DNA from: Methylobacter sp. | GTDB lineage: Bacteria; Pseudomonadota; Gammaproteobacteria; Methylococcales; Methylomonadaceae | Assembly (NCBI GenBank): GCA_026399025.1 | Contig: JAPLRU010000094.1 | Span: 18,628-82,627, forward strand | Reading direction: 5' to 3' | DNA length: 64,000 bases | Shown: in pieces, positions 1 to 64,000 of the stretch | Numbering within the stretch: the first letter of the stretch is position 1 | Layout: each line of letters begins with the position of its first letter | Notes under the pieces: model-generated | What the model saw: only the letters and a program-made list of their open reading frames with translations | Told to the model about the DNA's origin: nothing | The model's database searches: none | Program-made: the position numbers and the translations under genes

Positions 1-890
1 GGAATTGACATGTTTTTTTCTTGGGCAATTAAAAACAATTTTTTTACAACAAAATAGGAGTGGCTTGCTATAAAAAACTGAATGCCTCGTTCAGCAAGCT
101 TGGCGACAATATCCAATAGCTTGGAAATTGCTTCAGGATGCAATGCAGCTTCCAGTTCATCGATAAAAATAATTGAATCGTCAGTCAAATAACGATTGCC
201 AAGCAACGTATCCAGAATAGCTATTTTTTTAATGCCTTCCGCAGTAACGCCTATAGGAAATTTTTGATTACCTTTTTTAAATTGCCAACGACTGGAAAAT
301 TCATCGTATTCAATCTTACCGCCAAACATACCTTCTAAAGACTGGCGGGATTGTGCAAATTCCTGCGAGTTTCTTCCTCTTGTAGGAGATTGTCGCAATG
401 CTCTGGCCAAATCCAGATAAGTATCGTCAAAACCAAATACATTATCTTGTTCTCGGGATTTTAAAATTATATGGTGCAGCGATAGAACTTCTTTAGCGGG
501 CAAAAAAATTGAATTACTGGCTCGTGGAGAAACCTGGTTTTCTAAGTTTGTTATGAGCTTCGTGGTGTCTTTACCGAAACTATAATTAAATTTACGATGA
601 TCAAGTTCAAACTTAAACGACAACGCGGAATCAGCTTGTTTATTAACCAAATCGCCAATTTTTTCCGGTTGAAAGGTCCAGTAAAGTTTTGTCGCAAGTA
701 TTTCAGAAGCCGTGCGTTGATCATCGCCACGATTGTAATCTTCCAGCGTGCGCACAGCGGTATACAAGGCTTTGAGCAAAAACGACTTACCGCTGCTATT
801 GTTGCCGATCACTAAATTGATAGGGCCTATATTTTGCCAATCAAGCTGAGTGAGCGGACCAAAGTTTTTTATCCGGACATTATTAAGCAT
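1..890 (-). CDS. AAA family ATPase (OLD/AAA15-like), partial at the left window edge
   Basis: The reading frame starts at an ATG read leftward from 890 and stays open to base 1, so about 296 residues are visible and the C-terminus lies outside the window. The N-terminus reads MLNNVRIKNFGPL and is followed by a Walker A motif, GNNSSGKS, near residues 29-36. Near the window edge are a Walker B segment (IIFIDELEAALHP) and the switch-like sequence FFIASHS. This arrangement is typical of stand-alone SMC/RecF-like ATPases of the AAA15/OLD superfamily, which are often found in phage-defence or DNA-repair contexts. Whether a TOPRIM nuclease domain or a partner gene follows cannot be seen. Function beyond ATP hydrolysis is not assignable from this fragment. 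Confidence 0.85.
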   Translation of the reverse strand, partial: MLNNVRIKNFGPLTQLDWQNIGPINLVIGNNSSGKSFLLKALYTAVRTLEDYNRGDDQRTASEILATKLYWTFQPEKIGDLVNKQADSALSFKFELDHRKFNYSFGKDTTKLITNLENQVSPRASNSIFLPAKEVLSLHHIILKSREQDNVFGFDDTYLDLARALRQSPTRGRNSQEFAQSRQSLEGMFGGKIEYDEFSSRWQFKKGNQKFPIGVTAEGIKKIAILDTLLGNRYLTDDSIIFIDELEAALHPEAISKLLDIVAKLAERGIQFFIASHSYFVVKKLFLIAQEKNMSI

Positions 891-986
891 GTTCCAGTCT
901 CAAGCACTTATCAGTTGAATCTAAGAAAAAACATCATTGTGCTTAATCTCGTGTTCTTCGTGTCCGCAACGCATTGCATACCGCCG

Positions 987-1982
987 TCATTTGCCCACCG
1001 CCGACTCAATATAAGGCCTAAACGCAGACCTTAAATCGCGCACTTTTTGGCTGGCGCAAAGCTCAACGCCCAACGACGACTCCCGGCAGCGAATATCGAG
1101 AAAAAGCTGATATTTTTTGTTTTCATCTTCTATTTTCGATACCGACAAACTCAGATCGCTGTCGGTGGCAGGCGCGCGGCCCATGATCAATTTATCGGTA
1201 TCGGTGTCAATCGGGGTTGTCGCATGGGCCTTGATAAATTCATGCGCGCCGGCCCAAGCCTTGGCGCAGAGCGCATCGGTTTCGCAGGCATACAGGCCGA
1301 TTTCGTCGGCGGTCTTATTTTCGGCCATTTTGTCGGACGCTTTGGAAGGATCGGTGTTTTCCTGGGTTAAAAACTTAAAGCGTTCAATATCGGCTTCAAA
1401 CTCGGCCTTGGCCCGATTCTTCTTTTCGATTTGTTTATTGATTTCGGCATAAGCCACTTGTATCTGGGCTTCCGTTTGCTTGATTTCATCAAGCAAGGTT
1501 TGCGGCACTTTTTTGCCGTTACGCTCCAGTTCCGCGGCTTTCTTTTGTTGACTTTCGAGTTGATTTTCGACCCGTTTCAAATTGCCCTGAGCCACTTTAC
1601 GCTGCGCATCCAACGATTGCAGGGTGGCGTAAAGGCTCGCTTCCATGTCCTTCAGATTGCGAAAAGTACTCAGCAGCACTTTGTCGTTAGCGGCTTGCTG
1701 AGCGACGATTTTTTCCTGGGCTTTTTTCAAGGCCTGCAAGCGATTGTCTATCGCCAGTTGTTCTTTGGTTTTTGCCTGCTCGGTAACTTCAAGCACCCGG
1801 CCTTTTTCGTTCAGCGATTCCCGGCGATATTGCGCATCTTCCGGCGGCACTTGATCGGAAAAAATAGTTTCGCCGTTCTCATCCACCCAGCGATACATTT
1901 TTTTGGCGAATACCGGCTGACTGCCGCAGAAATAAAGGAAACAGGCTAGAAAAATACCGACTGAAAATGTGCGCGTGTGCAT
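987..1982 (-). CDS. DUF4124 domain-containing secreted coiled-coil protein
   Basis: The protein has 331 residues. It begins with a cleavable signal peptide (hydrophobic core about 8-20, cleavage after VFA near residue 26). A DUF4124 domain follows at once, recognisable by MYRWVDENGETIFSDQVPP around residues 29-47. From about residue 60 to 210 the sequence is rich in Ala, Gln, Lys and Glu with heptad-like spacing and is probably coiled coil. The last 110 residues are compact, with four cysteines. DUF4124 proteins are exported proteins of gammaproteobacteria with no settled function. The gene stands alone between the ATPase and the proC operon, all on the minus strand. Confidence 0.85.
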   Translation of the reverse strand: MHTRTFSVGIFLACFLYFCGSQPVFAKKMYRWVDENGETIFSDQVPPEDAQYRRESLNEKGRVLEVTEQAKTKEQLAIDNRLQALKKAQEKIVAQQAANDKVLLSTFRNLKDMEASLYATLQSLDAQRKVAQGNLKRVENQLESQQKKAAELERNGKKVPQTLLDEIKQTEAQIQVAYAEINKQIEKKNRAKAEFEADIERFKFLTQENTDPSKASDKMAENKTADEIGLYACETDALCAKAWAGAHEFIKAHATTPIDTDTDKLIMGRAPATDSDLSLSVSKIEDENKKYQLFLDIRCRESSLGVELCASQKVRDLRSAFRPYIESAVGK

Positions 1983-2155
1983 GGCTGATTAACTGATTTT
2001 TCCGGGAAACAGGAATTATATTGCAAAGATAGCGGATATGAAATTTTATGACGGAGTCGCATTCGCCGATTTAAACCGGCTCGGTTAAATAACCGGCAAC
2101 CCGCAATAGCCATGCAGACGCCTGGTTTTGGCATCCACGTTCTATTTTTTGACTT

Positions 2156-2473
2156 TTACCGATGGCGAGTTGTCAAGCTAATATCGAATTGTAGGGCATC
2201 GGGCAGGACGGGCAGTTTTTTAGGCGCGCTAATGGCGATACGTTTTTCCCGTCCCGATTCCCCTGAGATGAGCTTGCACGCCGACTTACTCACCGCAAAC
2301 TCATCGGCAATAAAGCCAAGCAGATGTTGATTGGCTTTGCCGTCAATCGGCGCGGCCTTGATTCTCAGCTTCAAGCGTTCGCCATGCAAGCCCGCCCATT
2401 CATCCTTGGCGGCCTTGGGTTGAACATGGAGACTCAAGGTCAAAATCCCCTGCTCCCAATGGTACCAACTCAA
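2156..2473 (-). CDS. yggU: YggU family protein (DUF167)
   Basis: About 105 residues of the DUF167/YggU family, a small conserved protein of unknown function. The conserved core LHVQPKAAKDEW, LKLRIKAAPIDGKAN and ISGESGREKRI is present. A longer frame extends upstream, but it only re-reads yggT in another phase. I place the start at the TTG whose last two bases overlap the yggT stop codon (TTGA), because family homology begins there with SWYHWEQG. The overlap implies translational coupling to yggT. The non-ATG start is inferred from homology and overlap, not from a strong ribosome-binding site. Confidence 0.85.
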   Translation of the reverse strand: MSWYHWEQGILTLSLHVQPKAAKDEWAGLHGERLKLRIKAAPIDGKANQHLLGFIADEFAVSKSACKLISGESGREKRIAISAPKKLPVLPDALQFDISLTTRHR

Positions 2474-3045
2474 CCGATCAAGCCGGCTAATTGATGCAAC
2501 GGCGGCAGCAACACCATTTTTGCCAGTTGCAACAACATCAACGCAGCTAAAGGCGACAAGTCGATGCCGCCCAGATCGGGAATAAATTTGCGGCAAAGGC
2601 CAAGCACGGGCTCGGTCAGGCTGTACAAAATAGACGACGCCGCGTTAAAGGTGCCGGGATTAATCCAGCTCAGGATGGCGCGGGCAAATACCGCATAGAT
2701 AAAAATGTTGATCAGCAACGAAACCAGCTGAGTCAGCGACAAAATGGTCAATGCGCCAATACTGATGGCGACGCCTTTCAGCAGTAATATCGAAAAATCG
2801 GCCAACATTTGCAAGCTCAGTACCAGCACCAGCGACGAGGTATCGATCTTTCCGATTGACGGTACAAAGCGGCGCAACAGTTTTAACGGCGGATGCGTTG
2901 CCTTGACCAAAAATTGGGAGATTGGATTGTAAAAATCGGCTCCGGACCATTGCAATAAAAACCGCAGCAACACCGCCAGAATGTACAGCGAAAACAGCGA
3001 GTCGATGACAAAAATAGCCGGGTCGGTCATGTAACTGGAATCCAT
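2470..3045 (-). CDS. yggT: YggT family membrane protein
   Basis: 191 residues with two YGGT repeats. Each has a hydrophobic segment followed by an NP motif (FYNPISQFLVKATHPPLKLLR near residue 40; INPGTFNAASSILYSLTEPVL near 125). Four membrane spans are expected. The family is conserved next to proC and yggU in gammaproteobacteria and is linked in a few organisms to osmotic tolerance, cell division or secretion; its molecular role is unsettled. The start ATG shares its A with the proC stop (TAATG), so the two are translationally coupled. Confidence 0.9.
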   Translation of the reverse strand: MDSSYMTDPAIFVIDSLFSLYILAVLLRFLLQWSGADFYNPISQFLVKATHPPLKLLRRFVPSIGKIDTSSLVLVLSLQMLADFSILLLKGVAISIGALTILSLTQLVSLLINIFIYAVFARAILSWINPGTFNAASSILYSLTEPVLGLCRKFIPDLGGIDLSPLAALMLLQLAKMVLLPPLHQLAGLIG

Positions 3046-3872
3046 TATGAATTCTCCATTTGTTTAGACATTTCAATAGAGCGGTCTCGCGCCGCGTATA
3101 AGGCTTTTGTAACCAGTTGGCTAAAACCGCCTTGTTCAAAAGTTTCAATCGCCTGTTGCGTGGTGCCGCCGGGCGAGGTAACGCGTTTGCGCAACTGTTC
3201 CGGAGACTCCGCCGATTCCAAGGCTATTTTAGCCGCGCCCAATGCGGTTTGTTGCACCAGTAACCGCGCGGTTTCCTGACTCAGCCCCAACTCCAACGCG
3301 GCTTTTTCCATCGCTTCCATCAACAGAAAATAATAAGCCGGGCCGCTGCCGGAAACGGCGGTCACCGCGTCCAACTCGGCTTCATCGTCCACCCACAGCG
3401 CAATGCCGACCGAACGTAGTATATTTTCCGCCAGATCGCATTGTTCGGCCGTTACCTTGCCGTTGGCATGCAATGCCGTCGCCCCGGTCAATACCAAGGC
3501 CGGAGTGTTGGGCATGCAGCGCACGATAGCGATGTCGGCGCCCAGCCAACGGCTTAAACTCGTTTGGTTAATGCCCGCCGCGATGGACACCACCAGCGAT
3601 TTTTTTTGCTGGATCAGCGCGGCGATGCTTTGCGCCACGGCGCTCAGCGTCTGCGGTTTAACCGCTAAGACCACGACATCAACCGCATTGACCACATCGT
3701 CATTATTCGCCGATGTATTAACGTTGAGCTGCGCAGCCAGATTGTTTAGCGTATCCGGGTTAATATCCGACACCCAAATCTGTTCGGCGGCATGGCCGCT
3801 GGCAATCAATCCGCTGATCAGGCTGGACGCCATATTGCCGCCGCCGATAAAACCTATCTTGTTTGTTTTCAT
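3045..3872 (-). CDS. proC: Pyrroline-5-carboxylate reductase
   Basis: 275 residues, the usual ProC length. ProC makes the last step of proline synthesis, reducing pyrroline-5-carboxylate with NAD(P)H in the cytoplasm. The N-terminal Rossmann motif IGFIGGGNMASSLISGL occupies residues 6-22. The signature regions VRCMPNTPALV (about residues 117-127) and AVSGSGPAYYFLLMEAM (about 171-187) are present, as is the C-terminal TSPGGTTQQAIETFE. The gene leads the proC-yggT-yggU operon. The yggS gene that often precedes proC is not found upstream; that space holds repeats instead. Confidence 0.97.
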   Translation of the reverse strand: MKTNKIGFIGGGNMASSLISGLIASGHAAEQIWVSDINPDTLNNLAAQLNVNTSANNDDVVNAVDVVVLAVKPQTLSAVAQSIAALIQQKKSLVVSIAAGINQTSLSRWLGADIAIVRCMPNTPALVLTGATALHANGKVTAEQCDLAENILRSVGIALWVDDEAELDAVTAVSGSGPAYYFLLMEAMEKAALELGLSQETARLLVQQTALGAAKIALESAESPEQLRKRVTSPGGTTQQAIETFEQGGFSQLVTKALYAARDRSIEMSKQMENS

Positions 3873-3924
3873 GATCGTTCGTGTGTTTGTTAAGTTGAAA
3901 GTATTTTACCCTATAAGCATCGCT

Positions 3925-3966
3925 ATCGGCACAAGTCATCTCGGCAAGAATATGACTTGTGCCGAT
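3925..3966. repeat. Perfect 15-bp inverted repeat upstream of proC
   Basis: The arms ATCGGCACAAGTCAT (3925-3939) and ATGACTTGTGCCGAT (3952-3966) are perfect reverse complements separated by 12 bases. There is no T-run after either arm, so it does not look like an intrinsic terminator. It lies about 50 bases upstream of the proC start and could be an operator, an mRNA structure or part of the repeat that follows. Confidence 0.75.
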
Positions 3967-4010
3967 GCCTATATAAGGTCGGCTCGACAAATCACAAGGT
4001 TTTTCGTTAA

Positions 4011-4133
4011 GGAACGAGCATGAAATAAAGTGGACAACTGTGTGCAGCGGGAGTGCAAGCTTTGCTTGCCCATGCAGGCGAAGCCTGCACTCCGACTATT
4101 GGCAACGTGCCTAAGTTATTCCATGCTCATTCC
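4011..4133. repeat. MITE-like palindromic element with imperfect 18-bp terminal inverted repeats
   Basis: The ends GGAACGAGCATGAAATAA (4011-4028) and TTATTCCATGCTCATTCC (4116-4133) are inverted copies with two mismatches. Nested inside is a second hairpin, about 4050-4093, built from GGAGTGCAAGC and a GCCTGCACTCC end. The roughly 123-bp unit has no coding capacity. It occupies the gap between the divergent proC and spore-photoproduct-lyase-like genes, where their promoters should be. Confidence 0.7.
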
Positions 4134-4178
4134 TAAGCGAGCTGTTAAAGTACGCGCACTCAACAAAAAACCGAACTT

Positions 4179-5183
4179 ATGATCGAAACCATTTATATTG
4201 AAGACGCTATTTTGCAGCATCCGCGGGTCCGGGATATTGTTGCAAAGTTCCCGCAAGCCCGGAACATAAGCTGCGCTCGTTACGGCGAAGTGTTTAACCC
4301 CAAAGCGCAAAACTTTCGCCTGCAAAAGCAGCAACCGGCGCTGATACTGGCGGAAAAATATAACCACTTTGCGCTGCCCGCACCTGTAGGTTACGGCATC
4401 GGCGCCGCAAGAAACTATTATTTTTCGCACATGCTCAATTGCCTGTACGATTGCCGTTATTGTTTTTTACAGGGCATGTACCAATCGGCCCACTATGTCT
4501 TGTTTGTTAATTACGAAGATTTTCAGAACGATATTAGGCGGCTGTGCGCCGAATCGCCGGATGAAAACCTGCATTTTTTTTCCGGCTACGATTGCGACAG
4601 TTTGGCCTTGGAGCCGGTAACCGGCTTTGCCGAACAATTTTTGCCGTTTTTTGCAACATTGCCCAATGCTTGGCTGGAATTAAGAACCAAAAGCACCCAA
4701 GTCAGAAGCCTGCTCAATCGCGAGCCCTTACCTCGCTGTATCGTCGCGTTCAGTCTGTCGCCCGAGCCGATAGCCGAAAAAGTCGAAGCCAAGGCGCCAT
4801 CGCTGCAACGCCGCTTGGATGCCTTGTGCAAAGTGCAACAACAAGGCTGGCAAATCGGCTTGCGCTTCGATCCTTTGATTTATCAATCCGGCTATCAGCA
4901 ACAGTACCGGCACCTGTTCGAACAGGTTTTTTCGCGGATCGATTTAAACCGGCTGCATTCGGTCAGTCTTGGCGTGTTCAGGCTGCCGGAAAACTTTTTT
5001 AAAAAAGTGCATAAACTTTACCCGGAGGAAAAACTTTTCGCCGGTCCCTTGACCCATCAAAAAATCGGCCAACAACGCATGGTTTCTTACCAACCGGAAC
5101 TGGAACAGGAGATGATGCGCTACTGTACCGAACAACTCTTAAACTACATTCCGTCCGACAAGTTTTTCCCATGCACAGTCTAA
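4179..5183 (+). CDS. Spore photoproduct lyase family radical SAM protein
   Basis: 334 residues. Cys88, Cys92 and Cys95 in CLYDCRYCFLQG form the CX3CX2C motif that binds the radical-SAM 4Fe-4S cluster. The preceding YFSHMLN and the following QSAHYVLFVNYEDF and ELRTKS segments match the SplB-like family. True spore photoproduct lyase reverses the UV thymine dimer of spores. Members in non-sporing gammaproteobacteria are presumed DNA-repair or other radical enzymes of unproved substrate. The last 13 bases overlap the next gene, so the two are probably co-translated. ATG 4179 is used because family homology begins a few residues later. Confidence 0.85.
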   Translation: MIETIYIEDAILQHPRVRDIVAKFPQARNISCARYGEVFNPKAQNFRLQKQQPALILAEKYNHFALPAPVGYGIGAARNYYFSHMLNCLYDCRYCFLQGMYQSAHYVLFVNYEDFQNDIRRLCAESPDENLHFFSGYDCDSLALEPVTGFAEQFLPFFATLPNAWLELRTKSTQVRSLLNREPLPRCIVAFSLSPEPIAEKVEAKAPSLQRRLDALCKVQQQGWQIGLRFDPLIYQSGYQQQYRHLFEQVFSRIDLNRLHSVSLGVFRLPENFFKKVHKLYPEEKLFAGPLTHQKIGQQRMVSYQPELEQEMMRYCTEQLLNYIPSDKFFPCTV

Positions 5184-5887
5184 AACGCACCATTTTAGTG
5201 ACCGGTGCCGGCTCCGGCATAGGCCGCGCCATCGCCAGGCAGTTATTACAACAAGGCCATCACGTGCTGGGCGTATCGAGAGACAGCGGCAAATTTATCC
5301 GGCACATGGCTAACTTCAGTCCCGTGCAACTGGATTTAAGCCGGTTGAATGACATACCGCAAAAAATCCGCGAACTGGAGCTGGCCTTTCCCGACCTCGA
5401 TGCGGTGATTTTTTGCGCCGGGCGGGGGCAATTCGGTTCGGTGGAAGAATTTTCCTATGCTCAAATCGAAGACCTGATGACCGTCAACTTTACCAGTCAG
5501 GCCTTTTTGGTTAAAGCCTTACTGCCCGGGTTAAAACGCAAAAATCACGGCGATTTGATTTTTATCGGTTCGGAAGCGGCGCTGAAAGGCAGCCGCAAAG
5601 GCGCGATGTACTGCGCCGCCAAGTTTGCGCTGCGCGGCTTTACCCAAGCGTTGCGCGAAGACTGCGGCAAAAGCAATGTGCGGGTTTGTCTGATTAATCC
5701 GGGCATGGTTAAAACCGCATTCTTCGATCACTTGTCTTTTGAACCGGGAGACCATCAAAGCAATTTTATTGAGCCTGAAGATGTGGCGGAAGCCGTCTCT
5801 TATGTGCTTCATTCAAGAGCGCAGATTGTGCTTGATGAAATCAATCTGAGCCCTTTGAATAAAGTGGTGAAATTTAAAAAACCTTGA
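5171..5887 (+). CDS. SDR family oxidoreductase
   Basis: A 238-residue classical short-chain dehydrogenase/reductase. The cofactor motif TGAGSGIG is at residues 11-18, an NAG-type equivalent CAGRG lies near 82-86, and the catalytic pair Tyr147-Lys151 is in YCAAK. A serine in IGSEAALKGS about 13 residues earlier completes the triad. Its substrate cannot be read from sequence. It overlaps the radical SAM gene by 13 bases, so the pair are likely to act in the same process or at least be expressed together. Confidence 0.9.
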   Translation: MHSLKRTILVTGAGSGIGRAIARQLLQQGHHVLGVSRDSGKFIRHMANFSPVQLDLSRLNDIPQKIRELELAFPDLDAVIFCAGRGQFGSVEEFSYAQIEDLMTVNFTSQAFLVKALLPGLKRKNHGDLIFIGSEAALKGSRKGAMYCAAKFALRGFTQALREDCGKSNVRVCLINPGMVKTAFFDHLSFEPGDHQSNFIEPEDVAEAVSYVLHSRAQIVLDEINLSPLNKVVKFKKP

Positions 5888-5930
5888 ATTCATATACAGT
5901 ATTTTCAATTTGACATCGTTCCCACGCTGG

Positions 5931-6152
5931 AGAGACTGTGAAAGTATTCGTTTTAGAACAAAAGCAAAAGCATTCACCACGAAGGCACGAACGACTGCAC
6001 GGATGCAGGAGGTAGAGCAACGCAGGAGCAGTTGCCGAGGACACGAAGTTTTCAATACATTGGTTTAAACAATTATTTTTCCTTCGTGATCTTCGTGCCT
6101 TCGTGGTGAATAGGTTTTTAAACTCATTATTTATAATACTTTCACAGTCTCT
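5931..6152. repeat. MITE-like element, family A, copy 1 (18-bp terminal inverted repeats), carrying a nested insert
   Basis: The ends AGAGACTGTGAAAGTATT (5931-5948) and AATACTTTCACAGTCTCT (6135-6152) are perfect inverted repeats. A second inverted pair, CACCACGAAGGCACGA and TCGTGCCTTCGTGGTG, lies inside, separated by a TTTTCAATACA-type spacer. A second copy with the same ends and interior is at 34924-35106. Copy 1 is longer because a roughly 48-bp sequence sits inside its left half. The 460-base gap 5888-6346 holds nothing else recognisable. Confidence 0.85.
5992..6039. repeat. Small nested repeat (about 44-48 bp) inserted in the family A element
   Basis: This segment is absent from the equivalent place in the family A copy at 34924-35106. 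There, CACGAAGGACACGAAG runs uninterrupted. A closely similar sequence, inverted, interrupts a different palindrome at 36248-36293. Shared parts include GGATGCAGG, GTAGAGCAA, GCAGGAGCA and TTGCCGAG. The unit contains a small hairpin (CTGCA...TGCAG). Confidence 0.75.
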
Positions 6153-6346
6153 GGAGCGATAGCAACCATTGAAGTACCAAGCCTGCACTCCAGCGGGGCC
6201 CTATTTCCAATAACTATCGCGGCTATTTTAGTCATTAACCGATTTTGAAAACGCAGTAATAGAACGCAGATGACGCTGACAAGCGCGGATAATAACCCGC
6301 GCTCCATTTTTGCCCGATTCATCGGGTTTATTGATGGCGAATTGCC

Positions 6347-7144
6347 TTATTGCCCGATAGTACACGCCGTAGTGGGTGTCACCGCTTTGGGTATGCTGGT
6401 TAAATACGCATAAATTGCATTTAAGTCATTGTCGCTCATCTGACCGAAAATAGGCCACGGCATCACTTGCAGAGTACGGCCGGGCACATCGGGATCATGA
6501 CCGCTGCGGAGCAGATCTTTAAATTCCGCCCGCGTTAAACCGGCGGGTTTTCCGTTAGCATCGGGCGTCAAATTAGGCGAGACCAGACCTTCTATTTGCA
6601 CGCCGCCCGCTAAATAACTGGCGGCATTAAACTGTTTGGCTTCGCCGTTATAGGGATTATGACCTGCCGCGTAAGTCGGACAACTGTGGCAATTGGCGCA
6701 GCCCGCCTGCGCGTTGACAATATAACTGCCCATATACACATCGCTGGCGACCTTCCCCGCCAGATTGAGTTTGATCGGTAATGCTTTAGGCGCGGCGGCA
6801 ATCATGCTTTGACCTATGTTGATCCGGGATTGATCGGCGTTACGGACTTTAATAGTCCCGGTCATCGAAGGATGAAACCGGCAATGGTAAGTGAATGTGC
6901 CCGCTGTGGTAAATTCCCGGCTAATCGATTGCCCCGGCGTTAGATCATTGCTCCATAAATTGTCGGTTTGCGTTGTGCTGTGGGGCGCTGCATCCTTATT
7001 GATCCATGTCACCGAATCGCCCAGATTGACGGTGATAACAGCCGGGGTAAAAGCAAAGTTTTGAATGGCGACGGTTGCCGCGGAGACGGAAAAAGAAATC
7101 GAAAGCAAACAAATGGAGAAAAACAAGCGCAATAAACTGTTCAT
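6347..7144 (-). CDS. Secreted cupredoxin-cytochrome c fusion protein
   Basis: 265 residues with a signal peptide (about 1-22). A plastocyanin-like type 1 copper domain follows at about 23-101: His55 in APHSTT, then Cys88, His91 and Met94 in YHCRFHPSM, which is the C-x2-H-x2-M copper loop. A class I cytochrome c domain follows at about 130-255, with heme attachment motif CANCH at 149-153 and candidate Met ligands in the VMPWPIFGQM segment. Copper site and heme in one periplasmic polypeptide suggest a self-contained electron carrier or a tether between an oxidase and its donor. The redox partner is unknown. The gene has no operon neighbour on its strand. Confidence 0.88.
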   Translation of the reverse strand: MNSLLRLFFSICLLSISFSVSAATVAIQNFAFTPAVITVNLGDSVTWINKDAAPHSTTQTDNLWSNDLTPGQSISREFTTAGTFTYHCRFHPSMTGTIKVRNADQSRINIGQSMIAAAPKALPIKLNLAGKVASDVYMGSYIVNAQAGCANCHSCPTYAAGHNPYNGEAKQFNAASYLAGGVQIEGLVSPNLTPDANGKPAGLTRAEFKDLLRSGHDPDVPGRTLQVMPWPIFGQMSDNDLNAIYAYLTSIPKAVTPTTACTIGQ

Positions 7145-7273
7145 AAGGCTCCCCTAACGGTAGGTAAATGGTTGTGCTACAGCGCACAAGTTCTTTTACA
7201 CCAAGGCTGATAAGATTTCAATTAAACCCGCCGAACTTTAAAACTGCGCTATGTTTGGGTTTATTTAGACCCT

Positions 7274-7294
7274 CCCGGCTTCGGTTGAGCCGGG
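7274..7294. other. GC-rich hairpin in the 7145-7445 intergenic region
   Basis: CCCGGCT (7274-7280) and AGCCGGG (7288-7294) form a 7-bp stem with a 7-base loop. No T-run follows. The 300-base gap lies between two divergent secreted-protein genes, so it must carry both promoters. I see no other structured element in it. Confidence 0.5.
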
Positions 7295-7445
7295 TACATA
7301 CATCTGCGGTGAATTCTTCAAGATTTTTAATCGAATTTATCCGTTATTATCGATAAGCTATCTACTTTAGATCCCCTGGAAATGAATCACGCCCTTTTTC
7401 AATCACTCGCCCATTTTCGTTAACAGACAAAATAAGGTTTCTACG

Positions 7446-8459
7446 ATGAATAAATTCTTTAGACTTTTTATAAGCTCTTCACTAGGCCTGGGCTTGTTGT
7501 TACCGTACTGCGCATGGGCGGAGCAAAATGCCGTCCCCCCGATGCAAGCACTGAGCCCGCTTAACCATACGGTGGACAACCATGTGATTCATGTTTTACC
7601 GAAAACGCCGATAAGACAAGCGCGCGCCGCGATGGCGACCAAAAACCCCGGCCCTTTACTCTATGCCAAGGGCGGTTCAGTCATGAACGATGTCACTATT
7701 TATGCGATTTACTGGGCTCCGCCAAAGCTGCAAAACGGAGCCCCGGCGCTTATGTCGAGCGCGTACCAAGCGCTGCAAACCCAACTTATAAGCGATTATC
7801 CGGGTCATGGTTTGGCCAATAACAATACCCAGTACTATCAAAACATCAACGGCACTGTCAGCTACATTTCCAGCCAAGGACGTTTTGGCGGCTCTTATAT
7901 CGATACTTCGCCTTATCCAAACTCAAAATGCAAAGCCTCAACAACGCCCAATACTTGCATCACCGATGCCGATATTGCGGCAAAGGTACAGGAAATCGCT
8001 GCTTTACAAGGCTGGCCGAGCGGACTGAACAGTCTTTTTATGATCTACACCTCGAAAGGAGAAGATGTGTGCGATGACAGCAGCGCTTCCAGTCAATGCG
8101 CAAATACCGATTATTGCGGTTATCACAGCTATACCGATCAAACCTCCCCGACGCTTATTTATGCGATTATGCCTTACGGCGACCCTGCCGGTTGCGGCGG
8201 CGCTAAAACACCGAACAACAACCCGGCCGCGGAAGCCGCTATGAATACAGCAAGCCATGAAATTACCGAAGCTATTACAGACCCGTTAATAGACGCTTGG
8301 GCGACAGCCGATGGCGAAGAGATTGCAGATATTTGCGGAGGTTTCGGCGCCTTTACCTGGAAATCCGGCACTGCAAATCAAATGTGGAACGGCCATTTTT
8401 ATGCGTTGCAGCAAGAGTACAACAATCATACAAAAAGCTGCGTTAGTATCGGCCCTTAA
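7446..8459 (+). CDS. Secreted EXORDIUM/phosphate-induced-like protein
   Basis: 337 residues with a signal peptide (about 1-25, ending near CAWA). The mature part contains YAIYWAPPKLQNG (about 87-99), DYPGHG, several YYQN-type segments and, near residue 270, ASHEITEAITDPL followed by DGEEIADICGG. The HExxE...EIADIC pattern recurs in the plant EXORDIUM/phi-1 family (PF04674) and its bacterial secreted relatives, and looks like a metal or protease-like site. Seven or more cysteines are present. Family membership rests on these motifs only. The biochemical role is unknown. Confidence 0.6.
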   Translation: MNKFFRLFISSSLGLGLLLPYCAWAEQNAVPPMQALSPLNHTVDNHVIHVLPKTPIRQARAAMATKNPGPLLYAKGGSVMNDVTIYAIYWAPPKLQNGAPALMSSAYQALQTQLISDYPGHGLANNNTQYYQNINGTVSYISSQGRFGGSYIDTSPYPNSKCKASTTPNTCITDADIAAKVQEIAALQGWPSGLNSLFMIYTSKGEDVCDDSSASSQCANTDYCGYHSYTDQTSPTLIYAIMPYGDPAGCGGAKTPNNNPAAEAAMNTASHEITEAITDPLIDAWATADGEEIADICGGFGAFTWKSGTANQMWNGHFYALQQEYNNHTKSCVSIGP

Positions 8460-8535
8460 CTTTTATTGGGTTAACGGCGCTTATCCTTTGTCAGGCTTGA
8501 CTGCCGCAATATGTTTTATTTACGCACAGTAACAA

Positions 8536-8600
8536 TCAATGACTTAGCGCAGCCTTTAAATGAGCCGTCCAGCTCCGGAAAAACAGTCGTAAGTCATTGA
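8536..8600. other. 11-bp inverted repeat downstream of the EXORDIUM-like gene
   Basis: TCAATGACTTA (8536-8546) and TAAGTCATTGA (8590-8600) are perfect inverted copies around a 43-base centre. There is no T-run. It lies in the convergent gap between the plus-strand secreted-protein gene and the minus-strand kinase and could act in transcript ending. Confidence 0.5.
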
Positions 8601-8700
8601 TAGTTGGCAAATTTATGGAGTTGTTGAGTTTTTGTACAATTTAACAAAACTTTAATAAAAACCGCAGCTAAGCGCTACATAAAACAATCAATCCACAGAG

Positions 8701-8723
8701 TTATCCACAGATTTTGTGAATAA
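8701..8723. promoter_or_regulatory. Pair of inverted DnaA-box consensus sites
   Basis: TTATCCACA (8701-8709) and TGTGAATAA (8715-8723, reading TTATTCACA on the other strand) both fit the DnaA box consensus TTWTNCACA and face each other. Just upstream, 8640-8665 is A/T-rich, with AAAAACCGC and CTAAG. A similar arrangement recurs upstream of priA at 36541-36616. This is a motif match only; no binding is shown. Confidence 0.45.
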
Positions 8724-8768
8724 CTATCGAGTCATAGCCGAAGCTAAACCCTAATTGCTTTGGCGGCT

Positions 8769-11441
8769 TTATAACGCTGCCAGTAAGCCCGATAATTTCT
8801 CAAAATCCAAGGGCTTGAGTAAGTGATGGTTAAACCCGGCCGATTGCGAACGCTTGCCGTCTTCAGTTTGCGCATGACCGGTTAAAGCGATCAGGATGGA
8901 AGCGCGGGTCTCCGGTAATTCGCGTAACCGTTTGGCAACCTCATAGCCGTCCATATCAGGGAGACCAATATCAATCAGCACAATCTGCGGCTGGAAAATC
9001 CGCGCTTGTTCGATGGCTTTCAGGCCGCAATCGGCGGTTTTGACCTGATGACCTTCCATTTGCAACAGCATCTCCAGACTTTCGGCGGCATCGGCATAGT
9101 CATCCACGACCAAGATACGGAGCTTACGCACCGGTAACGCGGTTTGGCTTGGCTGGGTTTCGGGAGCCGAAGAGGTTGCCGACACGGTCGGTAACCTTAC
9201 CGTAAAGCAACTGCCTTGACCGATGCCGGCGCTTGCCGCCGTAATCGTGCCGCCATGTATCTGCACCAGTTTATGCACCAGCGTCAAACCAATGCCGAGC
9301 CCGCCTTGGGAGTGGCCCAAGGAGTGCTTGGCCTGAGCGAAGAGATCGAAAATCCGCGGCAAAATATCGGGAGGAATGCCGATGCCGGTATCCCGAACCT
9401 CGATAACGGCATCGGCGTCTTGTTGCGTTACGTTCAAGGTGATTTGACCGCCTTCATCGGTATATTTGGCCGCGTTATTCAGTAAATTAGACAGCACTTG
9501 TGAAAGCCGGACACTGTCGCCTTCAATCCATTGCGGCGTCTTAGCGGGTGAAATAATCAACTGCTGTTTGCGGGACTCAATCAGCGGACTACAGGTTTCA
9601 ATCGCATTATTCACAATATCGGCAAGGTCCAAACGCTTGATCTCCAGCCTGATTTTGCCTTGCATGATGCGAGCGACATCCAGCAAGTCATCAAGCAGCC
9701 GCACCATATGCGTCACTTGGCGATCAATGACCTCGCTGCTCCAGGTCAGTTGCGAGTCGGTAATTTCTTGCATTTTCAGCACTTGCACGGCATTTCGGAT
9801 CGGCGCCAGCGGATTGCGCAGTTCATGAGCCAGCATCGCCAGAAATTCGTCTTTATGGCGATCAGCCAAGCGTAGCGCTTCCTCGGCACGCTTTTGCTCG
9901 GTAATGTCGGTGGCTATGCCCAGCAGTTTGTTGCAAACGCCATCCTCGAGCAGCGGAATTTTGATGCAGCTGTACCAATGCACGGAACCATCGGCATGGG
10001 TGATTTTTTCCTCCGGGATGGTCTTGGCAATGCGGGTGCTTATAACCTCAAGATCGTTTTTATAAAAATGTGCCACTTCGTCAGTATTGGGATTGAAGCT
10101 TTCATCGGTCAAGCCGACCAACCTTTCAGGGCGGGTGCTGTAGCTTCGGGCCAAGGCCTCGTTACCTAAAACGAATTGCCCATGGTAGTCTTTGACAAAA
10201 ATCATGCTGGGCACGGCATCGATGACTTGCCTGAGAAAGGCCCGCTCATGCTGCAAGGCTTGCTGACTGCTTTTGATATCGGTTATATCTTCGGTCGTGC
10301 CGAAACCGCCCAGCAATGAGCCATGCTCGTTAAATTCGAGTTCGGCCAGTTCGCGCACCCATTTGACTTTCCCCTCTACCATAATGCGGTGTTCAATATC
10401 GTAGGGCTTACCGGTAAGCGCGTCATGCCAAGCCGTATCGACTGACTCCCGGTCTGCCGGGTGGACAAGGTCAAGAAAGGATTGATAGGTTAAACAGGTG
10501 CCTTTAGCTATGCCGAAAATGCGAAAATTTTCATCGGACCATTCCAAAGTATTACGGCAAACATCCAGACGCCAGCTGCCGATATGAGCAACGGCTTGGG
10601 CTCGGTTCAGGTCTATTTGACTCTTACGCAAAGCTTCTTCGGCTTGTTTGCGTTCGGTGATGTTAGTGCTTACCGTGCCTAAGCCGATTATGTTTTCGTT
10701 TGAGTCCTCGAGTACGAAAACATTGTAGAGCATCCATAACGCGGCTTCGGTTTTGAAATGGCGGAAACGGATTTCGGTTTCTCCACGGCCGTTCTGTAAC
10801 ACCGCGGGAAAGAATTCATTCAGAATAAATGCCTGATCTTCCGGAAAAAAGAAGTCCTTGGCCGGCGTTTTAAGACCCTGTTCCAGACTATCCAGGCCTA
10901 CCAGGCGCAAGCCGGCGTCATTAATAAAAAAAGGTGTGCCTTGGGTATTGCACATACCGATAAATTCGGTGCTGCTTTTGGTGACGGAGATATATAAATC
11001 CCTCTCTTTTTGGGTTTGGTTGAGTTTGGCAATTTGCCGCTTAAGCTGTTCCTCACGTTCCATGACCTTCTGTAAAGCCCGCTTTTCCTGATCGTGCAAG
11101 CGGCTAATGATTAGGCTGCATAGTGCGCCAACACTCACTAAGAACACAAGGCGCAGGATTTCGCTCGGTTGCGCGATATAAAACGACCGGTAGGGCGCGG
11201 CTAAAAAATAAGCGCTGACTACCGTACTTAACAAGGTTGTGAACAGCCCGGCTGTTAAGTCTCCGCACCAGGAGACGACAGCAATCACGACTAAAAAGAG
11301 CAATAACGGCGGGGAGTCTTCAAAAATAAATTGAAGCTTTATTAAGATCGATAAAATAGCCGCAGTGCCTAATACTGCGGCTATATAGACATTTTTGAAA
11401 AGATATTTAACGCGGACTTCGAATAGCTTTTTATCAGCCAT
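8769..11441 (-). CDS. Hybrid sensor histidine kinase (DUF4118-like membrane domain, three PAS, HisKA, HATPase, receiver)
   Basis: 890 residues. Residues 15-115 hold about four membrane spans resembling the KdpD-type DUF4118 domain. Three PAS/PAC units follow (about 150-275, 278-400 and 405-520). The HisKA box MLAHELRNP places the phospho-accepting His near residue 538. HATPase boxes follow: an N-box in LLNNAAKYT, then DTGIGIP and GGLGIGL. A C-terminal receiver domain (about 770-888) has its phospho-Asp in LIDIGLPDMDG near residue 823. The built-in receiver implies either a phosphorelay to a missing Hpt protein or feedback control. The signal is unknown. It stands alone, with a 19-base gap to the host-attachment gene upstream, so the two may be co-transcribed. 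Confidence 0.92.
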   Translation of the reverse strand: MADKKLFEVRVKYLFKNVYIAAVLGTAAILSILIKLQFIFEDSPPLLLFLVVIAVVSWCGDLTAGLFTTLLSTVVSAYFLAAPYRSFYIAQPSEILRLVFLVSVGALCSLIISRLHDQEKRALQKVMEREEQLKRQIAKLNQTQKERDLYISVTKSSTEFIGMCNTQGTPFFINDAGLRLVGLDSLEQGLKTPAKDFFFPEDQAFILNEFFPAVLQNGRGETEIRFRHFKTEAALWMLYNVFVLEDSNENIIGLGTVSTNITERKQAEEALRKSQIDLNRAQAVAHIGSWRLDVCRNTLEWSDENFRIFGIAKGTCLTYQSFLDLVHPADRESVDTAWHDALTGKPYDIEHRIMVEGKVKWVRELAELEFNEHGSLLGGFGTTEDITDIKSSQQALQHERAFLRQVIDAVPSMIFVKDYHGQFVLGNEALARSYSTRPERLVGLTDESFNPNTDEVAHFYKNDLEVISTRIAKTIPEEKITHADGSVHWYSCIKIPLLEDGVCNKLLGIATDITEQKRAEEALRLADRHKDEFLAMLAHELRNPLAPIRNAVQVLKMQEITDSQLTWSSEVIDRQVTHMVRLLDDLLDVARIMQGKIRLEIKRLDLADIVNNAIETCSPLIESRKQQLIISPAKTPQWIEGDSVRLSQVLSNLLNNAAKYTDEGGQITLNVTQQDADAVIEVRDTGIGIPPDILPRIFDLFAQAKHSLGHSQGGLGIGLTLVHKLVQIHGGTITAASAGIGQGSCFTVRLPTVSATSSAPETQPSQTALPVRKLRILVVDDYADAAESLEMLLQMEGHQVKTADCGLKAIEQARIFQPQIVLIDIGLPDMDGYEVAKRLRELPETRASILIALTGHAQTEDGKRSQSAGFNHHLLKPLDFEKLSGLLAAL

Positions 11442-11460
11442 GGCCGGCCCGATTTTTTTA

Positions 11461-11904
11461 TCAAAGATTAGGTAAATATTCGGGTAGGTGTTGACGAATA
11501 TCAGCCGGGCTCAGTGTGGTTATATCTTTAGCGAGTTCGAACCGAACGCTTTGTTTAAGCTGTTCGGATAGATGGTTGCGCAGCAAGCCGAGAAAAGTGG
11601 GCGCGGCAATAATCAGCAGTTGTTCAAACCGCTTGGCCTTGTGCGCATCTTCCAGATAATGGGCGACACGATGCGCAAACGTATCGGCTTCATGTTTTTT
11701 CGGATCGGTGGGCTGCTCGAAAGCGTGCCCGCCGCCATCGGCGCTTTTGATTTTTCCGGGCAGATCGGAGGTTATTTCCCGGTCATGTAAACGGCCCTCG
11801 GCATGATAAAGGTCTTCGACTTCCGCTAAGGGAGAAGAGGCCGTGTCGGCAGTAAAAATGCGGGCGCGAGTGCTGTCAGCAACGACTATCCAGGATAATT
11901 TCAT
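11461..11904 (-). CDS. Host attachment family protein
   Basis: 147 residues of the Host_attach family (PF10116), first named from a plant-associated Agrobacterium protein but present in many free-living proteobacteria. The family core is present: an N-terminal WIVVADSTRARIF, a mid-region LPGKIKSADGGGHAFE, and a C-terminal LLIIAAPTFLGLLRNHL followed by LAKDITTLSPADIRQHL. The fold resembles release-factor-1-like ribonucleases. No signal peptide is seen, so it is cytoplasmic. Function in this organism is unknown; it may be a stress protein. It lies just upstream of the hybrid kinase on the same strand. Confidence 0.85.
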   Translation of the reverse strand: MKLSWIVVADSTRARIFTADTASSPLAEVEDLYHAEGRLHDREITSDLPGKIKSADGGGHAFEQPTDPKKHEADTFAHRVAHYLEDAHKAKRFEQLLIIAAPTFLGLLRNHLSEQLKQSVRFELAKDITTLSPADIRQHLPEYLPNL

Positions 11905-12218
11905 GATTGTTCCTTCTGTGGAAGATTTTGTTTAAATAATACGCTACTCACAAAAATCCTGAGCAGTTTAAAGTTATCGTATTTTTAGGGCAATTATTTT
12001 TGATAAATATCAGTCTGTTGTATTTAAGTCTATACATTGACAACTAGGATAAAGACATCAAGACCTTCATTCAATAAGTAGTAATACCAGAGTAGGACTA
12101 TGAGTTTAGTCTAAGTCGCCGCAATCCCATGTACAGCTAGGCCGATTTATCGAGCTTGTGGCTATAGCCATCGTTGTTCGGTCAGGCGCTCAAGCTCGCG
12201 GCGGGAAGGCAATGTATA

Positions 12219-12338
12219 ATGAAATTCGATACAAAGCGCCGGGGCATGACCGCAATTACGCTTGATGCCGATAGATGCGTCGGTAAACTGAAAAAAACCG
12301 ATTTCGAAGCAAAACAGGCTGAGCGGCAAACAGCTTAA
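12219..12338 (+). CDS. Possible small basic protein (39 residues)
   Basis: A short frame from ATG 12219, MKFDTKRRGMTAITLDADRC to a TAA at 12336-12338. It is preceded by AAGG at 12206-12209 and followed 31 bases later by a good intrinsic terminator on the same strand. That arrangement suggests a short transcription unit ending before dnaE, coding or not. I recognise no family. The remainder of 11905-12481 is A/T-rich and shows no other feature. Confidence 0.25.
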   Translation: MKFDTKRRGMTAITLDADRCVGKLKKTDFEAKQAERQTA

Positions 12339-12368
12339 GTCAACAGTAGTGAGCCTTGAACGTGAACT

Positions 12369-12397
12369 CGCCGGAATTTTCTCCGGCGGTCTTTTTT
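12369..12397 (+). terminator. Rho-independent terminator upstream of dnaE
   Basis: CGCCGGA (12369-12375) and TCCGGCG (12382-12388) form a 7-bp stem with a 6-base loop, followed by GTC and six T. It would end a plus-strand transcript arriving from 12000-12370 and isolate dnaE, whose start is 85 bases further on. Confidence 0.75.
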
Positions 12398-12481
12398 GCG
12401 ATAGTTTTATCCGAGCGCACGAAACTTTGTGTACGCGGTAAAATAGCCCGTCCAGCCTAACCATAACGTAAATCAACTTTC

Positions 12482-15400
12482 ATGCAGCCGGCATTTGTCC
12501 ATTTAAGACTCCACACCGAATTCTCCCTGGTCGACGGGATTGTCAAAATCAAAGCTTTGGTTAAACGACTGGCCGAGTTAAACATGCCCGCGATTGCGGT
12601 CACCGAGCACGCGAATCTGTTCTCGCTGGTCAAATTCTATAAAGCCTCCTTAGGCCAAGGCATCAAAGCCATCGCCGGTTCCGACGTACTGGTTTTTAAT
12701 CCCGAAGATCCGGCCACGCCGTACCGGTTGACCTTGCTGGTCAACAATCACGCCGGTTACATCACGTTGACCGAGTTGATTTCAAAGGCTTATCAGGAAG
12801 GCCAGCATCAGGGCGTGCCGATGCTCAGGCAGGAATGGATAGAAGCCAACCATAACGGCTTGATTGCGTTATCCGGAGCGATGAGCGGCTGTATCGGCAA
12901 GGCGCTGTTAGCCGAAAATCATGATGCGGCGAAAAAGCTGGCGGAGTTTTGGGGCGGCTTATTCGAAAACAGCTTTTACCTGGAGTTACAACGGGTCGGT
13001 AAGCCCGACGAGGAACGCTATATCGCCGCGGCCGTCGAACTGGCTATCGCAACCGGTTTGCCGGTAGTGGCGACCAACGATGTGCGCTTTATCGAGCAAC
13101 AGGACTTTGCCGCTCATGAAGTGCGGGTTTGCATCAATCAGGGGCGAGTGCTGGACGATACCCGGCGACCCAAGGATTACACCGATCAGCAATATTTACG
13201 CAGCGTCGAAGAGATGCAGGCCTTGTTCGCCGATATACCGGAGGCCCTGGAAAACACCGTAGAGATTGCCAAGCGCTGTAACTTGACGCTGACATTGGGC
13301 AAAAACTTCCTGCCCGATTTTCCGGTGCCCGAAGGCATGAACTTGGGCGAGTTTATGACCGAGGAATCGATGAAAGGCTTGGAACAACGCTTGCAGCACC
13401 ATCCGGCGGTGGGCAAAGGCACGGACGAGGAAAACCGGCGCGTTTATTATGAACGTCTGGATTTCGAATTGAAAATGATCACCCAGATGGGTTTTCCCGG
13501 TTATTTTATGATTGTTGCCGACTTTATCCAGTGGGCGAAAAACAATTTGATTCCGGTAGGGCCGGGACGGGGTTCCGGCGCGGGATCGTTGGTGGCTTAT
13601 GCGCTTAAAATTACCGATCTCGACCCTATCGAATTCGATTTGCTGTTCGAGCGCTTTTTAAATCCCGAGCGGGTTTCGATGCCTGACTTCGACGTGGATT
13701 TTTGCATGGATCGCCGGGACGAGGTCATCGATTACGTCGCCCGCAATTACGGCCGGGATCATGTCGCGCAGATTATCACTTACGGTTCGATGGCGGCGAA
13801 AGCTGTTATCCGCGACGTCGGCCGGGTGCTGGGTTTCGGCTACGGTTTTGTCGATCGCTTGTCTAAATTAGTGCCGTTTGAGATCGGTATGACGCTGACT
13901 AAAGCGCTAAGCGACAGCCCCGAACTGAAGCAGCTTTACGATACCGAGGAAGAAGTCAAAACCCTGATCGATATGGCGCTGTCGCTGGAAGGCACCTCCC
14001 GAAACGCCGGAAAACACGCCGGCGGCGTGGTGATTTCTCCGACCAAATTGACCGATTTTACCCCGCTGTATTGCGACCAGGACGGCAATAACCTGGTCAC
14101 CCAGTTCGACAAGGACGACGTCGAAGCGGTCGGTTTGGTCAAGTTCGACTTTTTGGGCTTGCGCACGCTGACCATTATCGATTGGGCCTTGCAGGATATT
14201 AACGCCAAGCACACCAAGCTGGGCAAGCCCTTGGTCGATATAACCGTCATTCCCCGAGACGATGCCGCTTCTTATAAGCTGCTAACCGCCGCCCAAACCA
14301 CGGCCGTGTTCCAGCTCGAATCGCGCGGCATGAAGGAGCTGATCAAAAAACTAAAACCCGATTGCTTCGACGACATTATCGCGCTGGTCGCGCTGTTCCG
14401 GCCGGGGCCTTTGGAATCGGGCATGGTCGACGATTACATCAACGTCAAGCACGGGGCCAAAGCGGAATACGCGCATCCGTTATTGGAGCCGATTTTAAAA
14501 CCGACCAACGGCGTTATTTTGTACCAGGAGCAGGTGATGCAAATCGCCCGTGAAATGGCGTTATACACGCTGGGCGGAGCGGACATGCTGCGCCGCGCGA
14601 TGGGCAAGAAAAAACCGGAGGAAATGGCCAAAGAGCGGGACAAATTCATGTCCGGCTCGGTGCAAAATCAGGTCGATGAAAAAATCGCCACTTACGTGTT
14701 CGATTTGATGGAAAAATTCGCCGGTTACGGTTTCAATAAATCGCATTCCGCCGCTTATGCGCTGGTCGCCTATCAAACCGCTTGGTTAAAAGCCCATTAT
14801 CAGCCGGAGTTTATGGCGGCGGTGTTATCTGCGGATATGGACAACACCGACAAAGTGGTCATTTTGATCGAAGAATGCAAACAGATGAAACTGGAAGTCT
14901 GTCCGCCGACCATCAACGTTTCCAAATATAAATTCACCGTAAACGATGCGGGCCATATCGTTTACGGATTGGGCGCGTTAAAAGGCGTGGGTGAAGCGGC
15001 CATTGAAGAAATGCTGATCGAGCGGGAAGCCAATGGGCCGTTTTCCGGGCTGTACGATTTATGCAAGCGGGTGGATCTGCGCAAATTCAACCGACGAGTG
15101 CTGGAAGCCTTAATTCGCGCCGGGGCTTTCGATGAATTCGACGACAACCGGGCCGGACATTTGGCGGAGTTGCCGACGGTGTTAAGAGTGGCCGAACAAC
15201 ACGGCAAAATGGCGCAAACCGGCCAAAACGATTTATTCGGCTTGGCCGTTAATGTCGATCAGGCCGACGATGAAGAGGCTTATGCGACCGTGGTTGAGCC
15301 GTGGTCGGAAAACGAACGGCTGGCGGCGGAAAAGCTGGTGCTGGGGTTGTTTTTGACCGGGCATCCGATCAATCAATACGAATCCGAATTAAGGCAGTTT

Positions 15401-15976
15401 ACCAACGGCACCCTAGCCTCGCTAAAGGACACGGTGGAACGCTCCAAAAGCCGAAAAATGGAGGCCAAAATAGCCGGTTTGGTCGTCGAAGTGCGCACCC
15501 GTCAGGCCAAAAACGGCAAGATCATGGCTTTTGCAACTCTTGACGACCGCACCGACAGGCTGGAAATCGCGGCTTTCGGCGAAATTTACGAAAAATACCG
15601 CAGCATTTTTACTCGCGACAGCCTGTTGGTCGCCGAAGGCTCATTAGGCGTAGACGATTATTTGGGAACGCTGCGTTTAACGGTGGAAAAGCTGTATAAC
15701 ATAGAGCAAGCCAGAGAAGTCAATGCCCGAAGTATTCAATTGGTATGGAACGCGACCGGCAACAGGCTGGAAGATCAGGGCTTTATGACGAGGTTAAGCA
15801 CTGCGCTGGAACCGTTTAAAGGCGGTAATTGTCCGCTAGGGATTGCTTACGCCTCACCGGTCGCCAAAGCCAATTTATTGCTGGGCGATGCATGGCGCGT
15901 CCACCCCACCGATGAACTGGTGGCGCGCTTGAGAGCGCTGCCGGGCGGCGGCGCTGTCGAGGTTAAGTACAGGTAA
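12482..15976 (+). CDS. dnaE: DNA polymerase III subunit alpha
   Basis: 1164 residues, the usual length of DnaE1. It is the replicative polymerase catalytic subunit. The N-terminal PHP domain starts at HLRLHTEFSLVDG (residues 7-19). The palm carries PDFDVDFCMDRRDEV near 400-414, whose two Asp correspond to E. coli Asp401 and Asp403, and GPGRGSGAGSLVAY lies near 360-373. The finger/tau-binding and helix-hairpin-helix region includes YGFNKSHSAAYALVAYQTAW near 750. An OB-fold domain (about 990-1070, IAGLVVEVRTRQAKNGK) completes the C-terminal part. It is monocistronic, with a terminator upstream. Confidence 0.98.
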   Translation: MQPAFVHLRLHTEFSLVDGIVKIKALVKRLAELNMPAIAVTEHANLFSLVKFYKASLGQGIKAIAGSDVLVFNPEDPATPYRLTLLVNNHAGYITLTELISKAYQEGQHQGVPMLRQEWIEANHNGLIALSGAMSGCIGKALLAENHDAAKKLAEFWGGLFENSFYLELQRVGKPDEERYIAAAVELAIATGLPVVATNDVRFIEQQDFAAHEVRVCINQGRVLDDTRRPKDYTDQQYLRSVEEMQALFADIPEALENTVEIAKRCNLTLTLGKNFLPDFPVPEGMNLGEFMTEESMKGLEQRLQHHPAVGKGTDEENRRVYYERLDFELKMITQMGFPGYFMIVADFIQWAKNNLIPVGPGRGSGAGSLVAYALKITDLDPIEFDLLFERFLNPERVSMPDFDVDFCMDRRDEVIDYVARNYGRDHVAQIITYGSMAAKAVIRDVGRVLGFGYGFVDRLSKLVPFEIGMTLTKALSDSPELKQLYDTEEEVKTLIDMALSLEGTSRNAGKHAGGVVISPTKLTDFTPLYCDQDGNNLVTQFDKDDVEAVGLVKFDFLGLRTLTIIDWALQDINAKHTKLGKPLVDITVIPRDDAASYKLLTAAQTTAVFQLESRGMKELIKKLKPDCFDDIIALVALFRPGPLESGMVDDYINVKHGAKAEYAHPLLEPILKPTNGVILYQEQVMQIAREMALYTLGGADMLRRAMGKKKPEEMAKERDKFMSGSVQNQVDEKIATYVFDLMEKFAGYGFNKSHSAAYALVAYQTAWLKAHYQPEFMAAVLSADMDNTDKVVILIEECKQMKLEVCPPTINVSKYKFTVNDAGHIVYGLGALKGVGEAAIEEMLIEREANGPFSGLYDLCKRVDLRKFNRRVLEALIRAGAFDEFDDNRAGHLAELPTVLRVAEQHGKMAQTGQNDLFGLAVNVDQADDEEAYATVVEPWSENERLAAEKLVLGLFLTGHPINQYESELRQFTNGTLASLKDTVERSKSRKMEAKIAGLVVEVRTRQAKNGKIMAFATLDDRTDRLEIAAFGEIYEKYRSIFTRDSLLVAEGSLGVDDYLGTLRLTVEKLYNIEQAREVNARSIQLVWNATGNRLEDQGFMTRLSTALEPFKGGNCPLGIAYASPVAKANLLLGDAWRVHPTDELVARLRALPGGGAVEVKYR

Positions 15977-16079
15977 AGAACAATATCGGATTTAGGTTAG
16001 GTTTTGTATCGTGCATTTTTCGAAATTAGAAATTCCATCATGCCCAAAAGACTTGCCCCCGTGGTTTATGTTTTCAGGT

Positions 16080-16174
16080 GTAGGGTGTGGTGAGCACAGC
16101 GAACCGCACCTGGGGGGTATCTCCTACACATCGGAGTCTCCCTGTCGTGCGGTTCGTGCCTCACCACACGCTAC
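16080..16174. repeat. Palindromic element downstream of dnaE
   Basis: GTAGGGTGTGGTGAG (16080-16094) pairs with CTCACCACACGCTAC (16160-16174) with one mismatch, and inside it GAACCGCAC (16101-16109) pairs with GTGCGGTTC (16147-16155). The central part has a further short hairpin, GGTATCTCC...GGAGTCTCC. A near-copy of one arm (TACGTGGTGAGGTA) follows at 16190-16203. It has no convincing coding content and marks the left edge of the accessory island. Confidence 0.7.
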
Positions 16175-16368
16175 GTCAGACCGCACGGTACGTGGTGAGG
16201 TATCTATATCAGCCGGTAGACCGCAGTCTGGAAATCAAGATCAAGGAAAAACTAAAGCATTTGAAAGAATTGGATAAGAAAACCACCTAGCTAAACGATT
16301 TGTTGCTAAGCAAAGTATCGGATGCTACAGTCACATTATATTTATGTATAACTACCAGGGGCATAGTC

Positions 16369-16626
16369 ATGTACACAACAAGTCTTCGCAAAGTGGGCGG
16401 CTCAATTATGATGGCCGTTCCGCCTGCACTTCTCGATATGTTGCATATAGGGGCCGGTACTACGGTTGGCATTGAGATTGATCATGGCAGGTTAGTAGTC
16501 AAACCTCAATTGCGACCGCGCTACACCCTTGACGAGTTGTTGGCGGAGTGTGACGCTTCCGCACCGGTCAGCGATGAAGATCGCGCCTGGCTAAATTCCG
16601 GCCCGGTCGGTAACGAGCTACTGTAA
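16369..16626 (+). CDS. AbrB/MazE-type antitoxin
   Basis: 85 residues from the ATG at 16369; a longer upstream frame lacks homology. The N-terminal half is a SpoVT/AbrB swapped-hairpin DNA-binding domain: LRKVGGSIMMAVPPALLDML, then IGAGTTVGIEIDHGRLVVKP. The C-terminal half is acidic (LAECDASAPVSDEDRAWL) and is the expected toxin-neutralising tail. The stop codon directly abuts the start of the MazF-like toxin. By analogy with mazEF, the antitoxin, alone or with toxin, should repress this promoter. Confidence 0.9.
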   Translation: MYTTSLRKVGGSIMMAVPPALLDMLHIGAGTTVGIEIDHGRLVVKPQLRPRYTLDELLAECDASAPVSDEDRAWLNSGPVGNELL

Positions 16627-16959
16627 ATGGAACGGGGCGACATATACCTGGTTTCGCTTGATCCGACTTCAGGTCGCGAGCAGCAAGGAACCCGCCCGGT
16701 GTTGGTTGTTTCACCCATTGCTTTCAATCGCGCAACCCATACGCCGGTCGTTTTGCCTATTACTGGGAGCGGAAATCATGCCCGCACCAGCGGCTTTGCG
16801 GTGACGTTGATGGGCGCGGGTACGAATACCACAGGTGTTATCCGCTGCGATCAGCCCCGAGCTATCGACTTAAGCGCCCGTCACGCCAAAAAGCTGGAAA
16901 GTGTGCCGGAATCCATTATGGATGAAGTGCTGGCGCGGTTGACCGTGATCTTCGAGTAG
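16627..16959 (+). CDS. MazF/PemK family endoribonuclease toxin
   Basis: 110 residues with the MazF/PemK fold. The N-terminal RGDIYLVSLDPTSGREQQGT motif holds the conserved Arg and the loop that contacts RNA, and RPVLVVSPIAFNRATHTPVV follows. CDQPRAIDL near residues 78-86 is the usual third conserved block. MazF enzymes cut single-stranded mRNA at short sequences. The cognate antitoxin lies immediately upstream with no gap. The toxin appears intact. Confidence 0.92.
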   Translation: MERGDIYLVSLDPTSGREQQGTRPVLVVSPIAFNRATHTPVVLPITGSGNHARTSGFAVTLMGAGTNTTGVIRCDQPRAIDLSARHAKKLESVPESIMDEVLARLTVIFE

Positions 16960-17022
16960 AGCCATTGAAATACGTTAATAGACAAGTCATAATGACCAAA
17001 AGGTAATTACGAGAAATAACAT

Positions 17023-17307
17023 ATGACAACTACCCTAGTATCCGTAGCAGAAGCCAAATCACATATTTCAGAACTCATAGCCAAGAACCAGTATTCTCAT
17101 CAGAGATTTATTATAACCAGGCGCGATAAGCCGGTTGCCGCATTGGTTAGTCTTGATGACCTTAATATTTTGGAACAATACGAAGAAAAACAAGGCTTAG
17201 CTGCAATCGCAGGAAAATGGCAAGGTTTTGATGAAGTCGCGGATGCGATGGGCGATATAGAAACTTTGCGTGCGAATGGTGGAAAAGGGCGCGATGTTTC
17301 TCTTTGA
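17023..17307 (+). CDS. Phd/YefM family antitoxin
   Basis: 94 residues. The N-terminal half fits the Phd/YefM DNA-binding fold: VSVAEAKSHISELI, FIITRRDKPVAALVSLDDL. The C-terminal half (from about 55) is acidic and probably disordered until it wraps the toxin. The last 14 bases overlap the PIN-domain gene that follows, the normal arrangement in vapBC-like operons. Confidence 0.9.
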   Translation: MTTTLVSVAEAKSHISELIAKNQYSHQRFIITRRDKPVAALVSLDDLNILEQYEEKQGLAAIAGKWQGFDEVADAMGDIETLRANGGKGRDVSL

Positions 17308-17695
17308 TACGGATACGATTACCAATATTGTAAAATCACGACCCTCACAAAATCTGTTAGCCAAGTTAGAGCAAGTATCAAAAAAACAGCAGTACATCTC
17401 TACGATCACTATTTCCGAGATTGTCTATGGCGCGGAAAAAAGCCAACGTCCTGAATATCACTTAAACAACCTGGAAACCCTTTTATTGCCGGCGGTCAAT
17501 ATAGTCAGCTTTGATGCAAAAGCCGCTTATGTTTGTGGCCGGATTCGCGCGGAACTTGAGAAACGCGGCACACCACTCGATTTAGCCGATCTTGAAATCG
17601 CATCTATCGCAATTGCGAATAATTTGACCTTAATTACCAATAACGTACGACATTTTGATCGTGTGCCATTGCTTAAATATGAAAGCTGGCTGTAG
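17294..17695 (+). CDS. PIN domain toxin (VapC family)
   Basis: 133 residues from the internal ATG at 17294; an earlier in-frame start would reach further into the antitoxin gene. The PIN nuclease acids are visible: Asp in FLFDTDTITNIV, Glu in ISTITISEIVYG (about residue 44), and Asp in DLADLEIASIAIA followed by ITNNVRHFDRV. VapC toxins are Mg-dependent endoribonucleases, commonly cutting tRNA or rRNA. It overlaps its Phd-like antitoxin by 14 bases. Confidence 0.9.
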   Translation: MFLFDTDTITNIVKSRPSQNLLAKLEQVSKKQQYISTITISEIVYGAEKSQRPEYHLNNLETLLLPAVNIVSFDAKAAYVCGRIRAELEKRGTPLDLADLEIASIAIANNLTLITNNVRHFDRVPLLKYESWL

Positions 17696-17861
17696 GAATA
17701 GACCTTCTTTTATGGGAGTTATGGAAGACTAGGGCATGTGGTTTTGTTCGAAACGCTAAAAATACTCAAACTTTCAGGCAAAGCCTACGAATTCAATGTG
17801 CACTATCATCTAGCCGCAGGTTATCCTAAGCTAACGCACTGGAACAAACAGGGGAGACATT

Positions 17862-18044
17862 ATGAAAACATTAACCATTCAAGTTGAAGATACTTTGTAT
17901 GATGCGTTATTGGAAATATTAGAAAATTTACCGAAACATAAAATCAAAATACAGGAAACGGAGAGCGACAACCGCCTCGATTTTGATCAAGCTATGGACT
18001 ACGCCCTGGATAAAAACGAAGAGCTATATAAACGGTTGTCCTAA
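17862..18044 (+). CDS. Small antitoxin partner of a Doc-like protein
   Basis: 60 residues, MKTLTIQVEDTLYDALLEIL at the start and strongly acidic or mixed-charge after residue 30. The N-terminus looks like a short beta strand plus helix, as in ribbon-helix-helix or Phd-type antitoxins, but I cannot name the family. A GGGGAGA site precedes the ATG at good spacing. Its stop codon shares a base with the start of the Doc-like gene (TAATG), so it is the presumed antitoxin. Confidence 0.65.
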   Translation: MKTLTIQVEDTLYDALLEILENLPKHKIKIQETESDNRLDFDQAMDYALDKNEELYKRLS

Positions 18045-18346
18045 TGCAATTATTAACGCTGGAACAGGTTTTAAAACTGCATAAGCGAGTCATTGAACAA
18101 TCAGGCGGCGCTATCGGAGTTCGCAATCAAGAAGGATTAGAATCCGCATTGGCACAGCCTCGCATGAGTTATGCAGATCAGGAGCTGTACCCGACATTAA
18201 TCGAAAAAGTAGCGGCGTTAGGTTTCTCTTTGATTAACAACCATCCGTTTGTCGATGGCAATAAACGTATCGGTCATGCCGCGCTTGAAGTTACCTTGCT
18301 GATGAATGGTTATGAAATACAAGCCGATGTTGATAGCTGGATGTAG
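18044..18346 (+). pseudogene. Fic/Doc toxin, C-terminally truncated by a palindromic repeat
   Basis: 100 residues. It has the Doc family core, including the Fic motif HPFVDGNKRIGH near residues 66-77, which phosphorylates EF-Tu in phage P1 Doc. Doc proteins normally continue for another 20-30 residues after NGYE.ADVD. Here the frame ends within two codons, because the stop codon (ATGTAG) is created by the repeat that begins at 18344. The catalytic motif is whole, so an active short form cannot be excluded. Loss of the final helix makes decay more likely. Confidence 0.7.
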
Positions 18347-18454
18347 GCCGGAATAAGCCCTCCCGGCGACAGCAAGGGTGGGCGTTTCCGGCGCTTCGGA
18401 GTGCCGGAAACGCCTGACCAGCGCATAAGGCGCGGACAGGCTTATTCCGGCCTA
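18344..18454. repeat. REP-like element, family B (TAGGCCGGAATAAGCC ends), copy 1
   Basis: TAGGCCGGAATAAGCC (18344-18359) and GGCTTATTCCGGCCTA (18439-18454) are perfect 16-bp inverted repeats, with an inner pair GGCGTTTCCGGC and GCCGGAAACGCC. Other copies are at 23921-24038, 27185-27237 (short form) and 43492-43560. This copy truncates the Doc toxin, and its right-hand flank is split by a further element. Confidence 0.9.
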
Positions 18455-18466
18455 CGTCCAAATGTG

Positions 18467-18613
18467 GGCTACCCACTTAAGCCGGGACAAGCGACACACA
18501 CCGGGAGCGCCGAGCCCCAGCTCGGCAATGTTGATCATTGTGGATACTCGCCAAGCTGGGGCTTGGCGTTCCCAGCCACTCGCTTAAAACTGTCCCGGCT
18601 TAAGTGGGTAGCC
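18467..18613. mobile_element. MITE of 147 bp with 23-bp terminal inverted repeats and an 8-bp target duplication
   Basis: The two ends are perfect 23-bp inverted repeats beginning GGCTACCCACTTAAGCCGGG. The element is bracketed by the direct repeat CAAATGTG (18459-18466 and 18614-18621). Removing the element and one duplicate restores a flank resembling the one after other family B copies (CCTACGTCGAGATGTGTATAA at 27234). An inner hairpin (GAGCCCCAGCT / AGCTGGGGCTT) fills the middle. No open reading frame; a transposase in trans is presumed. Confidence 0.85.
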
Positions 18614-18744
18614 CAAATGTGTATAAGGATGAGCTCCAGAGCGCGGGAACGATAAGAAAGAAATTCGATGGCCTGTTGCAGTGGTTGCCGCATACATCCT
18701 TAAAATTCAGCGTTTTTTACGCTTTAACATTATAAAAACTAAAC

Positions 18745-20391
18745 ATGGCCGACAACTACAACGATTACAGCCGCGAGGAATTGATTCGCGAATTGCGCCT
18801 GCGCGACCGGCGGCCCCGATTTGGCTTGGTTTGGGAGCGTAAAGAGATTGAGCATGAAAAAGCGGTCAATGACGATTTTGTCATGCTGGATTTTGACCCG
18901 GCGCTGTCCTGCGGCGATGCGCCGTATCGCAACCTGATTATTGAAGGCGATAACTTCGACGCCTTGCGCTATCTGCGCATGACTCATGCCGGTAAGGTCA
19001 AGTGCATTTATATCGATCCGCCGTATAACACCGGCAACCGCGATTTCATCTACAACGACCGTTTTGTCGATAAAGAAGATGCTTACCGGCATTCCAAATG
19101 GCTGGAGTTTATGTATCGGCGTCTGCAATTGGCAAAGGATTTACTGGCCGAGGATGGGGTAATTTTTGTTTCGATTGATGATAACGAGGTCTTTAACCTT
19201 GCACCTTTGATGAATCAAGTGTTTGGGGAACGCAATTTTATTGCTACAGCCATTTGGCAAAAGGTTTATTCGCCTAAGAATACCGCTATGCATTTTTCGG
19301 ACGATCACGAATATGTGCTGATTTACGCAATCAATCGTGATGTTTGGCGACCAAACGCTATACCAAGATCCGAAGCTCAAGATAAAGCTTACAAAAATCC
19401 GGATAACGATCCACGCGGCCTCTGGAAAGCTGGCGACTTATCGGCACGTAATTATTATGGCGAAGGCACTTATTCGATTATTTGTCCTTCTGGAAGAGCG
19501 ATTACTGGACCGCCACCGGGACGCTACTGGGTTATTTCACAAAATAAATTCAAGGAATTAGATGACGATAACCGTATTTGGTGGGGCAAGGATGGTAACA
19601 ATGTCCCGGCGATTAAGAGGTTTTTGTCGGGGGTTAAACAAGGCGTAGTACCTCAAACTCTTTGGAAATATGAAGAAGTGGGTCATACGCAGGATGCTAA
19701 GAAAGAAGTTCAGGAAGTCATGCAATTTGAGGATACCGCTTCCGTATTTTCTACACCAAAGCCTATTCGTCTGATCGAACGCATTCTGCGCATTGCCACC
19801 AAGCCTGATGACATTGTTCTGGATTTCTTTGCCGGTAGCGGCACAACCGCACACGCAGTCATGAAACTCAATGCCGAAGACGGCGGCAACCGTCGCTTCA
19901 TTCTGGTGTCCAGCACCGAAGCCACCGACAACGAGCCGGACAAAAATCTGTGCCGCGATGTCTGCGCCGAACGAGTAAAGCGTGTGATGCAGGGTTACGC
20001 CAACAAAAAAGGGGAAGCCGTTGCCGGGTTAGGCGGCAATTTCGCCTATCTGCGCACTAATCGCCTGCCTGCCGAAACCTTGTTCAGCAGCATTCAGCAT
20101 GAAGCTATCTGGACCGCGTTGCAGTTGATTCATGCTGAAAGTTTGTCGCCGTTTGCGGCCGATGCGCCGGTTCAGCAAGCGGTGCTCGAAAACAGCACGG
20201 TGCTGTATCTGCCCAAAATCAACGAAACGGTGTTAGGCGCCTTAAATACGGTGCGCGAGACTGCTTCAACGCTGGTTGTCTATAGCTGGCAGCCGGGTTT
20301 GCTGCGGCAACATTTTGAGGATCACCGTTTGAGTTTTCTACCGATTCCGCAGTTTTTAGTGGATCGTTTCGGCGCGGGGAGTAAGGCATGA
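18745..20391 (+). CDS. mod: Type III restriction-modification DNA methyltransferase (Mod)
   Basis: 548 residues. The catalytic motif DPPYNTGNRDFIYND begins near residue 90. The SAM-binding motif LDFFAGSGTTAHAV comes later, near 357-370, the order seen in beta-class amino-methyltransferases such as type III Mod. These make N6-methyladenine on one strand. The middle portion (about 180-320) should be the target recognition domain. Its stop overlaps the start of the res gene (ATGA), so the two subunits are translationally coupled. Confidence 0.92.
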   Translation: MADNYNDYSREELIRELRLRDRRPRFGLVWERKEIEHEKAVNDDFVMLDFDPALSCGDAPYRNLIIEGDNFDALRYLRMTHAGKVKCIYIDPPYNTGNRDFIYNDRFVDKEDAYRHSKWLEFMYRRLQLAKDLLAEDGVIFVSIDDNEVFNLAPLMNQVFGERNFIATAIWQKVYSPKNTAMHFSDDHEYVLIYAINRDVWRPNAIPRSEAQDKAYKNPDNDPRGLWKAGDLSARNYYGEGTYSIICPSGRAITGPPPGRYWVISQNKFKELDDDNRIWWGKDGNNVPAIKRFLSGVKQGVVPQTLWKYEEVGHTQDAKKEVQEVMQFEDTASVFSTPKPIRLIERILRIATKPDDIVLDFFAGSGTTAHAVMKLNAEDGGNRRFILVSSTEATDNEPDKNLCRDVCAERVKRVMQGYANKKGEAVAGLGGNFAYLRTNRLPAETLFSSIQHEAIWTALQLIHAESLSPFAADAPVQQAVLENSTVLYLPKINETVLGALNTVRETASTLVVYSWQPGLLRQHFEDHRLSFLPIPQFLVDRFGAGSKA

Positions 20392-22874
20392 CTATTGCGC
20401 CGAAAGGCTATCAGAATGACGCGGTAAACAACGCGCTGGAGATATTCCGTTACGCGGAAAACCAGTTGCAGCAGGTTGACGCCGCCCTAGACCAGTGCGC
20501 TATCAGCGCTTATAACGGTTGCGTGTTGCTGGAAGCTCCGACCGGCGCCGGTAAAACCTTAATGGCCGGGTTGATTGCGGAAAGTTTTGCCCGTCCCGAT
20601 CATCGCGATAATGCCAAGATTGTTTGGTTCTGGTTTACACCGTTTGCAGGCTTGGTGGAGCAGGCTAAAAGTGCGCTAAAGCGGGATTTTAACGGTTTGA
20701 AAATTCGCGATTTAGCCTGTGATCGTAAAACTTACAGCGCTGCCGGCGGCGATGTGTTTGTTACCACCTGGGCGTCGGTTGCCGCCCGCAATGCCGAAAC
20801 CCGCAAATTGCGCAGCAGCGGCGATTTATCGTTGTCGCTGGACGAGTTTATCCCGGAATTGCGCGACGCCGGGTTTCGGATTGGCGTGGTGGTCGATGAG
20901 GCGCACCATAGCTTTACCAAAGCGACGGAAACGGTGAATTTTTACCGGCAAGTCATGCGTCCTGAGTTTACCTTGCTGATTACCGCGACGCCGGACGATG
21001 CCGATGTCGAAAAGTTTAAAAAAGCCGCGGGGCTTGCGGTGATTCATCGCATTCAGGTTTCGCGGCAAAACGCGGTCGATGCCGGGCTGATTAAAGAGGC
21101 GGTCAAGTCGATTGCCTATTTGGTGCCGGAAGATCAAAAAGAGCTGGTCGATTTATCGGCAACCGCTTTGGAAGACGGCTGGCGCACGCATCAGGCGATT
21201 AAAGCACGGCTGGCTGAAGCCAAGATTCGGTTAACGCCGTTGATGTTGGTGCAAATCGGTAATAACGGTAAAGCGGGCGAAGCTGCGATTGAGCAAGCCA
21301 GGCAGCATTTAATAAACGCAGGTGTGCCGGAAGAGGCGATTGCCTGGTACACCGCCGACGATCCGAACGACGATTTGCTGGCTGTGGCGCGGGATGAAAG
21401 CAAAGAAGTTTTGATTTTTAAGGTGGCGGTCGCCTTGGGTTTCGATGCGCCGCGCGCCTTTACGCTGGTGTCGTTACGCGGTACCAAAAGCACCGATTTC
21501 GGCATTCAGGTGGTCGGGCGTATTTTAAGAGTGCATCCCCATTTACAGGCAATGGCGATCGGTAAAACCTTGCCGGAGGTATTGCGTTTTGGTTATGTAT
21601 TTTTAGCCGATGCGGAAAGTCAGGGCGGTTTGATTGGCGCGGGGGCAAAAATCAATGCGATTGCCACGCAGATGTCTGAAATTACGCCCTATACAATGGT
21701 GGTGAAATTAGGCGGTCAAACAGCGGTGCAGGTTTCCGCCGGCGGGCAAACGTCGATGTTGCCGCAACCTTATGTTGCCCCGGTTTGGCAACCGGCAGAC
21801 CCAGGCAACGCGGCTATTCAACCGCAAACGTCCTATGTATTGGGTTCAACCCAGGATGTTCTTGACGATTGGTTAATGCCGCAAACACCGCAGATTAAAG
21901 ACTTAGAAACTGTCGCGCCTTATCGTCCGACATTAGCCGGGAATAACCGGTTTGCATTACGCGAGGGTTTGCCTGATCGATTTAAAACAGAACGTTTGCC
22001 GCTCAGTACCGATGATCTGGTGCAATGCATCAGCAAGCGCATTGATTTGAATGCTCAGGTGTTGAATGCCGGTTTACGGAAAAATCTGAAAATCACCCGT
22101 AAAACGATTGATAATATTTTCGGTAAGTCGGATGAAACTGTCGATAGTATCCAAGCCCGGCTGTCGAATACCGATATTGCCAGACGTGCGCAAAAAGTTC
22201 TGTTCGATGCGGAGTTTATCGATCCTCGTGATCTGCATCCGCTATTGTTGGCGCGTTTGCAATCCGAATATAACGAGCATCAGGGGATGGATTTAAGTGA
22301 GCAGGAGCTGGCGCGGGCTCTGAATTTGATTTTGGCGACCTTTCCGCATTTGCTGCGCGATGCTTCGAAAGCTTGTGCCGCTCGCTTTAAAGAAGTTTTC
22401 GATGCCGAGATGCTGCCGCGATTTATCGACGCGCCGGATTGCATCGCCCGTTCCAGGCTTAATGTCTACGGCGTAATGCCGCCAGACCTTAATGACACCG
22501 AACGCCGCTTTGCCCGGATGCTGGATGCGGACACTGGCGGCTTGTTGGCTTGGTGGCATCGCAATGAAGCTCGTAAACCTTGGTCGGTAGGTATTGTTTT
22601 GCCCGGAGGCGGGCGTTATTTTCCTGATTTTATCGTGGGCTTGAATGGCCGACATTATGGCGATGGTGTGTTGCTGGTGGAGATTAAGGGCGGTCACATC
22701 GTTAATTACGGCGATACTCTGGAAAAAATTGATGCGGAACATAAACAGTATGGCAAACCATTAATGCTGACGGAACAAGACGATGGGCGGTTCTGGATCA
22801 TGCGTTATATCGAGTCAACTCGGAAAATCGAACAAGATCAAGTGTTTCGGGTTGAGAATATGGGGCAGTATTAG
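20388..22874 (+). CDS. res: Type III restriction enzyme helicase-nuclease subunit (Res)
   Basis: 828 residues. The superfamily 2 helicase core begins with APTGAGKT near residues 50-57. The Walker B box is VDEAHHSF near 168-175, ITATPDD follows near 200, and QVVGRILRVHP near 373-383 is motif VI. Near the C-terminus, FPDFIVG (about 745) and LLVEIKGG (about 761) form the PD-(D/E)XK nuclease site. Res with Mod cleaves unmodified DNA after ATP-dependent sliding. At 828 residues it is somewhat shorter than many Res proteins, but all motifs are present. The start overlaps mod by four bases. Confidence 0.92.
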   Translation: MTIAPKGYQNDAVNNALEIFRYAENQLQQVDAALDQCAISAYNGCVLLEAPTGAGKTLMAGLIAESFARPDHRDNAKIVWFWFTPFAGLVEQAKSALKRDFNGLKIRDLACDRKTYSAAGGDVFVTTWASVAARNAETRKLRSSGDLSLSLDEFIPELRDAGFRIGVVVDEAHHSFTKATETVNFYRQVMRPEFTLLITATPDDADVEKFKKAAGLAVIHRIQVSRQNAVDAGLIKEAVKSIAYLVPEDQKELVDLSATALEDGWRTHQAIKARLAEAKIRLTPLMLVQIGNNGKAGEAAIEQARQHLINAGVPEEAIAWYTADDPNDDLLAVARDESKEVLIFKVAVALGFDAPRAFTLVSLRGTKSTDFGIQVVGRILRVHPHLQAMAIGKTLPEVLRFGYVFLADAESQGGLIGAGAKINAIATQMSEITPYTMVVKLGGQTAVQVSAGGQTSMLPQPYVAPVWQPADPGNAAIQPQTSYVLGSTQDVLDDWLMPQTPQIKDLETVAPYRPTLAGNNRFALREGLPDRFKTERLPLSTDDLVQCISKRIDLNAQVLNAGLRKNLKITRKTIDNIFGKSDETVDSIQARLSNTDIARRAQKVLFDAEFIDPRDLHPLLLARLQSEYNEHQGMDLSEQELARALNLILATFPHLLRDASKACAARFKEVFDAEMLPRFIDAPDCIARSRLNVYGVMPPDLNDTERRFARMLDADTGGLLAWWHRNEARKPWSVGIVLPGGGRYFPDFIVGLNGRHYGDGVLLVEIKGGHIVNYGDTLEKIDAEHKQYGKPLMLTEQDDGRFWIMRYIESTRKIEQDQVFRVENMGQY

Positions 22875-22930
22875 CTTAATAAGGTTGCGCAGCGCTTAAA
22901 CGCAACAATTAGTTATATTCTCTGCCATCT

Positions 22931-22955
22931 GGGTAGGCTGGGTAGGCTGGGTAAC
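22931..22955. repeat. Short tandem repeat, 10-bp unit GGGTAGGCTG
   Basis: GGGTAGGCTG is repeated twice and a third partial copy (GGGTAAC) follows, in the gap between res and the convergent PIN toxin. No other feature is seen in 22875-23014. Confidence 0.6.
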
Positions 22956-23014
22956 ATATTTTCGTTGCGCAAAACTTTTTTTACAAAAAAACGTCTTATA
23001 GAGTCCGAAGCGCC

Positions 23015-23392
23015 CTATTTCCTGATAAAAAGCACCTCATCAAGATAATCTTGAAAAATAGCATCGTAAGTTACAATGCGCAGCTTTTCGTACTTGGCTT
23101 GGGCGATCAGCAATCGGTCAAACGGGTCTTTATGATGATCGCCCAATTCAAGAACGGTTTGGGCATGGTAGGGAGTAATATTCAGCCATTGAAAACCTTG
23201 CGCTGCAATATCTTCCGCGATGTGCCGCGAAGGCAAGGTCATTTTACCCAAGCCGTTTTTGATTGCCATTTCCCAGACCGTCACCGTACTGACCAATGCC
23301 CCTTCGGCCTGAATCTGTTCGATGATCGGGCGGTGTTTGATTTCGCCCATCAGCCAGTCATAAACGATACAGGTATCAAGCAGCAGACGCAT
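23015..23392 (-). CDS. PIN domain toxin (VapC family)
   Basis: 125 residues. The four PIN acids are recognisable: Asp in LLLDTCIVYDWL, Glu in STVTVWEMAIKNGLG near residue 41, and Asp in KDPFDRLLIAQA near 88-92 and in VTYDAIF near 108. KDPFDR is typical of the YacL/VapC subgroup. The start overlaps the end of its Phd antitoxin by 17 bases. It is convergent with the type III restriction operon. Confidence 0.92.
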   Translation of the reverse strand: MRLLLDTCIVYDWLMGEIKHRPIIEQIQAEGALVSTVTVWEMAIKNGLGKMTLPSRHIAEDIAAQGFQWLNITPYHAQTVLELGDHHKDPFDRLLIAQAKYEKLRIVTYDAIFQDYLDEVLFIRK

Positions 23393-23627
23393 TGTTGCAG
23401 TCGGTAAATAACTGTTCTACTTCGGCGTTGGTCTCGGTGGAATCCCAATCCGCCGCATAAGCGGCTCGGCCTTTCCAGGCGCCGGGGGGAGCGACCTTGG
23501 CGGGCTTGTATTTAACAAGTTTGGCGACGGGTACGCCATTGCGAGCGATCACGACTTCTTCATCCCTCTCTGCTGCAACGATAAGACTGGATAAATTGTT
23601 TTTGGCTTCGAGTATGTTAACTTGCAT
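23376..23627 (-). CDS. Phd/YefM family antitoxin
   Basis: 83 residues. It opens with MQVNILEAKNNLSSLIVAAE and VIARNGVPVAKLVKYKP, the Phd DNA-binding fold. The C-terminal 35 residues contain a GAWKGRA-type linker and an acidic segment for toxin binding. GGAGG precedes the start (CCTCC at 23629-23633 on the plus strand). It overlaps the PIN toxin by 17 bases. Confidence 0.92.
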   Translation of the reverse strand: MQVNILEAKNNLSSLIVAAERDEEVVIARNGVPVAKLVKYKPAKVAPPGAWKGRAAYAADWDSTETNAEVEQLFTDCNNASAA

Positions 23628-23710
23628 AGGAGGGTGCCTATTATCTATTGGCTAATGTTAGCCAACCGTAATCAGATGCGGCTTTGTTGTCAACAGAAAA
23701 TGTTGGGTAA

Positions 23711-23878
23711 GCTTACCACCTATCACTTTGCTTAATAGTACGTCATACCGGCATGGACTGCCGGTATCCAGGACACATGGATGTGATCTGAGCCTTGCCA
23801 TCCCTGGCTTCTGGATTCCGGCAATCCCTGCCGGAATGACGTATTGGAGGTTTTCGTTAAACTGATAGGTAGTAAGAT
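23711..23878. repeat. Nested palindromic repeat with CGTCAT-type ends
   Basis: The inner unit runs from TACGTCAT (23739-23746) to ATGACGTA (23836-23843) and carries CCGGCA/TGCCGG and CTGGATTCCGGCAATCCC-type arms, a repeat form seen in many proteobacteria. Around it, CTTACCACCTATCA (from 23712) is matched by TGATAGGTAGTAAG (near 23863-23876), an outer inverted pair with one mismatch. Confidence 0.75.
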
Positions 23879-23920
23879 TGGGCAAGTGAATTTCATTAAT
23901 GCAAAACATTAAGGAACCAG

Positions 23921-24038
23921 TAGGCCGGAATAAGCCCGCCCGGCGATAGCCAGGGTGGGCGTTTCCGGCGCTCCCAAACCTCGAAATGCCGGAAACGCCA
24001 GTCCTGCGCTAAGGCGCGGACCGGCTTATTCCGGCCTA
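23921..24038. repeat. REP-like element, family B, copy 2
   Basis: TAGGCCGGAATAAGCC (23921-23936) and GGCTTATTCCGGCCTA (24023-24038) are perfect inverted repeats. The right flank, GAGATGCGTATAACGATGAG, is the undisrupted version of the flank split by the MITE at copy 1. Confidence 0.9.
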
Positions 24039-24067
24039 CATTGAGATGCGTATAACGATGAGCGCGG

Positions 24068-24102
24068 GAACGAGGTCGCTTTATTCACTTCGGACTCTAT
24101 AT
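24068..24102. repeat. Short dispersed repeat shared with 54784-54818
   Basis: GGAACGA, GTCGC and TTATTCACTTCGGACTCTAT occur here and, with two small differences, at 54784-54818; an inverted fragment (TATAGAGTCCGAAG) is at 22997-23010. It lies in the 24039-24296 gap, where I see nothing else. Confidence 0.6.
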
Positions 24103-24296
24103 ATCGACTGTATTGCCGACCGTTATCGAAGATAATCGGCATTATAGTTGGCGTTAGCATAACCCATTATGGCTGTTGCGGAAGTTAAGCTGATAGAATG
24201 GAAACTTACTCGCGCCCCAATTGGAGTTTGGCAACAAGTAAATACTAGCAATGATGCATAAACCTAATTTTTAATAAACTTATACAAAGAGCCTGA

Positions 24297-25025
24297 ATGT
24301 TTAAAAACCCGTTTATCAAACAACTGTTCGGCAGTTTTCTGGACTTGGCGCCCATCCTTGCGGTTGTTTTGGTGTTCCAGGTGTTGGTTATTCGGCAGCC
24401 TATTCCCGATGTCGCCAGTTTAATGGTCGGCACGGTGTTTGTGATTATCGGTCTGACTCTGTTTGTTCAAGGACTTGAGCAAAGCCTGTTCCCGATCGGC
24501 GAGGCGATGGCTTATGCGTTCGCGCGCAAAGGCAGTTTATTTTGGTTGCTGACTTTTTCTTTTTGCCTGGGGTTCGGCACGACGGTGGCGGAACCCGCAT
24601 TAATCGCTATCGCCCAGGAAGCCGCAAGCATTGCCGCAAAAGCCGGCATTATCGCAGCCGGCGATGACGCTAAAGCCGATTATGCCTTGGGCTTACGCAT
24701 TACCGTTGCGCTGTCGGTCGGCTTTGCTATTTTGGTCGGCGTATTAAGGATTATCCGCGGCTGGCCTTTGTATTACCTGATTATCGGCGGTTATTGCGGG
24801 GTGATTGCGATTACGCCGTTCGCGCCGCCTGAAATTATCGGCATCGCTTACGATTCCGGCGGCGTTACCACCTCGACCATTACCGTTCCCCTGGTGACCG
24901 CGCTGGGCGTCGGTTTGGCGACCGCGATTAAAGGCCGCAATCCGATGATTGACGGTTTCGGGCTGATCGCTTTTGCTTCGTTAACGCCGATGGTTTTCGT
25001 GATGGCTTACGGGGTGCTCAAATGA
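24297..25025 (+). CDS. DUF1538 family membrane protein, first subunit
   Basis: 242 residues with about six hydrophobic spans. Family hallmarks are [17 protein letters not shown] (near 93-109) and [20 protein letters not shown] (near 183-202), then [20 protein letters not shown]1538 proteins are multi-pass inner-membrane proteins, predicted transporters of unknown substrate. Here the two halves often found fused are separate genes that overlap by four bases. The downstream PII-like and CBS proteins suggest regulation by nucleotides. Confidence 0.88.
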
Positions 25026-25801
25026 TAGCCTGGATGAACCATTTTGCACTGGTGCTGCTGAGCACCTGCCGGGATATTTTACCGATTGCCGCCATTATTA
25101 TCGGCTTTCAATTGCTGGTTATCCGCAAACCCTTGGCGCATCCTAAAAAGTTACTGCGCGGCTTTGTTTATGTTCTGCTCGGCATCGCGTTTTTTCTGGA
25201 AGGTCTGGAAATGGCGCTGTTTCCGTTGGGCAAGCTGATGGCGGCCCAACTCACTACACCGGAGTTTCTCGGCATTAATCCCGCCGAACAAGGGGTAAGA
25301 TGGCAAGCCTATTTCTGGGTGTATGTATTCGCCGCCAGCATCGGTTTTGCCACTACGCTGGCCGAACCGTCCTTACTGGCGGTGGCCTGGAAGGCCGAGC
25401 AGATTTCCGGCGGCGCTATCCGCGCTTGGGGACTGCGCATTGCGGTTTCGATCGGCGTCGCTTTCGGCATTGCGCTGGGCGCGTATCGCATTGTGACCGG
25501 TACCGAGCTTTATTATTATATTGTGGTCGGCTATGTCATCGTGCTGATACAAACCCTGTTTGCACCCAAAGTGATCATCGGCTTGGCTTATGACTCGGGC
25601 GGGGTAACGACGTCAACGGTTACGGTGCCGCTGGTGACCGCGCTGGGTCTCGGTTTGGCCTCCACTATTCCCGGCCGCAACCCGCTGCTGGACGGCTTCG
25701 GCTTGATTGCCTTCGCCAGTTTATTTCCCATCATTGCTGTCTTGGGTTATGCGCAAATCGCACAATGGCTTAGCAAAGGCAGTATTTCTCCCAAACCCTG
25801 A
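25022..25801 (+). CDS. DUF1538 family membrane protein, second subunit
   Basis: 259 residues, clearly homologous to the preceding gene: [40 protein letters not shown] and [17 protein letters not shown] are near-copies of the first subunit's motifs. About seven hydrophobic spans. The start overlaps the previous stop (ATGA). The two products probably form an inverted or pseudo-symmetric heterodimer. Substrate unknown. Confidence 0.88.
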
Positions 25802-25809
25802 GGACAACT

Positions 25810-26160
25810 ATGCATTTCAAATTAATTATCGTCTTTGTCGAAGACGACAAAACCGACCTGGTGCTTGATACCGCGCGCGAGCACGGCGCTAAAGGCGCCA
25901 CCGTGGTCAATAACGCGCGCGGCGAAGGCATGAAACAATCGAAAACTTTTTTCGGCCTGAGTCTGGAAGCTCAGCGCGATGTTTTATTGTTGTTGGTCGA
26001 AGAGCATCTGAGTCGACATATTTTGGAAGCCATCGCTAAGGTCGCGCAATTCGACAGCAAACCCGGCACCGGCATTGCCATTCAGATCGATGTCGAAGAC
26101 GCGGTCGGCGTTATGCATCAGGTCGAACGCTTAACTCAAGAATTGGAGGATAAAATATGA
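25810..26160 (+). CDS. PII-like nitrogen-regulator family protein
   Basis: 116 residues with the ferredoxin-like PII pattern: FKLIIVFVEDDKTDLVLDTA at the start, GAKGATVVNNARGEGM at the first loop, and PGTGIAIQIDVEDAVGV near the C-terminus. The T-loop differs from GlnB (no Tyr51-type site is evident), so it is a PII-like sensor rather than a classical GlnB. Such proteins bind adenine nucleotides and gate membrane partners. Its partner here is presumably the DUF1538 pair. GAGGACA precedes the start. Confidence 0.8.
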   Translation: MHFKLIIVFVEDDKTDLVLDTAREHGAKGATVVNNARGEGMKQSKTFFGLSLEAQRDVLLLLVEEHLSRHILEAIAKVAQFDSKPGTGIAIQIDVEDAVGVMHQVERLTQELEDKI

Positions 26161-26567
26161 TTGCGCCACGCGTTATAATCCGCGTCAGAGACGTGATGAA
26201 AACCGATTTCGCCACCATCGACGGCATTGCCACCGTAGAAGATGCGCTAAAAAAGATGAAGACCTTTAAAACCTCGGTGCTGATTGTCAATAAGCGCCAT
26301 GACGATGACGAATACGGTATGATTAATTCCGGCGACATTGCCCGTCATGTGTTGGCCAAGGACCGTGCGCCGGATCGGGTCAACGTCTATGAAATTATGA
26401 GCAAGCCGGTGATTTCGGTGCATCCCGACATGGACATCCGGTATTGCTCACGCTTATTTGCTAATTATAATTTGGTCAGAGCGCCGGTCATTGAAAATAA
26501 TATAATTATCGGCGTGGTCAGTCCGAATTCGCTGGTGCTGGATGGGATGTACCAGACTTGTCATTAA
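26157..26567 (+). CDS. CBS domain protein
   Basis: 136 residues with two CBS motifs: VMKTDFATIDGIATVEDALK near 16-35, and IMSKPVISVHPDMDIRYCSR near 79-98 followed by RAPVIENNIIIGVVSPNSLV. CBS pairs bind adenosine nucleotides and regulate transporters and enzymes. It is the last gene of the DUF1538 operon, overlapping the PII-like gene by four bases. Both accessory genes encode nucleotide-sensing modules. Confidence 0.88.
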   Translation: MIAPRVIIRVRDVMKTDFATIDGIATVEDALKKMKTFKTSVLIVNKRHDDDEYGMINSGDIARHVLAKDRAPDRVNVYEIMSKPVISVHPDMDIRYCSRLFANYNLVRAPVIENNIIIGVVSPNSLVLDGMYQTCH

Positions 26568-26580
26568 AAGGCCGTTTATT

Positions 26581-27093
26581 ATGTTCAAATTATTACGATT
26601 TAATTCAAGAATCTGGTTTTTTCTGGGTTGTTTAGGTTGCGTGTTTTTGCTGTCGATGGGCGCTTATTTTCAATTTGTTCAAGGCCTGGACCCGTGTCCT
26701 TTATGCATTTCGCAACGCATTGCCATCTTGCTGACCGGCGTGGTCTTTTTAACGGCGGCCCTTCATAATCCAGGGCAAACCGGGGTAACCGCTTACGCGA
26801 TTTCAGGTGCGCTAACCGCTTTGTGCGGCGCGGCGATTTCAACCCGGCATGTCTGGATTCAGCATTTGCCTGCCGATAAAGTGCCGGAATGCGGCCCCGG
26901 TTTGGACTACGTGCTGCAAAATTTTCCTTTGTTTGAGACGGTTAAGCTAATGCTCAGCGGCACCGGCGATTGCGCCAAAGTGGACTGGACAATGTTCGGC
27001 TTCAGTATGCCTGCCTGGACCTTGCTGGCTTTTTTGATGTTGGCAACGTTAAGTGTGCTGCAAATTTGGAATTATAAAGAAGCCGACAGATAG
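26581..27093 (+). CDS. dsbB: Disulfide bond formation protein DsbB
   Basis: 170 residues from ATG 26581; an earlier in-frame ATG would add 13 residues overlapping the CBS gene and is unlikely. Four membrane spans are seen. The first periplasmic loop has the redox pair in PCPLCISQR (near residues 39-47). The second loop has the DsbA-facing cysteines in PECGPG (near 104) and GDCAKVDW (near 128). DsbB re-oxidises DsbA and passes electrons to quinone. It sits 13 bases after the CBS gene and may share its transcript without sharing its function. Confidence 0.93.
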   Translation: MFKLLRFNSRIWFFLGCLGCVFLLSMGAYFQFVQGLDPCPLCISQRIAILLTGVVFLTAALHNPGQTGVTAYAISGALTALCGAAISTRHVWIQHLPADKVPECGPGLDYVLQNFPLFETVKLMLSGTGDCAKVDWTMFGFSMPAWTLLAFLMLATLSVLQIWNYKEADR

Positions 27094-27096
27094 ATT

Positions 27097-27145
27097 AGGT
27101 AACTCGCACTAATAAATCCCCCACAGCTATCGTTCCTACGCTCCG
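27097..27145. repeat. Dispersed repeat, family C, copy 1
   Basis: AGGTAACTCGCACTAATAAA, followed by a C-run, ACAGCTATCGTTCC and an ACGCTCC-type end. Copies begin at 34879 and 43417. It starts three bases after the dsbB stop, and the other two copies also begin at or inside the end of a coding region. Confidence 0.8.
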
Positions 27146-27184
27146 GCACTCGTCTTTATACACAAGTCTATTCAAGACGGGACC

Positions 27185-27237
27185 TAGGCCGGAAACGCCT
27201 GTCCTGCGCTAAAGCGCGGACAGGCGTTTCCGGCCTA
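27185..27237. repeat. REP-like element, family B, short form
   Basis: TAGGCCGGAAACGCCT (27185-27200) and AGGCGTTTCCGGCCTA (27222-27237) are perfect inverted repeats around CTGCGCTAAAGCGCGG. It lacks the AATAAGCC part of the longer copies. A GTG 10 bases downstream opens a frame into the next kinase, but it lies in the repeat flank. Confidence 0.85.
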
Positions 27238-27312
27238 CGTCGAGATGTGTATAACAATGAGCGTAGCGCGTGGCAACAAGACAAAATCGACCTTTCATTG
27301 CGCACCTTCCAC

Positions 27313-30300
27313 ATGCAAGCACTCATTGAACTTTTTGGCATTAAAGGCTTTATCCCGCATGGCTATTGTCTGTCGTGGAGTCCGGTATTACTTTGGCTAC
27401 ACGTTGTTTCGGATCTGCTGATTACGCTCTCCTATTATTCCATTCCGCTGATGCTGGTCTATTTTATCCGGCGGCGCAAAGACTTTCCCCATCAGGTATT
27501 GGCTACGATGTTTGCCGGATTTATTGTGGCCTGCGGCAGTACCCATTTACTGTCCGCTATCACAATCTGGATACCCTTGTACTGGTTGGACGGTCTAGTT
27601 AAAGGTTTTACCGCGATTATTTCGGTCGTTACTGCGGTGGGAATACTTAGGATTATTCCCCAGCTTCTGCATTTGCCCAGTGCAACACAACTGCAAATTG
27701 AGATAGACCAAAGAAAAGCCGCCGAGCAAGAGCTACGTATTGCCAATGCCGAGTTGCAAAAAAATAACGCACATACCCAGTTACTGCTGGATTCGGCGCT
27801 GGATGGAATCGTCAGCATGGACCAGAACGGTAAGGTGATCGGCTGGAATGCCCAAGCCGAACATATTTTCGGTTATACCGGCAGGCAGGCCTTAGGCTGC
27901 GACTTGGCCGAGTTAATCATTCCGCCCGCTTATCGGGAAAAACACCGGCAAGGCCTATCGCGGTTTACCGGCACGGGACTATCGAACATTCTCGGTACGC
28001 GTTTGGAAGTGATCGGTTTGCGCGGCGAAGCGGTTGAATTTCCGATGGAGTTGACTGTCGACGCCATCAAGCACAAGGACGGCTATTTTTTTAGCGCCTA
28101 TGTTCGCGATATTTCGGAACGTAAGCAGGCCGAGGCGGCGCAGCAAGAAGCCCTAGACAAACTGTATAAAATAGCCTGCCAACTGCCCGGCGTGGTGTTT
28201 CAATTTCGTTTACGTCCTGACGGAAGTTGTTGTCTTCCCTATGCCAGCAAAGTGCTGTTCGACATTTACCGTATCGATCCCGAAGACGTACTTGACGATG
28301 CCTCTGCCCTGTTTGCCGTGGTTCATCCTGACGACTTAGCGCAACATTTGGCTTCCATTCATGCGTCAGCGCGCGATTTAAGCCCGTGGCGCAACGAATA
28401 TCGGCTTAAATTTGCCGACGGCAGCGAATGCTGGCTGTTCGGCAACGCCTTACCGCAACGCGAAGCGGACGGCTCGGTGCTTTGGCACGGTTTTGTGAGC
28501 GATATTACCGAGCGCCGAATGATCGAAGATGCCTTGCGGGAAAGCGAATTTCGCTGGAAGTTCGCTATCGAAGGCTCCGGCGACGGCCTTTGGGACTGGG
28601 ACGTCGCCCATAGCACGGTATTTTTTAGCAAACGTTGGAAAGAAATGCTGGGCTTTGCCGAAAATGAAATCGACAATAGCTTGGAAGAGTGGGCGAAGCG
28701 TATTCATCCCGATGATAAGGCCGATGTTTTAGCCGTAGTGCAGGATTACTTCGACGGTAAAATTCCGGTTTACCTTACCGAGCACCGGGTGAGCTGCAAG
28801 GACGGCGGCTACAAGTGGATACTCGACCGCGGTATCGTGGTCAGCCGCGATGCGGGCGGTAAACCGTTGCGCATGATCGGTACGCACACCGACATCACCG
28901 AGCACAAACAAATGGAGCAAAAATTGCGCGACAGCGATGCATTTAATGTCGGCATCCTCAACTCGCTGAGCTCGCATATTGCCGTCCTGGATGCACAGGG
29001 TGTTATTGTCGCGGTTAATGACGCTTGGCGGCGGTTTGCCAGAGAAAACGGTTTAATGGAATCGGATCAGGATATGTTGGGGGTTAACTATTTGGATGCC
29101 TATAACCAATCTTACTCCGATGAGGCAAGCATTGCTCAAGCAGGTATTTTGGCGGTGTTGCAGGGCAAACAGGAAAGCTTTCATTTAGAGTACCCATGCC
29201 ATTCGTCCAATCAGCAACATTGGTTTTACATGAACGTAGCGCCATTACATGGCTCTCGTCAAGGTGCTGTAGTCAGTCATAAAAATATCACCGAACGCAA
29301 AAAAGCGGAAGAGATTGCTCAAGCCGCGTCTCAATACGCGCGCAGCTTAATTGAAGCGAGTTTAGATCCCTTGGTGACGATCAGCGCTGAAGGCAAGATC
29401 ACCGATGTTAACACCGCCACCGAACATGTGACCGGCATGAGCCGGGATAAGTTGATCGGCAGCGATTTTGCGGATTATTTCACCGATCCGGCGCAAGCAC
29501 GCGCAGGCTATCTGCGGGTGTTTTCCCAAGGTTTTGTGACCGATTATCCTCTGGCTATTCGACATCTGTCCGGTAAGGTTACCGATGTGCTTTATAACGC
29601 CAGCGTGTACCATGATGGTAAGGGTAACGTGCTTGGCGTGTTTGCTGCGGCGCGTGATATTACCGAGCGTAAACAGGCGGAGCTGGCACAACATCATAGT
29701 GAAGAGCAGTTGCGGGCATTTTATGAATTGGACTTGGTCGGCTTAACGATTACTTCACCTGAAAAGGGCTGGATTCGGATTAACGACAGCCTGTGCAAAA
29801 TGCTGGAATACCCGGAACAAGCTTTACATCAAATGACCTGGGTGGAACTGACGCATCCCGACGATTTAGCCGCCGACGTTGAGCAATTCAATCGCTTGCT
29901 GGCGAATGAAATTAACGGCTATGCCTTGGAAAAGCGCTTTGTCAGTCGCACCGGCAAAATCATTCCGACTCAATTAGTCGTGCGCAGTGTGCGCAAAGCC
30001 AATGGCGAACTGGATTATGTGGTGGCGATGGTCGAAGACATCAGCGAATACAAGCAGGCCGAAGCCGAACTGAAACGCTCCAACACCGAGCTGGAGCAAT
30101 TCGCCTATGCGATTTCACACGATATGCGCCAGCCCTTACGCATGGTGAACAGTTATTTGTCTTTGATTGAGAACGCCTTGGCCGGACAGATGAATGAAGA
30201 AACCCAACAGTTTCTGAATTTTGCCATGGACGGCGCAAAACGCATGGATGCGATGATTTTATCGTTGCTGGATTATTCTCGGGTCGGGCGTAAATCCGAA

Positions 30301-30777
30301 GCCAAAACAAGAATCGGCAGCAAGCTTTCTTTAGATGAAGCGCTGGCTTTTCTAGGCCCCGAAATCAGAACTTCCGGCTGCGAAGTTAAAATAACCGGCG
30401 AATGGCCCGAATTATTCGCCAGCCGGGATGAATTAACGCGGCTGTTGCAAAACCTGATTGGCAATGCGTTAAAATATCACGACGAAAATCAAGCGCCTCA
30501 GGTTCATGTTCATGGCATGATCAAAGCCGATTCGTTACGGGTCGAAGTGCGCGATCAGGGTATCGGTATCGAGCCGAGTCAAATAGATCGGCTGTTTAAA
30601 GTGTTTTCACGGTTACAGGCGCGCAGCCGTTTTGACGGCACCGGCGTAGGCTTGGCATTGTGCCGAAAAATTGTCGAACATCATGGCGGCACGATTGGCG
30701 TAGAATCGGCGGGCGAAGGACAGGGCTGTCTGTTTTGGTTCGAGCTGCCTATTATCAACGCTGCCGCTCCGGAATAA
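27313..30777 (+). CDS. Ethylene-receptor-like (ETR1 N-terminal domain) multi-PAS sensor histidine kinase
   Basis: 1154 residues from ATG 27313. A GTG at 27247 extends the frame but lies in repeat sequence, while homology starts near FIPHGYCLSW (residue 13). Residues 25-125 hold three membrane spans that match the plant ETR1/cyanobacterial Etr1 sensor domain. Asp34, Tyr41, Ile44, Pro45, Ile71, Cys74 and His78 line up with ETR1 Asp25, Tyr32, Ile35, Pro36, Ile62, Cys65 and His69, which bind copper and ethylene. About six PAS/PAC units follow (roughly 150-930). HisKA (ISHDMRQPLRMV, about 933-944) and HATPase (NALKYHD, DQGIGIEPS, GTGVGLALC) end the protein. It has no receiver of its own, and two separate receivers are encoded downstream. 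Ethylene sensing is inferred from residues only. Confidence 0.88.
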   Translation: MQALIELFGIKGFIPHGYCLSWSPVLLWLHVVSDLLITLSYYSIPLMLVYFIRRRKDFPHQVLATMFAGFIVACGSTHLLSAITIWIPLYWLDGLVKGFTAIISVVTAVGILRIIPQLLHLPSATQLQIEIDQRKAAEQELRIANAELQKNNAHTQLLLDSALDGIVSMDQNGKVIGWNAQAEHIFGYTGRQALGCDLAELIIPPAYREKHRQGLSRFTGTGLSNILGTRLEVIGLRGEAVEFPMELTVDAIKHKDGYFFSAYVRDISERKQAEAAQQEALDKLYKIACQLPGVVFQFRLRPDGSCCLPYASKVLFDIYRIDPEDVLDDASALFAVVHPDDLAQHLASIHASARDLSPWRNEYRLKFADGSECWLFGNALPQREADGSVLWHGFVSDITERRMIEDALRESEFRWKFAIEGSGDGLWDWDVAHSTVFFSKRWKEMLGFAENEIDNSLEEWAKRIHPDDKADVLAVVQDYFDGKIPVYLTEHRVSCKDGGYKWILDRGIVVSRDAGGKPLRMIGTHTDITEHKQMEQKLRDSDAFNVGILNSLSSHIAVLDAQGVIVAVNDAWRRFARENGLMESDQDMLGVNYLDAYNQSYSDEASIAQAGILAVLQGKQESFHLEYPCHSSNQQHWFYMNVAPLHGSRQGAVVSHKNITERKKAEEIAQAASQYARSLIEASLDPLVTISAEGKITDVNTATEHVTGMSRDKLIGSDFADYFTDPAQARAGYLRVFSQGFVTDYPLAIRHLSGKVTDVLYNASVYHDGKGNVLGVFAAARDITERKQAELAQHHSEEQLRAFYELDLVGLTITSPEKGWIRINDSLCKMLEYPEQALHQMTWVELTHPDDLAADVEQFNRLLANEINGYALEKRFVSRTGKIIPTQLVVRSVRKANGELDYVVAMVEDISEYKQAEAELKRSNTELEQFAYAISHDMRQPLRMVNSYLSLIENALAGQMNEETQQFLNFAMDGAKRMDAMILSLLDYSRVGRKSEAKTRIGSKLSLDEALAFLGPEIRTSGCEVKITGEWPELFASRDELTRLLQNLIGNALKYHDENQAPQVHVHGMIKADSLRVEVRDQGIGIEPSQIDRLFKVFSRLQARSRFDGTGVGLALCRKIVEHHGGTIGVESAGEGQGCLFWFELPIINAAAPE

Positions 30778-30790
30778 AAATGAGGTAGCT

Positions 30791-30886
30791 ATTCAGTCCC
30801 CCTCTTTGAAAAAGAGGGGTTAGGGGAGATTTTTTAAATAAATCCCCCTCAATCCCCCTTCTTCAAAGGGGGAGGTGAATAATTAC
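30791..30886. repeat. Palindromic repeat, family D, copy 1
   Basis: Two C/G-rich hairpins, CCCCTCTTTGAAAAAGAGGGG and CCCCCTTCTTCAAAGGGGG, are separated by GAGATTTTTTAAATAAATC. An almost identical copy in the opposite orientation occupies 45881-45980. The gap 30778-30975 between the two kinase genes holds only this element and the region just before the next start. Confidence 0.85.
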
Positions 30887-30975
30887 AAAATGAGCTTAAT
30901 GTTACCCTTACAAAACCTCCACAGCCGGCATTGGCGGTATATCCGATTCGACTTTCAGATGCATAAAATATAATT

Positions 30976-33099
30976 ATGAAATTACCTAGCAAGCGTCATC
31001 TCCGACTTATATTGCCTTGGCTAGCGTTACTGTTGGGATTAGTCGGTACGGGACTGCTCTCTTATTCGGTAAAGCTCGATATAGAGCGGGATAAGTATCG
31101 TCAATTTGCCTTTTATTGCGATGGAGTCAGATTAAAAATAGCGGCAAGGCTGGATACGCACAAACAGATATTGTTAAGCGGCACCGCCATGTTCGACGCA
31201 TCGCAGACCGTGAACAGGCAGGAGTGGCATAGTTTTGTGCAGCGCTTGCGTAGCGATGAGCATTTTAACGGCGTTCAGGGGCTTGGCTTTTCGCTATGGA
31301 TCCTGCCGGAACAACTGGCTGCGCATCAGGCGAAAATACGCGCGGAAGGTTTTCCTGAGTACACGGTACGCCCTGAAGGCAAACGCGATGCATACACTTC
31401 GATTATATTCTTGGAACCGTTTAGCGGGCGTAATCTTCGCGCCTTCGGTTACGATATGTATTCCGAAACGGTGCGCCGCTCGGCAATGGAACAGGCACGG
31501 GACGAAAATAAGGCCAGCCTGTCGGGCAAAGTAACCTTGGTGCAGGAAACCGATAAAAATAAGCAGGCAGGGACGTTGATGTACATCCCTGTTTACCGAA
31601 AAAACCAGCCTGTCGATACTGTCGAACAGCGGCGCTCAGCCTTGCTCGGCTGGGTATACAGCCCTTTTCGGATGACTGATCTGCTTGATAAGCTGGTGCC
31701 GAATATTGACGGCAACACGACGGCCCATGTGCATTTGCGGGTTTATGACGGACACTCCGCAAAAGCGGAAAAATTGTTGTATAACAGCGCCGAGCCGGGT
31801 TATGCCGAGCCCCCTCACCCTGCGTCGATGATAGAAATAGAGACCGTTTTTAACGGTACGGCCTGGACGTTACAGTTCGAGAAGATCGCCGATATCGAAG
31901 GCATCTACGATTACAGCAAGTTGTGGATTGTCTTGGGGGGCGGCGCTTTTAGCAGTTTCCTGCTGTTTTTATTGCTGCGCTCTTATCTAAATATGAGCGT
32001 CAATGCGAACAAAATGGCCCATGGGCTGACTACCCAGTTGCGTGAAAGCGAGCAGCGCTTCCGGTTAATGGCGGATTCCGCACCGGTACTGATCTGGCTG
32101 GCCGGCACCGATAAGCTGTGTTACTTCTTTAATAAAGTCTGGCTGGACTTTACCGGCCGAACATTGGAGCAGGAACAAGGTAACGGTTGGGCGGAGGGCG
32201 TGCATCCCGATGATTACCAGCGTTGTCTCGATACCTATATACAGGCATTCGACCGGCAGCTAGGCTTTTCAATGGAATATCGCTTGCGCCGCTATGACGG
32301 CGAATATCGCTGGCTGATCGATACCGGCCGTCCCCGCTATGCCGACAATCATATTTTTGTCGGCTATATCGGTTCATGCGTGGATATTACTGAGCGGAAG
32401 CAAATCGAGAATAAGCTGGCCCGCGCCCATGCTGAATTGCAGCAATTTACCCACATTGCCGCCCATCACTTGCAGGAGCCGGCCCGCCGATTGGTGAGTT
32501 TTGCGCAACGGTTGCGGACGCATCTGCCGCAAGCGCAGTTAAACGAAGATACGGCAACCTCACTAGGCTTTATTGAGCAAGGCGCCACACGGCAAAGCGC
32601 TCTGATACGCGACATTCAATTGTACCTTGCCTCCGACCAGCCACGCGGCGCGAGGGACAAAATTGCGGTTGAAGACGTCATTACCAAACTGTTGCAGCAG
32701 AAAGAATCGGCAATGCGCGAAACAGGCGCGCGCGTCGACTGCAATGCGCTTTGCCCGGCCTATATCGACCTTCCCCGATTGAAAGACATTTTCAGTATTC
32801 TGCTGGATAATTCCTTATACTACTGTCATTTAAAGCTTACGCCTCATATACAGATTAGCAGCGAATTAAAGGCGGGGCGGGTGACTTACCGGTTTGCGGA
32901 TAATGGCATCGGCATTCCGGCGGAATACCGGGAGCGTGTTTTCGGGGTATTTGAGCGCTTGCAGGTGCATGATAATCAAGATTCAACTGGCATTGGTTTA
33001 GCCATTGTCCGGCGTGTCGTTGAAAGTTGTGACGGCTCTGTATCATTGCAGGAAACACCCGGCGGCGGCACTACCGTCGTATTTGATCTGCCCGGATAA
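30976..33099 (+). CDS. CHASE-PAS sensor histidine kinase
   Basis: 707 residues. An N-terminal membrane span (about 12-32) and a second (about 318-338) bracket a roughly 280-residue periplasmic CHASE domain, with FNGVQGLGFSLWI near 96-108 and EPFSGRNLRAFGYDM near 152-166. A PAS domain follows (about 355-475). The kinase region has the His motif in AAHHLQEPARRL near residue 496. The HATPase boxes are NGIGIPAEYRERVFGVFERL and STGIGLAIV. The region is of the phytochrome/Etr1-like class, which commonly signals to stand-alone receivers. The two receivers directly downstream are the obvious partners. Confidence 0.92.
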   Translation: MKLPSKRHLRLILPWLALLLGLVGTGLLSYSVKLDIERDKYRQFAFYCDGVRLKIAARLDTHKQILLSGTAMFDASQTVNRQEWHSFVQRLRSDEHFNGVQGLGFSLWILPEQLAAHQAKIRAEGFPEYTVRPEGKRDAYTSIIFLEPFSGRNLRAFGYDMYSETVRRSAMEQARDENKASLSGKVTLVQETDKNKQAGTLMYIPVYRKNQPVDTVEQRRSALLGWVYSPFRMTDLLDKLVPNIDGNTTAHVHLRVYDGHSAKAEKLLYNSAEPGYAEPPHPASMIEIETVFNGTAWTLQFEKIADIEGIYDYSKLWIVLGGGAFSSFLLFLLLRSYLNMSVNANKMAHGLTTQLRESEQRFRLMADSAPVLIWLAGTDKLCYFFNKVWLDFTGRTLEQEQGNGWAEGVHPDDYQRCLDTYIQAFDRQLGFSMEYRLRRYDGEYRWLIDTGRPRYADNHIFVGYIGSCVDITERKQIENKLARAHAELQQFTHIAAHHLQEPARRLVSFAQRLRTHLPQAQLNEDTATSLGFIEQGATRQSALIRDIQLYLASDQPRGARDKIAVEDVITKLLQQKESAMRETGARVDCNALCPAYIDLPRLKDIFSILLDNSLYYCHLKLTPHIQISSELKAGRVTYRFADNGIGIPAEYRERVFGVFERLQVHDNQDSTGIGLAIVRRVVESCDGSVSLQETPGGGTTVVFDLPG

Positions 33100-33146
33100 A
33101 GTTGCCGTTTTTTGGTTGCTGAACATTGAATTTGAGATTTTAAATA

Positions 33147-33602
33147 ATGAACACTCCTTACAATTCCCATTTTGTTGAAATTTTGCTGTTGGAAGATGAG
33201 CCCTCGGACGCGTATTTGGTCAAAATGGCGTTAAAAGAAGGCAAGGTGCTGGCACACTTGCATCATGTCGTCGACGGACGCGAGGGGCTGGACTTCTTAA
33301 ACAGGACCGAAAAATATGCCGAGGCGCCGCGTCCCGATTTGATTTTTCTCGACCTTAACATGCCGCGTATGAACGGCTGCGAGTTTTTAACCGCGATCAA
33401 AGCCGATGAGCGCTTTAAAGGCATTCCGGTGGTGGTGCTGACCACTTCCGATGTTGAAAAAGACGTAGTCTGTTCTTATCAGCTTGGTGCGACCAGTTAC
33501 ATTACCAAGCCTGTCGATATATCGCAGTTTATTAAAGCCATCCAGCAGGTTGGCGAGTATTGGTTTAGCTTGGTGCGTCTGCCGCAAGATTACAAACTAT
33601 GA
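33147..33602 (+). CDS. Single-domain response regulator (Rcp1-like)
   Basis: 151 residues, a stand-alone CheY-like receiver. The acidic pair is in LLLEDEPSDA, the phospho-Asp in FLDLNMPRMNGCEF (near residue 71), the conserved Thr in VVLTTSDVEKD and the Lys in YITKPVD near 122. Receivers of this form (Rcp1 family) pair with phytochrome-like and Etr1-like kinases. It follows the CHASE kinase by 47 bases and overlaps the next gene by four bases. Confidence 0.92.
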   Translation: MNTPYNSHFVEILLLEDEPSDAYLVKMALKEGKVLAHLHHVVDGREGLDFLNRTEKYAEAPRPDLIFLDLNMPRMNGCEFLTAIKADERFKGIPVVVLTTSDVEKDVVCSYQLGATSYITKPVDISQFIKAIQQVGEYWFSLVRLPQDYKL

Positions 33603-34879
33603 GCGAAGTTAAAGCGATTCGGGTATTGCTGGTAGAAGACGAAGCCGGCGACGCGCATCTGGTTAAAATGAAATTAAGACAAACCCAAAGCGGGCATTTC
33701 GATGTCAGCTGGGCTCAATCGCTGATTGAGGCGCAACAATGCTTGGCCGCCGCCTCTTTTGACGTGATGCTGCTGGACTTGTCGCTACCCGACTCGGAAG
33801 GTTTGGCAACGGTACACAGCGCGCGCGCCATGGCGCTGAATACCCCTATCGTCGTGCTCAGCGGACATAGCGATACCGATTTTGCGCTAACGGCCCTGGA
33901 AGCCGGGGCGGTGGATTACATGGTTAAAGGCGACTTTGGCTATGATGGCTTAGCCCGAGTAATCCGTTACGCGTTGTTGCGAACCGAAATGGAGGCGAGG
34001 AACCATTTACTGATAGCGGCGTTGGAAGCGGCGGCCAACGGCATTGTGATTACCGATAAAGATGCCGTGGTTATTTGGGCTAATCCGGCTTTTAGCCGAT
34101 TGACCGGTTACAGCGCGGAAGAAGCGTTGGGCCGTAAACCGAGTGAACTGATCAAATCCGGCTTACAAAATGAAGCTTTTTACCAAGCCATGTGGGCCGA
34201 TCTTCTGGAGGGGCAGCATTGGCGCGGCGAACTGGTTAATAAACGCAAAAACGGCAGCTTGTATCACGAGGAACTGAGTATTGCGCCGGTGAAAAACGGC
34301 GCGGGTGAAATCACTCATTTTATCGGCATAAAAGAGGACATTAGCGAACGTAAGGAGATGGAGCAACAATTACAGAAACTGGCCAGCACCGACCCTTTGA
34401 CCGGGCTGTTCAATCGCCGCGTGTTTTTGGAACGACTGGAACTGGAACGCGCGAAAGTAGCGCGTTTGCGCCATTATTCAACGGTATTGTTAATGCTGGA
34501 TTTGGATTTTTTTAAGCGGGTTAACGACACTTACGGGCACGCTACCGGGGATGCGGTGTTAAAAGCGTTTGCCGACATCGCCCGTAATAATTCGCGGGCC
34601 ATTGACGTTCCCGCCCGTTTGGGTGGCGAAGAATTTGCTATTTTATTGGCCGGCGCTAATAAAAAAGATGCTCTGACCATGGCCGAACGCTTGCGTCGCC
34701 AGGTTGCCGAAATCATTATCGAGCATGAAGCCGGACCGGTGCAAATTACTGTCAGCATCGGCGCCGCGGTTTTATTGGCAGAGGATATCGACGGCGAAGC
34801 GGTATTGCATCGCGCCGATGCGGCGTTGTATGAAGCTAAGGACCGAGGCCGCAATCAAACCTATTGGTCTTGCTTTTAA
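33599..34879 (+). CDS. Receiver-PAS-GGDEF diguanylate cyclase
   Basis: 426 residues. An N-terminal receiver (about 1-128) has the phospho-Asp in LLDLSLPDSEGLA near 62. A PAS domain spans about 135-255. The C-terminal GGDEF domain (about 262-425) has the active-site loop RLGGEEFAILL near 343-353, a catalytically competent GGEEF. A product-inhibition RxxD site is not obvious. It should make cyclic di-GMP under control of one of the upstream kinases, linking the sensor cluster to surface or motility behaviour. The start overlaps the previous stop by four bases. Confidence 0.93.
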   Translation: MSEVKAIRVLLVEDEAGDAHLVKMKLRQTQSGHFDVSWAQSLIEAQQCLAAASFDVMLLDLSLPDSEGLATVHSARAMALNTPIVVLSGHSDTDFALTALEAGAVDYMVKGDFGYDGLARVIRYALLRTEMEARNHLLIAALEAAANGIVITDKDAVVIWANPAFSRLTGYSAEEALGRKPSELIKSGLQNEAFYQAMWADLLEGQHWRGELVNKRKNGSLYHEELSIAPVKNGAGEITHFIGIKEDISERKEMEQQLQKLASTDPLTGLFNRRVFLERLELERAKVARLRHYSTVLLMLDLDFFKRVNDTYGHATGDAVLKAFADIARNNSRAIDVPARLGGEEFAILLAGANKKDALTMAERLRRQVAEIIIEHEAGPVQITVSIGAAVLLAEDIDGEAVLHRADAALYEAKDRGRNQTYWSCF

Positions 34880-34923
34880 GGTAACTCACACTAATACCCC
34901 CTCAGCTATCGTTCCCACGCTCC
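34879..34923. repeat. Dispersed repeat, family C, copy 2
   Basis: AGGTAACTCACACTAATA, a C-run, then CAGCTATCGTTCCCACGCTC, starting on the last base of the cyclase stop codon. It runs directly into the family A element that follows. Confidence 0.8.
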
Positions 34924-35106
34924 AGAGACTGTGAAAGTATTCGTTTTAGAACAAAAGCAAAAGCACTCACCACGAAGACACGAAGGACACGAAGTTTTCA
35001 ATACACTGAATTAAATAATTATTTTTCCTTCGTGCTCTTCGTGCTCTTCGTGCCTTCGTGGTGAAGAGTTTTTTAAACCGATTTTGATAATACTTTCACA
35101 GACTCT
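34924..35106. repeat. MITE-like element, family A, copy 2
   Basis: AGAGACTGTGAAAGTATT (34924-34941) and AATACTTTCACAGACTCT (35089-35106) are inverted ends with one mismatch. The interior CACCACGAAGACACGAAGG and CCTTCGTGCTCTTCGTG arms match copy 1 at 5931-6152 but lack the nested insert. A third partial relative (GAAAACTTCGTGTTCTTCGT) is at 35223-35242. Confidence 0.85.
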
Positions 35107-35190
35107 CCAGCGTGGGAATGCAGTGGTAGACGCTCCAGCGTCCCGCAACGCTGGAGCGTTGCGGACTGAATTCCCACGCCGGAGCGTGGG
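35107..35190. repeat. GC-rich palindrome abutting the family A element
   Basis: GCGTGGGAAT...ATTCCCACGC and an inner CGCTCCAGCGT / ACGCTGGAGCG pair, then CCGGAGCGTGGGAAC. The motif CGTTCCCACGC recurs next to several other repeats in the window (5918, 34910, 43450). Confidence 0.65.
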
Positions 35191-35305
35191 AACTATAAAA
35201 TAATTTTTTAAACTCAATATATTGAAAACTTCGTGTTCTTCGTGCCTTCGTGGTGAATTTTTAAAATGGCTGTAACCTCAGTTACCGATTGGAAATAAAC
35301 GCTGA

Positions 35306-36115
35306 ATGAAATATATCTTATTAATTCTTTTACTGGCCGGCGGTGCTTTCCCGATCCCGCAAGCTGTTGCGAAAACAAACGCTTTGCAACATGCAATCGC
35401 CGGAAAACACCGTTCTATAGCCCATAAAAAACGGGATAAATATCGACACCCGCAACAGACGCTGAATTTTTTCGACGTTAAGGACAACATGACCGTTGTT
35501 GAAGTCTGGCCGGGCGAAGGCTGGTATACGGAAATTCTTGCGCCTTATCTAAAAGACCGCGGCAAACTGTATGCCGCCCATTTTTCAGCCGATGCCGAAC
35601 CGTCTTATTTTAAAAAAAATCGGCGTGAATTTATTAAAAAGCTCAAACGCCGTCCGAAAGTTTACGGCAAAGTCCAACTAACGGTATTGCAGCCGCCGAA
35701 ATTTTTGCAGATAGCCCCGGCAAACTCGGCTGATCGGGTTTTAACCTTCCGCAATGTGCATAACTGGATGAAAGATGACCAAGCGGCCGCGGTATTTAAC
35801 GCGATGTACAAAGCATTAAAGCCCGGCGGCATTTTAGGCGTGGTCGAGCATAGAAACTCCACCTTAAAACCGCAAGATCCTAAAGCCGAATCCGGTTATG
35901 TCAGCGAGGACTATGTGATTGCATTGGCACGGAATGCGGGCTTTGAGTTTCTGGCAAAATCCGAAATCAACGCCAACAAAAAGGACAGCAAGAATTACCC
36001 CGAAGGCGTCTGGACCTTACCGCCCGCCTTAAAGCTCAAAGACAAGGATAGAAAAAAATATCTGGCTATCGGCGAAAGCGACCGAATGACGATTAAATTC
36101 ATTAAGCCCCGTTAA
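35306..36115 (+). CDS. Secreted class I SAM-dependent methyltransferase-like protein
   Basis: 269 residues with a signal peptide (about 1-22, ending QAVAK). The mature protein has a Rossmann methyltransferase fold: motif I VVEVWPGEGWYTEIL (near 63-77), LTFRNVHNWM (near 148-157) and LKPGGILGVVEHR (near 171-183). The family of exported methyltransferase-like proteins is widespread in proteobacteria, though SAM is not known to be available in the periplasm. An unusual ligand or a structural role is therefore possible. No operon partner. Confidence 0.8.
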   Translation: MKYILLILLLAGGAFPIPQAVAKTNALQHAIAGKHRSIAHKKRDKYRHPQQTLNFFDVKDNMTVVEVWPGEGWYTEILAPYLKDRGKLYAAHFSADAEPSYFKKNRREFIKKLKRRPKVYGKVQLTVLQPPKFLQIAPANSADRVLTFRNVHNWMKDDQAAAVFNAMYKALKPGGILGVVEHRNSTLKPQDPKAESGYVSEDYVIALARNAGFEFLAKSEINANKKDSKNYPEGVWTLPPALKLKDKDRKKYLAIGESDRMTIKFIKPR

Positions 36116-36163
36116 ATATCAGTCTTGTATTATAGAACCCGAAATTGATAAAGCGACATAAAG

Positions 36164-36311
36164 CCCTCTCCAGCGGGAGAGGGTTGGGTGAGGGGAATCT
36201 AAAATAAGAAAAAAAGCTTATTTGAATCCCCTCATCCCAACCTTCTCGGCAATTGCTCCTGCATTGCTCTACTACCTGCATCCATGCAGGCATCCCTGAG
36301 GGAGAAGGAGT
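36164..36311. repeat. Composite palindromic repeat with a nested 46-bp insert
   Basis: CCCTCTCC/GGAGAGGG forms the first hairpin (36164-36183). GGTTGGGTGAGGGGA (36182-36196) pairs with TCCCCTCATCCCAACC (36227-36242). The last hairpin, CCTTCTC...CCTGAGGGAGAAGG, is interrupted at 36248-36293 by a small repeat related to that at 5992-6039. Beyond it, 36312-36579 is A/T-rich with no gene. Confidence 0.75.
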
Positions 36312-36580
36312 AAACGTCGCTTTATTAAATGCGGGCTCGATAACGTAACAGGCAACACCGATTTGCCCTCCGAACGGCCCTTTTATCGATGGCTTTCACA
36401 CAGGGTCGACGCAGAGACACAGCGGCTGTAAATTAATGTTAGAAACGAGCACGAAAGCCGTTTACTGTCATGTATTATTTATTAAGTATTTGAAATATAA
36501 ATTAAAATAATTTGTGTCTTAAATGTAATCAATGTAACAAAAACGTAACAAAAACCGCTACTAAGGATGTTTAAAAACCG

Positions 36581-36616
36581 GTTTTCCACAGACTTATCCA
36601 CAGCTTCTGTGGGTAA
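36581..36616. promoter_or_regulatory. DnaA-box-like cluster upstream of priA
   Basis: TTTTCCACA (36582-36590) and TTATCCACA (36594-36602) fit TTWTNCACA. TGTGGGTAA (36608-36616) is an inverted near-match. The region directly to the left, about 36470-36560, is A/T-rich. The layout mirrors 8640-8723. It lies 60 bases before the priA start and might regulate priA. It could also be a small DnaA-binding locus; neither is shown. Confidence 0.45.
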
Positions 36617-36677
36617 CTCGAATAGTTTAAACCGTATAATGACTTAGCCTTAAAACATCAAAAATACTTCACATATC

Positions 36678-38906
36678 ATGGTCAAGTTGCAAAGCGGGAG
36701 CGAGTTGATTTTCAGAGTAGCCATTGCGCTTCCTGTCCATCGACTCTTTGATTATCTTGCCCCGGAACAGTTGGCGTCGACCCAAATCAAGCCGGGCATT
36801 CGCCTGGAAGTGCCTTTCGGCAAAGCGAAAAAAATAGCCTTTCTGGTCGAGTGCGTTCCGCATAGCGACATCGACATTGCTAAATTAAAGCGCGTCGAAC
36901 GGATACTGGACGAAAAACCGTTGCTATCAACAAAAGACTTGGCGCTGCTGCATTGGGCCGCCGGTTATTATCATCATCCGTTGGGTGAGGTTTTCAGTGC
37001 GGCATTTCCTGTCGCCTTGCGTCAGGGCAAAGCCGCCGTTATTCAAACAGAGAAACGTTACACCCTCACCGAGTCGGGCAAAGCGCTTGACGGCGAATTG
37101 CTAAAGCGCGCGCCCAAGCAAAAAAGCATGCTGGAAAAATTTCAAGCGCAACCGAACGCGTTGTCCGAAACGGAACTTTCGGCATGGAACAGCAACTGGC
37201 GAGCCTCGGTAAAACAATTGCAAGACAAGCAATTGCTACAGCTTACCGCATCGGATTTAACGAGGGGCGCATCCAATCCGATCATCAAGAGCACCGCCCT
37301 ACCCTGTAATACCGAACAGCAAGCGGCGGTCGATACGGTGTGCGGCAGTTTGGGCCAGTTCGGCGTTTTCCTGCTGGAAGGCGTAACCGGCAGCGGCAAA
37401 ACCGAAGTGTATATGCAGATTATTCATGCCGTGCTGGAACGGGGCCGTCAAGTTTTGGTGCTGTTGCCTGAAATTACCTTGACGCCTCAGCTTGAGGACC
37501 GTTTCAGGCAACGCTTTAACGTCAGCATCGCCATTTCGCATTCCAAATTGACCGACCGGCAACGGGCCGGCGCTTGGCTGACCATGCAGCGCGGCGAATG
37601 CTGCATTTTATTGGGCACCCGGTCGGCTTTGTTTACGCCGTTAAAAAATCCCGGCCTGATTATTCTCGATGAAGAGCATGACGCTTCGTTCAAGCAGCAG
37701 GAAGGGTTTCGCTTTTCCGCCCGCGATGTCGCGGTGGTGCGCGGCAAGCTGTTGAATATTCCGGTGTTGCTGGGTTCGGCGACGCCGGCGCTGGAAAGCC
37801 TGCAAAACGTCAACAACCAACGTTACCGCTTGCTGCATTTGCCGGAACGGGCGGGCAACGCGACGGCGCCGGTGTTGCAACTGTTTGACATCAGAAACAA
37901 AAAAATGCAGGAGGGTTTGTCCGAAGCGCTTATTACGGAAATGCGCCTTACGCTGGACAAGAACGAACAGGTGTTATTGTTTTTAAACCGGCGCGGCTTT
38001 GCGCCGACTTTAATCTGTCACAGTTGCGCTTGGGTTGCGCGTTGTCGGCGTTGCGACGCCAACTTGGTGATTCATTACGATGAAAAGGTGCTGCGTTGCC
38101 ATCATTGCGGCCAGGAGCAGCGCCTGATCAGGCAATGTCCCGCCTGCACAAGCGGAGAATTAACGCCGCTGGGACTCGGCACCGAGCGGGTGGAAAAAGC
38201 CTTAGCTGAAATTTTTGCCGATAAAACCGTGGTGCGGCTGGATCGGGATTCGACTCAACGCAAAGGTTCATTGGAAAAGTATTTGCAGCAAATCAATCAG
38301 GGCGCGGTGGATATTATTCTGGGTACGCAAATGCTGGCGAAAGGCCATCACTTTCCGAATGTGACGCTGGTGGCGATATTGGACGTAGACAGCGGCCTGT
38401 TCAGCATCGATTTTCATGCGCCGGAAAAACTCGCGCAAATGATTGTGCAAGTCTCCGGTCGCGCCGGACGCGCGGAAAAGCCAGGTCGAGTGATTATGCA
38501 AACCCGGCAACCGGAGCATCCCTTATTAACCGCGCTGATTGCCCAAGGTTACAACAGTTTTGCCCAAACCGCGCTGGCCGAGCGTAAAGAGGCGTCATTG
38601 CCGCCGTTCAGTTATCAGGCCTTATTGAGAGTAGAAGCCGCGGATGCCGAGATGCCGAAGCTGTTTTTGCAGGCGGTTGTTGACTTGGCGAAAGCGCATA
38701 GCCAAGGCCATACCGATATTTTGGGGCCGGTTGCCGCGCCAATGGCCCGGCGCGCCGGGCTTTACCGCTATCAATTACTGTTTCAGAGCGGCAGGCGGCC
38801 GGAATTGCATGTCTTGCTGGATGTGCTGATGCCGCTTATCGAAAAGCTCAAGCTGGCGAAAAAGGTGCGCTGGTCGCTGGATGTCGATCCGGTGGATTTG
38901 TATTGA
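36678..38906 (+). CDS. priA: Primosomal protein N' (replication restart helicase)
   Basis: 742 residues, typical PriA length. The N-terminal DNA-binding domain starts IFRVAIALPVHRLFDYLAP. The helicase core has EGVTGSGKTEVY (about 234-245), the DEEHD box LDEEHDASFKQQEGFR (about 330) and VSGRAGRAEKPGRV. The PriA-specific zinc cluster is present between the helicase lobes: CHSCAWVARCRRC, CHHCGQ, CPAC (about 448-490). PriA reloads the replisome at stalled forks. It is followed by a convergent tandem-repeat region. Confidence 0.97.
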   Translation: MVKLQSGSELIFRVAIALPVHRLFDYLAPEQLASTQIKPGIRLEVPFGKAKKIAFLVECVPHSDIDIAKLKRVERILDEKPLLSTKDLALLHWAAGYYHHPLGEVFSAAFPVALRQGKAAVIQTEKRYTLTESGKALDGELLKRAPKQKSMLEKFQAQPNALSETELSAWNSNWRASVKQLQDKQLLQLTASDLTRGASNPIIKSTALPCNTEQQAAVDTVCGSLGQFGVFLLEGVTGSGKTEVYMQIIHAVLERGRQVLVLLPEITLTPQLEDRFRQRFNVSIAISHSKLTDRQRAGAWLTMQRGECCILLGTRSALFTPLKNPGLIILDEEHDASFKQQEGFRFSARDVAVVRGKLLNIPVLLGSATPALESLQNVNNQRYRLLHLPERAGNATAPVLQLFDIRNKKMQEGLSEALITEMRLTLDKNEQVLLFLNRRGFAPTLICHSCAWVARCRRCDANLVIHYDEKVLRCHHCGQEQRLIRQCPACTSGELTPLGLGTERVEKALAEIFADKTVVRLDRDSTQRKGSLEKYLQQINQGAVDIILGTQMLAKGHHFPNVTLVAILDVDSGLFSIDFHAPEKLAQMIVQVSGRAGRAEKPGRVIMQTRQPEHPLLTALIAQGYNSFAQTALAERKEASLPPFSYQALLRVEAADAEMPKLFLQAVVDLAKAHSQGHTDILGPVAAPMARRAGLYRYQLLFQSGRRPELHVLLDVLMPLIEKLKLAKKVRWSLDVDPVDLY

Positions 38907-38913
38907 AGTTTAA

Positions 38914-38941
38914 GGCGAAGGGCGAAGGGCGAAGGGCGAAA
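38914..38941. repeat. Heptamer tandem array GGCGAAG
   Basis: Four consecutive units of GGCGAAG start at 38914, 38921, 38928 and 38935; the last is GGCGAAA. It lies just after the priA stop codon. Confidence 0.9.
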
Positions 38942-38977
38942 AAAGCTTGCATTTGGATTTAAGGAGCGCTGCAATTT

Positions 38978-39053
38978 TTAGCCTTTAGCCTTTAGCCTTT
39001 AGCCTTTAGCCTTTAGCCTTTAGCCTTTAGCCTTTAGCCTTTAGCCTTTAGCC
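38978..39053. repeat. Heptamer tandem array GCCTTTA, about 11 units
   Basis: Ten full GCCTTTA units start at 38981 and every seven bases to 39044, with partial units at each end. On the other strand the unit reads GGCTAAA, which differs from the neighbouring GGCGAAG array at two of seven positions. The two arrays therefore face each other in the priA/bamD convergent gap. Confidence 0.92.
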
Positions 39054-39057
39054 CTTC

Positions 39058-39897
39058 CTATTTTTCCAACCCTATAAAATCCCAAACCTTGTGCGAAAAG
39101 GTCGAATCTTTATGTTCGGGGACCGGCGGGCCGTTCGGATAGTTTAGCTCGTAGACGCGCTCGGTATCTTTGGCTAAATCCGGCAATTCAAGTTTGGTGT
39201 AGGCTTCCTGCATGATTTGCAAGGCAAAAGGAACCGCCGGAGTGCGCTGGTATTTGTCAATCACGGTCGACGCCCTGTCGATGGCGGCAACATAAGCTTT
39301 ACGTTTCATGTAAAAACGGGCGACGTGGACTTCATACATCGCTAAATTGTTTTTAAGCGCAATCATGCGCTGTTGAGCATCGGGCACGTATTTGCTGGAC
39401 GGGAATCTGCGGATCAGTTCGGCAAAATTATCATACGCATCGCGGGCATTGCCGGGGTCGCGTTGCGACGTATCGGTGGGCAAAAAACGATCGATAAAGC
39501 CGATGCCGCGATTGTAATTAACCAAACCTTTTAAATAATAAGCGTAATCGACACTGGAACTGCGCGGATTGATTTTGACAAAACGGTCGGCGGCGGCGAT
39601 TGCGGCCTCGGAATCCCCGTTTTTGTAATAAGCGTAAGCCACATCCAGTTGCGTTTGCGCGGATTCGTCGCCGAAAGGGTAACGGGACTCAAGCGCTTCA
39701 TAGAGCTTAATCGCTTTATCGTAATTACCGCTTTCCAGTGCCGCTTTCGCTTCAGTGCGGAATTTTTCCGCGTTCCAGTCGGCATATTCGTCCACCGTAT
39801 CGGAATCGCCGGAGGTGAGACTTTTAAGTGTCTCGCAACCTTGAACAGACAGGCCTAAACAACAGACAAGTAAAAATTTAATTAAATTTAATCGCAT
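39058..39897 (-). CDS. bamD: Outer membrane assembly lipoprotein BamD
   Basis: 279 residues from the ATG at 39897; an upstream ATG at 39921 would put eight residues ahead of an otherwise good signal sequence. The lipobox LSVQGC sets the lipidated Cys near residue 21. The mature part has five tetratricopeptide-like units, for example EAKAALESGNYDKAIKLYEA and AYYKNGDSEAAIAAADRFVK. BamD is the essential TPR lipoprotein of the BAM complex that inserts outer-membrane beta-barrels. It is divergent from rluD, a conserved gammaproteobacterial arrangement. Confidence 0.95.
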   Translation of the reverse strand: MRLNLIKFLLVCCLGLSVQGCETLKSLTSGDSDTVDEYADWNAEKFRTEAKAALESGNYDKAIKLYEALESRYPFGDESAQTQLDVAYAYYKNGDSEAAIAAADRFVKINPRSSSVDYAYYLKGLVNYNRGIGFIDRFLPTDTSQRDPGNARDAYDNFAELIRRFPSSKYVPDAQQRMIALKNNLAMYEVHVARFYMKRKAYVAAIDRASTVIDKYQRTPAVPFALQIMQEAYTKLELPDLAKDTERVYELNYPNGPPVPEHKDSTFSHKVWDFIGLEK

Positions 39898-40018
39898 AGT
39901 GCTAACGACACGTTGTAACATTGGGGGTTTTTCTCGCCGGATATAACTGCGATACTTGAGATGGCTTGAATATCTCCGCGAGTATAACTTAACAATGGGT
40001 TAATCAGAAGAACTTGTT

Positions 40019-40963
40019 ATGACAAGAATGACGGAAGAAGTGCCATTTGCAATGGCCGGAATGCGATTGGATCAAGTGCTGGCCGAACTGTTTGCGGATT
40101 ATTCGCGCAGCAAGCTGCAAACCTGGATTAAAGCCGGCCGGGTGCAAGTCAACGGCTTGACGCTTAAGCCCAGAGACAAACTTGAGGGCGGCGAAGTGAT
40201 TACGCTGGATGCCGAAGCGGAAGTCGTGGTGACCTCCGAAGCCGAAGCCATTCCTTTGGATATTGTTTTTGAAGACGAAAGCATCTTGATTGTGAATAAA
40301 CCGGCCGGTTTGGTCGTGCATCCGGCGGTAGGGAACTGGAACGGCACGCTGTTAAATGCGCTGCTGAATCATGACCCCAACCTGGAAACCTTGCCCAGAG
40401 CGGGTATTGTGCATCGGCTCGATAAGGAAACCAGCGGACTGTTAATGATTGCAAAAACTTTGCAGGCCCATAACAGTCTGACCCAACAGCTGCAGGACAG
40501 AAGCATTACCCGTGAATATCTGGCCATCACCCGCGGCCGCATGACCGCCGGGGGCACTGTCGATGAACCTATCGGCAGGCATCCGACCGAGCGCAAACGT
40601 TACGCGGTCAGGGAAAACGGCAAGGCTGCGGTAACTCATTATCGGGTGGGGCAGCGCTTTACCCGCCATACTCTGGTTCAGGTTAAGCTGGAAACCGGGC
40701 GTACTCATCAAATCAGGGTGCATATGGCGCATATCCGTTTTCCGCTATTGGGCGATCAAGTCTACGGCGGACGCTTCCAAATGCCGCCGGATTGCAGCGA
40801 ACGGTTGGAAAAAGAATTGCGCAGTTTCAAACGTCAGGCTTTACATGCGGCAAAACTGGGCTTACAGCATCCTGTTACTGACGAATATCTTGAGTGGGAG
40901 CAGCCGATGCCTGACGATATGATCCGCTTGTTGGCAGCGTTGGCGGAAAATGAACGCGATTAA
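40019..40963 (+). CDS. rluD: 23S rRNA pseudouridine synthase RluD
   Basis: 314 residues. An N-terminal S4 RNA-binding domain (about 12-75, RLDQVLAELFADYSRSKLQT) is followed by the pseudouridine synthase domain, with the catalytic Asp in HRLDKETSGLL near residue 134. GRTHQIRVHMAHIRFPLLGD (about 229-248) is the family RTHQIR motif. RluD modifies helix 69 of 23S rRNA. It overlaps the start of pgeF by 14 bases. Confidence 0.96.
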   Translation: MTRMTEEVPFAMAGMRLDQVLAELFADYSRSKLQTWIKAGRVQVNGLTLKPRDKLEGGEVITLDAEAEVVVTSEAEAIPLDIVFEDESILIVNKPAGLVVHPAVGNWNGTLLNALLNHDPNLETLPRAGIVHRLDKETSGLLMIAKTLQAHNSLTQQLQDRSITREYLAITRGRMTAGGTVDEPIGRHPTERKRYAVRENGKAAVTHYRVGQRFTRHTLVQVKLETGRTHQIRVHMAHIRFPLLGDQVYGGRFQMPPDCSERLEKELRSFKRQALHAAKLGLQHPVTDEYLEWEQPMPDDMIRLLAALAENERD

Positions 40964-41852
40964 AGCTGAGTTGAGCAGCTTGTCTGCTCAAACGAAACTT
41001 ATGCCCTCTGGGTATAAACCCTGGCTGGTCCCGGATTGGCCCGCCCCCGCCACTATCCATGCGGCAACCACCTTACGTAGCGGCGGCGTCAGTTGCGGCG
41101 CTTACAGCAGTCTTAATCCGGCCCTGCATGTAGGCGATGACATTAATAACGTTAAGCAAAACCGGCAGCTTATTAAGCAATGGCTGGATTTGCCCGGCGA
41201 CCCGGTTTGGCTGGATCAAGTACACAGCAATCGCGCGGTGCAGGCGATAACAAATGCACCTTTAGCACAAGCCGACGCCGCCTATACGGCCGAGTCCGGC
41301 GTTGTTTGCGCGGTGATGACGGCCGACTGTTTGCCGCTGCTGGTTTGCGCGGCCGACGGCAGTCAAGTGGCCGCCATTCATGCCGGATGGCGCGGCTTGT
41401 TGTCCGGGGTAATCGGCAATACTTTGACTGCAATGAAAATCCCCCCCACCCCCCCTTTTGCAAAGGGGGGGGATAGTCGGCTTCGTAATAATGACCTTAG
41501 TTCCCCGAATAATATGGGACGGGAAGCTCCCCCCCTTTGTAAAAGGGGGGCTAGGGGGGATTTTCTGGTCTGGCTGGGCCCTGCCATAGGCCCGGATTGC
41601 TTTGAAGTCGGTGCGGAAGTGCGGGACGCTTTTGTGGACAAATCGACAGCATTCGACGCCGCTTTTAAACCGCAAAGTAACGGCAAGTGGCTGGCGGATA
41701 TTTATCAATTGGCGCGAATCGACCTGGCTATGGCGGGCATAGCTAAAATTTACGGCGGCGGTTTTTGTACCGTTACCGAACATGAACGTTTTTATTCCTA
41801 TCGTCGGGATCAACAAACAGGGCGTATGGCTACGCTAATATGGAGAGCTTAA
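40950..41852 (+). CDS. pgeF: PgeF/YfiH family (laccase domain) protein with an in-frame palindromic insertion
   Basis: 300 residues, against roughly 240-250 in the family. PgeF edits peptidoglycan precursors by removing mis-attached serine; relatives act as purine nucleoside phosphorylases. The conserved metal/active-site segments are present: VWLDQVHSNR, TADCLPLLVC, IHAGWRGLLSG, WLGPAIGPDCFEVG and FYSYRRDQQTGRMA. Between HAGWRGL and WLGPAIG there are 57 residues, where the E. coli protein has about 21. The extra part (IPPTPPFAKGG...APPLCKRGARG) is encoded by a palindromic repeat at 41436-41564. About 20 residues also precede the usual N-terminus; ATG 41001 is an alternative start. Confidence 0.9.
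   Translation: MNAIKAELSSLSAQTKLMPSGYKPWLVPDWPAPATIHAATTLRSGGVSCGAYSSLNPALHVGDDINNVKQNRQLIKQWLDLPGDPVWLDQVHSNRAVQAITNAPLAQADAAYTAESGVVCAVMTADCLPLLVCAADGSQVAAIHAGWRGLLSGVIGNTLTAMKIPPTPPFAKGGDSRLRNNDLSSPNNMGREAPPLCKRGARGDFLVWLGPAIGPDCFEVGAEVRDAFVDKSTAFDAAFKPQSNGKWLADIYQLARIDLAMAGIAKIYGGGFCTVTEHERFYSYRRDQQTGRMATLIWRA
41436..41564. repeat. Palindromic repeat inside the pgeF reading frame
   Basis: AAAATCCCCCC (from 41436) and GGGGGGATTTT (41554-41564) are inverted ends. Inner pairs are CCCCCCTTTTGC/GCAAAGGGGGG and CCCCCCTTTGTAAAAGGGGGG. It keeps the pgeF frame open throughout. It is a relative of the family D repeats at 30791 and 45881, which share the CCCCCTTT...AAAGGGGG hairpins. Confidence 0.88.
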
Positions 41853-41856
41853 CAGA

Positions 41857-42681
41857 GTGAGTTTATTGCTATTAATTGTCATCTTTACCGCGGTGGGCGG
41901 CGTGTTAAGCGTGATGGCCGCCGCGGTTTTTTTATTGTTGCCGGATCGGCGCCGGAATGCGGTGTTGCCGCACGGTATTAGTTTTGCGATTGGCGCATTG
42001 TTGGCGGTGGCTTTTTGGGGATTGATTCCCGAAGCCTTTACGCAAGTTAAGCCGGAGCAGTTTCAAACCTTATCGGGAACGATTTTAGCGGGCATACTCG
42101 GATTTTTTGTCCTGGAAAAACTGCTGATTTGGCGGCATTGCCATTCCGGCAGTTGCGAAGCGCACGGCGATGAGGATGATCATGACCATGATCACGGGCA
42201 TAGCCACAGTCATGGCTCAGCCAAGTCGGCCGGTACGCTGATTATTTTGGGCGACAGCATCCATAACTTTGTCGATGGCGTATTGATTGCGGCGGCGTTT
42301 TTAACCGATGTGCAATTAGGCATAGTCACCAGTCTGGCCGTTGCCGCCCACGAAATTCCGCAGGAAGTCGGGGATTTTGCGATTTTGCTGCACAGCGGTT
42401 ATTCCAAAAGCAAGGCGCTTTTTTACAATGTGCTTGCCAGTTTAACTACGGTTTTGGGCGGTACCTTGGCGTATTTCGGTTTGGAGGATTTGCATAACAG
42501 CTTGCCGTATTTTTTGGCCTTGGCCGCTTCGAGTTTTATTTATATCGCAGTGGCGGATTTGATACCGTCATTGCACAAAAAGACCGACATGAAAACCTCA
42601 TTGCAACAAATTGCGTTGATTGCTCTGGGCGTGTTATTGATTTGTTCATTGCACGGTATTGCGCATAGCATGGAGGTTTAG
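41857..42681 (+). CDS. ZIP family metal transporter
   Basis: 274 residues beginning at a GTG, five bases after the pgeF stop. About eight hydrophobic spans. A histidine-rich cytoplasmic loop (HDHDHGHSHSHG, near 108-119) separates spans 3 and 4. The signature helices are DSIHNFVDGVLIAAAFL (near 132-148) and AVAAHEIPQEVGDFAIL (near 161-177). These provide the binuclear metal site of ZIP transporters, which import zinc, iron or other divalent cations. Substrate is not deducible. Confidence 0.92.
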   Translation: MSLLLLIVIFTAVGGVLSVMAAAVFLLLPDRRRNAVLPHGISFAIGALLAVAFWGLIPEAFTQVKPEQFQTLSGTILAGILGFFVLEKLLIWRHCHSGSCEAHGDEDDHDHDHGHSHSHGSAKSAGTLIILGDSIHNFVDGVLIAAAFLTDVQLGIVTSLAVAAHEIPQEVGDFAILLHSGYSKSKALFYNVLASLTTVLGGTLAYFGLEDLHNSLPYFLALAASSFIYIAVADLIPSLHKKTDMKTSLQQIALIALGVLLICSLHGIAHSMEV

Positions 42682-42727
42682 GCGGCAGCGAACGGTAAAA
42701 CTGCTGTTACCTGAGATCAGTACAGCA

Positions 42728-42970
42728 TCACGCCGCTTCGCTTTCTTCATACAACGTTTCCGGCGCGATGTCGGCGCCGTTGGGCCAGGATATGGACCAG
42801 CCGTCGACAAAAAAACGTTGAAAATAACCGATGTCTTTGAGCGGCTCAAACACTTCGCCGCTCAGCCATTTTGCGCAATCCGCGATTTTTTCTTCGCCAT
42901 TGTCAAAAGTGATTTTGATTTTGTAATCGGTCAAATAAGTCGCCTGCACGACCACGGGCATATAATCCAT
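42728..42970 (-). CDS. DUF2442 domain protein
   Basis: 80 residues. YLTDYKIKITFDNGEEKIAD, VFEPLKDIGYFQRFFVDGWS and WPNGADIAPETLYEE match DUF2442 throughout. The family is small, soluble and often found beside DUF4160 in toxin-antitoxin-like pairs. No DUF4160 partner is seen here: the neighbours are the ZIP gene and the cysI stump. Function unknown. Confidence 0.85.
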   Translation of the reverse strand: MDYMPVVVQATYLTDYKIKITFDNGEEKIADCAKWLSGEVFEPLKDIGYFQRFFVDGWSISWPNGADIAPETLYEESEAA

Positions 42971-43074
42971 TGCTTTTTACCTTTGTTTAATTTAACGGTG
43001 TTATTCTGTCGACTTTACACCCGCATCCTACTCTGTTTTCCTCTTTTTTAATCTCCATTGCTGCGCATGAACGG

Positions 43075-43416
43075 TCAAAGATGAAAATCCTTACCCACCG
43101 ACACCGCTTGGACATAACCGGTTCTAATAACAAAATCACCGAAGCGCTCGCCCGCTTCCCGCTCACGGGCATAACGATGAATAATCGGGGTCAGTTCGGC
43201 CAATATCTGTTCCTCGTTAATATTCTCGCGGTACAGTTTATTCAGGCGTTGACCGTAAAAGCCTGCGCCCAGATACAAATTATACTTGCCCGGCGCTTTG
43301 CCGATAAAACCGATTTCGCCCAGCACTGAACGTGCGCAGCCGTTCGGACAACCGGTCATGCGGATCAGGATCGGGTCGTGTTCAAGCCCCGCCTCTTTAA
43401 TGATTGCATCAAGCTT
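43075..43416 (-). pseudogene. cysI: cysI (sulfite reductase hemoprotein) 3' fragment
   Basis: Only the last ~114 codons remain. [19 protein letters not shown] carries two of the four cysteines that bind the siroheme-coupled 4Fe-4S cluster. [20 protein letters not shown] and [16 protein letters not shown] complete the typical CysI C-terminus. At 43417 the coding sequence runs directly into a family C repeat, and the upstream three quarters of the gene is not found in the window. A frame extends through the repeat to 43482, but those residues are repeat-derived. Sulfite reduction must be supplied by another locus, if at all. Confidence 0.88.
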
Positions 43417-43560
43417 AGGTAACTCGCAATAATAAATCCCCCTACAGCTCGTTCCCACGCCGGAGCGCTCATCGTTATACACATCTCGATGTAGGCCGGA
43501 ATAAGCCGGTCCGCGCTTTAGCGCAGGACAGGCGTTTCCGGCATCCCGAAGCTTGGGAGT
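43417..43560. repeat. Composite of family C copy 3 and family B copy 4
   Basis: AGGTAACTCGCAATAATAAA starts at 43417 and runs into CGTTCCCACGC. Then TAGGCCGGAATAAGCC (43492-43507) opens a family B unit with CCGCGCTTTAGCGCAGGAC and GGCGTTTCCGGC. The junction with cysI is at 43416/43417. The rest of the gap to 43823 holds no feature I can name; it must contain the promoter for the polysaccharide locus. Confidence 0.8.
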
Positions 43561-43823
43561 GCCGGAGCGTGGGAACTATTCGAACGGCTTAAAATACATA
43601 ACGGCTGAGCCGATAGAAAAACACAACGCAGCAGCCAAAACACAGACAAACGTTGTCGTATGCGACTTCACGGAACCGAACGGTTAAAAACTTTAAGAGT
43701 GAAGACCACTGAAAACGGTCGCTTTAGCGAGAGCCGGATAGTCAAATGACCGGCAAAACAGTCATCGTACTGAAGCTGTTTATCTGCGATAATTAATGCC
43801 CGAAATTTTTCCAAGGCTTCATT

Positions 43824-44630
43824 TTGAATTATTTTTTGAATAGATTCCTCAGCTTGCTGAGAAGTTTCCCGCTGATCAAACAAATGGTTAGGCGCGAAGT
43901 GATCGGTCGTTACCGCGGCTCATTCTTGGGCTTATTATGGTCGTTTATTAATCCCGTTCTGATGCTGACGGTTTACACGTTTGTCTTCGGTTTTGTATTT
44001 AAAGCGCGCTGGGGACAAGGCGACACCGACAAGTATGAGTTTGCGATGGTGCTGTTTGCCGGACTGATTGTATTTAACCTGTTTTCCGAATGCGTTTCGC
44101 GTGCGCCGGGCCTGATTTTGGCGAACGTCAATTATGTCAAAAAAGTTATTTTCCCTCTTGAAATACTGCCTTGGGTCGCGTTAGGGTCGGCGCTGTTTCA
44201 TTCAAGCATCAGCCTGGGCGTGTTGCTGATTTTTTTAGCCGTGCTCGGCCACCCTTTTTCGTGGGCGATGCTGTGGCTGCCGGTCATCGTATTGCCGTTT
44301 TTATTGTTGATTATGGGCTTGTCATGGCTGCTGGCCTCTATAGGGGTTTTTGTCCGCGATGTCGGGCAACTGGTCGGCATGACCATTACTGTGTTGATGT
44401 TCATGAGCCCCATTTTTTACCCCTTGAGCGCCTTGCCGGAATCTGTCAGCGCTTACCTGTTTCTAAACCCGGTCACTTTTGTGGTGGAACAAGTCCGCAA
44501 CGTTCTGTTATGGAATCTGCAACCGAATTGGCAACATTTGGCTATTTACAGCGCTGTATCCATTGTTATCGCTTGGTTCGGCTTGTTTTGGTTTGAAAAA
44601 ACCAGAAAGGGTTTTGCCGATGTTTTATAA
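43824..44630 (+). CDS. wzm: O-antigen/polysaccharide ABC transporter permease (Wzm)
   Basis: 268 residues with six hydrophobic spans of the ABC-2 permease type. MVRREVIGRYRGSFLGLLWS near residues 21-40 is the conserved cytoplasmic gate region, and the C-terminus has LNPVTFVVEQVRNVLLWN. Wzm forms the channel that exports lipid-linked polysaccharide, driven by Wzt. The start is a TTG at 43824, with AAGG seven bases upstream; no ATG gives a full N-terminus. Its ATPase partner, normally adjacent, lies about 2 kb away beyond a block of toxin-antitoxin genes. Confidence 0.92.
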   Translation: MNYFLNRFLSLLRSFPLIKQMVRREVIGRYRGSFLGLLWSFINPVLMLTVYTFVFGFVFKARWGQGDTDKYEFAMVLFAGLIVFNLFSECVSRAPGLILANVNYVKKVIFPLEILPWVALGSALFHSSISLGVLLIFLAVLGHPFSWAMLWLPVIVLPFLLLIMGLSWLLASIGVFVRDVGQLVGMTITVLMFMSPIFYPLSALPESVSAYLFLNPVTFVVEQVRNVLLWNLQPNWQHLAIYSAVSIVIAWFGLFWFEKTRKGFADVL

Positions 44631-44680
44631 TTCCGCCTCCCGGAATAGCACGGCCAAGCCACAGGACACGAGAGGAATAC

Positions 44681-45010
44681 ATGCGTTTAGCTTATGAAGA
44701 ACAGCTAGCCATCACCGACGCTATTCATCAAGCCGATGCCGAAGCAATCATTTACCTGTTCGGGTCGCGTGCGGACGACACCGCCAAAGGTGGCGACATT
44801 GACCTATTGGTTCTCTCTAAAAACATCAATCTGTCGGCTAAGCTGGAAATTTTGGCACAACTGCACCGAAGCCTGGGTGAGCGCAAGATAGACATTGCGG
44901 TCTATCCCGATGCCACCCGCCCCTTTCCCAGACTGGTTATGCAGTCCGGGCTGCCGTTATGGCGCGAGCAAAAACCGAGTTGCTGCAAGAACAGTTGGCC
45001 GGTCGCCTGA
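44681..45010 (+). CDS. Minimal nucleotidyltransferase (MNT/MntA-type), probably orphaned
   Basis: 109 residues. The nucleotidyltransferase site is FGSRADDTAKGGDIDLLVL (near 25-43), with the third acid in KIDIAVYP near 73. MNT proteins of this size act as antitoxins that adenylylate HEPN ribonuclease toxins. The final 16 residues after SGLPL look non-native and may reflect rearrangement. Only a 26-codon start of a partner gene remains at 44959-45038. AGAGG precedes the start. Confidence 0.8.
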   Translation: MRLAYEEQLAITDAIHQADAEAIIYLFGSRADDTAKGGDIDLLVLSKNINLSAKLEILAQLHRSLGERKIDIAVYPDATRPFPRLVMQSGLPLWREQKPSCCKNSWPVA

Positions 45011-45038
45011 AATATGCCATGGCGAGATGCCTCAAATA
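44959..45038 (+). pseudogene. Possible N-terminal remnant of a HEPN partner
   Basis: A frame overlapping the end of the preceding gene reads MARAKTELLQEQLAGRLKYA and stops after 26 codons, with its TAA joined to the ATG of the next nucleotidyltransferase (TAATG). The position and coupling are where a HEPN substrate-binding partner would begin. The content is too short for certain assignment. Confidence 0.35.
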
Positions 45039-45338
45039 ATGAGACTTTCTGAACAAGCACAGCAAATTATCCGGAATACCGTCCGAGAGGTTTTCGGCCT
45101 GGAGGCTAAAGTAAAACTTTTCGGATCAAGAATAAACGATGGCGCCCGTGGCGGCGATATTGACCTGCTCGTTGAGCTGTCGTCAATCACGGCGGACAGT
45201 GAACGTAAAACCTTGCAACTTATCGCCAAACTTCAATTACGCCTAGGCGACCAGCCTATTGATGTGTTGGTGCTTGATCCTTCAACGCCCATGCAATCGA
45301 TACATGAACATGCCGCCATGACCGGAATAATATTGTGA
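45039..45338 (+). CDS. MNT-domain antitoxin (MntA-like)
   Basis: 99 residues from the ATG at 45039. This start is chosen because two decayed copies downstream begin with the same MRL(S/T/Q) sequence; ATG 45027 is possible. The active site is FGSRINDGARGGDIDLLVEL (about 24-43) and PIDVLVLD provides the third acid near 80. It should polyadenylylate a tyrosine of the HEPN toxin encoded next. The stop overlaps the toxin's GTG start (GTGA), giving tight coupling. Confidence 0.88.
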   Translation: MRLSEQAQQIIRNTVREVFGLEAKVKLFGSRINDGARGGDIDLLVELSSITADSERKTLQLIAKLQLRLGDQPIDVLVLDPSTPMQSIHEHAAMTGIIL

Positions 45339-45871
45339 GTTTAGCCTTGGACTTACCGGTAACGCGCTTTCTGCATACGCTGGAGATAGCCGCGAAAGAA
45401 GGCAAGCATTTATCCTATAGCTGGAACCGCTTGCCTAACCAAGCGATTGATATTGAGTGGGTTATCGGTCTGGAGCAAAATCCCGATTGCGCCGAGCGAT
45501 TGGAAGCCTTTGTGTCCCGGTTTGGCAGAATGCAAGATACGATGGCGGACAAATTATTTCCACGCTGGCTGCTTGCGCTGGCTGAACTGCCCGGAAGTCA
45601 AATCGAAACGCTCAATCGAGCCGAACGACTGGGCGTACTCAGCAGCACGGAGCGGTGGCTGGAAGCGCGCAATCTCCGCAACCGCTTGGTGCATGAATAC
45701 ATGACCGATCCGGCAAAGTTTGCCCAAGACGTGGTGCTGGCAAAGGAATACAGCCTAATGCTGATAGAAACCTTCAATCGTTTGCGTCAAGATGCGATGA
45801 CGCGAATGGGACATAAAAAAGAGAGTTTACCAGAGGCATTGCTCCTGCCGGAAAAGATCAAAAACGGATAA
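45335..45871 (+). CDS. HEPN-domain ribonuclease toxin (HepT-like)
   Basis: 178 residues, all helical by composition. RNRLVHEY near residues 119-126 matches RX4HXY. This is the HepT catalytic motif, whose Arg and His cleave RNA and whose Tyr is the residue modified by MntA. The N-terminal part (about 1-95) is longer than in the roughly 135-residue HepT proteins studied. The pair 45039-45871 is the only complete HEPN-MNT module among the copies between wzm and wzt. Confidence 0.85.
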   Translation: MSLALDLPVTRFLHTLEIAAKEGKHLSYSWNRLPNQAIDIEWVIGLEQNPDCAERLEAFVSRFGRMQDTMADKLFPRWLLALAELPGSQIETLNRAERLGVLSSTERWLEARNLRNRLVHEYMTDPAKFAQDVVLAKEYSLMLIETFNRLRQDAMTRMGHKKESLPEALLLPEKIKNG

Positions 45872-45880
45872 CATGAAGGT

Positions 45881-45980
45881 AAGTATTCACCTCCCCCTTT
45901 GAAAAAGGGGGATCGAGGGGGATTTATTTAAAAAATCTCCCCTAACCCCTCTTTTTCAAAGAGGGGGACTGAATAATTAC
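45881..45980. repeat. Palindromic repeat, family D, copy 2 (inverted relative to copy 1)
   Basis: The reverse complement of this segment is nearly identical to 30791-30886, including the CAGTCCCCCTCTTTGAAAAA start and the GAGATTTTTTAAATAAATC spacer. It follows the HEPN gene by 10 bases. Confidence 0.88.
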
Positions 45981-46078
45981 ACATGAAGTAAATTGAATTA
46001 CCGTAAACAACGGGTAAAGACGATGCGGAAATGTTTAACAACCAACGGTTGCACCCCAATTGATTTTAAGGATAGAAC

Positions 46079-46368
46079 ATGAGACTCCAGGATTTTGAGA
46101 TAAGCTCGATCAAGTCAGCGGCAAATCATGTTTTTGGACAGGGCTCAAAAGTTATTCTTTTCGGTAGCAGAGTCGATGACGATGTCAAAGGCGGCGATAT
46201 CGACTTATATATTCAACCTCCCGATAAAAACAATTTATCGGAGATAAAAATTGCTTTTTAGTGCAGTTAAAAACAGCGATTGGCGACCAAAAAATTGATG
46301 TGGTTATTTCCCGAGACAGATCACGACTTATCGAGCAAGAAGCAATCACAACCGGAATAGAATTATGA
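46079..46368 (+). pseudogene. Frameshifted MNT antitoxin copy
   Basis: The first 60 codons encode MRLQDFEISSIKSAANHVF and the active site LFGSRVDDDVKGGDIDLYI, then a stop at 46259-46261. In the +1 frame the protein resumes directly with QLKTAIGDQKIDVVISRD and ends TTGIEL. Adding one T to the run of five at 46255-46259 would restore a 96-residue MNT. Its stop overlaps a short frame, MSRDIKTSR (46365-46394), the position of a HEPN partner that is now nearly gone. Confidence 0.8.
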
Positions 46369-46475
46369 GCCGGGATATTAAAACAAGCCGATAACTGCGG
46401 ACTGGTCAAGTGAATAAATTACAAGGTTATCGGGTCAATCGTCCAAGCAATAAATTTCCAGGAAAAATTAAAGAA

Positions 46476-46607
46476 ATGAGACTAACCGAAACGCAAATAG
46501 ACACAATCCGCAAAGCGACTCACGCCGCCTTTCGTGTTCGCTTCAGCGAGTTTCTCCAACGACAACTCACTTTCTGTGCCGATACTTATGGAGTGAAGCC
46601 AGAATGA
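46476..46607 (+). pseudogene. N-terminal MNT remnant abutting wzt
   Basis: MRLTETQIDTIRKATHAAF resembles the first 19 residues of the neighbouring MNT genes. Then the sequence changes to RVRFSEFLQRQLTFCADTYG, with no active-site motif. The stop overlaps the wzt start (ATGA), so the fragment may still be translated as a leader for wzt. Confidence 0.55.
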
Positions 46608-47851
46608 GCATCGCCATTCGCGTTCAAAACCTCAGCAAGTGTTATCAACTTTACAACCAGCCGCATGACCGTCTTAAGCAATTTTTATGGCGCGGTAGAC
46701 GTCAGTATTATCGTGAGTTTTGGGCGCTAAAGGATGTTAGCTTTGAAGTTGCCAAAGGCGAGGTGCTGGGTATTGTCGGACGAAATGGTTCAGGGAAATC
46801 GACCTTGCTGCAACTGATATGCGGCACCTTAACACCCACCCATGGAGAAGTGACAGTACGGGGGCGAGTCGCCGCGTTGCTGGAGTTGGGAGCCGGTTTT
46901 AATCCTGAATTCAGTGGACGCGAAAATGTATTTATGAGCGCCGCCATCATGGGACTGTCGCAACAGGAGATTGAGGCGCGCTTTGAAGAAATTGTCGATT
47001 TCTCCGGTATTCGTGATTTTATTGATCAACCGGTTAAGACTTATTCCAGCGGGATGTATGTGCGGCTGGCGTTTTCTGTGGCTACCAGCGTGGATCCTGA
47101 CATTCTGGTGATTGATGAAGCGCTGTCGGTCGGCGATGGCGCTTTTGCCCGCAAATCGTTTGACCGGATTATGCAAATGCGCAATGCCGGTAAGACCATC
47201 CTGTTCTGTTCGCATGGTTTGTTTGAGGTCGAATCGCTATGCACACGCGCAGTCTGGCTTAATAGCGGCAACGTTATGGCAGAGGGTAACTCAGCTTCAG
47301 TGGTGGCGGCCTATCAGAGTTTTTTGGATAAGAGCATGTTGATCCCAGCGAACGGCACAGCTCCAGCTAATGCAGTCACTGAGTGCGAACTAGCTGCGCC
47401 TGTGTTGCCGGATGATAATAGAGTACAAGGATATGCACGCCTTGCAGCCATAAAAGTGGAAATCGACGGGCAAAACGCCAAAGAAACTATTGCCTTAAAC
47501 GGCCTATCAACTCTTACGGTGCAGGTGGGCTTTACTTCCGACCCAGCGCTATCTTGCCCGTCCGTGGCTGCAACTATTCATGCAATGGATGGACGTACAC
47601 TTACCAGTGCAGCAGTATGGGAAGACGACATTACTTTGAACCGCGCACCGGATGGATCCGGTCAAGTTTGTCTTACGTTTAAGCAATTGCCCCTCCTGAA
47701 AGGAGAATATTCATTAAATGTTCATTTACTTTGCGAGCGTGGTTTGCATGTTTATGATTCGGCCAATGGCGTTTCTACCTTCCATGTACGGCAAGAAGGC
47801 CGATTGCAAGGATACTTCGTAATACCGCATAGCTGGGAATGCCGGATATGA
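46604..47851 (+). CDS. wzt: Polysaccharide ABC transporter ATP-binding protein (Wzt) with C-terminal carbohydrate-binding domain
   Basis: 415 residues. The ATPase half has Walker A GRNGSGKSTLL (about 59-69), the signature YSSGMYVRLAFSVA (about 146-159), Walker B ILVIDEALSVGD (about 168-179) and the H-loop FCSHGLFEVE. The last 160 residues form a beta-rich Wzt_C domain, which in other O-antigen systems recognises the capped non-reducing end of the chain. A terminally modified polysaccharide is therefore likely, and the FkbM-type methyltransferase encoded next is a candidate capping enzyme. The start overlaps a short fragment by four bases, and the stop lies inside the next gene. Confidence 0.94.
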   Translation: MSIAIRVQNLSKCYQLYNQPHDRLKQFLWRGRRQYYREFWALKDVSFEVAKGEVLGIVGRNGSGKSTLLQLICGTLTPTHGEVTVRGRVAALLELGAGFNPEFSGRENVFMSAAIMGLSQQEIEARFEEIVDFSGIRDFIDQPVKTYSSGMYVRLAFSVATSVDPDILVIDEALSVGDGAFARKSFDRIMQMRNAGKTILFCSHGLFEVESLCTRAVWLNSGNVMAEGNSASVVAAYQSFLDKSMLIPANGTAPANAVTECELAAPVLPDDNRVQGYARLAAIKVEIDGQNAKETIALNGLSTLTVQVGFTSDPALSCPSVAATIHAMDGRTLTSAAVWEDDITLNRAPDGSGQVCLTFKQLPLLKGEYSLNVHLLCERGLHVYDSANGVSTFHVRQEGRLQGYFVIPHSWECRI

Positions 47852-49683
47852 GTTTGTCGATAAAACCCGATATAAAACCGAGTGAGTATCAAGTGAGGGC
47901 GGACTGCAACCGCTTAATTGAGGGAGATACAGCCAATAACTTGCAGCTGCGTATCGATCATGACGGTTTTGAGCAGGAAAAAATCATGCTCTGCCAACAA
48001 TTGATCAATTGTGGGGACCGAGTTCTGGATATCGGCGCCAACACGGGGCGCTACACGCTGCTTTTTAGTGATCTTGTCTCTCCAGGGGGAAGCGTTACCG
48101 CCATTGAGCCGGATCAGGATAACTTCTTGTGCTTGCAACGCAATCTTGCCCATCAAGTCGCCACCGGTACGGTTAGAGTCCATCAGATAGCTTTAGGAGA
48201 TGACCGCCTCTCGAATCTATTTTTCGAGCATGATAGTTTTGAGTTGGAAGCGCTGGATTTCATCAAGATCGGTGTTAGTGGGCATGAACCCATTGTGCTA
48301 CGCAGTCTTGCCGCAATACTGAAGCGGTCCCCCAAGCTAAAAGTTTTATGTGAGTTTTCGCCTGTCACGCTCTGGGCAGCAGGCTTTTCACCGCCGGCGT
48401 TTCTTGAAGAAATGCGAGCATACGGTTTCCGTCTAATAGTTCAAGATAAACAGGAATGGTGCGAAGGAACTTTTGATGAAATAGAGCAAGCGCTCAAGTT
48501 AATTCCACCATCAGCCGTAGCCGTGTTTATCAGTAATTTAAAAAGCAGTGGCACTATTCAGGATATGAACCGACAGGCGGCAGTCTTTCTCGAGCAGTAT
48601 GCCTATCCCCGCCCCTTGCTTGAAAATATTCTACTGGTAGCGGATGGAGCTTGGCGGACAGTAGGTAATACGCTGCTAAGCGGACAAGTGCCGGCTTCGC
48701 CATCTATTACTGTTCCGCTTGAGATAAAAGAAGGCTGGCAATGTCGCTGGGTAAACCAGCGTGACCAGAATAAGTTGTTGTCGCTATTTGCATTGGCATT
48801 CGGTCATTCTATGCCAGTCAATCTATGGCTTTGGAAATACGCCGGACAATGTAAGCCCGCAGTATTGGCGCACACTTCAGGTAAGGTAATTGCTCATTAC
48901 GGAGGAATGCCAAGGTCATTGTGGCTGCACGAAGAAAAGCTGAATGCCGTGCAGATTTGCGATGTGATGGTAGATCCGAGCATGCGCGGTATTTTGACTC
49001 GCCGTGGTCCATTTATGCGCATTGCCGAAACTTTTTTAGGGGAACAAACAGGCAAAAATAAAGCGTATCGACTAGCCTTCGGCTTTCCTTCCGACAGAGC
49101 GCTACTTTTGGGTGAAAAATTGGGCCTATATGCTCGGGTAGATACCTTATTAGAGGCAGTTTGGCCGATCTTGCCCGCAGTACGCTTGCCTTTCTGGTTT
49201 AAGATTCGGCCTTTACTACAAGAAGATAATGCTGTTGTCGATGCGCTTTGGAAAAAAATGAGTCAGGCGCTGACAGACTATGTGGTGCCGCAAAAGGATG
49301 CTGACTTTTTCAGGCATCGCTATCTGGAGCACCCTGTGAACGTATATGCCTCTTATCTTGTATCTTGGCGATGGTTCGACCAAGCGGTGGGGATTGTCGT
49401 ACTACGTGACCACGGACCCGATCAGGGCGTGGAATTGTTGGACTTGCTTGGGCTTCCTAAAGCGTTTGGGATACTGCTTAAAGTCGCTCAATACAGTGCC
49501 GGCGTTGCGGGACGTCAGCGCCTATTCGGTTGGCTAACCCCCAATATCCTCACGGCTTTGCCTGAGCCGGTGACGCGAAATGTAGTCACTAATATTTGTA
49601 TCGCCACCCCCGATTTGACTGAGATGGCCGGCCAACTGCATGCTCGTTGGTGGCTAATGTCCGGCGACACGGATTTCCGTTGA
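47839..49683 (+). CDS. FkbM-type methyltransferase fused to a GNAT-like acetyltransferase domain
   Basis: 614 residues. The N-terminal part (about 40-220) is a SAM methyltransferase, with motif I LDIGANTGRYTLLFSDL near 63-79 followed by AIEPDQDNFLCLQRN, and it has the FkbM-style DFIKIGVSGHEPIVLRSL. The C-terminal part (about 300-614) resembles GNAT acyltransferases of polysaccharide loci, with KVIAHYGGMPRSLWL and a final ARWWLMSGDTDFR. Such domains transfer methyl and acyl groups to sugars. The fusion may make a double-modified chain end for Wzt recognition (inference). It overlaps wzt by 13 bases; ATG 47848 is an alternative start. Confidence 0.78.
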   Translation: MPDMSLSIKPDIKPSEYQVRADCNRLIEGDTANNLQLRIDHDGFEQEKIMLCQQLINCGDRVLDIGANTGRYTLLFSDLVSPGGSVTAIEPDQDNFLCLQRNLAHQVATGTVRVHQIALGDDRLSNLFFEHDSFELEALDFIKIGVSGHEPIVLRSLAAILKRSPKLKVLCEFSPVTLWAAGFSPPAFLEEMRAYGFRLIVQDKQEWCEGTFDEIEQALKLIPPSAVAVFISNLKSSGTIQDMNRQAAVFLEQYAYPRPLLENILLVADGAWRTVGNTLLSGQVPASPSITVPLEIKEGWQCRWVNQRDQNKLLSLFALAFGHSMPVNLWLWKYAGQCKPAVLAHTSGKVIAHYGGMPRSLWLHEEKLNAVQICDVMVDPSMRGILTRRGPFMRIAETFLGEQTGKNKAYRLAFGFPSDRALLLGEKLGLYARVDTLLEAVWPILPAVRLPFWFKIRPLLQEDNAVVDALWKKMSQALTDYVVPQKDADFFRHRYLEHPVNVYASYLVSWRWFDQAVGIVVLRDHGPDQGVELLDLLGLPKAFGILLKVAQYSAGVAGRQRLFGWLTPNILTALPEPVTRNVVTNICIATPDLTEMAGQLHARWWLMSGDTDFR

Positions 49684-49726
49684 ATCAGGTTTTGTTCTTC
49701 GGCACGCTATTAATTAACGAGGCACT

Positions 49727-50980
49727 ATGGAAAATATAAATAATTTGACGGCAGTATGGATTGCCAGTCATGGGCATTTAAAGCCTTTGCGGGATCATTT
49801 ACTGTTATTGCCTGATCAGCTTAATCCTTGCCCAGCGTGTGCTGGAAGTGCAGCAATCCATATTCGTGCGCATCTGCGATTTGGTGAAGCGAGCTGGATA
49901 GAAGAAGCGAAGATTCTATATTGTCCTGACTGCGAAAACTTTACACTTGAAGAAGTTGAGCGATCAACCATCTGTTTAAAGCAGCCGGAACTGACAGGTT
50001 TTTCCGTCACTGCTGTCGAGGCACGGCTATGGTTCAATCAGCCGACCTTCCTCAATATAGAGCCGACTACCCGCTGCAATTTCAATTGCTGGTATTGCGT
50101 TGGTCGGCACATGAAACAGGAAGACATCAATATCGACAACTTTACCAAGGTACTCGATAACTTCCCGACCGTGAAAACTATTGCCTTGGTCGGCGAAGGC
50201 GAGCCACTGCTGCATAAAGATTTTTTTACCATGGCGCATATAGCCAAGGAGCGCGGCATTCGGGTGATGATCATTTCCAATGGCTCTGCGCTCAGCCAAA
50301 GTGTCGTTAAGAAGCTGTGTGAAGCCGAGATAGCCTACATCGGCATCTCCATCGACTCGGTTGATCCCGCCACTTTTGCCAGTTCGCGGTTGGATGGCGA
50401 TCTGCCGAAAATCTGGCAGGGTATCGAACGCCTGAGCCGTTACCGTGATGAACAGGGCTATCGTTATCCACGCATTGGCGTCAAAGGCACTTTGTTTGCC
50501 AACACCGAGGACGAGCTGCTAGCTATTACAGAAGAGGCCAAGCGGCATGGTGTCGACATTTTTGAGAGTTTCCAGGCACTAAATCCAATGAAGACTTACA
50601 TTCCCATTTATCCCAAGGAAAAACTGGTCGAATTGGCGCATCTGGAGCCGGTAGCCGCTGCTATTCATAGGGATAGCGTAGTCGCTAATCGTATTTTGCA
50701 ACCGATCAGCGAGTTCTGCGCAGAAGAGGGTATCGAGCTCGCCAAAGCCGGGCGACCGAATGGCCTGCGCAAGAATTGTGACGAGCAGTGGATCTATGCG
50801 TTGCTATCGGGCGATATAACGCCATGTTGCCAGATCAAAACGCCGATTGACCCACAATGGAATTTGTTTGATCACCCACTGGCCGACATTTTGCGCGAGC
50901 CAAGTTACGAAAATGTCCGCTTCAACTTGTGGAACGGTCTGTTCCCTGATTATTGTGAAGGTTGCTGGAAAACACGCTAA
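49727..50980 (+). CDS. Radical SAM/SPASM domain protein
   Basis: 417 residues. An N-terminal zinc-finger-like region has CPAC and CPDC pairs (about 35-70). The radical SAM core has CNFNCWYCVGRHM near 118-130 (CX3CX2C), then GEGEPLLHKDF and ISNGSAL. The C-terminal SPASM region holds CDEQW, CCQIK and CEGCW cysteines (about 350-415) for auxiliary iron-sulfur clusters. SPASM enzymes modify peptides or sugars; in a polysaccharide locus a sugar dehydration or epimerisation is plausible, but no substrate can be read. The stop overlaps the next ATG (TAATG). Confidence 0.88.
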   Translation: MENINNLTAVWIASHGHLKPLRDHLLLLPDQLNPCPACAGSAAIHIRAHLRFGEASWIEEAKILYCPDCENFTLEEVERSTICLKQPELTGFSVTAVEARLWFNQPTFLNIEPTTRCNFNCWYCVGRHMKQEDINIDNFTKVLDNFPTVKTIALVGEGEPLLHKDFFTMAHIAKERGIRVMIISNGSALSQSVVKKLCEAEIAYIGISIDSVDPATFASSRLDGDLPKIWQGIERLSRYRDEQGYRYPRIGVKGTLFANTEDELLAITEEAKRHGVDIFESFQALNPMKTYIPIYPKEKLVELAHLEPVAAAIHRDSVVANRILQPISEFCAEEGIELAKAGRPNGLRKNCDEQWIYALLSGDITPCCQIKTPIDPQWNLFDHPLADILREPSYENVRFNLWNGLFPDYCEGCWKTR

Positions 50981-53900
50981 TGGAATCTAAATTAATCCCC
51001 TACGCTGCAGTTACTAAAATTGCGGCTAGTACCGTGATAATTTTTGCTCCTCACCCCGACGATGAAGTATTCGGTTGCGGGGGGGCAATCATGCGCCATA
51101 TTGAATATGGCGCATCAGTACGGGTAATCATCGTATCGGATGGCGCTTACGGGCTAGAGGGCGAAATCCGTTTCGAACACATCCAGCAACGCCGGCAGGA
51201 AAGTCTGAAGGCCGCTGCTGTTCTGGGTTACGGAACGCCTGAGTTTTGGGAATTGCGTGACCGGGAAGTGTTCTACGGTGAAAAATTGGTTCGCCGCATT
51301 CTGGAGACTATTCAAGGCGCCGACCTGATTTATACGCCCTCGGTATTTGAAATGCACCCGGACCACCGTGCATTGAGCATAGCAACAGTTGAGGCTTTGC
51401 GCCGTCATGGTAAAGGTGTACGGTTGGCACTGTATGAAGTAGGAGTTCCTTTAAACCCCAACTTGCTGCTCGATATCAGCGATCTTGCGAAACGCAAGAT
51501 GGCTGCAATGGAATGCTTTATCTCGCAAAACGAGAAGCAGCGCTACGACTTAGATATAGCCGCACTTAATCGTTACCGCACCTATACCTTACCGGCAGAG
51601 GTAACAGCGGCGGAAGCTTATCTTTTAGTCTCTGCCGAAGAATTAACAAACGATCCATTTAAGATTTATCAATCCGAACATAAGCGCCAAAGGGAATTAG
51701 GGCTTACTCTGGAGGCTAAGGATGTTCCGTTAATCTCAGTAATCATCCGCAGCATGGATAGGCCCACGTTATCGAAAGCGCTGGATTCCGTTGCTTTACA
51801 GACCTACTCCAATATCGAAGTGGTTGTGGTAAATGCGAAAGGTGAAGAGCACTCCAAACTTGGTGAATGGTGCGGGCATTTTCCATTACGAATGATCAAT
51901 ACCGGGGAAGCGCTACCAAGAAGCCGTGCCGGTAATGTAGGATTAAGCAACGCCGAAGGAGACTTTCTGATCTTTCTCGATGACGACGATACCTTTGACG
52001 CTAACCATATCTCCGGCCTTGTTCAGGCATTGCATGAACATCCGCAAGCCACAGTGATTTATACCGGTGTTCGGGCGGAAGATGACGATGGGCATTTATT
52101 GAGCGTTTTCAATGAGCACTATGATCCCAGAAAGCTATTAATATCGAACTTCATACCTATCCATGCGCTGTTGTTTTCTCGTGACTTAATGGAAAAAAGC
52201 GGTGCGCATTTTGATGAGAGTATGGATGTTTATGAGGACTGGGATTTCTGGCTGCAACTCTCACGTCACACCGCTTTTCTACATGTCAACCAAATCAGTG
52301 CCGTTTACCATACTCAAGGAGACTCCGGTGTAGGCTTGGCAACAAACAAAAATACGCAGCAGCGAGGCCGCGAGCAATTATTCGATAAATGGCGACTACG
52401 CTGGACAGGCAAAGACATTGATGACATAGCTCAGTATATGGTCGATTTTGAACAAAGATTAGCCGAGCGCGATGGCTTGGTCGCTAAGCTTAATCGGATA
52501 TTGACAGAAAGAAGCGAACACATCGACAACATCAATCGGGCTTTTACCGATCATATCAATAATCTCAATCAAGTTTTGGCGGAAAGAAGCAAGCATATCG
52601 GCAATCTCAACCAAGCTTTGACAGAAAGAAGTGAGCTCATCCAAGAGATTTATCAAAGTACAAGCTGGCGCATTACCGCTCCCCTGCGCAAGCTATCTTT
52701 AAAAGCAAAAAACCTGGGCAACTTAATTAAATTGCTACCGAGCATTTTTCGCATTAGCGGCGGCATAACTAAGAGCGTCAAAAAAGCATCGCGCGTATTT
52801 TTACGAGAAGGCTGGGCCGGAGTTAAACGACGTATCCTTTTCGTCGGCGGCGATCGAAATGGAACGTCCGATTCAAAGATTAGACCCGATATCGCTTTGC
52901 CCGAAGTTGACCGGAATGATTATACTGAATGGTTATGCCGCTATGACACGCTGAAAAACGCGGATCGAGTGAAAATCCAATCAAATATAGCCGACTTTCA
53001 GGCTAAACCGCTTATTTCGGTCGTGATGCCCGTTTATAACCCTCCCATTTCGTTTCTGGATGAAGCGATTCAATCGGTGCGCAGGCAACTCTACCCGAAT
53101 TGGGAGCTTTGTATCGCTGACGATGCGTCAACCGATCCGGCAGTGCGTGAAACGCTGGCGCGCCATTGTCGGGAAGACCATCGGATCAAAGTCGTTTATC
53201 GTGACCAAAACGGCCATATTTCGCGTGCCAGTAATTCCGCCTTAGAACTCGCTCAGGGCGAATTTGTTGCTTTATTTGATCATGACGATTTGTTGGCGGA
53301 ACACGCCTTGTATTGGGTGACGGAGGCCATCAACCAGCATCCTGATGCCGGGCTGATTTTTTCGGATGAGGATAAAATTAACGAATCAAACCGGCGTTAC
53401 GACCCGTATTTCAAATGCGAATTGAATTACGAACTGCTGTTGGCGCAAAACATGGTTTCTCATCTCGGTGTTTATCGAACGGAAGTAGTACGCGACCTAG
53501 GTGGTTTCCGTGTAGGTTTTGAAGGATCGCAAGACTACGATTTAGTATTGCGTGTGCTGGAAAAGCTGAAACCGGAACAGATAGTTCATATCCCCCGTAT
53601 TTTATATCACTGGCGGGCCATTGCGGGCAGTACCGCTTTGGCGGCAGGAGAAAAAAATTACGCTGTCGAAGCCGGTCGAAAAGCGGTTGCCGATCATTTA
53701 AAGCGCAGCGGCATTAATGCGGAAGTGATGCCGGCGCCCGAAGTCCCCACACTCAATCGGGTTCGTTTTTCCTGTCCGTCGCCGCAACCCTTGGTCAGCA
53801 TTATTATTCCCACCCGAGATCGTGCCGATTTATTGGGCATGTGTTTGGATTCGCTGATACAGCGCACAACGTATGAAAATTATGAAGTCATCATTGTCGA

Positions 53901-54624
53901 TAATGGCAGTGTTGAGGCGGCAACGCAGCAGCTTTTTGAGCGCTTGCCCAAGGATCGCTTCAGTATTTTACGGGATGAATCGCCGTTTAACTTCTCCGCC
54001 CTAAATAACAAAGCCGCCCAATTGGCTCGGGGCGAACTGCTTTGTTTAATGAACAATGACATTGAAATATTGACCCCGGATTGGCTGGAAGAAATGGTTT
54101 CTTTCGCGGTGCGTCCGGACATCGGCTGCGTAGGCGCTCGGCTCTGGTATCCGGACGGCAGCTTGCAGCATGGAGGGATTCTTTTAGGGATCGGCGGGGT
54201 GGGGAATCATGCGCATTATAAAATTGGGCGGCATCATCCCGGATATTTCGGTCGAGCATTCTTACACCAATCCTTTAGTGCCGTTACAGCCGCCTGCCTG
54301 TTAGTAAGGCGCGATGTTTTCGATGTGGTCGGGGGATTGGATGAGCAATTAGCCGTGGCTTTTAATGACGTCGATTTTTGCTTGCGGGTACGTGACGCCG
54401 GATATAGAAACGTCTGGACACCTTATGCAGAAATGAATCACCATGAATCGGCATCTCGGGGAGTTGAAGATACTCCTGAAAAACAGATTCGCTTTTTCAA
54501 TGAAGTCAGTTTCGTTCAGTCGCGTTGGGACACGAAACTACTCAATGATCCCGCTTACAGCCCTAACTTGACGTTGGACTATGCAGACTTTTCCTACGCG
54601 TGGCCTCCACGTATAGAGGGATAA
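50980..54624 (+). CDS. PIG-L deacetylase fused to three GT2 glycosyltransferase domains
   Basis: 1214 residues from the ATG at 50980, which overlaps the previous stop. Residues 15-230 are a PIG-L/LmbE zinc deacetylase: APHPDDEVFGCGG at 23-35 and HPDHRA near 128. A GT2 domain follows (about 248-450; ISVIIRSMDRPTLSKALDSV, LDDDDTFD). Residues 490-565 form a coiled coil of three related 14-residue units (ERSEHIDNINRAF, ERSKHIGNLNQAL). A second GT2 spans about 677-890 (ISVVMPVYNPP, FDHDDLL) and a third about 937-1160 (VSIIIPTRDRADLL, MNNDIEIL). Four active sites in one chain suggest sequential N-deacetylation and addition of several sugars. Cytoplasmic; no membrane span seen. Confidence 0.9.
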   Translation: MESKLIPYAAVTKIAASTVIIFAPHPDDEVFGCGGAIMRHIEYGASVRVIIVSDGAYGLEGEIRFEHIQQRRQESLKAAAVLGYGTPEFWELRDREVFYGEKLVRRILETIQGADLIYTPSVFEMHPDHRALSIATVEALRRHGKGVRLALYEVGVPLNPNLLLDISDLAKRKMAAMECFISQNEKQRYDLDIAALNRYRTYTLPAEVTAAEAYLLVSAEELTNDPFKIYQSEHKRQRELGLTLEAKDVPLISVIIRSMDRPTLSKALDSVALQTYSNIEVVVVNAKGEEHSKLGEWCGHFPLRMINTGEALPRSRAGNVGLSNAEGDFLIFLDDDDTFDANHISGLVQALHEHPQATVIYTGVRAEDDDGHLLSVFNEHYDPRKLLISNFIPIHALLFSRDLMEKSGAHFDESMDVYEDWDFWLQLSRHTAFLHVNQISAVYHTQGDSGVGLATNKNTQQRGREQLFDKWRLRWTGKDIDDIAQYMVDFEQRLAERDGLVAKLNRILTERSEHIDNINRAFTDHINNLNQVLAERSKHIGNLNQALTERSELIQEIYQSTSWRITAPLRKLSLKAKNLGNLIKLLPSIFRISGGITKSVKKASRVFLREGWAGVKRRILFVGGDRNGTSDSKIRPDIALPEVDRNDYTEWLCRYDTLKNADRVKIQSNIADFQAKPLISVVMPVYNPPISFLDEAIQSVRRQLYPNWELCIADDASTDPAVRETLARHCREDHRIKVVYRDQNGHISRASNSALELAQGEFVALFDHDDLLAEHALYWVTEAINQHPDAGLIFSDEDKINESNRRYDPYFKCELNYELLLAQNMVSHLGVYRTEVVRDLGGFRVGFEGSQDYDLVLRVLEKLKPEQIVHIPRILYHWRAIAGSTALAAGEKNYAVEAGRKAVADHLKRSGINAEVMPAPEVPTLNRVRFSCPSPQPLVSIIIPTRDRADLLGMCLDSLIQRTTYENYEVIIVDNGSVEAATQQLFERLPKDRFSILRDESPFNFSALNNKAAQLARGELLCLMNNDIEILTPDWLEEMVSFAVRPDIGCVGARLWYPDGSLQHGGILLGIGGVGNHAHYKIGRHHPGYFGRAFLHQSFSAVTAACLLVRRDVFDVVGGLDEQLAVAFNDVDFCLRVRDAGYRNVWTPYAEMNHHESASRGVEDTPEKQIRFFNEVSFVQSRWDTKLLNDPAYSPNLTLDYADFSYAWPPRIEG

Positions 54625-55074
54625 GTATCTACACCGTTCTTGCTCCCTAAACACAGTGAGTTGCAAGTTGTCCTAGCTCCCTTTTCTGTTGGAGCACGGG
54701 TATTTACACAAGTTCCGTCCTTTTCTCTCTAAGGCGTAATGGTAGAGAGCCCGGAATTAGTATAGCGACGCCAAGTCTGGACAGGAACGATGTCGCGTTA
54801 TTCACTTCGGACTCTATAATATGACATAGCTTCAGATGGGCTCGGAAGGACGGACGAGACTGCGCTGGCATTTACAGCCGATATGAATGGGCGTTGCTGA
54901 AGGTTCACGCTTGCCTCGTTTACCTTTCGGTTTCATCTTGGTTTGAGCAATTTGGATATTAAAGCGGAGTTTTGCACAAAATGGCTTGTAAATTTTACGG
55001 ATCGCTAAGCAGGAAGGAGGGTGCTTCTGCGGAATTTGACCGTTTTGGCACCTTGCAACAAAGGAAGTTTGAAA
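54625..55074. other. Intergenic region between two blocks of the polysaccharide locus
   Basis: 450 bases without a convincing gene. A hairpin CTCTCTA (54725-54731) / TAGAGAG (54743-54749) and the short dispersed repeat at 54784-54818 are the only structures seen. The region probably ends the first transcript and carries a promoter for the second. An antisense frame here is not convincing. Confidence 0.5.
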
Positions 55075-58000
55075 ATGCATGAAACTACAATGCCCCAAAC
55101 GAAACAACACAACATATTAACCGGAGCGTTGATTTTCTCCATGCTCGCCGCAGTTGGCGCTGCTTTTGGCGCGATGTTTATATCGCAAAAGCTATTGCAA
55201 CGCGCGCCGGCTTATCCTGAGTTTATTGTTGGGGCGATTACTTGGGATGCAGCGACAAAGTTTCAGGACTTGGCAAGCTATCCACTGTTTGCGCTTGGAT
55301 TTTTAGCGGGCGGTTGGACAAGCTATCGATTGTTTCAACATATATCAACCATACAGTCGCATGAATACGAGCAGTTATTCATTACCATGCTGACTTGGTG
55401 GCTGGTACCTGTGGCTATCGGGTTGGGTGGTTTTTTGAGCATCTATCCCAACGATTCTTCGTTCACTATCTTGATTGGCATTGCCGGGGCGTTCCTTAGC
55501 GCCGTTGCGGTGCGTTTGCATCTATCTCGTGGCGACGCCACGCCTCAACAGATAGGTATTGGTGTATTGTCGGTCATGTTGATTGGGCTGCTGCCTTTTG
55601 GAATCGCGACCATTCAGGATCGCCTTTCTCTATTTGGCGAGACATTTCGATTTGGCGCAGCCTCTAGAGTCGGCGCCCTTATCGTAATTGCCGGCACACT
55701 TTATCTGTTTTATTTATGCCGCAATTCATCGAACGCCATTTCCCGGCATATTCCGAAACTGTTAGGAATAGGACAATTTGGCATTGCGCCGTTCTATTTG
55801 TTGATATTGCCGGATTTGTATCGGGTGGAGACAGGCGAGCCGGCTATCCAAACGACGCATTGGCTTTGGTTGTTAAGTTTTACCGCGATTCTAACAACGA
55901 TTGTTGATGTGGTCGTCAGATACAAAAACTTTGTGTCGAACCACGAAACCGATTTGACCAAAATGCTCTCACCCGTTGCTATTTTCGCAACTATTCTTTT
56001 ATTTTCGAATGGAACTACAGCAATACCGTATGTGCCAAGCGATGATTATCACTTTGGTGAAAGTCTGCTGGGATGGTGGGGCTTTTGGGAGTTTGGAAAA
56101 ATCCCGTATATCGACTATTTCCCGCCTCACGGCCTTTTTGCCGACGATATAGGCGGGTTCATTTCACTGATTTTTTATGACGGCACCGCTGCAACTATTG
56201 CAGAAGCCGACCGGCTTGCTACCACGCTGACCCTATTTATCGCATTTATGGCGATGCGCATTTATACCGGCAGTTTGGGCTTGGCGTATATCTCGGTCTT
56301 GCTGTTCGGGTTTATTTCCAGAAAGTTGATGTTCCTTATTCTTGTGCCGTTTTATTGTCTGTGGCTAAAAGCGAGTCAATTGAATCCGCAAACATGGCTC
56401 CGGATCTGGTTGATTTCCGCTATAGCATTGGTATTACTGGTACCCCCTCAAGGACTTGTTGCTGTTTTCTCCTCATTGCCTTTGGCAGCATTGCATCTTT
56501 ATCGCGCCAGGCACTCGGACTGGAAGCGAGAGTTACTTCTGCCGACTTTATTGATTGGAATGGTAGTGGTTTTCACGCCAATGTCGGCGATGCTGTTGAG
56601 TGCGATTCGGTATGTGCTTGAAAATGGCGCCGTCAACCAGATTGCTTACGGCATACCGTGGTCATGGAGTTGGACGGTTCAAGGCAAGCATCAAGCGGGG
56701 CTTGAAGTGCTGCGTATGTCATGGGTATCGGGGCCGCTTACGGCAGCGGTACTTATTATTGCCATGTTCAGGCAGCCTGAACGCAGAACTTATTTGATTG
56801 GCGTTGCGCTGCCTGTTCTTCTCTTCTCTTCTCTGATAACCCCTTATACCATGGGGCGGATCGACCCAGGCCACGTATCCAGACCTGGAATATTCGCTAA
56901 TTTTGCCTGGGCTATTTTATTGCCCATACTACTAGCGCCTTTACTTGTAGCGCGCGGACGTGCGGTTCTTGCTGTCGGCATCGCATTTGTATGTGCCGGG
57001 ATAGGTTTGGCTGGCGTGAATAAAGACGCCTTTCGCTCCGTTCGCGAGAAAGATCAAGTCGGCAACTTGTGGTCGGGCGCTGAGCATGGGCTGAAAAACA
57101 TGGGTTCCGGTTTAGTTGAGCCCCAGCATGTCGACCGGCTCGAACGCATTAACCGTTTTTTATCGAACCATCTAGCCCCAACAGAGACCTATCTGGATTT
57201 GACCGGCCGCAATGCGCAATATATGTACTTTGATCGTCCGCCTCCCATATCCACTACGGCACCCTATAACCTTGCCCCAATTAAACAGCAGCAAAGGGCT
57301 GTCGAGCAGCTAAACAAGGCGCAGCCTCGGATCGCGTTGCTCGAAGCGGACAGTATCCATCATGATGGCGGAGGAATGGCGCTACGCACTCATTTACTTT
57401 ACCGGTTCGTGCTCAAACATTACGATGCAGAGCTTCATGACGGTTTTGTCTACGGTATTGCCAAGGATGCCGATTTACCCCGCACGGGTATTAGTTTTTC
57501 GTTAAGCCCACTCACCGATCAAAGCTGGGAGGCGGGTGTTCACCGTTCCGACAATGCTGTTGTTATCCGTGATTCCATGTCGGTGCGCTATTTACATGTT
57601 GGGGATGTCATTGTGTTACCTGACCAAAAGCCTCGGAACATCACCCGCGTTGGGGCGGAGCATAACGCCATCTGGTTTGACGGTGCGCGTTTTGTACCCA
57701 ATGTAGCGAATAACCATCGTGAAATTCAAGTGGTTATTGATGCGTCTCGCAGGCAGCAGCTCTCGGCTCAATTAATGGATCACGTATTCGCTGTTGCGGA
57801 TCTGCGTAAAATCCCCGTAGCATGGGGGCAGTCCGCCGGTTCTTTGAGTGCAGTGATGAAACATGCTGTCGATTTGGATTTTTCTCAGGCCGAACGCCAT
57901 GATCTCAAGCCGGAGAATAGTGTTTATCGAATTATGGGCAGCACGCCCTATTTTCAGTTGGATCTTGCCCGGCAGAGTTTTGCAGCGCAATCAATGGGGC

Positions 58001-58272
58001 TGTTGAAATTCGATTTATCTTGCGCGGGAGCCCCCCTCCAACAATTGCGTATTTTTTGGTGGGGAGATGATATGCAAGGCCCTGATCGAGCACAGTCTCT
58101 AATTTTTACCGGGGCTAACGGTACCGTGATTGTTCCTCTTGACGCCTATCCCGGTTGGCTTAGGTTAAAACAGGTTAAGGGCTTGCGTATTGACTTGGAA
58201 ACGCCAAGTGCTTGTCAGACGCTTGCCATTCAGAATGCATCGCTAAATCAGCGTGTTAATCTTTCGGAATAA
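55075..58272 (+). CDS. Large multi-pass membrane protein with periplasmic C-terminal module
   Basis: 1065 residues from ATG 55075, which has AAGGAAG upstream; a GTG 54 bases earlier is less likely. About 14 hydrophobic spans occupy residues 15-640. A loop PSDDYHFGESLLGWWGFWEF then PYIDYFPPHGLFADD (about 325-365) has the charged, aromatic look of a GT-C glycosyltransferase loop. The C-terminal 400 residues are hydrophilic. Within them, DQSWEAGVHRSDN to IWFDGARF (about 815-872) resembles the C-terminus of the membrane protein at 60406. I do not recognise a named family. A membrane glycosyltransferase or polymer-processing role is an inference. Confidence 0.7.
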   Translation: MHETTMPQTKQHNILTGALIFSMLAAVGAAFGAMFISQKLLQRAPAYPEFIVGAITWDAATKFQDLASYPLFALGFLAGGWTSYRLFQHISTIQSHEYEQLFITMLTWWLVPVAIGLGGFLSIYPNDSSFTILIGIAGAFLSAVAVRLHLSRGDATPQQIGIGVLSVMLIGLLPFGIATIQDRLSLFGETFRFGAASRVGALIVIAGTLYLFYLCRNSSNAISRHIPKLLGIGQFGIAPFYLLILPDLYRVETGEPAIQTTHWLWLLSFTAILTTIVDVVVRYKNFVSNHETDLTKMLSPVAIFATILLFSNGTTAIPYVPSDDYHFGESLLGWWGFWEFGKIPYIDYFPPHGLFADDIGGFISLIFYDGTAATIAEADRLATTLTLFIAFMAMRIYTGSLGLAYISVLLFGFISRKLMFLILVPFYCLWLKASQLNPQTWLRIWLISAIALVLLVPPQGLVAVFSSLPLAALHLYRARHSDWKRELLLPTLLIGMVVVFTPMSAMLLSAIRYVLENGAVNQIAYGIPWSWSWTVQGKHQAGLEVLRMSWVSGPLTAAVLIIAMFRQPERRTYLIGVALPVLLFSSLITPYTMGRIDPGHVSRPGIFANFAWAILLPILLAPLLVARGRAVLAVGIAFVCAGIGLAGVNKDAFRSVREKDQVGNLWSGAEHGLKNMGSGLVEPQHVDRLERINRFLSNHLAPTETYLDLTGRNAQYMYFDRPPPISTTAPYNLAPIKQQQRAVEQLNKAQPRIALLEADSIHHDGGGMALRTHLLYRFVLKHYDAELHDGFVYGIAKDADLPRTGISFSLSPLTDQSWEAGVHRSDNAVVIRDSMSVRYLHVGDVIVLPDQKPRNITRVGAEHNAIWFDGARFVPNVANNHREIQVVIDASRRQQLSAQLMDHVFAVADLRKIPVAWGQSAGSLSAVMKHAVDLDFSQAERHDLKPENSVYRIMGSTPYFQLDLARQSFAAQSMGLLKFDLSCAGAPLQQLRIFWWGDDMQGPDRAQSLIFTGANGTVIVPLDAYPGWLRLKQVKGLRIDLETPSACQTLAIQNASLNQRVNLSE

Positions 58273-58275
58273 ACC

Positions 58276-59301
58276 ATGATGACTCAGTTCCCCCTATTTC
58301 TTTCCTTGGTTATTACCACGCATAATCAAGCCGATCACATCCAAGCGTTGCTTATCGAAATCAACAGGACGCTGGATGAGCTCGTCTCGGATTATGAGAT
58401 AATCATTGTCGACAACGCTTCGAACGACGACTCATTACTGCGTTTAAAAGCACTCACCGGCACAGAAGGATTGCCGAACTTGCAAGTGTACGCGCTGACC
58501 AAAGAGGTCGATGACGACACGGCCTCATGGGTTGGCTTAGAGAATGCTCTGGGTGAGTTTGTTGCTGTCCTCGATCCGCTCAACGATGACGTCAATTTTT
58601 TACGCGACATGCTCGACGAAGCAGTCAGCGGAGCGGATGTCGTCTTCGCCAACAACAAGCAGAAACCGGCGCAGAGTTTTGCCTATCGTGGCGCTTACCT
58701 GTTATTTAACATGCTGTACAAATGGTTCAGCGGCATTCATCTGGCGACAGAAGCCCCGCAGTACCGCGTATTGAGCAAGTGCGTGGTCAACTTCATTCTT
58801 CAACATCCACAGCCTGCCATAACCTATCGGCACCTTCCGGCAACAGGCGGTTTTTCCCGTGTTAATCTCAGCTATAGCGCTCGTCCCAAACTCTCGCGCA
58901 CCAAGCGACTGGGTGAAAGCGTCGACCGAGGCATGCGGCTGTTGGTTTCGACTACCCGTGCCCCGATGCGTCTGGTGACTTCACTTTCTTTATTTGGCGC
59001 CGTCGCCAACCTCGTGTATTCAGCTTACGTTGTTGCAGTCGCATTCTTAAAAGTTGATGTAGCCCCCGGTTGGATCAGTCTTTCTTTGCAGCAATCCGGG
59101 ATGTTTTTTCTGATCTCGTTGGTATTGTTGGTGTTGGGCGAGTACATCCTGAACATGGTCAGTCTGCAAAATGAGGGACCGCTCTACCATGTGGGACAAG
59201 AGTTCACCAGCGCCCGAATGACCCGGCGCGAAAAGCTGAATGTCGAAGAATCCATACCTCAATCGCAAAAAGGTAGCGGTCATCTTGAGCGATCCGTTTG
59301 A
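58276..59301 (+). CDS. GT2 family glycosyltransferase with C-terminal membrane spans
   Basis: 341 residues. The GT-A fold begins with LSLVITTHNQADHIQALLIE and YEIIIVDNASNDDSLL, as in dolichol-phosphate mannosyltransferase-like enzymes. The usual DXD position reads VAVLDPLNDD. Two hydrophobic spans (about 235-260 and 275-300) anchor it, suggesting transfer to a lipid carrier. It starts three bases after the preceding membrane-protein gene and its stop overlaps the next start (TGATG). Confidence 0.85.
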   Translation: MMTQFPLFLSLVITTHNQADHIQALLIEINRTLDELVSDYEIIIVDNASNDDSLLRLKALTGTEGLPNLQVYALTKEVDDDTASWVGLENALGEFVAVLDPLNDDVNFLRDMLDEAVSGADVVFANNKQKPAQSFAYRGAYLLFNMLYKWFSGIHLATEAPQYRVLSKCVVNFILQHPQPAITYRHLPATGGFSRVNLSYSARPKLSRTKRLGESVDRGMRLLVSTTRAPMRLVTSLSLFGAVANLVYSAYVVAVAFLKVDVAPGWISLSLQQSGMFFLISLVLLVLGEYILNMVSLQNEGPLYHVGQEFTSARMTRREKLNVEESIPQSQKGSGHLERSV

Positions 59302-60425
59302 TGACAAAGGTATGCTCGTCAGTTGAAGCGGTCATTATCGGCGGCGGCTTTTACGGTGCAGCGATTGCGATCTATCTGGCAAAGCAACGCGGTTTAAAAA
59401 AGATCGTACTGATAGAGCGTGAAGCGGCGCTTCTTACCCGCGCATCCTATAATAATCAAGCCCGTGTCCACAACGGTTACCATTACCCACGCAGTTTTAC
59501 CACCGCGTATCGCAGTCGCGTCAATCTGCCGCGTTTTGTGCAAGATTGGCCGGAAGCGGTGAAACGCGATTTTACCAAGCTCTATGCTATCGCTCGGCGC
59601 AACTCCAAGGTGACGGCCAAACAATTCGTGCGCTTTTGCAAAGAAATCGGCGCAAAGATCGAACCGGCAGATACGCCGCTACGCCAACTATTTGAGCCGC
59701 GCCTGATTGAAGAGGTATTCATGGTCGAGGAGTACGCCTTCGACTCCAGCAAACTGGCGAGATGGGCTGAGACTGAATTAACAGAATGCGGCATAGGGAT
59801 ACGCCTGGAAACTCACGTTACAGCAATTTCAAAAACGGCCGACGCATTGAAGGTTGTCCTGCAAAACAAGGATGGGAGTGAAGAGGTCATTGATAGTCGG
59901 TTAATATTCAATTGCACATACAGTGGACTTAACCAGTTGATCGGCGATTTTCCGGGTACGCATACCCCCCTCAAGCAAGAAATCACTGAGATGGCATTAA
60001 TACAGGTTCCTCCGGTGCTTAAAGAGTTGGGGATTACGTTGATGGATGGCCCTTTCTTTTCAATGATGCCTTTTCCTGCGCGTGGATTGCATACTCTCTC
60101 CCATGTGCGTTATACCCCTCATCTGCACTGGAATGACCAACGGGGCGTCGATCCATACCGGAAGCTGAGCGATTACGAACGCACTACCCGCGTAGATCGT
60201 ATGGTCAGGGATGCCGCGCGGTATCTACCCGCCGTGTTGGATGCCGAATATATTGACTCGCTATTTGAAGTGAAAACAGTTCTGATGAAAAACGAAGGCG
60301 ACGACGGCCGCCCTATTTTGTTTGAAAAATATTCCGAATTGCAAGGGTGTTACTCGGTATTAGGAGGAAAAATTGACAATATTTACGATGTATTGGAGAA
60401 GCTGGATGCGGAAATATTCGTCTAA
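59301..60425 (+). CDS. FAD-dependent oxidoreductase (DAO-like)
   Basis: 374 residues from the ATG overlapping the previous stop. The dinucleotide-binding motif is VIIGGGFYGAAIAIYLAKQR (about 9-28), then LIEREAALLTRASYNNQARV. A C-terminal YSVLGGKIDNIYDVLE-type segment closes the FAD site. The fold is that of D-amino-acid oxidase/glycine oxidase relatives. In polysaccharide loci such enzymes may oxidise a sugar or an amine, but no substrate is evident. It overlaps the next gene by 20 bases. Confidence 0.85.
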   Translation: MTKVCSSVEAVIIGGGFYGAAIAIYLAKQRGLKKIVLIEREAALLTRASYNNQARVHNGYHYPRSFTTAYRSRVNLPRFVQDWPEAVKRDFTKLYAIARRNSKVTAKQFVRFCKEIGAKIEPADTPLRQLFEPRLIEEVFMVEEYAFDSSKLARWAETELTECGIGIRLETHVTAISKTADALKVVLQNKDGSEEVIDSRLIFNCTYSGLNQLIGDFPGTHTPLKQEITEMALIQVPPVLKELGITLMDGPFFSMMPFPARGLHTLSHVRYTPHLHWNDQRGVDPYRKLSDYERTTRVDRMVRDAARYLPAVLDAEYIDSLFEVKTVLMKNEGDDGRPILFEKYSELQGCYSVLGGKIDNIYDVLEKLDAEIFV

Positions 60426-62016
60426 GCCGTTTTTGGAATATTTGTCGCTACCGGCCCTTTTTGTGGTGGGGGGGCTCGTTTTGTACATAAGAAATCCAGA
60501 CCCCTTTCTCAACCCGATTGTATATACAGAAGACGGTTATTGGCTTGGCTTAGCCTTTTCCAAAGGATGGTTGTATACGTTTTTCAATGCCAAGGAGGGT
60601 TATTTGGTATTAGGAAATCTCATTCTGCTCTGGATTGCCGAAACCGGTTCGAAAGTCTTTTGTGGTAATTCATTGCTGTGTCTGCCGCAAAGCATCGGCA
60701 TGGTGTCTTTTGCATTTTATGCTTGCATAGCAACATTTTCATTCGCGGCAACTCGTGATGTGGCCTCGTTTGCTGTGCGGCTATTGCTGTTCGCTACCTT
60801 ACTTATGCTACCGTTAGGCGATTCAAGCAATGAGATTTTAGGTAGATTATCCAATGTTGGATACATGTTTGTGCTTATTGCGGTGTTGTTAGTTAGTTAT
60901 AGAGAAAGACTGAAAAGCACCGCCAGTGTTTACATTGCAGATATAGGGTTAATCATTTCCGCTGCAACGAATCCGGTTGTCGTTCCGCTCACAGCGATTT
61001 ATCTTTCATGGCGGTTTTACCAATCAAGGGGCCGAGTATGGAAACGCGATTTAACTCTTTTCTTAGGCCTATTTCTAGTCGCTATACTCATTGCCTACAG
61101 GATGTTCTCCCAACATCATTCAGAAGTTACGGGCATTCTTCATCCGGAAAATTTGATCGAGGTAGGCGTAGCGCGCGCCATTCTCTACCCTTTGATTTTT
61201 CCGTATTACACCGCTCTTTCTGATTTTAGCGCAATAATTTTGTTTTCTATTTGGCTAGTGTTTGTCATTCTGGCAATCAAACAATCAAACAATCAAACAA
61301 GCGTTTTTATTGCATACAACCTGGTTGCATTGATTCTTTATTGGGTGATGACAATAGGGATGCGCCAAAGTTTAACGCAACAACTGGGCGGTTATCGCCA
61401 CACATTCCCAGACCGGTATTTCATGGGCCTTAATGTCATAGTCATGGTTATTTCACTGGTTGGGGCATTTTCGATGCTAAGAAATACCAAATTAATGATG
61501 AAAATTGGAGCAGCATTGCTTTTAACAATGTTAGTTATATTGTATGCCACCAATATCCCATGGATTTTCGAAACCAACAAAACGCGTATGCCGCTTATAT
61601 CGGGCTTAACTTTTGCGGATCAATTGTGTGAGAGTAGTAATATCTTAACAGGTACCAAGCCGGCGGATAAACTTGTCGTCGTGCCGATTTACACTGAAGG
61701 CTGGTCTATTTCTATTCCTTCGCCGATACTGCTGGCGGCCACGGAGAAATTGGATTGCCAGTCATTGAAGCCGTTGAATATCAATGATGCAAACTGGAAT
61801 CATGGTGTGGCGCGTAGCGGGAACGGTCTCGTGCTGGCGTCTTACGTAGCCGGCCGTTTGTTACAGGTAGGGAAAGCTATCCGTTTTGCTGATGGCGAAA
61901 TTAGACATATTAATCACGTGGAAACGGCTGGAAGATATATCAATGTATTTCTGGATGGGATGCCCATTGATGGAGAGCTGGTCGGATATCCACATAAAAT
62001 TGAGGAGGTAGAATGA
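60406..62016 (+). CDS. Multi-pass membrane protein with C-terminal module shared with the 55075 gene
   Basis: 536 residues from ATG 60406, which has GGAG upstream; a TTG at 60373 behind AGGAGG is possible. About ten hydrophobic spans run from residue 13 to 390, with a loop PIVYTEDGYWLGLAF near 37-51. The C-terminal soluble part has NDANWNHGVARSGNG to NVFLDGMPI (about 459-520). It resembles the module of the large membrane protein upstream. No named family recognised. Likely acts in polysaccharide or glycolipid handling at the inner membrane. Confidence 0.7.
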   Translation: MRKYSSKPFLEYLSLPALFVVGGLVLYIRNPDPFLNPIVYTEDGYWLGLAFSKGWLYTFFNAKEGYLVLGNLILLWIAETGSKVFCGNSLLCLPQSIGMVSFAFYACIATFSFAATRDVASFAVRLLLFATLLMLPLGDSSNEILGRLSNVGYMFVLIAVLLVSYRERLKSTASVYIADIGLIISAATNPVVVPLTAIYLSWRFYQSRGRVWKRDLTLFLGLFLVAILIAYRMFSQHHSEVTGILHPENLIEVGVARAILYPLIFPYYTALSDFSAIILFSIWLVFVILAIKQSNNQTSVFIAYNLVALILYWVMTIGMRQSLTQQLGGYRHTFPDRYFMGLNVIVMVISLVGAFSMLRNTKLMMKIGAALLLTMLVILYATNIPWIFETNKTRMPLISGLTFADQLCESSNILTGTKPADKLVVVPIYTEGWSISIPSPILLAATEKLDCQSLKPLNINDANWNHGVARSGNGLVLASYVAGRLLQVGKAIRFADGEIRHINHVETAGRYINVFLDGMPIDGELVGYPHKIEEVE

Positions 62017-62807
62017 GTAGTGCACTGATCGGATATACGGGCTTCGTCGGCTCCACATTATTACAACAAGCTCGTTTCGAGCTCCTTTACCGCTCCACTA
62101 ATATCGGTGACATTGAGGGCAAATCTTTCGATACGGTGGTCTGTGCCGGAGCTCCCGCGCAAAAATGGATTGCGAATCGCGAACCCGAGGCGGATCGCGA
62201 AAAAATTGATGGCCTGATCGCCCACCTGAAAACGATCAAATGCCAAACGTTTATTTTAATCAGCACCGTAGATGTGTTCAAAAGTCCGATAGACGTTGAT
62301 GAAGATACCCCGATTGATGAGTCAGGGCTTCATGCCTATGGCTTGCATCGCCGTCTGCTGGAAAAGTTCGTCGAAAATCACTTTCCCCGCCATTTAATTG
62401 TGCGTCTTCCAGGCTTGGTGGGACCAGGATTGCGCAAGAATGTCATCTTCGATTTCCTGAATGACAACAACCTCCATGCTATCGATAGCCGCGGTATTTT
62501 TCAGTTCTACCCGATGGTCAATCTCTGGTATGACATCCAAACGGCGCTTGATGCCGGGTTAAATTTGGTGCATCTCACAGCAGAACCGATCAGCGTGGCG
62601 GAGGTTTCGGCGCAAGGTTTCGGCAAGCCGTTTGAGCAAGCCCAGGCGAATGCTCCGTCTGTCTACGACATGCGCACTCGATATGCGCATATATTTGGCG
62701 CTCCGGGCCGCTATCAGTACAGTTGCCGTGAAACCCTACAGGCGGTTCGCGCTTATGCGCAGTCGGAACCGCACACGCTTAAATCGGCACAAGGAGCAAG
62801 CGCATGA
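62013..62807 (+). CDS. NAD(P)-dependent sugar epimerase/reductase-like protein
   Basis: 264 residues, an extended-SDR fold: cofactor motif IGYTGFVGSTLLQQ near 6-19, then ISTVDVF near 83-89. The catalytic Tyr is in HAYGLHRRLLE near 110, but the usual YxxxK Lys is Arg here (YGLHR). RLPGLVGPGLRKNVIFDFL follows. The family acts on nucleotide sugars; product unknown. It overlaps both neighbours by four bases. Confidence 0.85.
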   Translation: MSSALIGYTGFVGSTLLQQARFELLYRSTNIGDIEGKSFDTVVCAGAPAQKWIANREPEADREKIDGLIAHLKTIKCQTFILISTVDVFKSPIDVDEDTPIDESGLHAYGLHRRLLEKFVENHFPRHLIVRLPGLVGPGLRKNVIFDFLNDNNLHAIDSRGIFQFYPMVNLWYDIQTALDAGLNLVHLTAEPISVAEVSAQGFGKPFEQAQANAPSVYDMRTRYAHIFGAPGRYQYSCRETLQAVRAYAQSEPHTLKSAQGASA

Positions 62808-63631
62808 GACTGGCTATTTCCAACATCGCCTGGGACACCTCTGAAGATGAAGAAGTCGCCAAGCTGTTAAGCCGATACAGTGTGGATGGGATTGACATTG
62901 CGCCGGGGAAATATTTTCCCGAGCCTGCCAGGGCGACCGATGAAGACATTGCCGGGGTAAAACGGTGGTGGGCGGAGCGTGGCATTGAAGTGACTGGAAT
63001 GCAGGCACTGCTATTCGGCACGGTTGGCTTGAATGTATTCGGCTCGCCCGAAGTTCAAGAAACAATGCTGCTCCATCTTGCTGCCGTGTGCCGCATTGCT
63101 GCCGGCTTGGGCGCAAGCCGCTTGGTATTCGGCTCGCCGAAAAACCGTGACCGCAGTGGTTTAAGCGATAAGCAGGTTGGTGATATTGCAATTCCATTCT
63201 TTCGCCGGCTAGGCGACATTGCGCAATCACATGGCGTAATGATTTGCTTGGAGCCTAATCCCCCTTGTTACGGCGCCAACTTCATGACGACCAGTGCCGA
63301 AACCGCACGGGTGGTTGAACAGGTTGCGCACCGGTCGATACAAATGCAGCTGGATACCGGTGCGCTTGCTATTAATGGTGAAGAGCCCTCGACAGTTTTG
63401 CAAAATAGCTCGACGCTGATAGGCCACATCCATGCCAGTGAGCCGGATCTCGTACCGCTGGGCGATAGCAGCGCCAATCATGCTAAAGTTGTCGCGGCTT
63501 TAACCCGCTATCTGCCTAATCATGTGGTTACCATTGAAATGCTGGCAACCCAACATGAGCCGCATCTGGAGTCTATTGAGCGCGCGCTCGGCGTGGCTAT
63601 TCGAAACTACCGTAATGAGCACAGCCTATGA
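62804..63631 (+). CDS. Sugar phosphate isomerase/epimerase-like TIM barrel
   Basis: 275 residues of the xylose-isomerase-like/AP endonuclease family 2 barrel. Metal-binding positions appear in MICLEPNPPCYGANFMTT (Glu near 146), MQLDTGALAINGE (Asp near 182), IGHIHASEPD (His near 207-209) and VTIEMLA (Glu near 244). Such enzymes isomerise sugars or inositols. In this locus it is presumed to act with the preceding SDR on a precursor sugar. Overlaps both neighbours by four bases. Confidence 0.88.
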   Translation: MRLAISNIAWDTSEDEEVAKLLSRYSVDGIDIAPGKYFPEPARATDEDIAGVKRWWAERGIEVTGMQALLFGTVGLNVFGSPEVQETMLLHLAAVCRIAAGLGASRLVFGSPKNRDRSGLSDKQVGDIAIPFFRRLGDIAQSHGVMICLEPNPPCYGANFMTTSAETARVVEQVAHRSIQMQLDTGALAINGEEPSTVLQNSSTLIGHIHASEPDLVPLGDSSANHAKVVAALTRYLPNHVVTIEMLATQHEPHLESIERALGVAIRNYRNEHSL

Positions 63632-63987
63632 AGTGGCTTATTTTGATTATCGGAATTGCCTCAAATGCTTCAGCAAGCGTTCTAGTCAAAATGGCAATGA
63701 TGCCGCCCCGTAAATTTCCTGCATTAGACGACTCAATAAGATCGGTTATCTGCAACTGGCCATTTTGGCTCGGTTTGGCGCTTTACGGTGCGGCATTTCT
63801 GCTCTACGCCGCCGCTTTGGCACGCTTGCCGCTGAATGTGGCGCACCCTATACTCACTTCCGGAGCGGTGGCCTCCGTGGCGTTATGTTCATTACTGATC
63901 TTTCGTGAGCCGTTTCATTGGACAACGATTGCGGGTATTCTGCTGGTCGTTGTTGGGGTGGGGCTCATCACTGTGCGTGTTTCTTAA
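63628..63987 (+). CDS. Small DMT/SMR-like four-helix transporter
   Basis: 119 residues with four hydrophobic spans. LIIGIASNASASVLVKMAM at the start and ALYGAAFLLYAAALARLPLN, then VAHPILTSGAVASVALCSLL and PFHWTTIAGILLVVVGVGLI, match the EamA/ArnE-ArnF and SMR superfamily. In polysaccharide loci these proteins may flip a small lipid-linked sugar. Last gene seen; the operon may continue past the right edge. Confidence 0.85.
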   Translation: MKWLILIIGIASNASASVLVKMAMMPPRKFPALDDSIRSVICNWPFWLGLALYGAAFLLYAAALARLPLNVAHPILTSGAVASVALCSLLIFREPFHWTTIAGILLVVVGVGLITVRVS

Positions 63988-64000
63988 CAATAAAAAATTA

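Follow-up and report, generated by a model that had tools for sequence, protein, structure and literature searches.

Gene organization of the locus

The stretch of Methylobacter sp. DNA analysed here (64,000 nucleotides, hereafter the window) contained a unit of four genes that was led by the gene for a sensor histidine kinase with an ethylene-receptor-type N-terminal domain (the ETR kinase; Table 1). A sequence-only reading of this DNA had described a receiver and a diguanylate cyclase beside the ETR kinase, and both were found there by Pfam. The last protein of the unit had a GGEEF signature with the RxxD motif RAID five residues ahead and was predicted to be a diguanylate cyclase; its gene (start at 33599) overlapped the end of the single-domain receiver gene (33602) by 4 bp. 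The CHASE kinase gene between the ETR kinase and the receivers was unmentioned in that reading, and the Pfam scan gave no HisKA match in its product.

Table 1. Genes and features at the locus (window coordinates)
Feature	Position	Strand	Profile match or key residues
Two DUF1538 genes, P-II-like and CBS genes (conserved upstream flank, syntenic-site marker)	24297..26567	+	
dsbB (conserved upstream neighbour of the ETR kinase gene)	26542..27093	+	PF02600, 153 bits
ETR1_N - multi-PAS - HisKA - HATPase sensor histidine kinase (ETR kinase), 1154 aa	27313..30777	+	PF25487, 123 bits; HisKA, 42; HATPase_c, 89
Ethylene-receptor-type sensor domain, residues 1-150	27313..27762	+	D34, Y41, I44, P45, I71, C74, H78, K97, H16-G-x-C19
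CHASE - PAS - histidine kinase (CHASE kinase), 707 aa	30976..33099	+	PF03924, 234 bits; HATPase_c, 74 bits
Single-domain response regulator (receiver), 151 aa	33147..33602	+	PF00072, 72.5 bits
Receiver - PAS - GGDEF response regulator, 426 aa	33599..34879	+	GGDEF, 158 bits
Presumed methyltransferase-like gene (35306-36115) and presumed priA (36678-38906) (conserved downstream flank, syntenic-site marker)	35306..38906	+	

The ETR kinase was taken to start at the ATG at 27313, where its relatives in the alignment also began; a GTG in the same frame at 27247 was a possible alternative start. Several PAS folds followed ETR1_N in the Pfam scan, the phospho-acceptor His region of HisKA read SHDMRQPL in the translation, and the protein had the characters of a two-component kinase. 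The complete unit, with the ETR kinase gene first, was found in 8 loci, and the number of PAS domains differed between syntenic sites. The unit was also present in Methylobacter tundripaludum SV96, along with five more ETR1_N matches. The two DUF1538 genes of the upstream flank were UmpA/UmpB-like, with scores under the NCBIfam cut-off.

The ethylene-receptor-type sensor domain

The N-terminal domain had been proposed to align with the plant ETR1 sensor without gaps through both key blocks and to keep every residue needed for copper and ethylene binding. Both proposals held: residues 26-121 matched the ETR1_N profile PF25487 far above its cut-off (123.2 bits against 27; E 5.4e-36), the two blocks were gap-free against the plant rows, and D34, Y41, I44, P45, I71, C74 and H78 aligned with plant ETR1 D25, Y32, I35, P36, I62, C65 and H69. 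We took Y32, I35, P36 and I62 to be the plant numbers of the remaining binding residues. The numbers D25, C65 and H69 were those given in a published account (PMC11819568), where the plant helix-3 lysine was K91, the partner of D25. This lysine aligned with K97 of the ETR kinase and was preceded by a three-residue insertion in the plant rows.

In the structural model of the domain (mean pLDDT 83.7), three helices were predicted at residues 24-54, 61-84 and 90-119, which would place the D/Y/I/P residues on helix 1 and the I/C/H residues on helix 2. No solved structure was related to the ETR sensor by sequence, and Foldseek gave no match at E <= 0.001. All seven residues were kept in 129 of 185 prokaryotic ETR1_N domains, and their retention alone is ordinary. 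Over the same 185 domains, C74 and H78 were each 97% conserved (ranks 6 and 8 of 134 columns) and D34 was 89% conserved.

The bacterial domains also had an H-G-x-C motif (H16 and C19) that was absent from the four plant rows, where a CxC stood at the N-terminus. Both this pair and C74/H78 were kept in 173 domains, only C74/H78 in 2, only H16/C19 in 4 and neither in 6 (Fisher p 1e-7), a coupling that was confounded by kinship and by a handful of divergent sequences and was a lead only. Two of the rows, L260 and L279, had F and G at the C74 position and were possibly misaligned.

Distribution in the Methylomonadaceae

ETR1_N matches over the cut-off were present in 116 of 201 Methylomonadaceae genomes, compared with 11 of 365 genomes of the class outside the order; the class draw was limited to genomes at least 90% complete and the family draw had no completeness filter. 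When the family was restricted to genomes with a completeness of 90% or more and a contamination of 5% or less, 96 of 159 had a match. The class draw included only five genomes of the order, as judged from the non-matches listed, which start with the nearest kin. The present genome had four ETR1_N genes, and up to six were found per genome in the family. The domain also occurred in bacteria outside the methanotroph order.

A large part of the family proteins was joined to enzymes of c-di-GMP metabolism. Of the 140 distinct ETR1_N proteins of the family, 61 were fused to GGDEF/EAL domains (56 of the 61 also had EAL), as against 1 of 38 outside the family. For a further 14 of the 140, all kinases, a gene for a receiver-c-di-GMP-enzyme protein lay in the same gene run (downstream in 12), the corresponding count outside being 4 of 38. 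The other 59 were kinases with no c-di-GMP gene in the same run; they included paralogue C24 of this genome and also L096, where the unit was present although a 255-base gap exceeded the 250-base limit. Two other paralogues from this genome were an ETR1_N-PAS-GGDEF-EAL protein (C17) and a protein whose gene was followed by a receiver-HD_5 gene (C5).

These counts started from 142 family loci and 41 outside loci, the latter drawn from the class and phylum samples; L213, L214 and L230 were dropped since they had no ETR1_N reading frame by the profile built here, and near-identical proteins were collapsed. Domains were called by profiles built from the window and paralogue sequences, and by Pfam for the nine scanned window proteins and the paralogues of the same genome. 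The family loci were most of the matches listed, the weakest lying outside the listing, and the fraction 61 of 140 refers to these loci. One alphaproteobacterial receptor had 120 relatives listed, close copies of one type, and by eye none of them showed PF00990 or PF00563.

A tree of the domain (133 columns, 189 rows) was too weak to place the window sequence or to date any step, with 88 of 185 inner branches open, and it was not used in the argument. In this tree the family sequences clustered, and the fused and kinase forms required 12 changes within the family (a count made without shuffles).

Among the papers listed in the literature search, none dealt with ETR1-type receptors in methanotrophs or with ETR1_N-GGDEF fusions. 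The family enrichment, the GGDEF/EAL fusions, the recurring four-gene unit and its syntenic replacement by a single protein (see below) appear to be new. A wide range of outputs had already been ascribed to bacterial ETR-type proteins in one report (PMC7700396).

A natural fusion of the sensor and the cyclase

In one Methylobacter, the unit was replaced at the same syntenic place, between flanking genes matching those of the window locus, by a single protein of 695 aa (L128). Its N-terminus was an ETR1_N sensor, and its residues 397-695 matched the window cyclase (residues 128-426) at 84% identity. A second copy of the fusion, P0006, was located on another contig and was 98% identical to L128; among the 120 closest relatives of the window sensor listed, it was the only one with GGDEF as judged by eye. 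The sensor part of L128 was 46% identical to the ETR kinase over 572 aa and 58% identical to L101 over 466 aa, and by sequence comparison the two sensors are not strict orthologues.

The fusion contained only the PAS-GGDEF half of the cyclase and lacked both kinases and the receivers. What it shows is a linkage of sensor to cyclase, not a phosphorelay. Since the same type of sensor was fused, in a related species, to the catalytic part of the predicted c-di-GMP enzyme, the ETR sensor of the window likely signals to this enzyme. The putative control of c-di-GMP by the sensor has its strongest support in the natural fusion, and with it the link to c-di-GMP suggested from the window alone gained support.

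Relation to methane oxidation and copper

The genome had two AMO-family loci, one of them in a pmoCAB-like operon. Therefore, the host is a methanotroph, as had been thought probable, and its relatives place it in the genus Methylobacter. A tie between the sensor and methane monooxygenase had also been suggested, and its two sides fared differently. The genomic association was not found: among the 201 family genomes both genes were present in 102, the AMO-family gene alone in 65, ETR1_N alone in 17 and neither in 17 (Fisher p 0.25), and the class sample had 7 AMO carriers from outside the order, none of them with ETR1_N. The physiological reason stood, as pMMO co-oxidises ethylene to toxic epoxyethane (PMC11507031).

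The host and the site also bear on whether the domain reports the supply of Cu(I), with ethylene not being the signal. The AMO-family (pMMO) genes, the rank of C74 and H78 among the most conserved columns and the tendency of the non-plant H16/C19 pair to vanish together with them would all suit a copper sensor, and copper supply governs methane monooxygenase in methanotrophs. However, AMO carriers showed no association with ETR1_N, and no copper-related family was found among the nine window proteins scanned. Moreover, Y41, I44, P45 and I71 were kept, which are needed for ethylene binding but do not appear among the copper ligands in the text consulted, and the Cu(I) dissociation constant of ETR1, 1.3e-15 M (PMC6586836), would suit a tightly held cofactor. 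We considered a copper sensor unlikely.

Similarly improbable, in our view, was the sensing of another Cu(I)-binding small gas (CO, acetylene, O2 or a methane-derived species) at the same site. The pocket is predicted to hold Cu(I), and Cu(I) sites of such kind may bind other small ligands, but all seven residues were those defined for ethylene binding. The bacterial receptors SynEtr1 and AzoEtr1 bind ethylene (PMC11819568). Finally, it was very doubtful that ETR1_N merely anchors or dimerises the protein while the signals come from the PAS domains, several of which follow it in varying number, or from the CHASE kinase, since the polar C74, H78 and D34 would be superfluous in the predicted helices of an anchor and yet were highly conserved, and since the sensor persisted at one syntenic site where the downstream part changed from kinase, second kinase and receivers to a GGDEF fusion.

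Proposed mechanism

We gave a slightly better than even chance to the reading in which ethylene, or a small ligand resembling it, is bound by this ETR1-type methanotroph kinase, which sets c-di-GMP through the receivers and the cyclase. The ligand would be held at the predicted Cu(I) site of the membrane domain, and a phosphorelay running from the ETR kinase through the adjoining receivers would control how active the predicted receiver-PAS-GGDEF cyclase is, and thereby the c-di-GMP level. The adjoining CHASE kinase would probably feed a second, periplasmic ligand into the same output. The likely benefit would be a switch between attached and motile life or a preparation for stress at times of rising ethylene in wet soils or sediments, in which pMMO converts the gas to toxic epoxyethane. 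The parts of this scheme that we infer are that the domain is inserted in the membrane and loaded with Cu(I), that its ligand is ethylene, which kinase pairs with which receiver, the sign of the effect and the cyclase activity. Measurements of binding, copper or c-di-GMP on proteins of the Methylomonadaceae are not known to us, and the papers listed in the literature search included none.

More tentatively, and with less than an even chance, the family as a whole may run a dedicated network from gas to c-di-GMP, in which the expanded ETR1-type set would sense ethylene and the H-G-x-C motif, placed where the copper site opens to the periplasm, would form part of a copper or ligand gate. The c-di-GMP enzymes of this network would be driven either directly by fusion or via the compact unit that also reads a CHASE-type ligand. 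If methanotrophs do use ETR receptors, methane consumers in flooded soils would meet ethylene both as a poison and as a regulatory signal. The natural fusions could serve as ready one-protein sensors, with gas in and c-di-GMP out, for finding the true ligand of the domain.

Comparison with known receptors

The CHASE domain was related by sequence to PDB 6k62 (E 1.2e-13), which we take to be PcrK, and to 3t4j (E 3.7e-7), Histidine kinase 4 (AHK4) by its structure name. At the possible cytokinin-binding pocket, the CHASE kinase segment RDAYTSIIF aligned with RDEYAPVIF of 3t4j. We did not class the CHASE kinase as a cytokinin receptor, though its domain was related to those of known cytokinin receptors. 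The PcrK/PcrR system of Xanthomonas resembled the unit in having a CHASE-domain kinase, a hormone-type sensor, that acts on a response regulator with phosphodiesterase activity; it differed in that cytokinin was sensed and no ETR1_N partner appeared in the passages available, whereas the output here was a predicted cyclase (PMC7072313).

Among ethylene receptors, AzoEtr1 of Azospirillum brasilense was similarly a proteobacterial ETR1-type protein with PAS, histidine kinase and the seven residues, and a response regulator gene lay just downstream of it. AzoEtr1 binds ethylene and affects biofilm; unlike the ETR kinase, it has 525 aa and one PAS, its regulator of 135 aa has no recognisable output motif, and its host is a plant-associated non-methanotroph (PMC11819568). 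Proteobacterial ethylene receptors were viewed there as likely plant-host sensors (PMC11819568). SynEtr1 of Synechocystis was likewise a bacterial ETR1-type kinase with a phosphorelay to a response regulator, and it affects the cell surface and biofilm, but it doubles as a light receptor and its output runs via a small-RNA regulator (PMC11819568; PMC6682694). Plant ETR1 shared ETR1_N, the seven binding residues, the helix-3 lysine and the histidine kinase core. It differed in the N-terminal CxC in place of H-G-x-C, in an output that is mainly kinase-independent (PMC11819568) and, by the Pfam lists, in a GAF domain in place of the PAS array.

Sensor protein and its predicted binding residues

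The sensor encoded in the window was a real and correctly identified ETR1-type receptor. Namely, its residues 26-121 matched PF25487 (ETR1_N) in a Pfam scan at 123.2 bits against a cut-off of 27, and several PAS domains, a HisKA and a HATPase_c domain were found behind this match. The sequence-only reading had also claimed that the key ethylene and copper residues were retained without gaps relative to plants. This was confirmed by aligning the window protein with four plant receptors, seven bacterial sequences (six cyanobacterial and one BRC1 record) and three paralogues from its own genome: D34, Y41, I44, P45, I71, C74 and H78 were the plant residues, gap-free in both blocks, and K97 aligned with the plant helix-3 lysine. 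The predicted structure of residues 1-150 (50 aligned sequences, mean pLDDT 83.7) contained helices 24-54, 61-84 and 90-119 and then a helix at 124-149. Solved structures related to the sensor domain were found neither by sequence nor, convincingly, by fold.

According to PMC11819568, ethylene binding by ETR1 needs seven residues, and modelling of ETR1 suggested that D25 helps position H69 and contacts K91 (plant numbering). The same paper describes AzoEtr1, which kept the same seven residues and bound ethylene. Alternatively, copper or another gas, rather than ethylene, may be the ligand of the window sensor. PMC6586836 gives a Cu(I) dissociation constant of 1.3e-15 M for ETR1, a value in keeping with a fixed cofactor.

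All seven residues were kept in 129 of 185 prokaryotic ETR1_N domains (100/140 from the family Methylomonadaceae, 23/38 from outside it, and 6/7 cyanobacterial and BRC1 rows). Since such retention was usual among these domains, it was not a special property of the window protein. By conservation, C74 ranked 6th and H78 8th among 134 columns. Directly before helix 1, nearly all prokaryotic domains had an H16-G-x-C19 motif (H in 97% and C in 96%, n=185) that was not found in the four plant sequences aligned. Across the 185 domains, loss of H16/C19 tended to accompany loss of C74/H78, and the motif may be a second copper site or a disulfide site. The dsbB gene was a conserved upstream neighbour of the ETR gene; for the disulfide idea this adjacency was suggestive only.

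Features of the window and of related loci
Feature	Position	Strand	Details
dsbB	26542-27093		
ETR1_N-PAS-histidine kinase ORF	27313-30777	+	1154 residues; Pfam domains
H-G-x-C motif	27358-27369		residues 16-19; from alignment
CHASE-PAS-kinase	30976-33099	+	
Receiver	33147-33602	+	
Receiver-PAS-GGDEF (predicted cyclase)	33599-34879	+	4-bp overlap with receiver gene
Repeat-like segment (PPTPPFAKGG... / PLCKRGARGDF)	41378-41686		in frame in 300-aa gene (40950-41852)
ETR1_N-PAS-GGDEF-EAL	paralogue C17 (L007)		1183 aa; all seven residues
ETR1_N-PAS-kinase	paralogue C24 (L008)		1000 aa; all seven residues; no output gene adjoining
ETR1_N-kinase-receiver	paralogue C5 (L009)		602 aa; Y replaces I44; 4-base overlap with receiver-HD_5 gene
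MKLFELG... protein gene	L007:4033-4308		
c-di-GMP gene cluster	L065:1-12363		

A four-gene unit and its natural fusion

A receiver and a predicted diguanylate cyclase gene were present beside the sensor gene, as proposed. The order of ETR kinase, second kinase, receiver and receiver-PAS-GGDEF was seen in eight loci (the window, L096, L097, L101, L123, L258, L279 and L297). The second kinase had a CHASE match in six of them; its place was taken by a PAS-kinase in L297 and by a 374-aa ORF plus a PAS-kinase in L096. In the window, L096, L097 and L123, the unit was flanked by umpA-umpB-like, P-II-like, CBS and dsbB genes on one side and by genes that we take to be methyltransferase-like and priA on the other. 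Part of these flanks was present in L101 and L297, and none was matched in L258 and L279 over the shorter stretches read. Terminator-like and promoter-like sites differed from shuffles by no more than about one standard deviation, so the case for co-transcription came from spacing and conservation.

CHASE is a cytokinin-receptor domain, and sequence comparison linked the one in the window to 6k62 and 3t4j. Thus, two plant-hormone-type domains lay side by side, the ETR1_N kinase directly preceding the CHASE kinase. In PcrK/PcrR, as described in PMC7072313, the response regulator of a CHASE kinase has phosphodiesterase activity.

The strongest evidence for a c-di-GMP output was a natural fusion. 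In Methylobacter sp. isolate E6_concoct.bin.28 (genome G083, locus L128), the same flanks enclosed one 695-aa ORF instead of four genes. In a DNA comparison its two ends aligned with window 27313-28113 (80%) and 33989-34880 (81%), and of the approximately 5.9 kb that separates these segments in the window only a 50-base piece matched there. The N-terminal part was an ETR1_N-PAS sensor, and residues 397-695 shared 84% identity with residues 128-426 of the window cyclase and 89% with the M. tundripaludum cyclase. A protein from a different, 81-kb contig (P0006) was 98% identical to the fusion, which argued against an assembly error. A sensor and a cyclase that one genome encodes apart and another joins at the same syntenic place very probably act in one pathway, as the suggested c-di-GMP link implied. 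The fusion did not identify the ligand.

Distribution and predicted c-di-GMP wiring

The window genome (5.2 Mb, 138 contigs) carried two AMO-family loci, one within a pmoCAB-like operon and the other resembling the pxm type, in agreement with the proposed methanotrophic host. Among the matches listed, the closest named relatives of the sensor were from Methylobacter, and M. tundripaludum SV96 (G110) shares the genus code of the window genome, so Methylobacter is the probable genus of the host. ETR1_N exceeded the cut-off in 116 of 201 family genomes (119 when weaker matches are counted too), and 18/20 genomes of the same genus had at least one match of any strength. M. tundripaludum SV96 had six matches, five of them among those listed. 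In the class draw it exceeded the cut-off in 4/5 genomes within the order and in 11/365 outside it; the phylum draw gave 31/397 and the 14 control genomes none. Thus, the special part of the observation was this distribution, family versus the class outside the order, and residue retention was the ordinary part.

The suggested methane monooxygenase link found no support as a genomic association. Among family genomes, 102 had both ETR1_N and an AMO-family gene, 65 AMO alone, 17 ETR1_N alone and 17 neither (p 0.25), and none of seven AMO carriers outside the order in the class sample had ETR1_N. The presence of ETR1_N therefore did not simply follow that of the AMO family.

Of the four ETR1_N genes in the window genome, three, among them the one in the window, were fused to or adjoined a c-di-GMP-type enzyme domain, where HD_5 is presumed to be a c-di-GMP phosphodiesterase. 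Using profiles built from these sequences to assign domain classes, we divided 140 distinct family proteins into 61 GGDEF-fused (56 carrying EAL as well), 14 kinases whose gene run included a receiver-c-di-GMP-enzyme gene (downstream in 12), 59 other kinases, five other and one cut off. The 38 proteins from outside the family comprised one fused, from a genome of the same order, four kinases with a c-di-GMP gene in the run, 25 other kinases, eight other and none cut off. Fusion (p 2e-7) and any c-di-GMP link (p 6e-6) were commoner in the family, with p values that were optimistic since the sequences were related. Pfam scans confirmed GGDEF and EAL in five fused family examples. Together, these results describe a methanotroph set of ETR1-type receptors with a predicted c-di-GMP output, supported by the natural fusion, and with a gas as candidate ligand.

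Additional observations

A similar 91-102 aa protein (MKLFELG...) preceded ETR1_N-PAS-GGDEF genes in L007 and 13 further loci, all 14 chosen for an ORF of that size already noticed there. In the dense c-di-GMP cluster of L065, an ETR1_N-PAS-GGDEF gene came before PAS-GGDEF, hybrid-kinase-like and receiver-PAS-GGDEF genes. The gene at the place in L128 matching the repeat-bearing window gene was 263 aa. Window 18044-23392 presumably encoded a Fic/Doc-like protein in a short ORF and, similar to a type III restriction system, a DNA methyltransferase paired with a helicase/nuclease-like protein; the opposite strand presumably held a PIN-like ORF.
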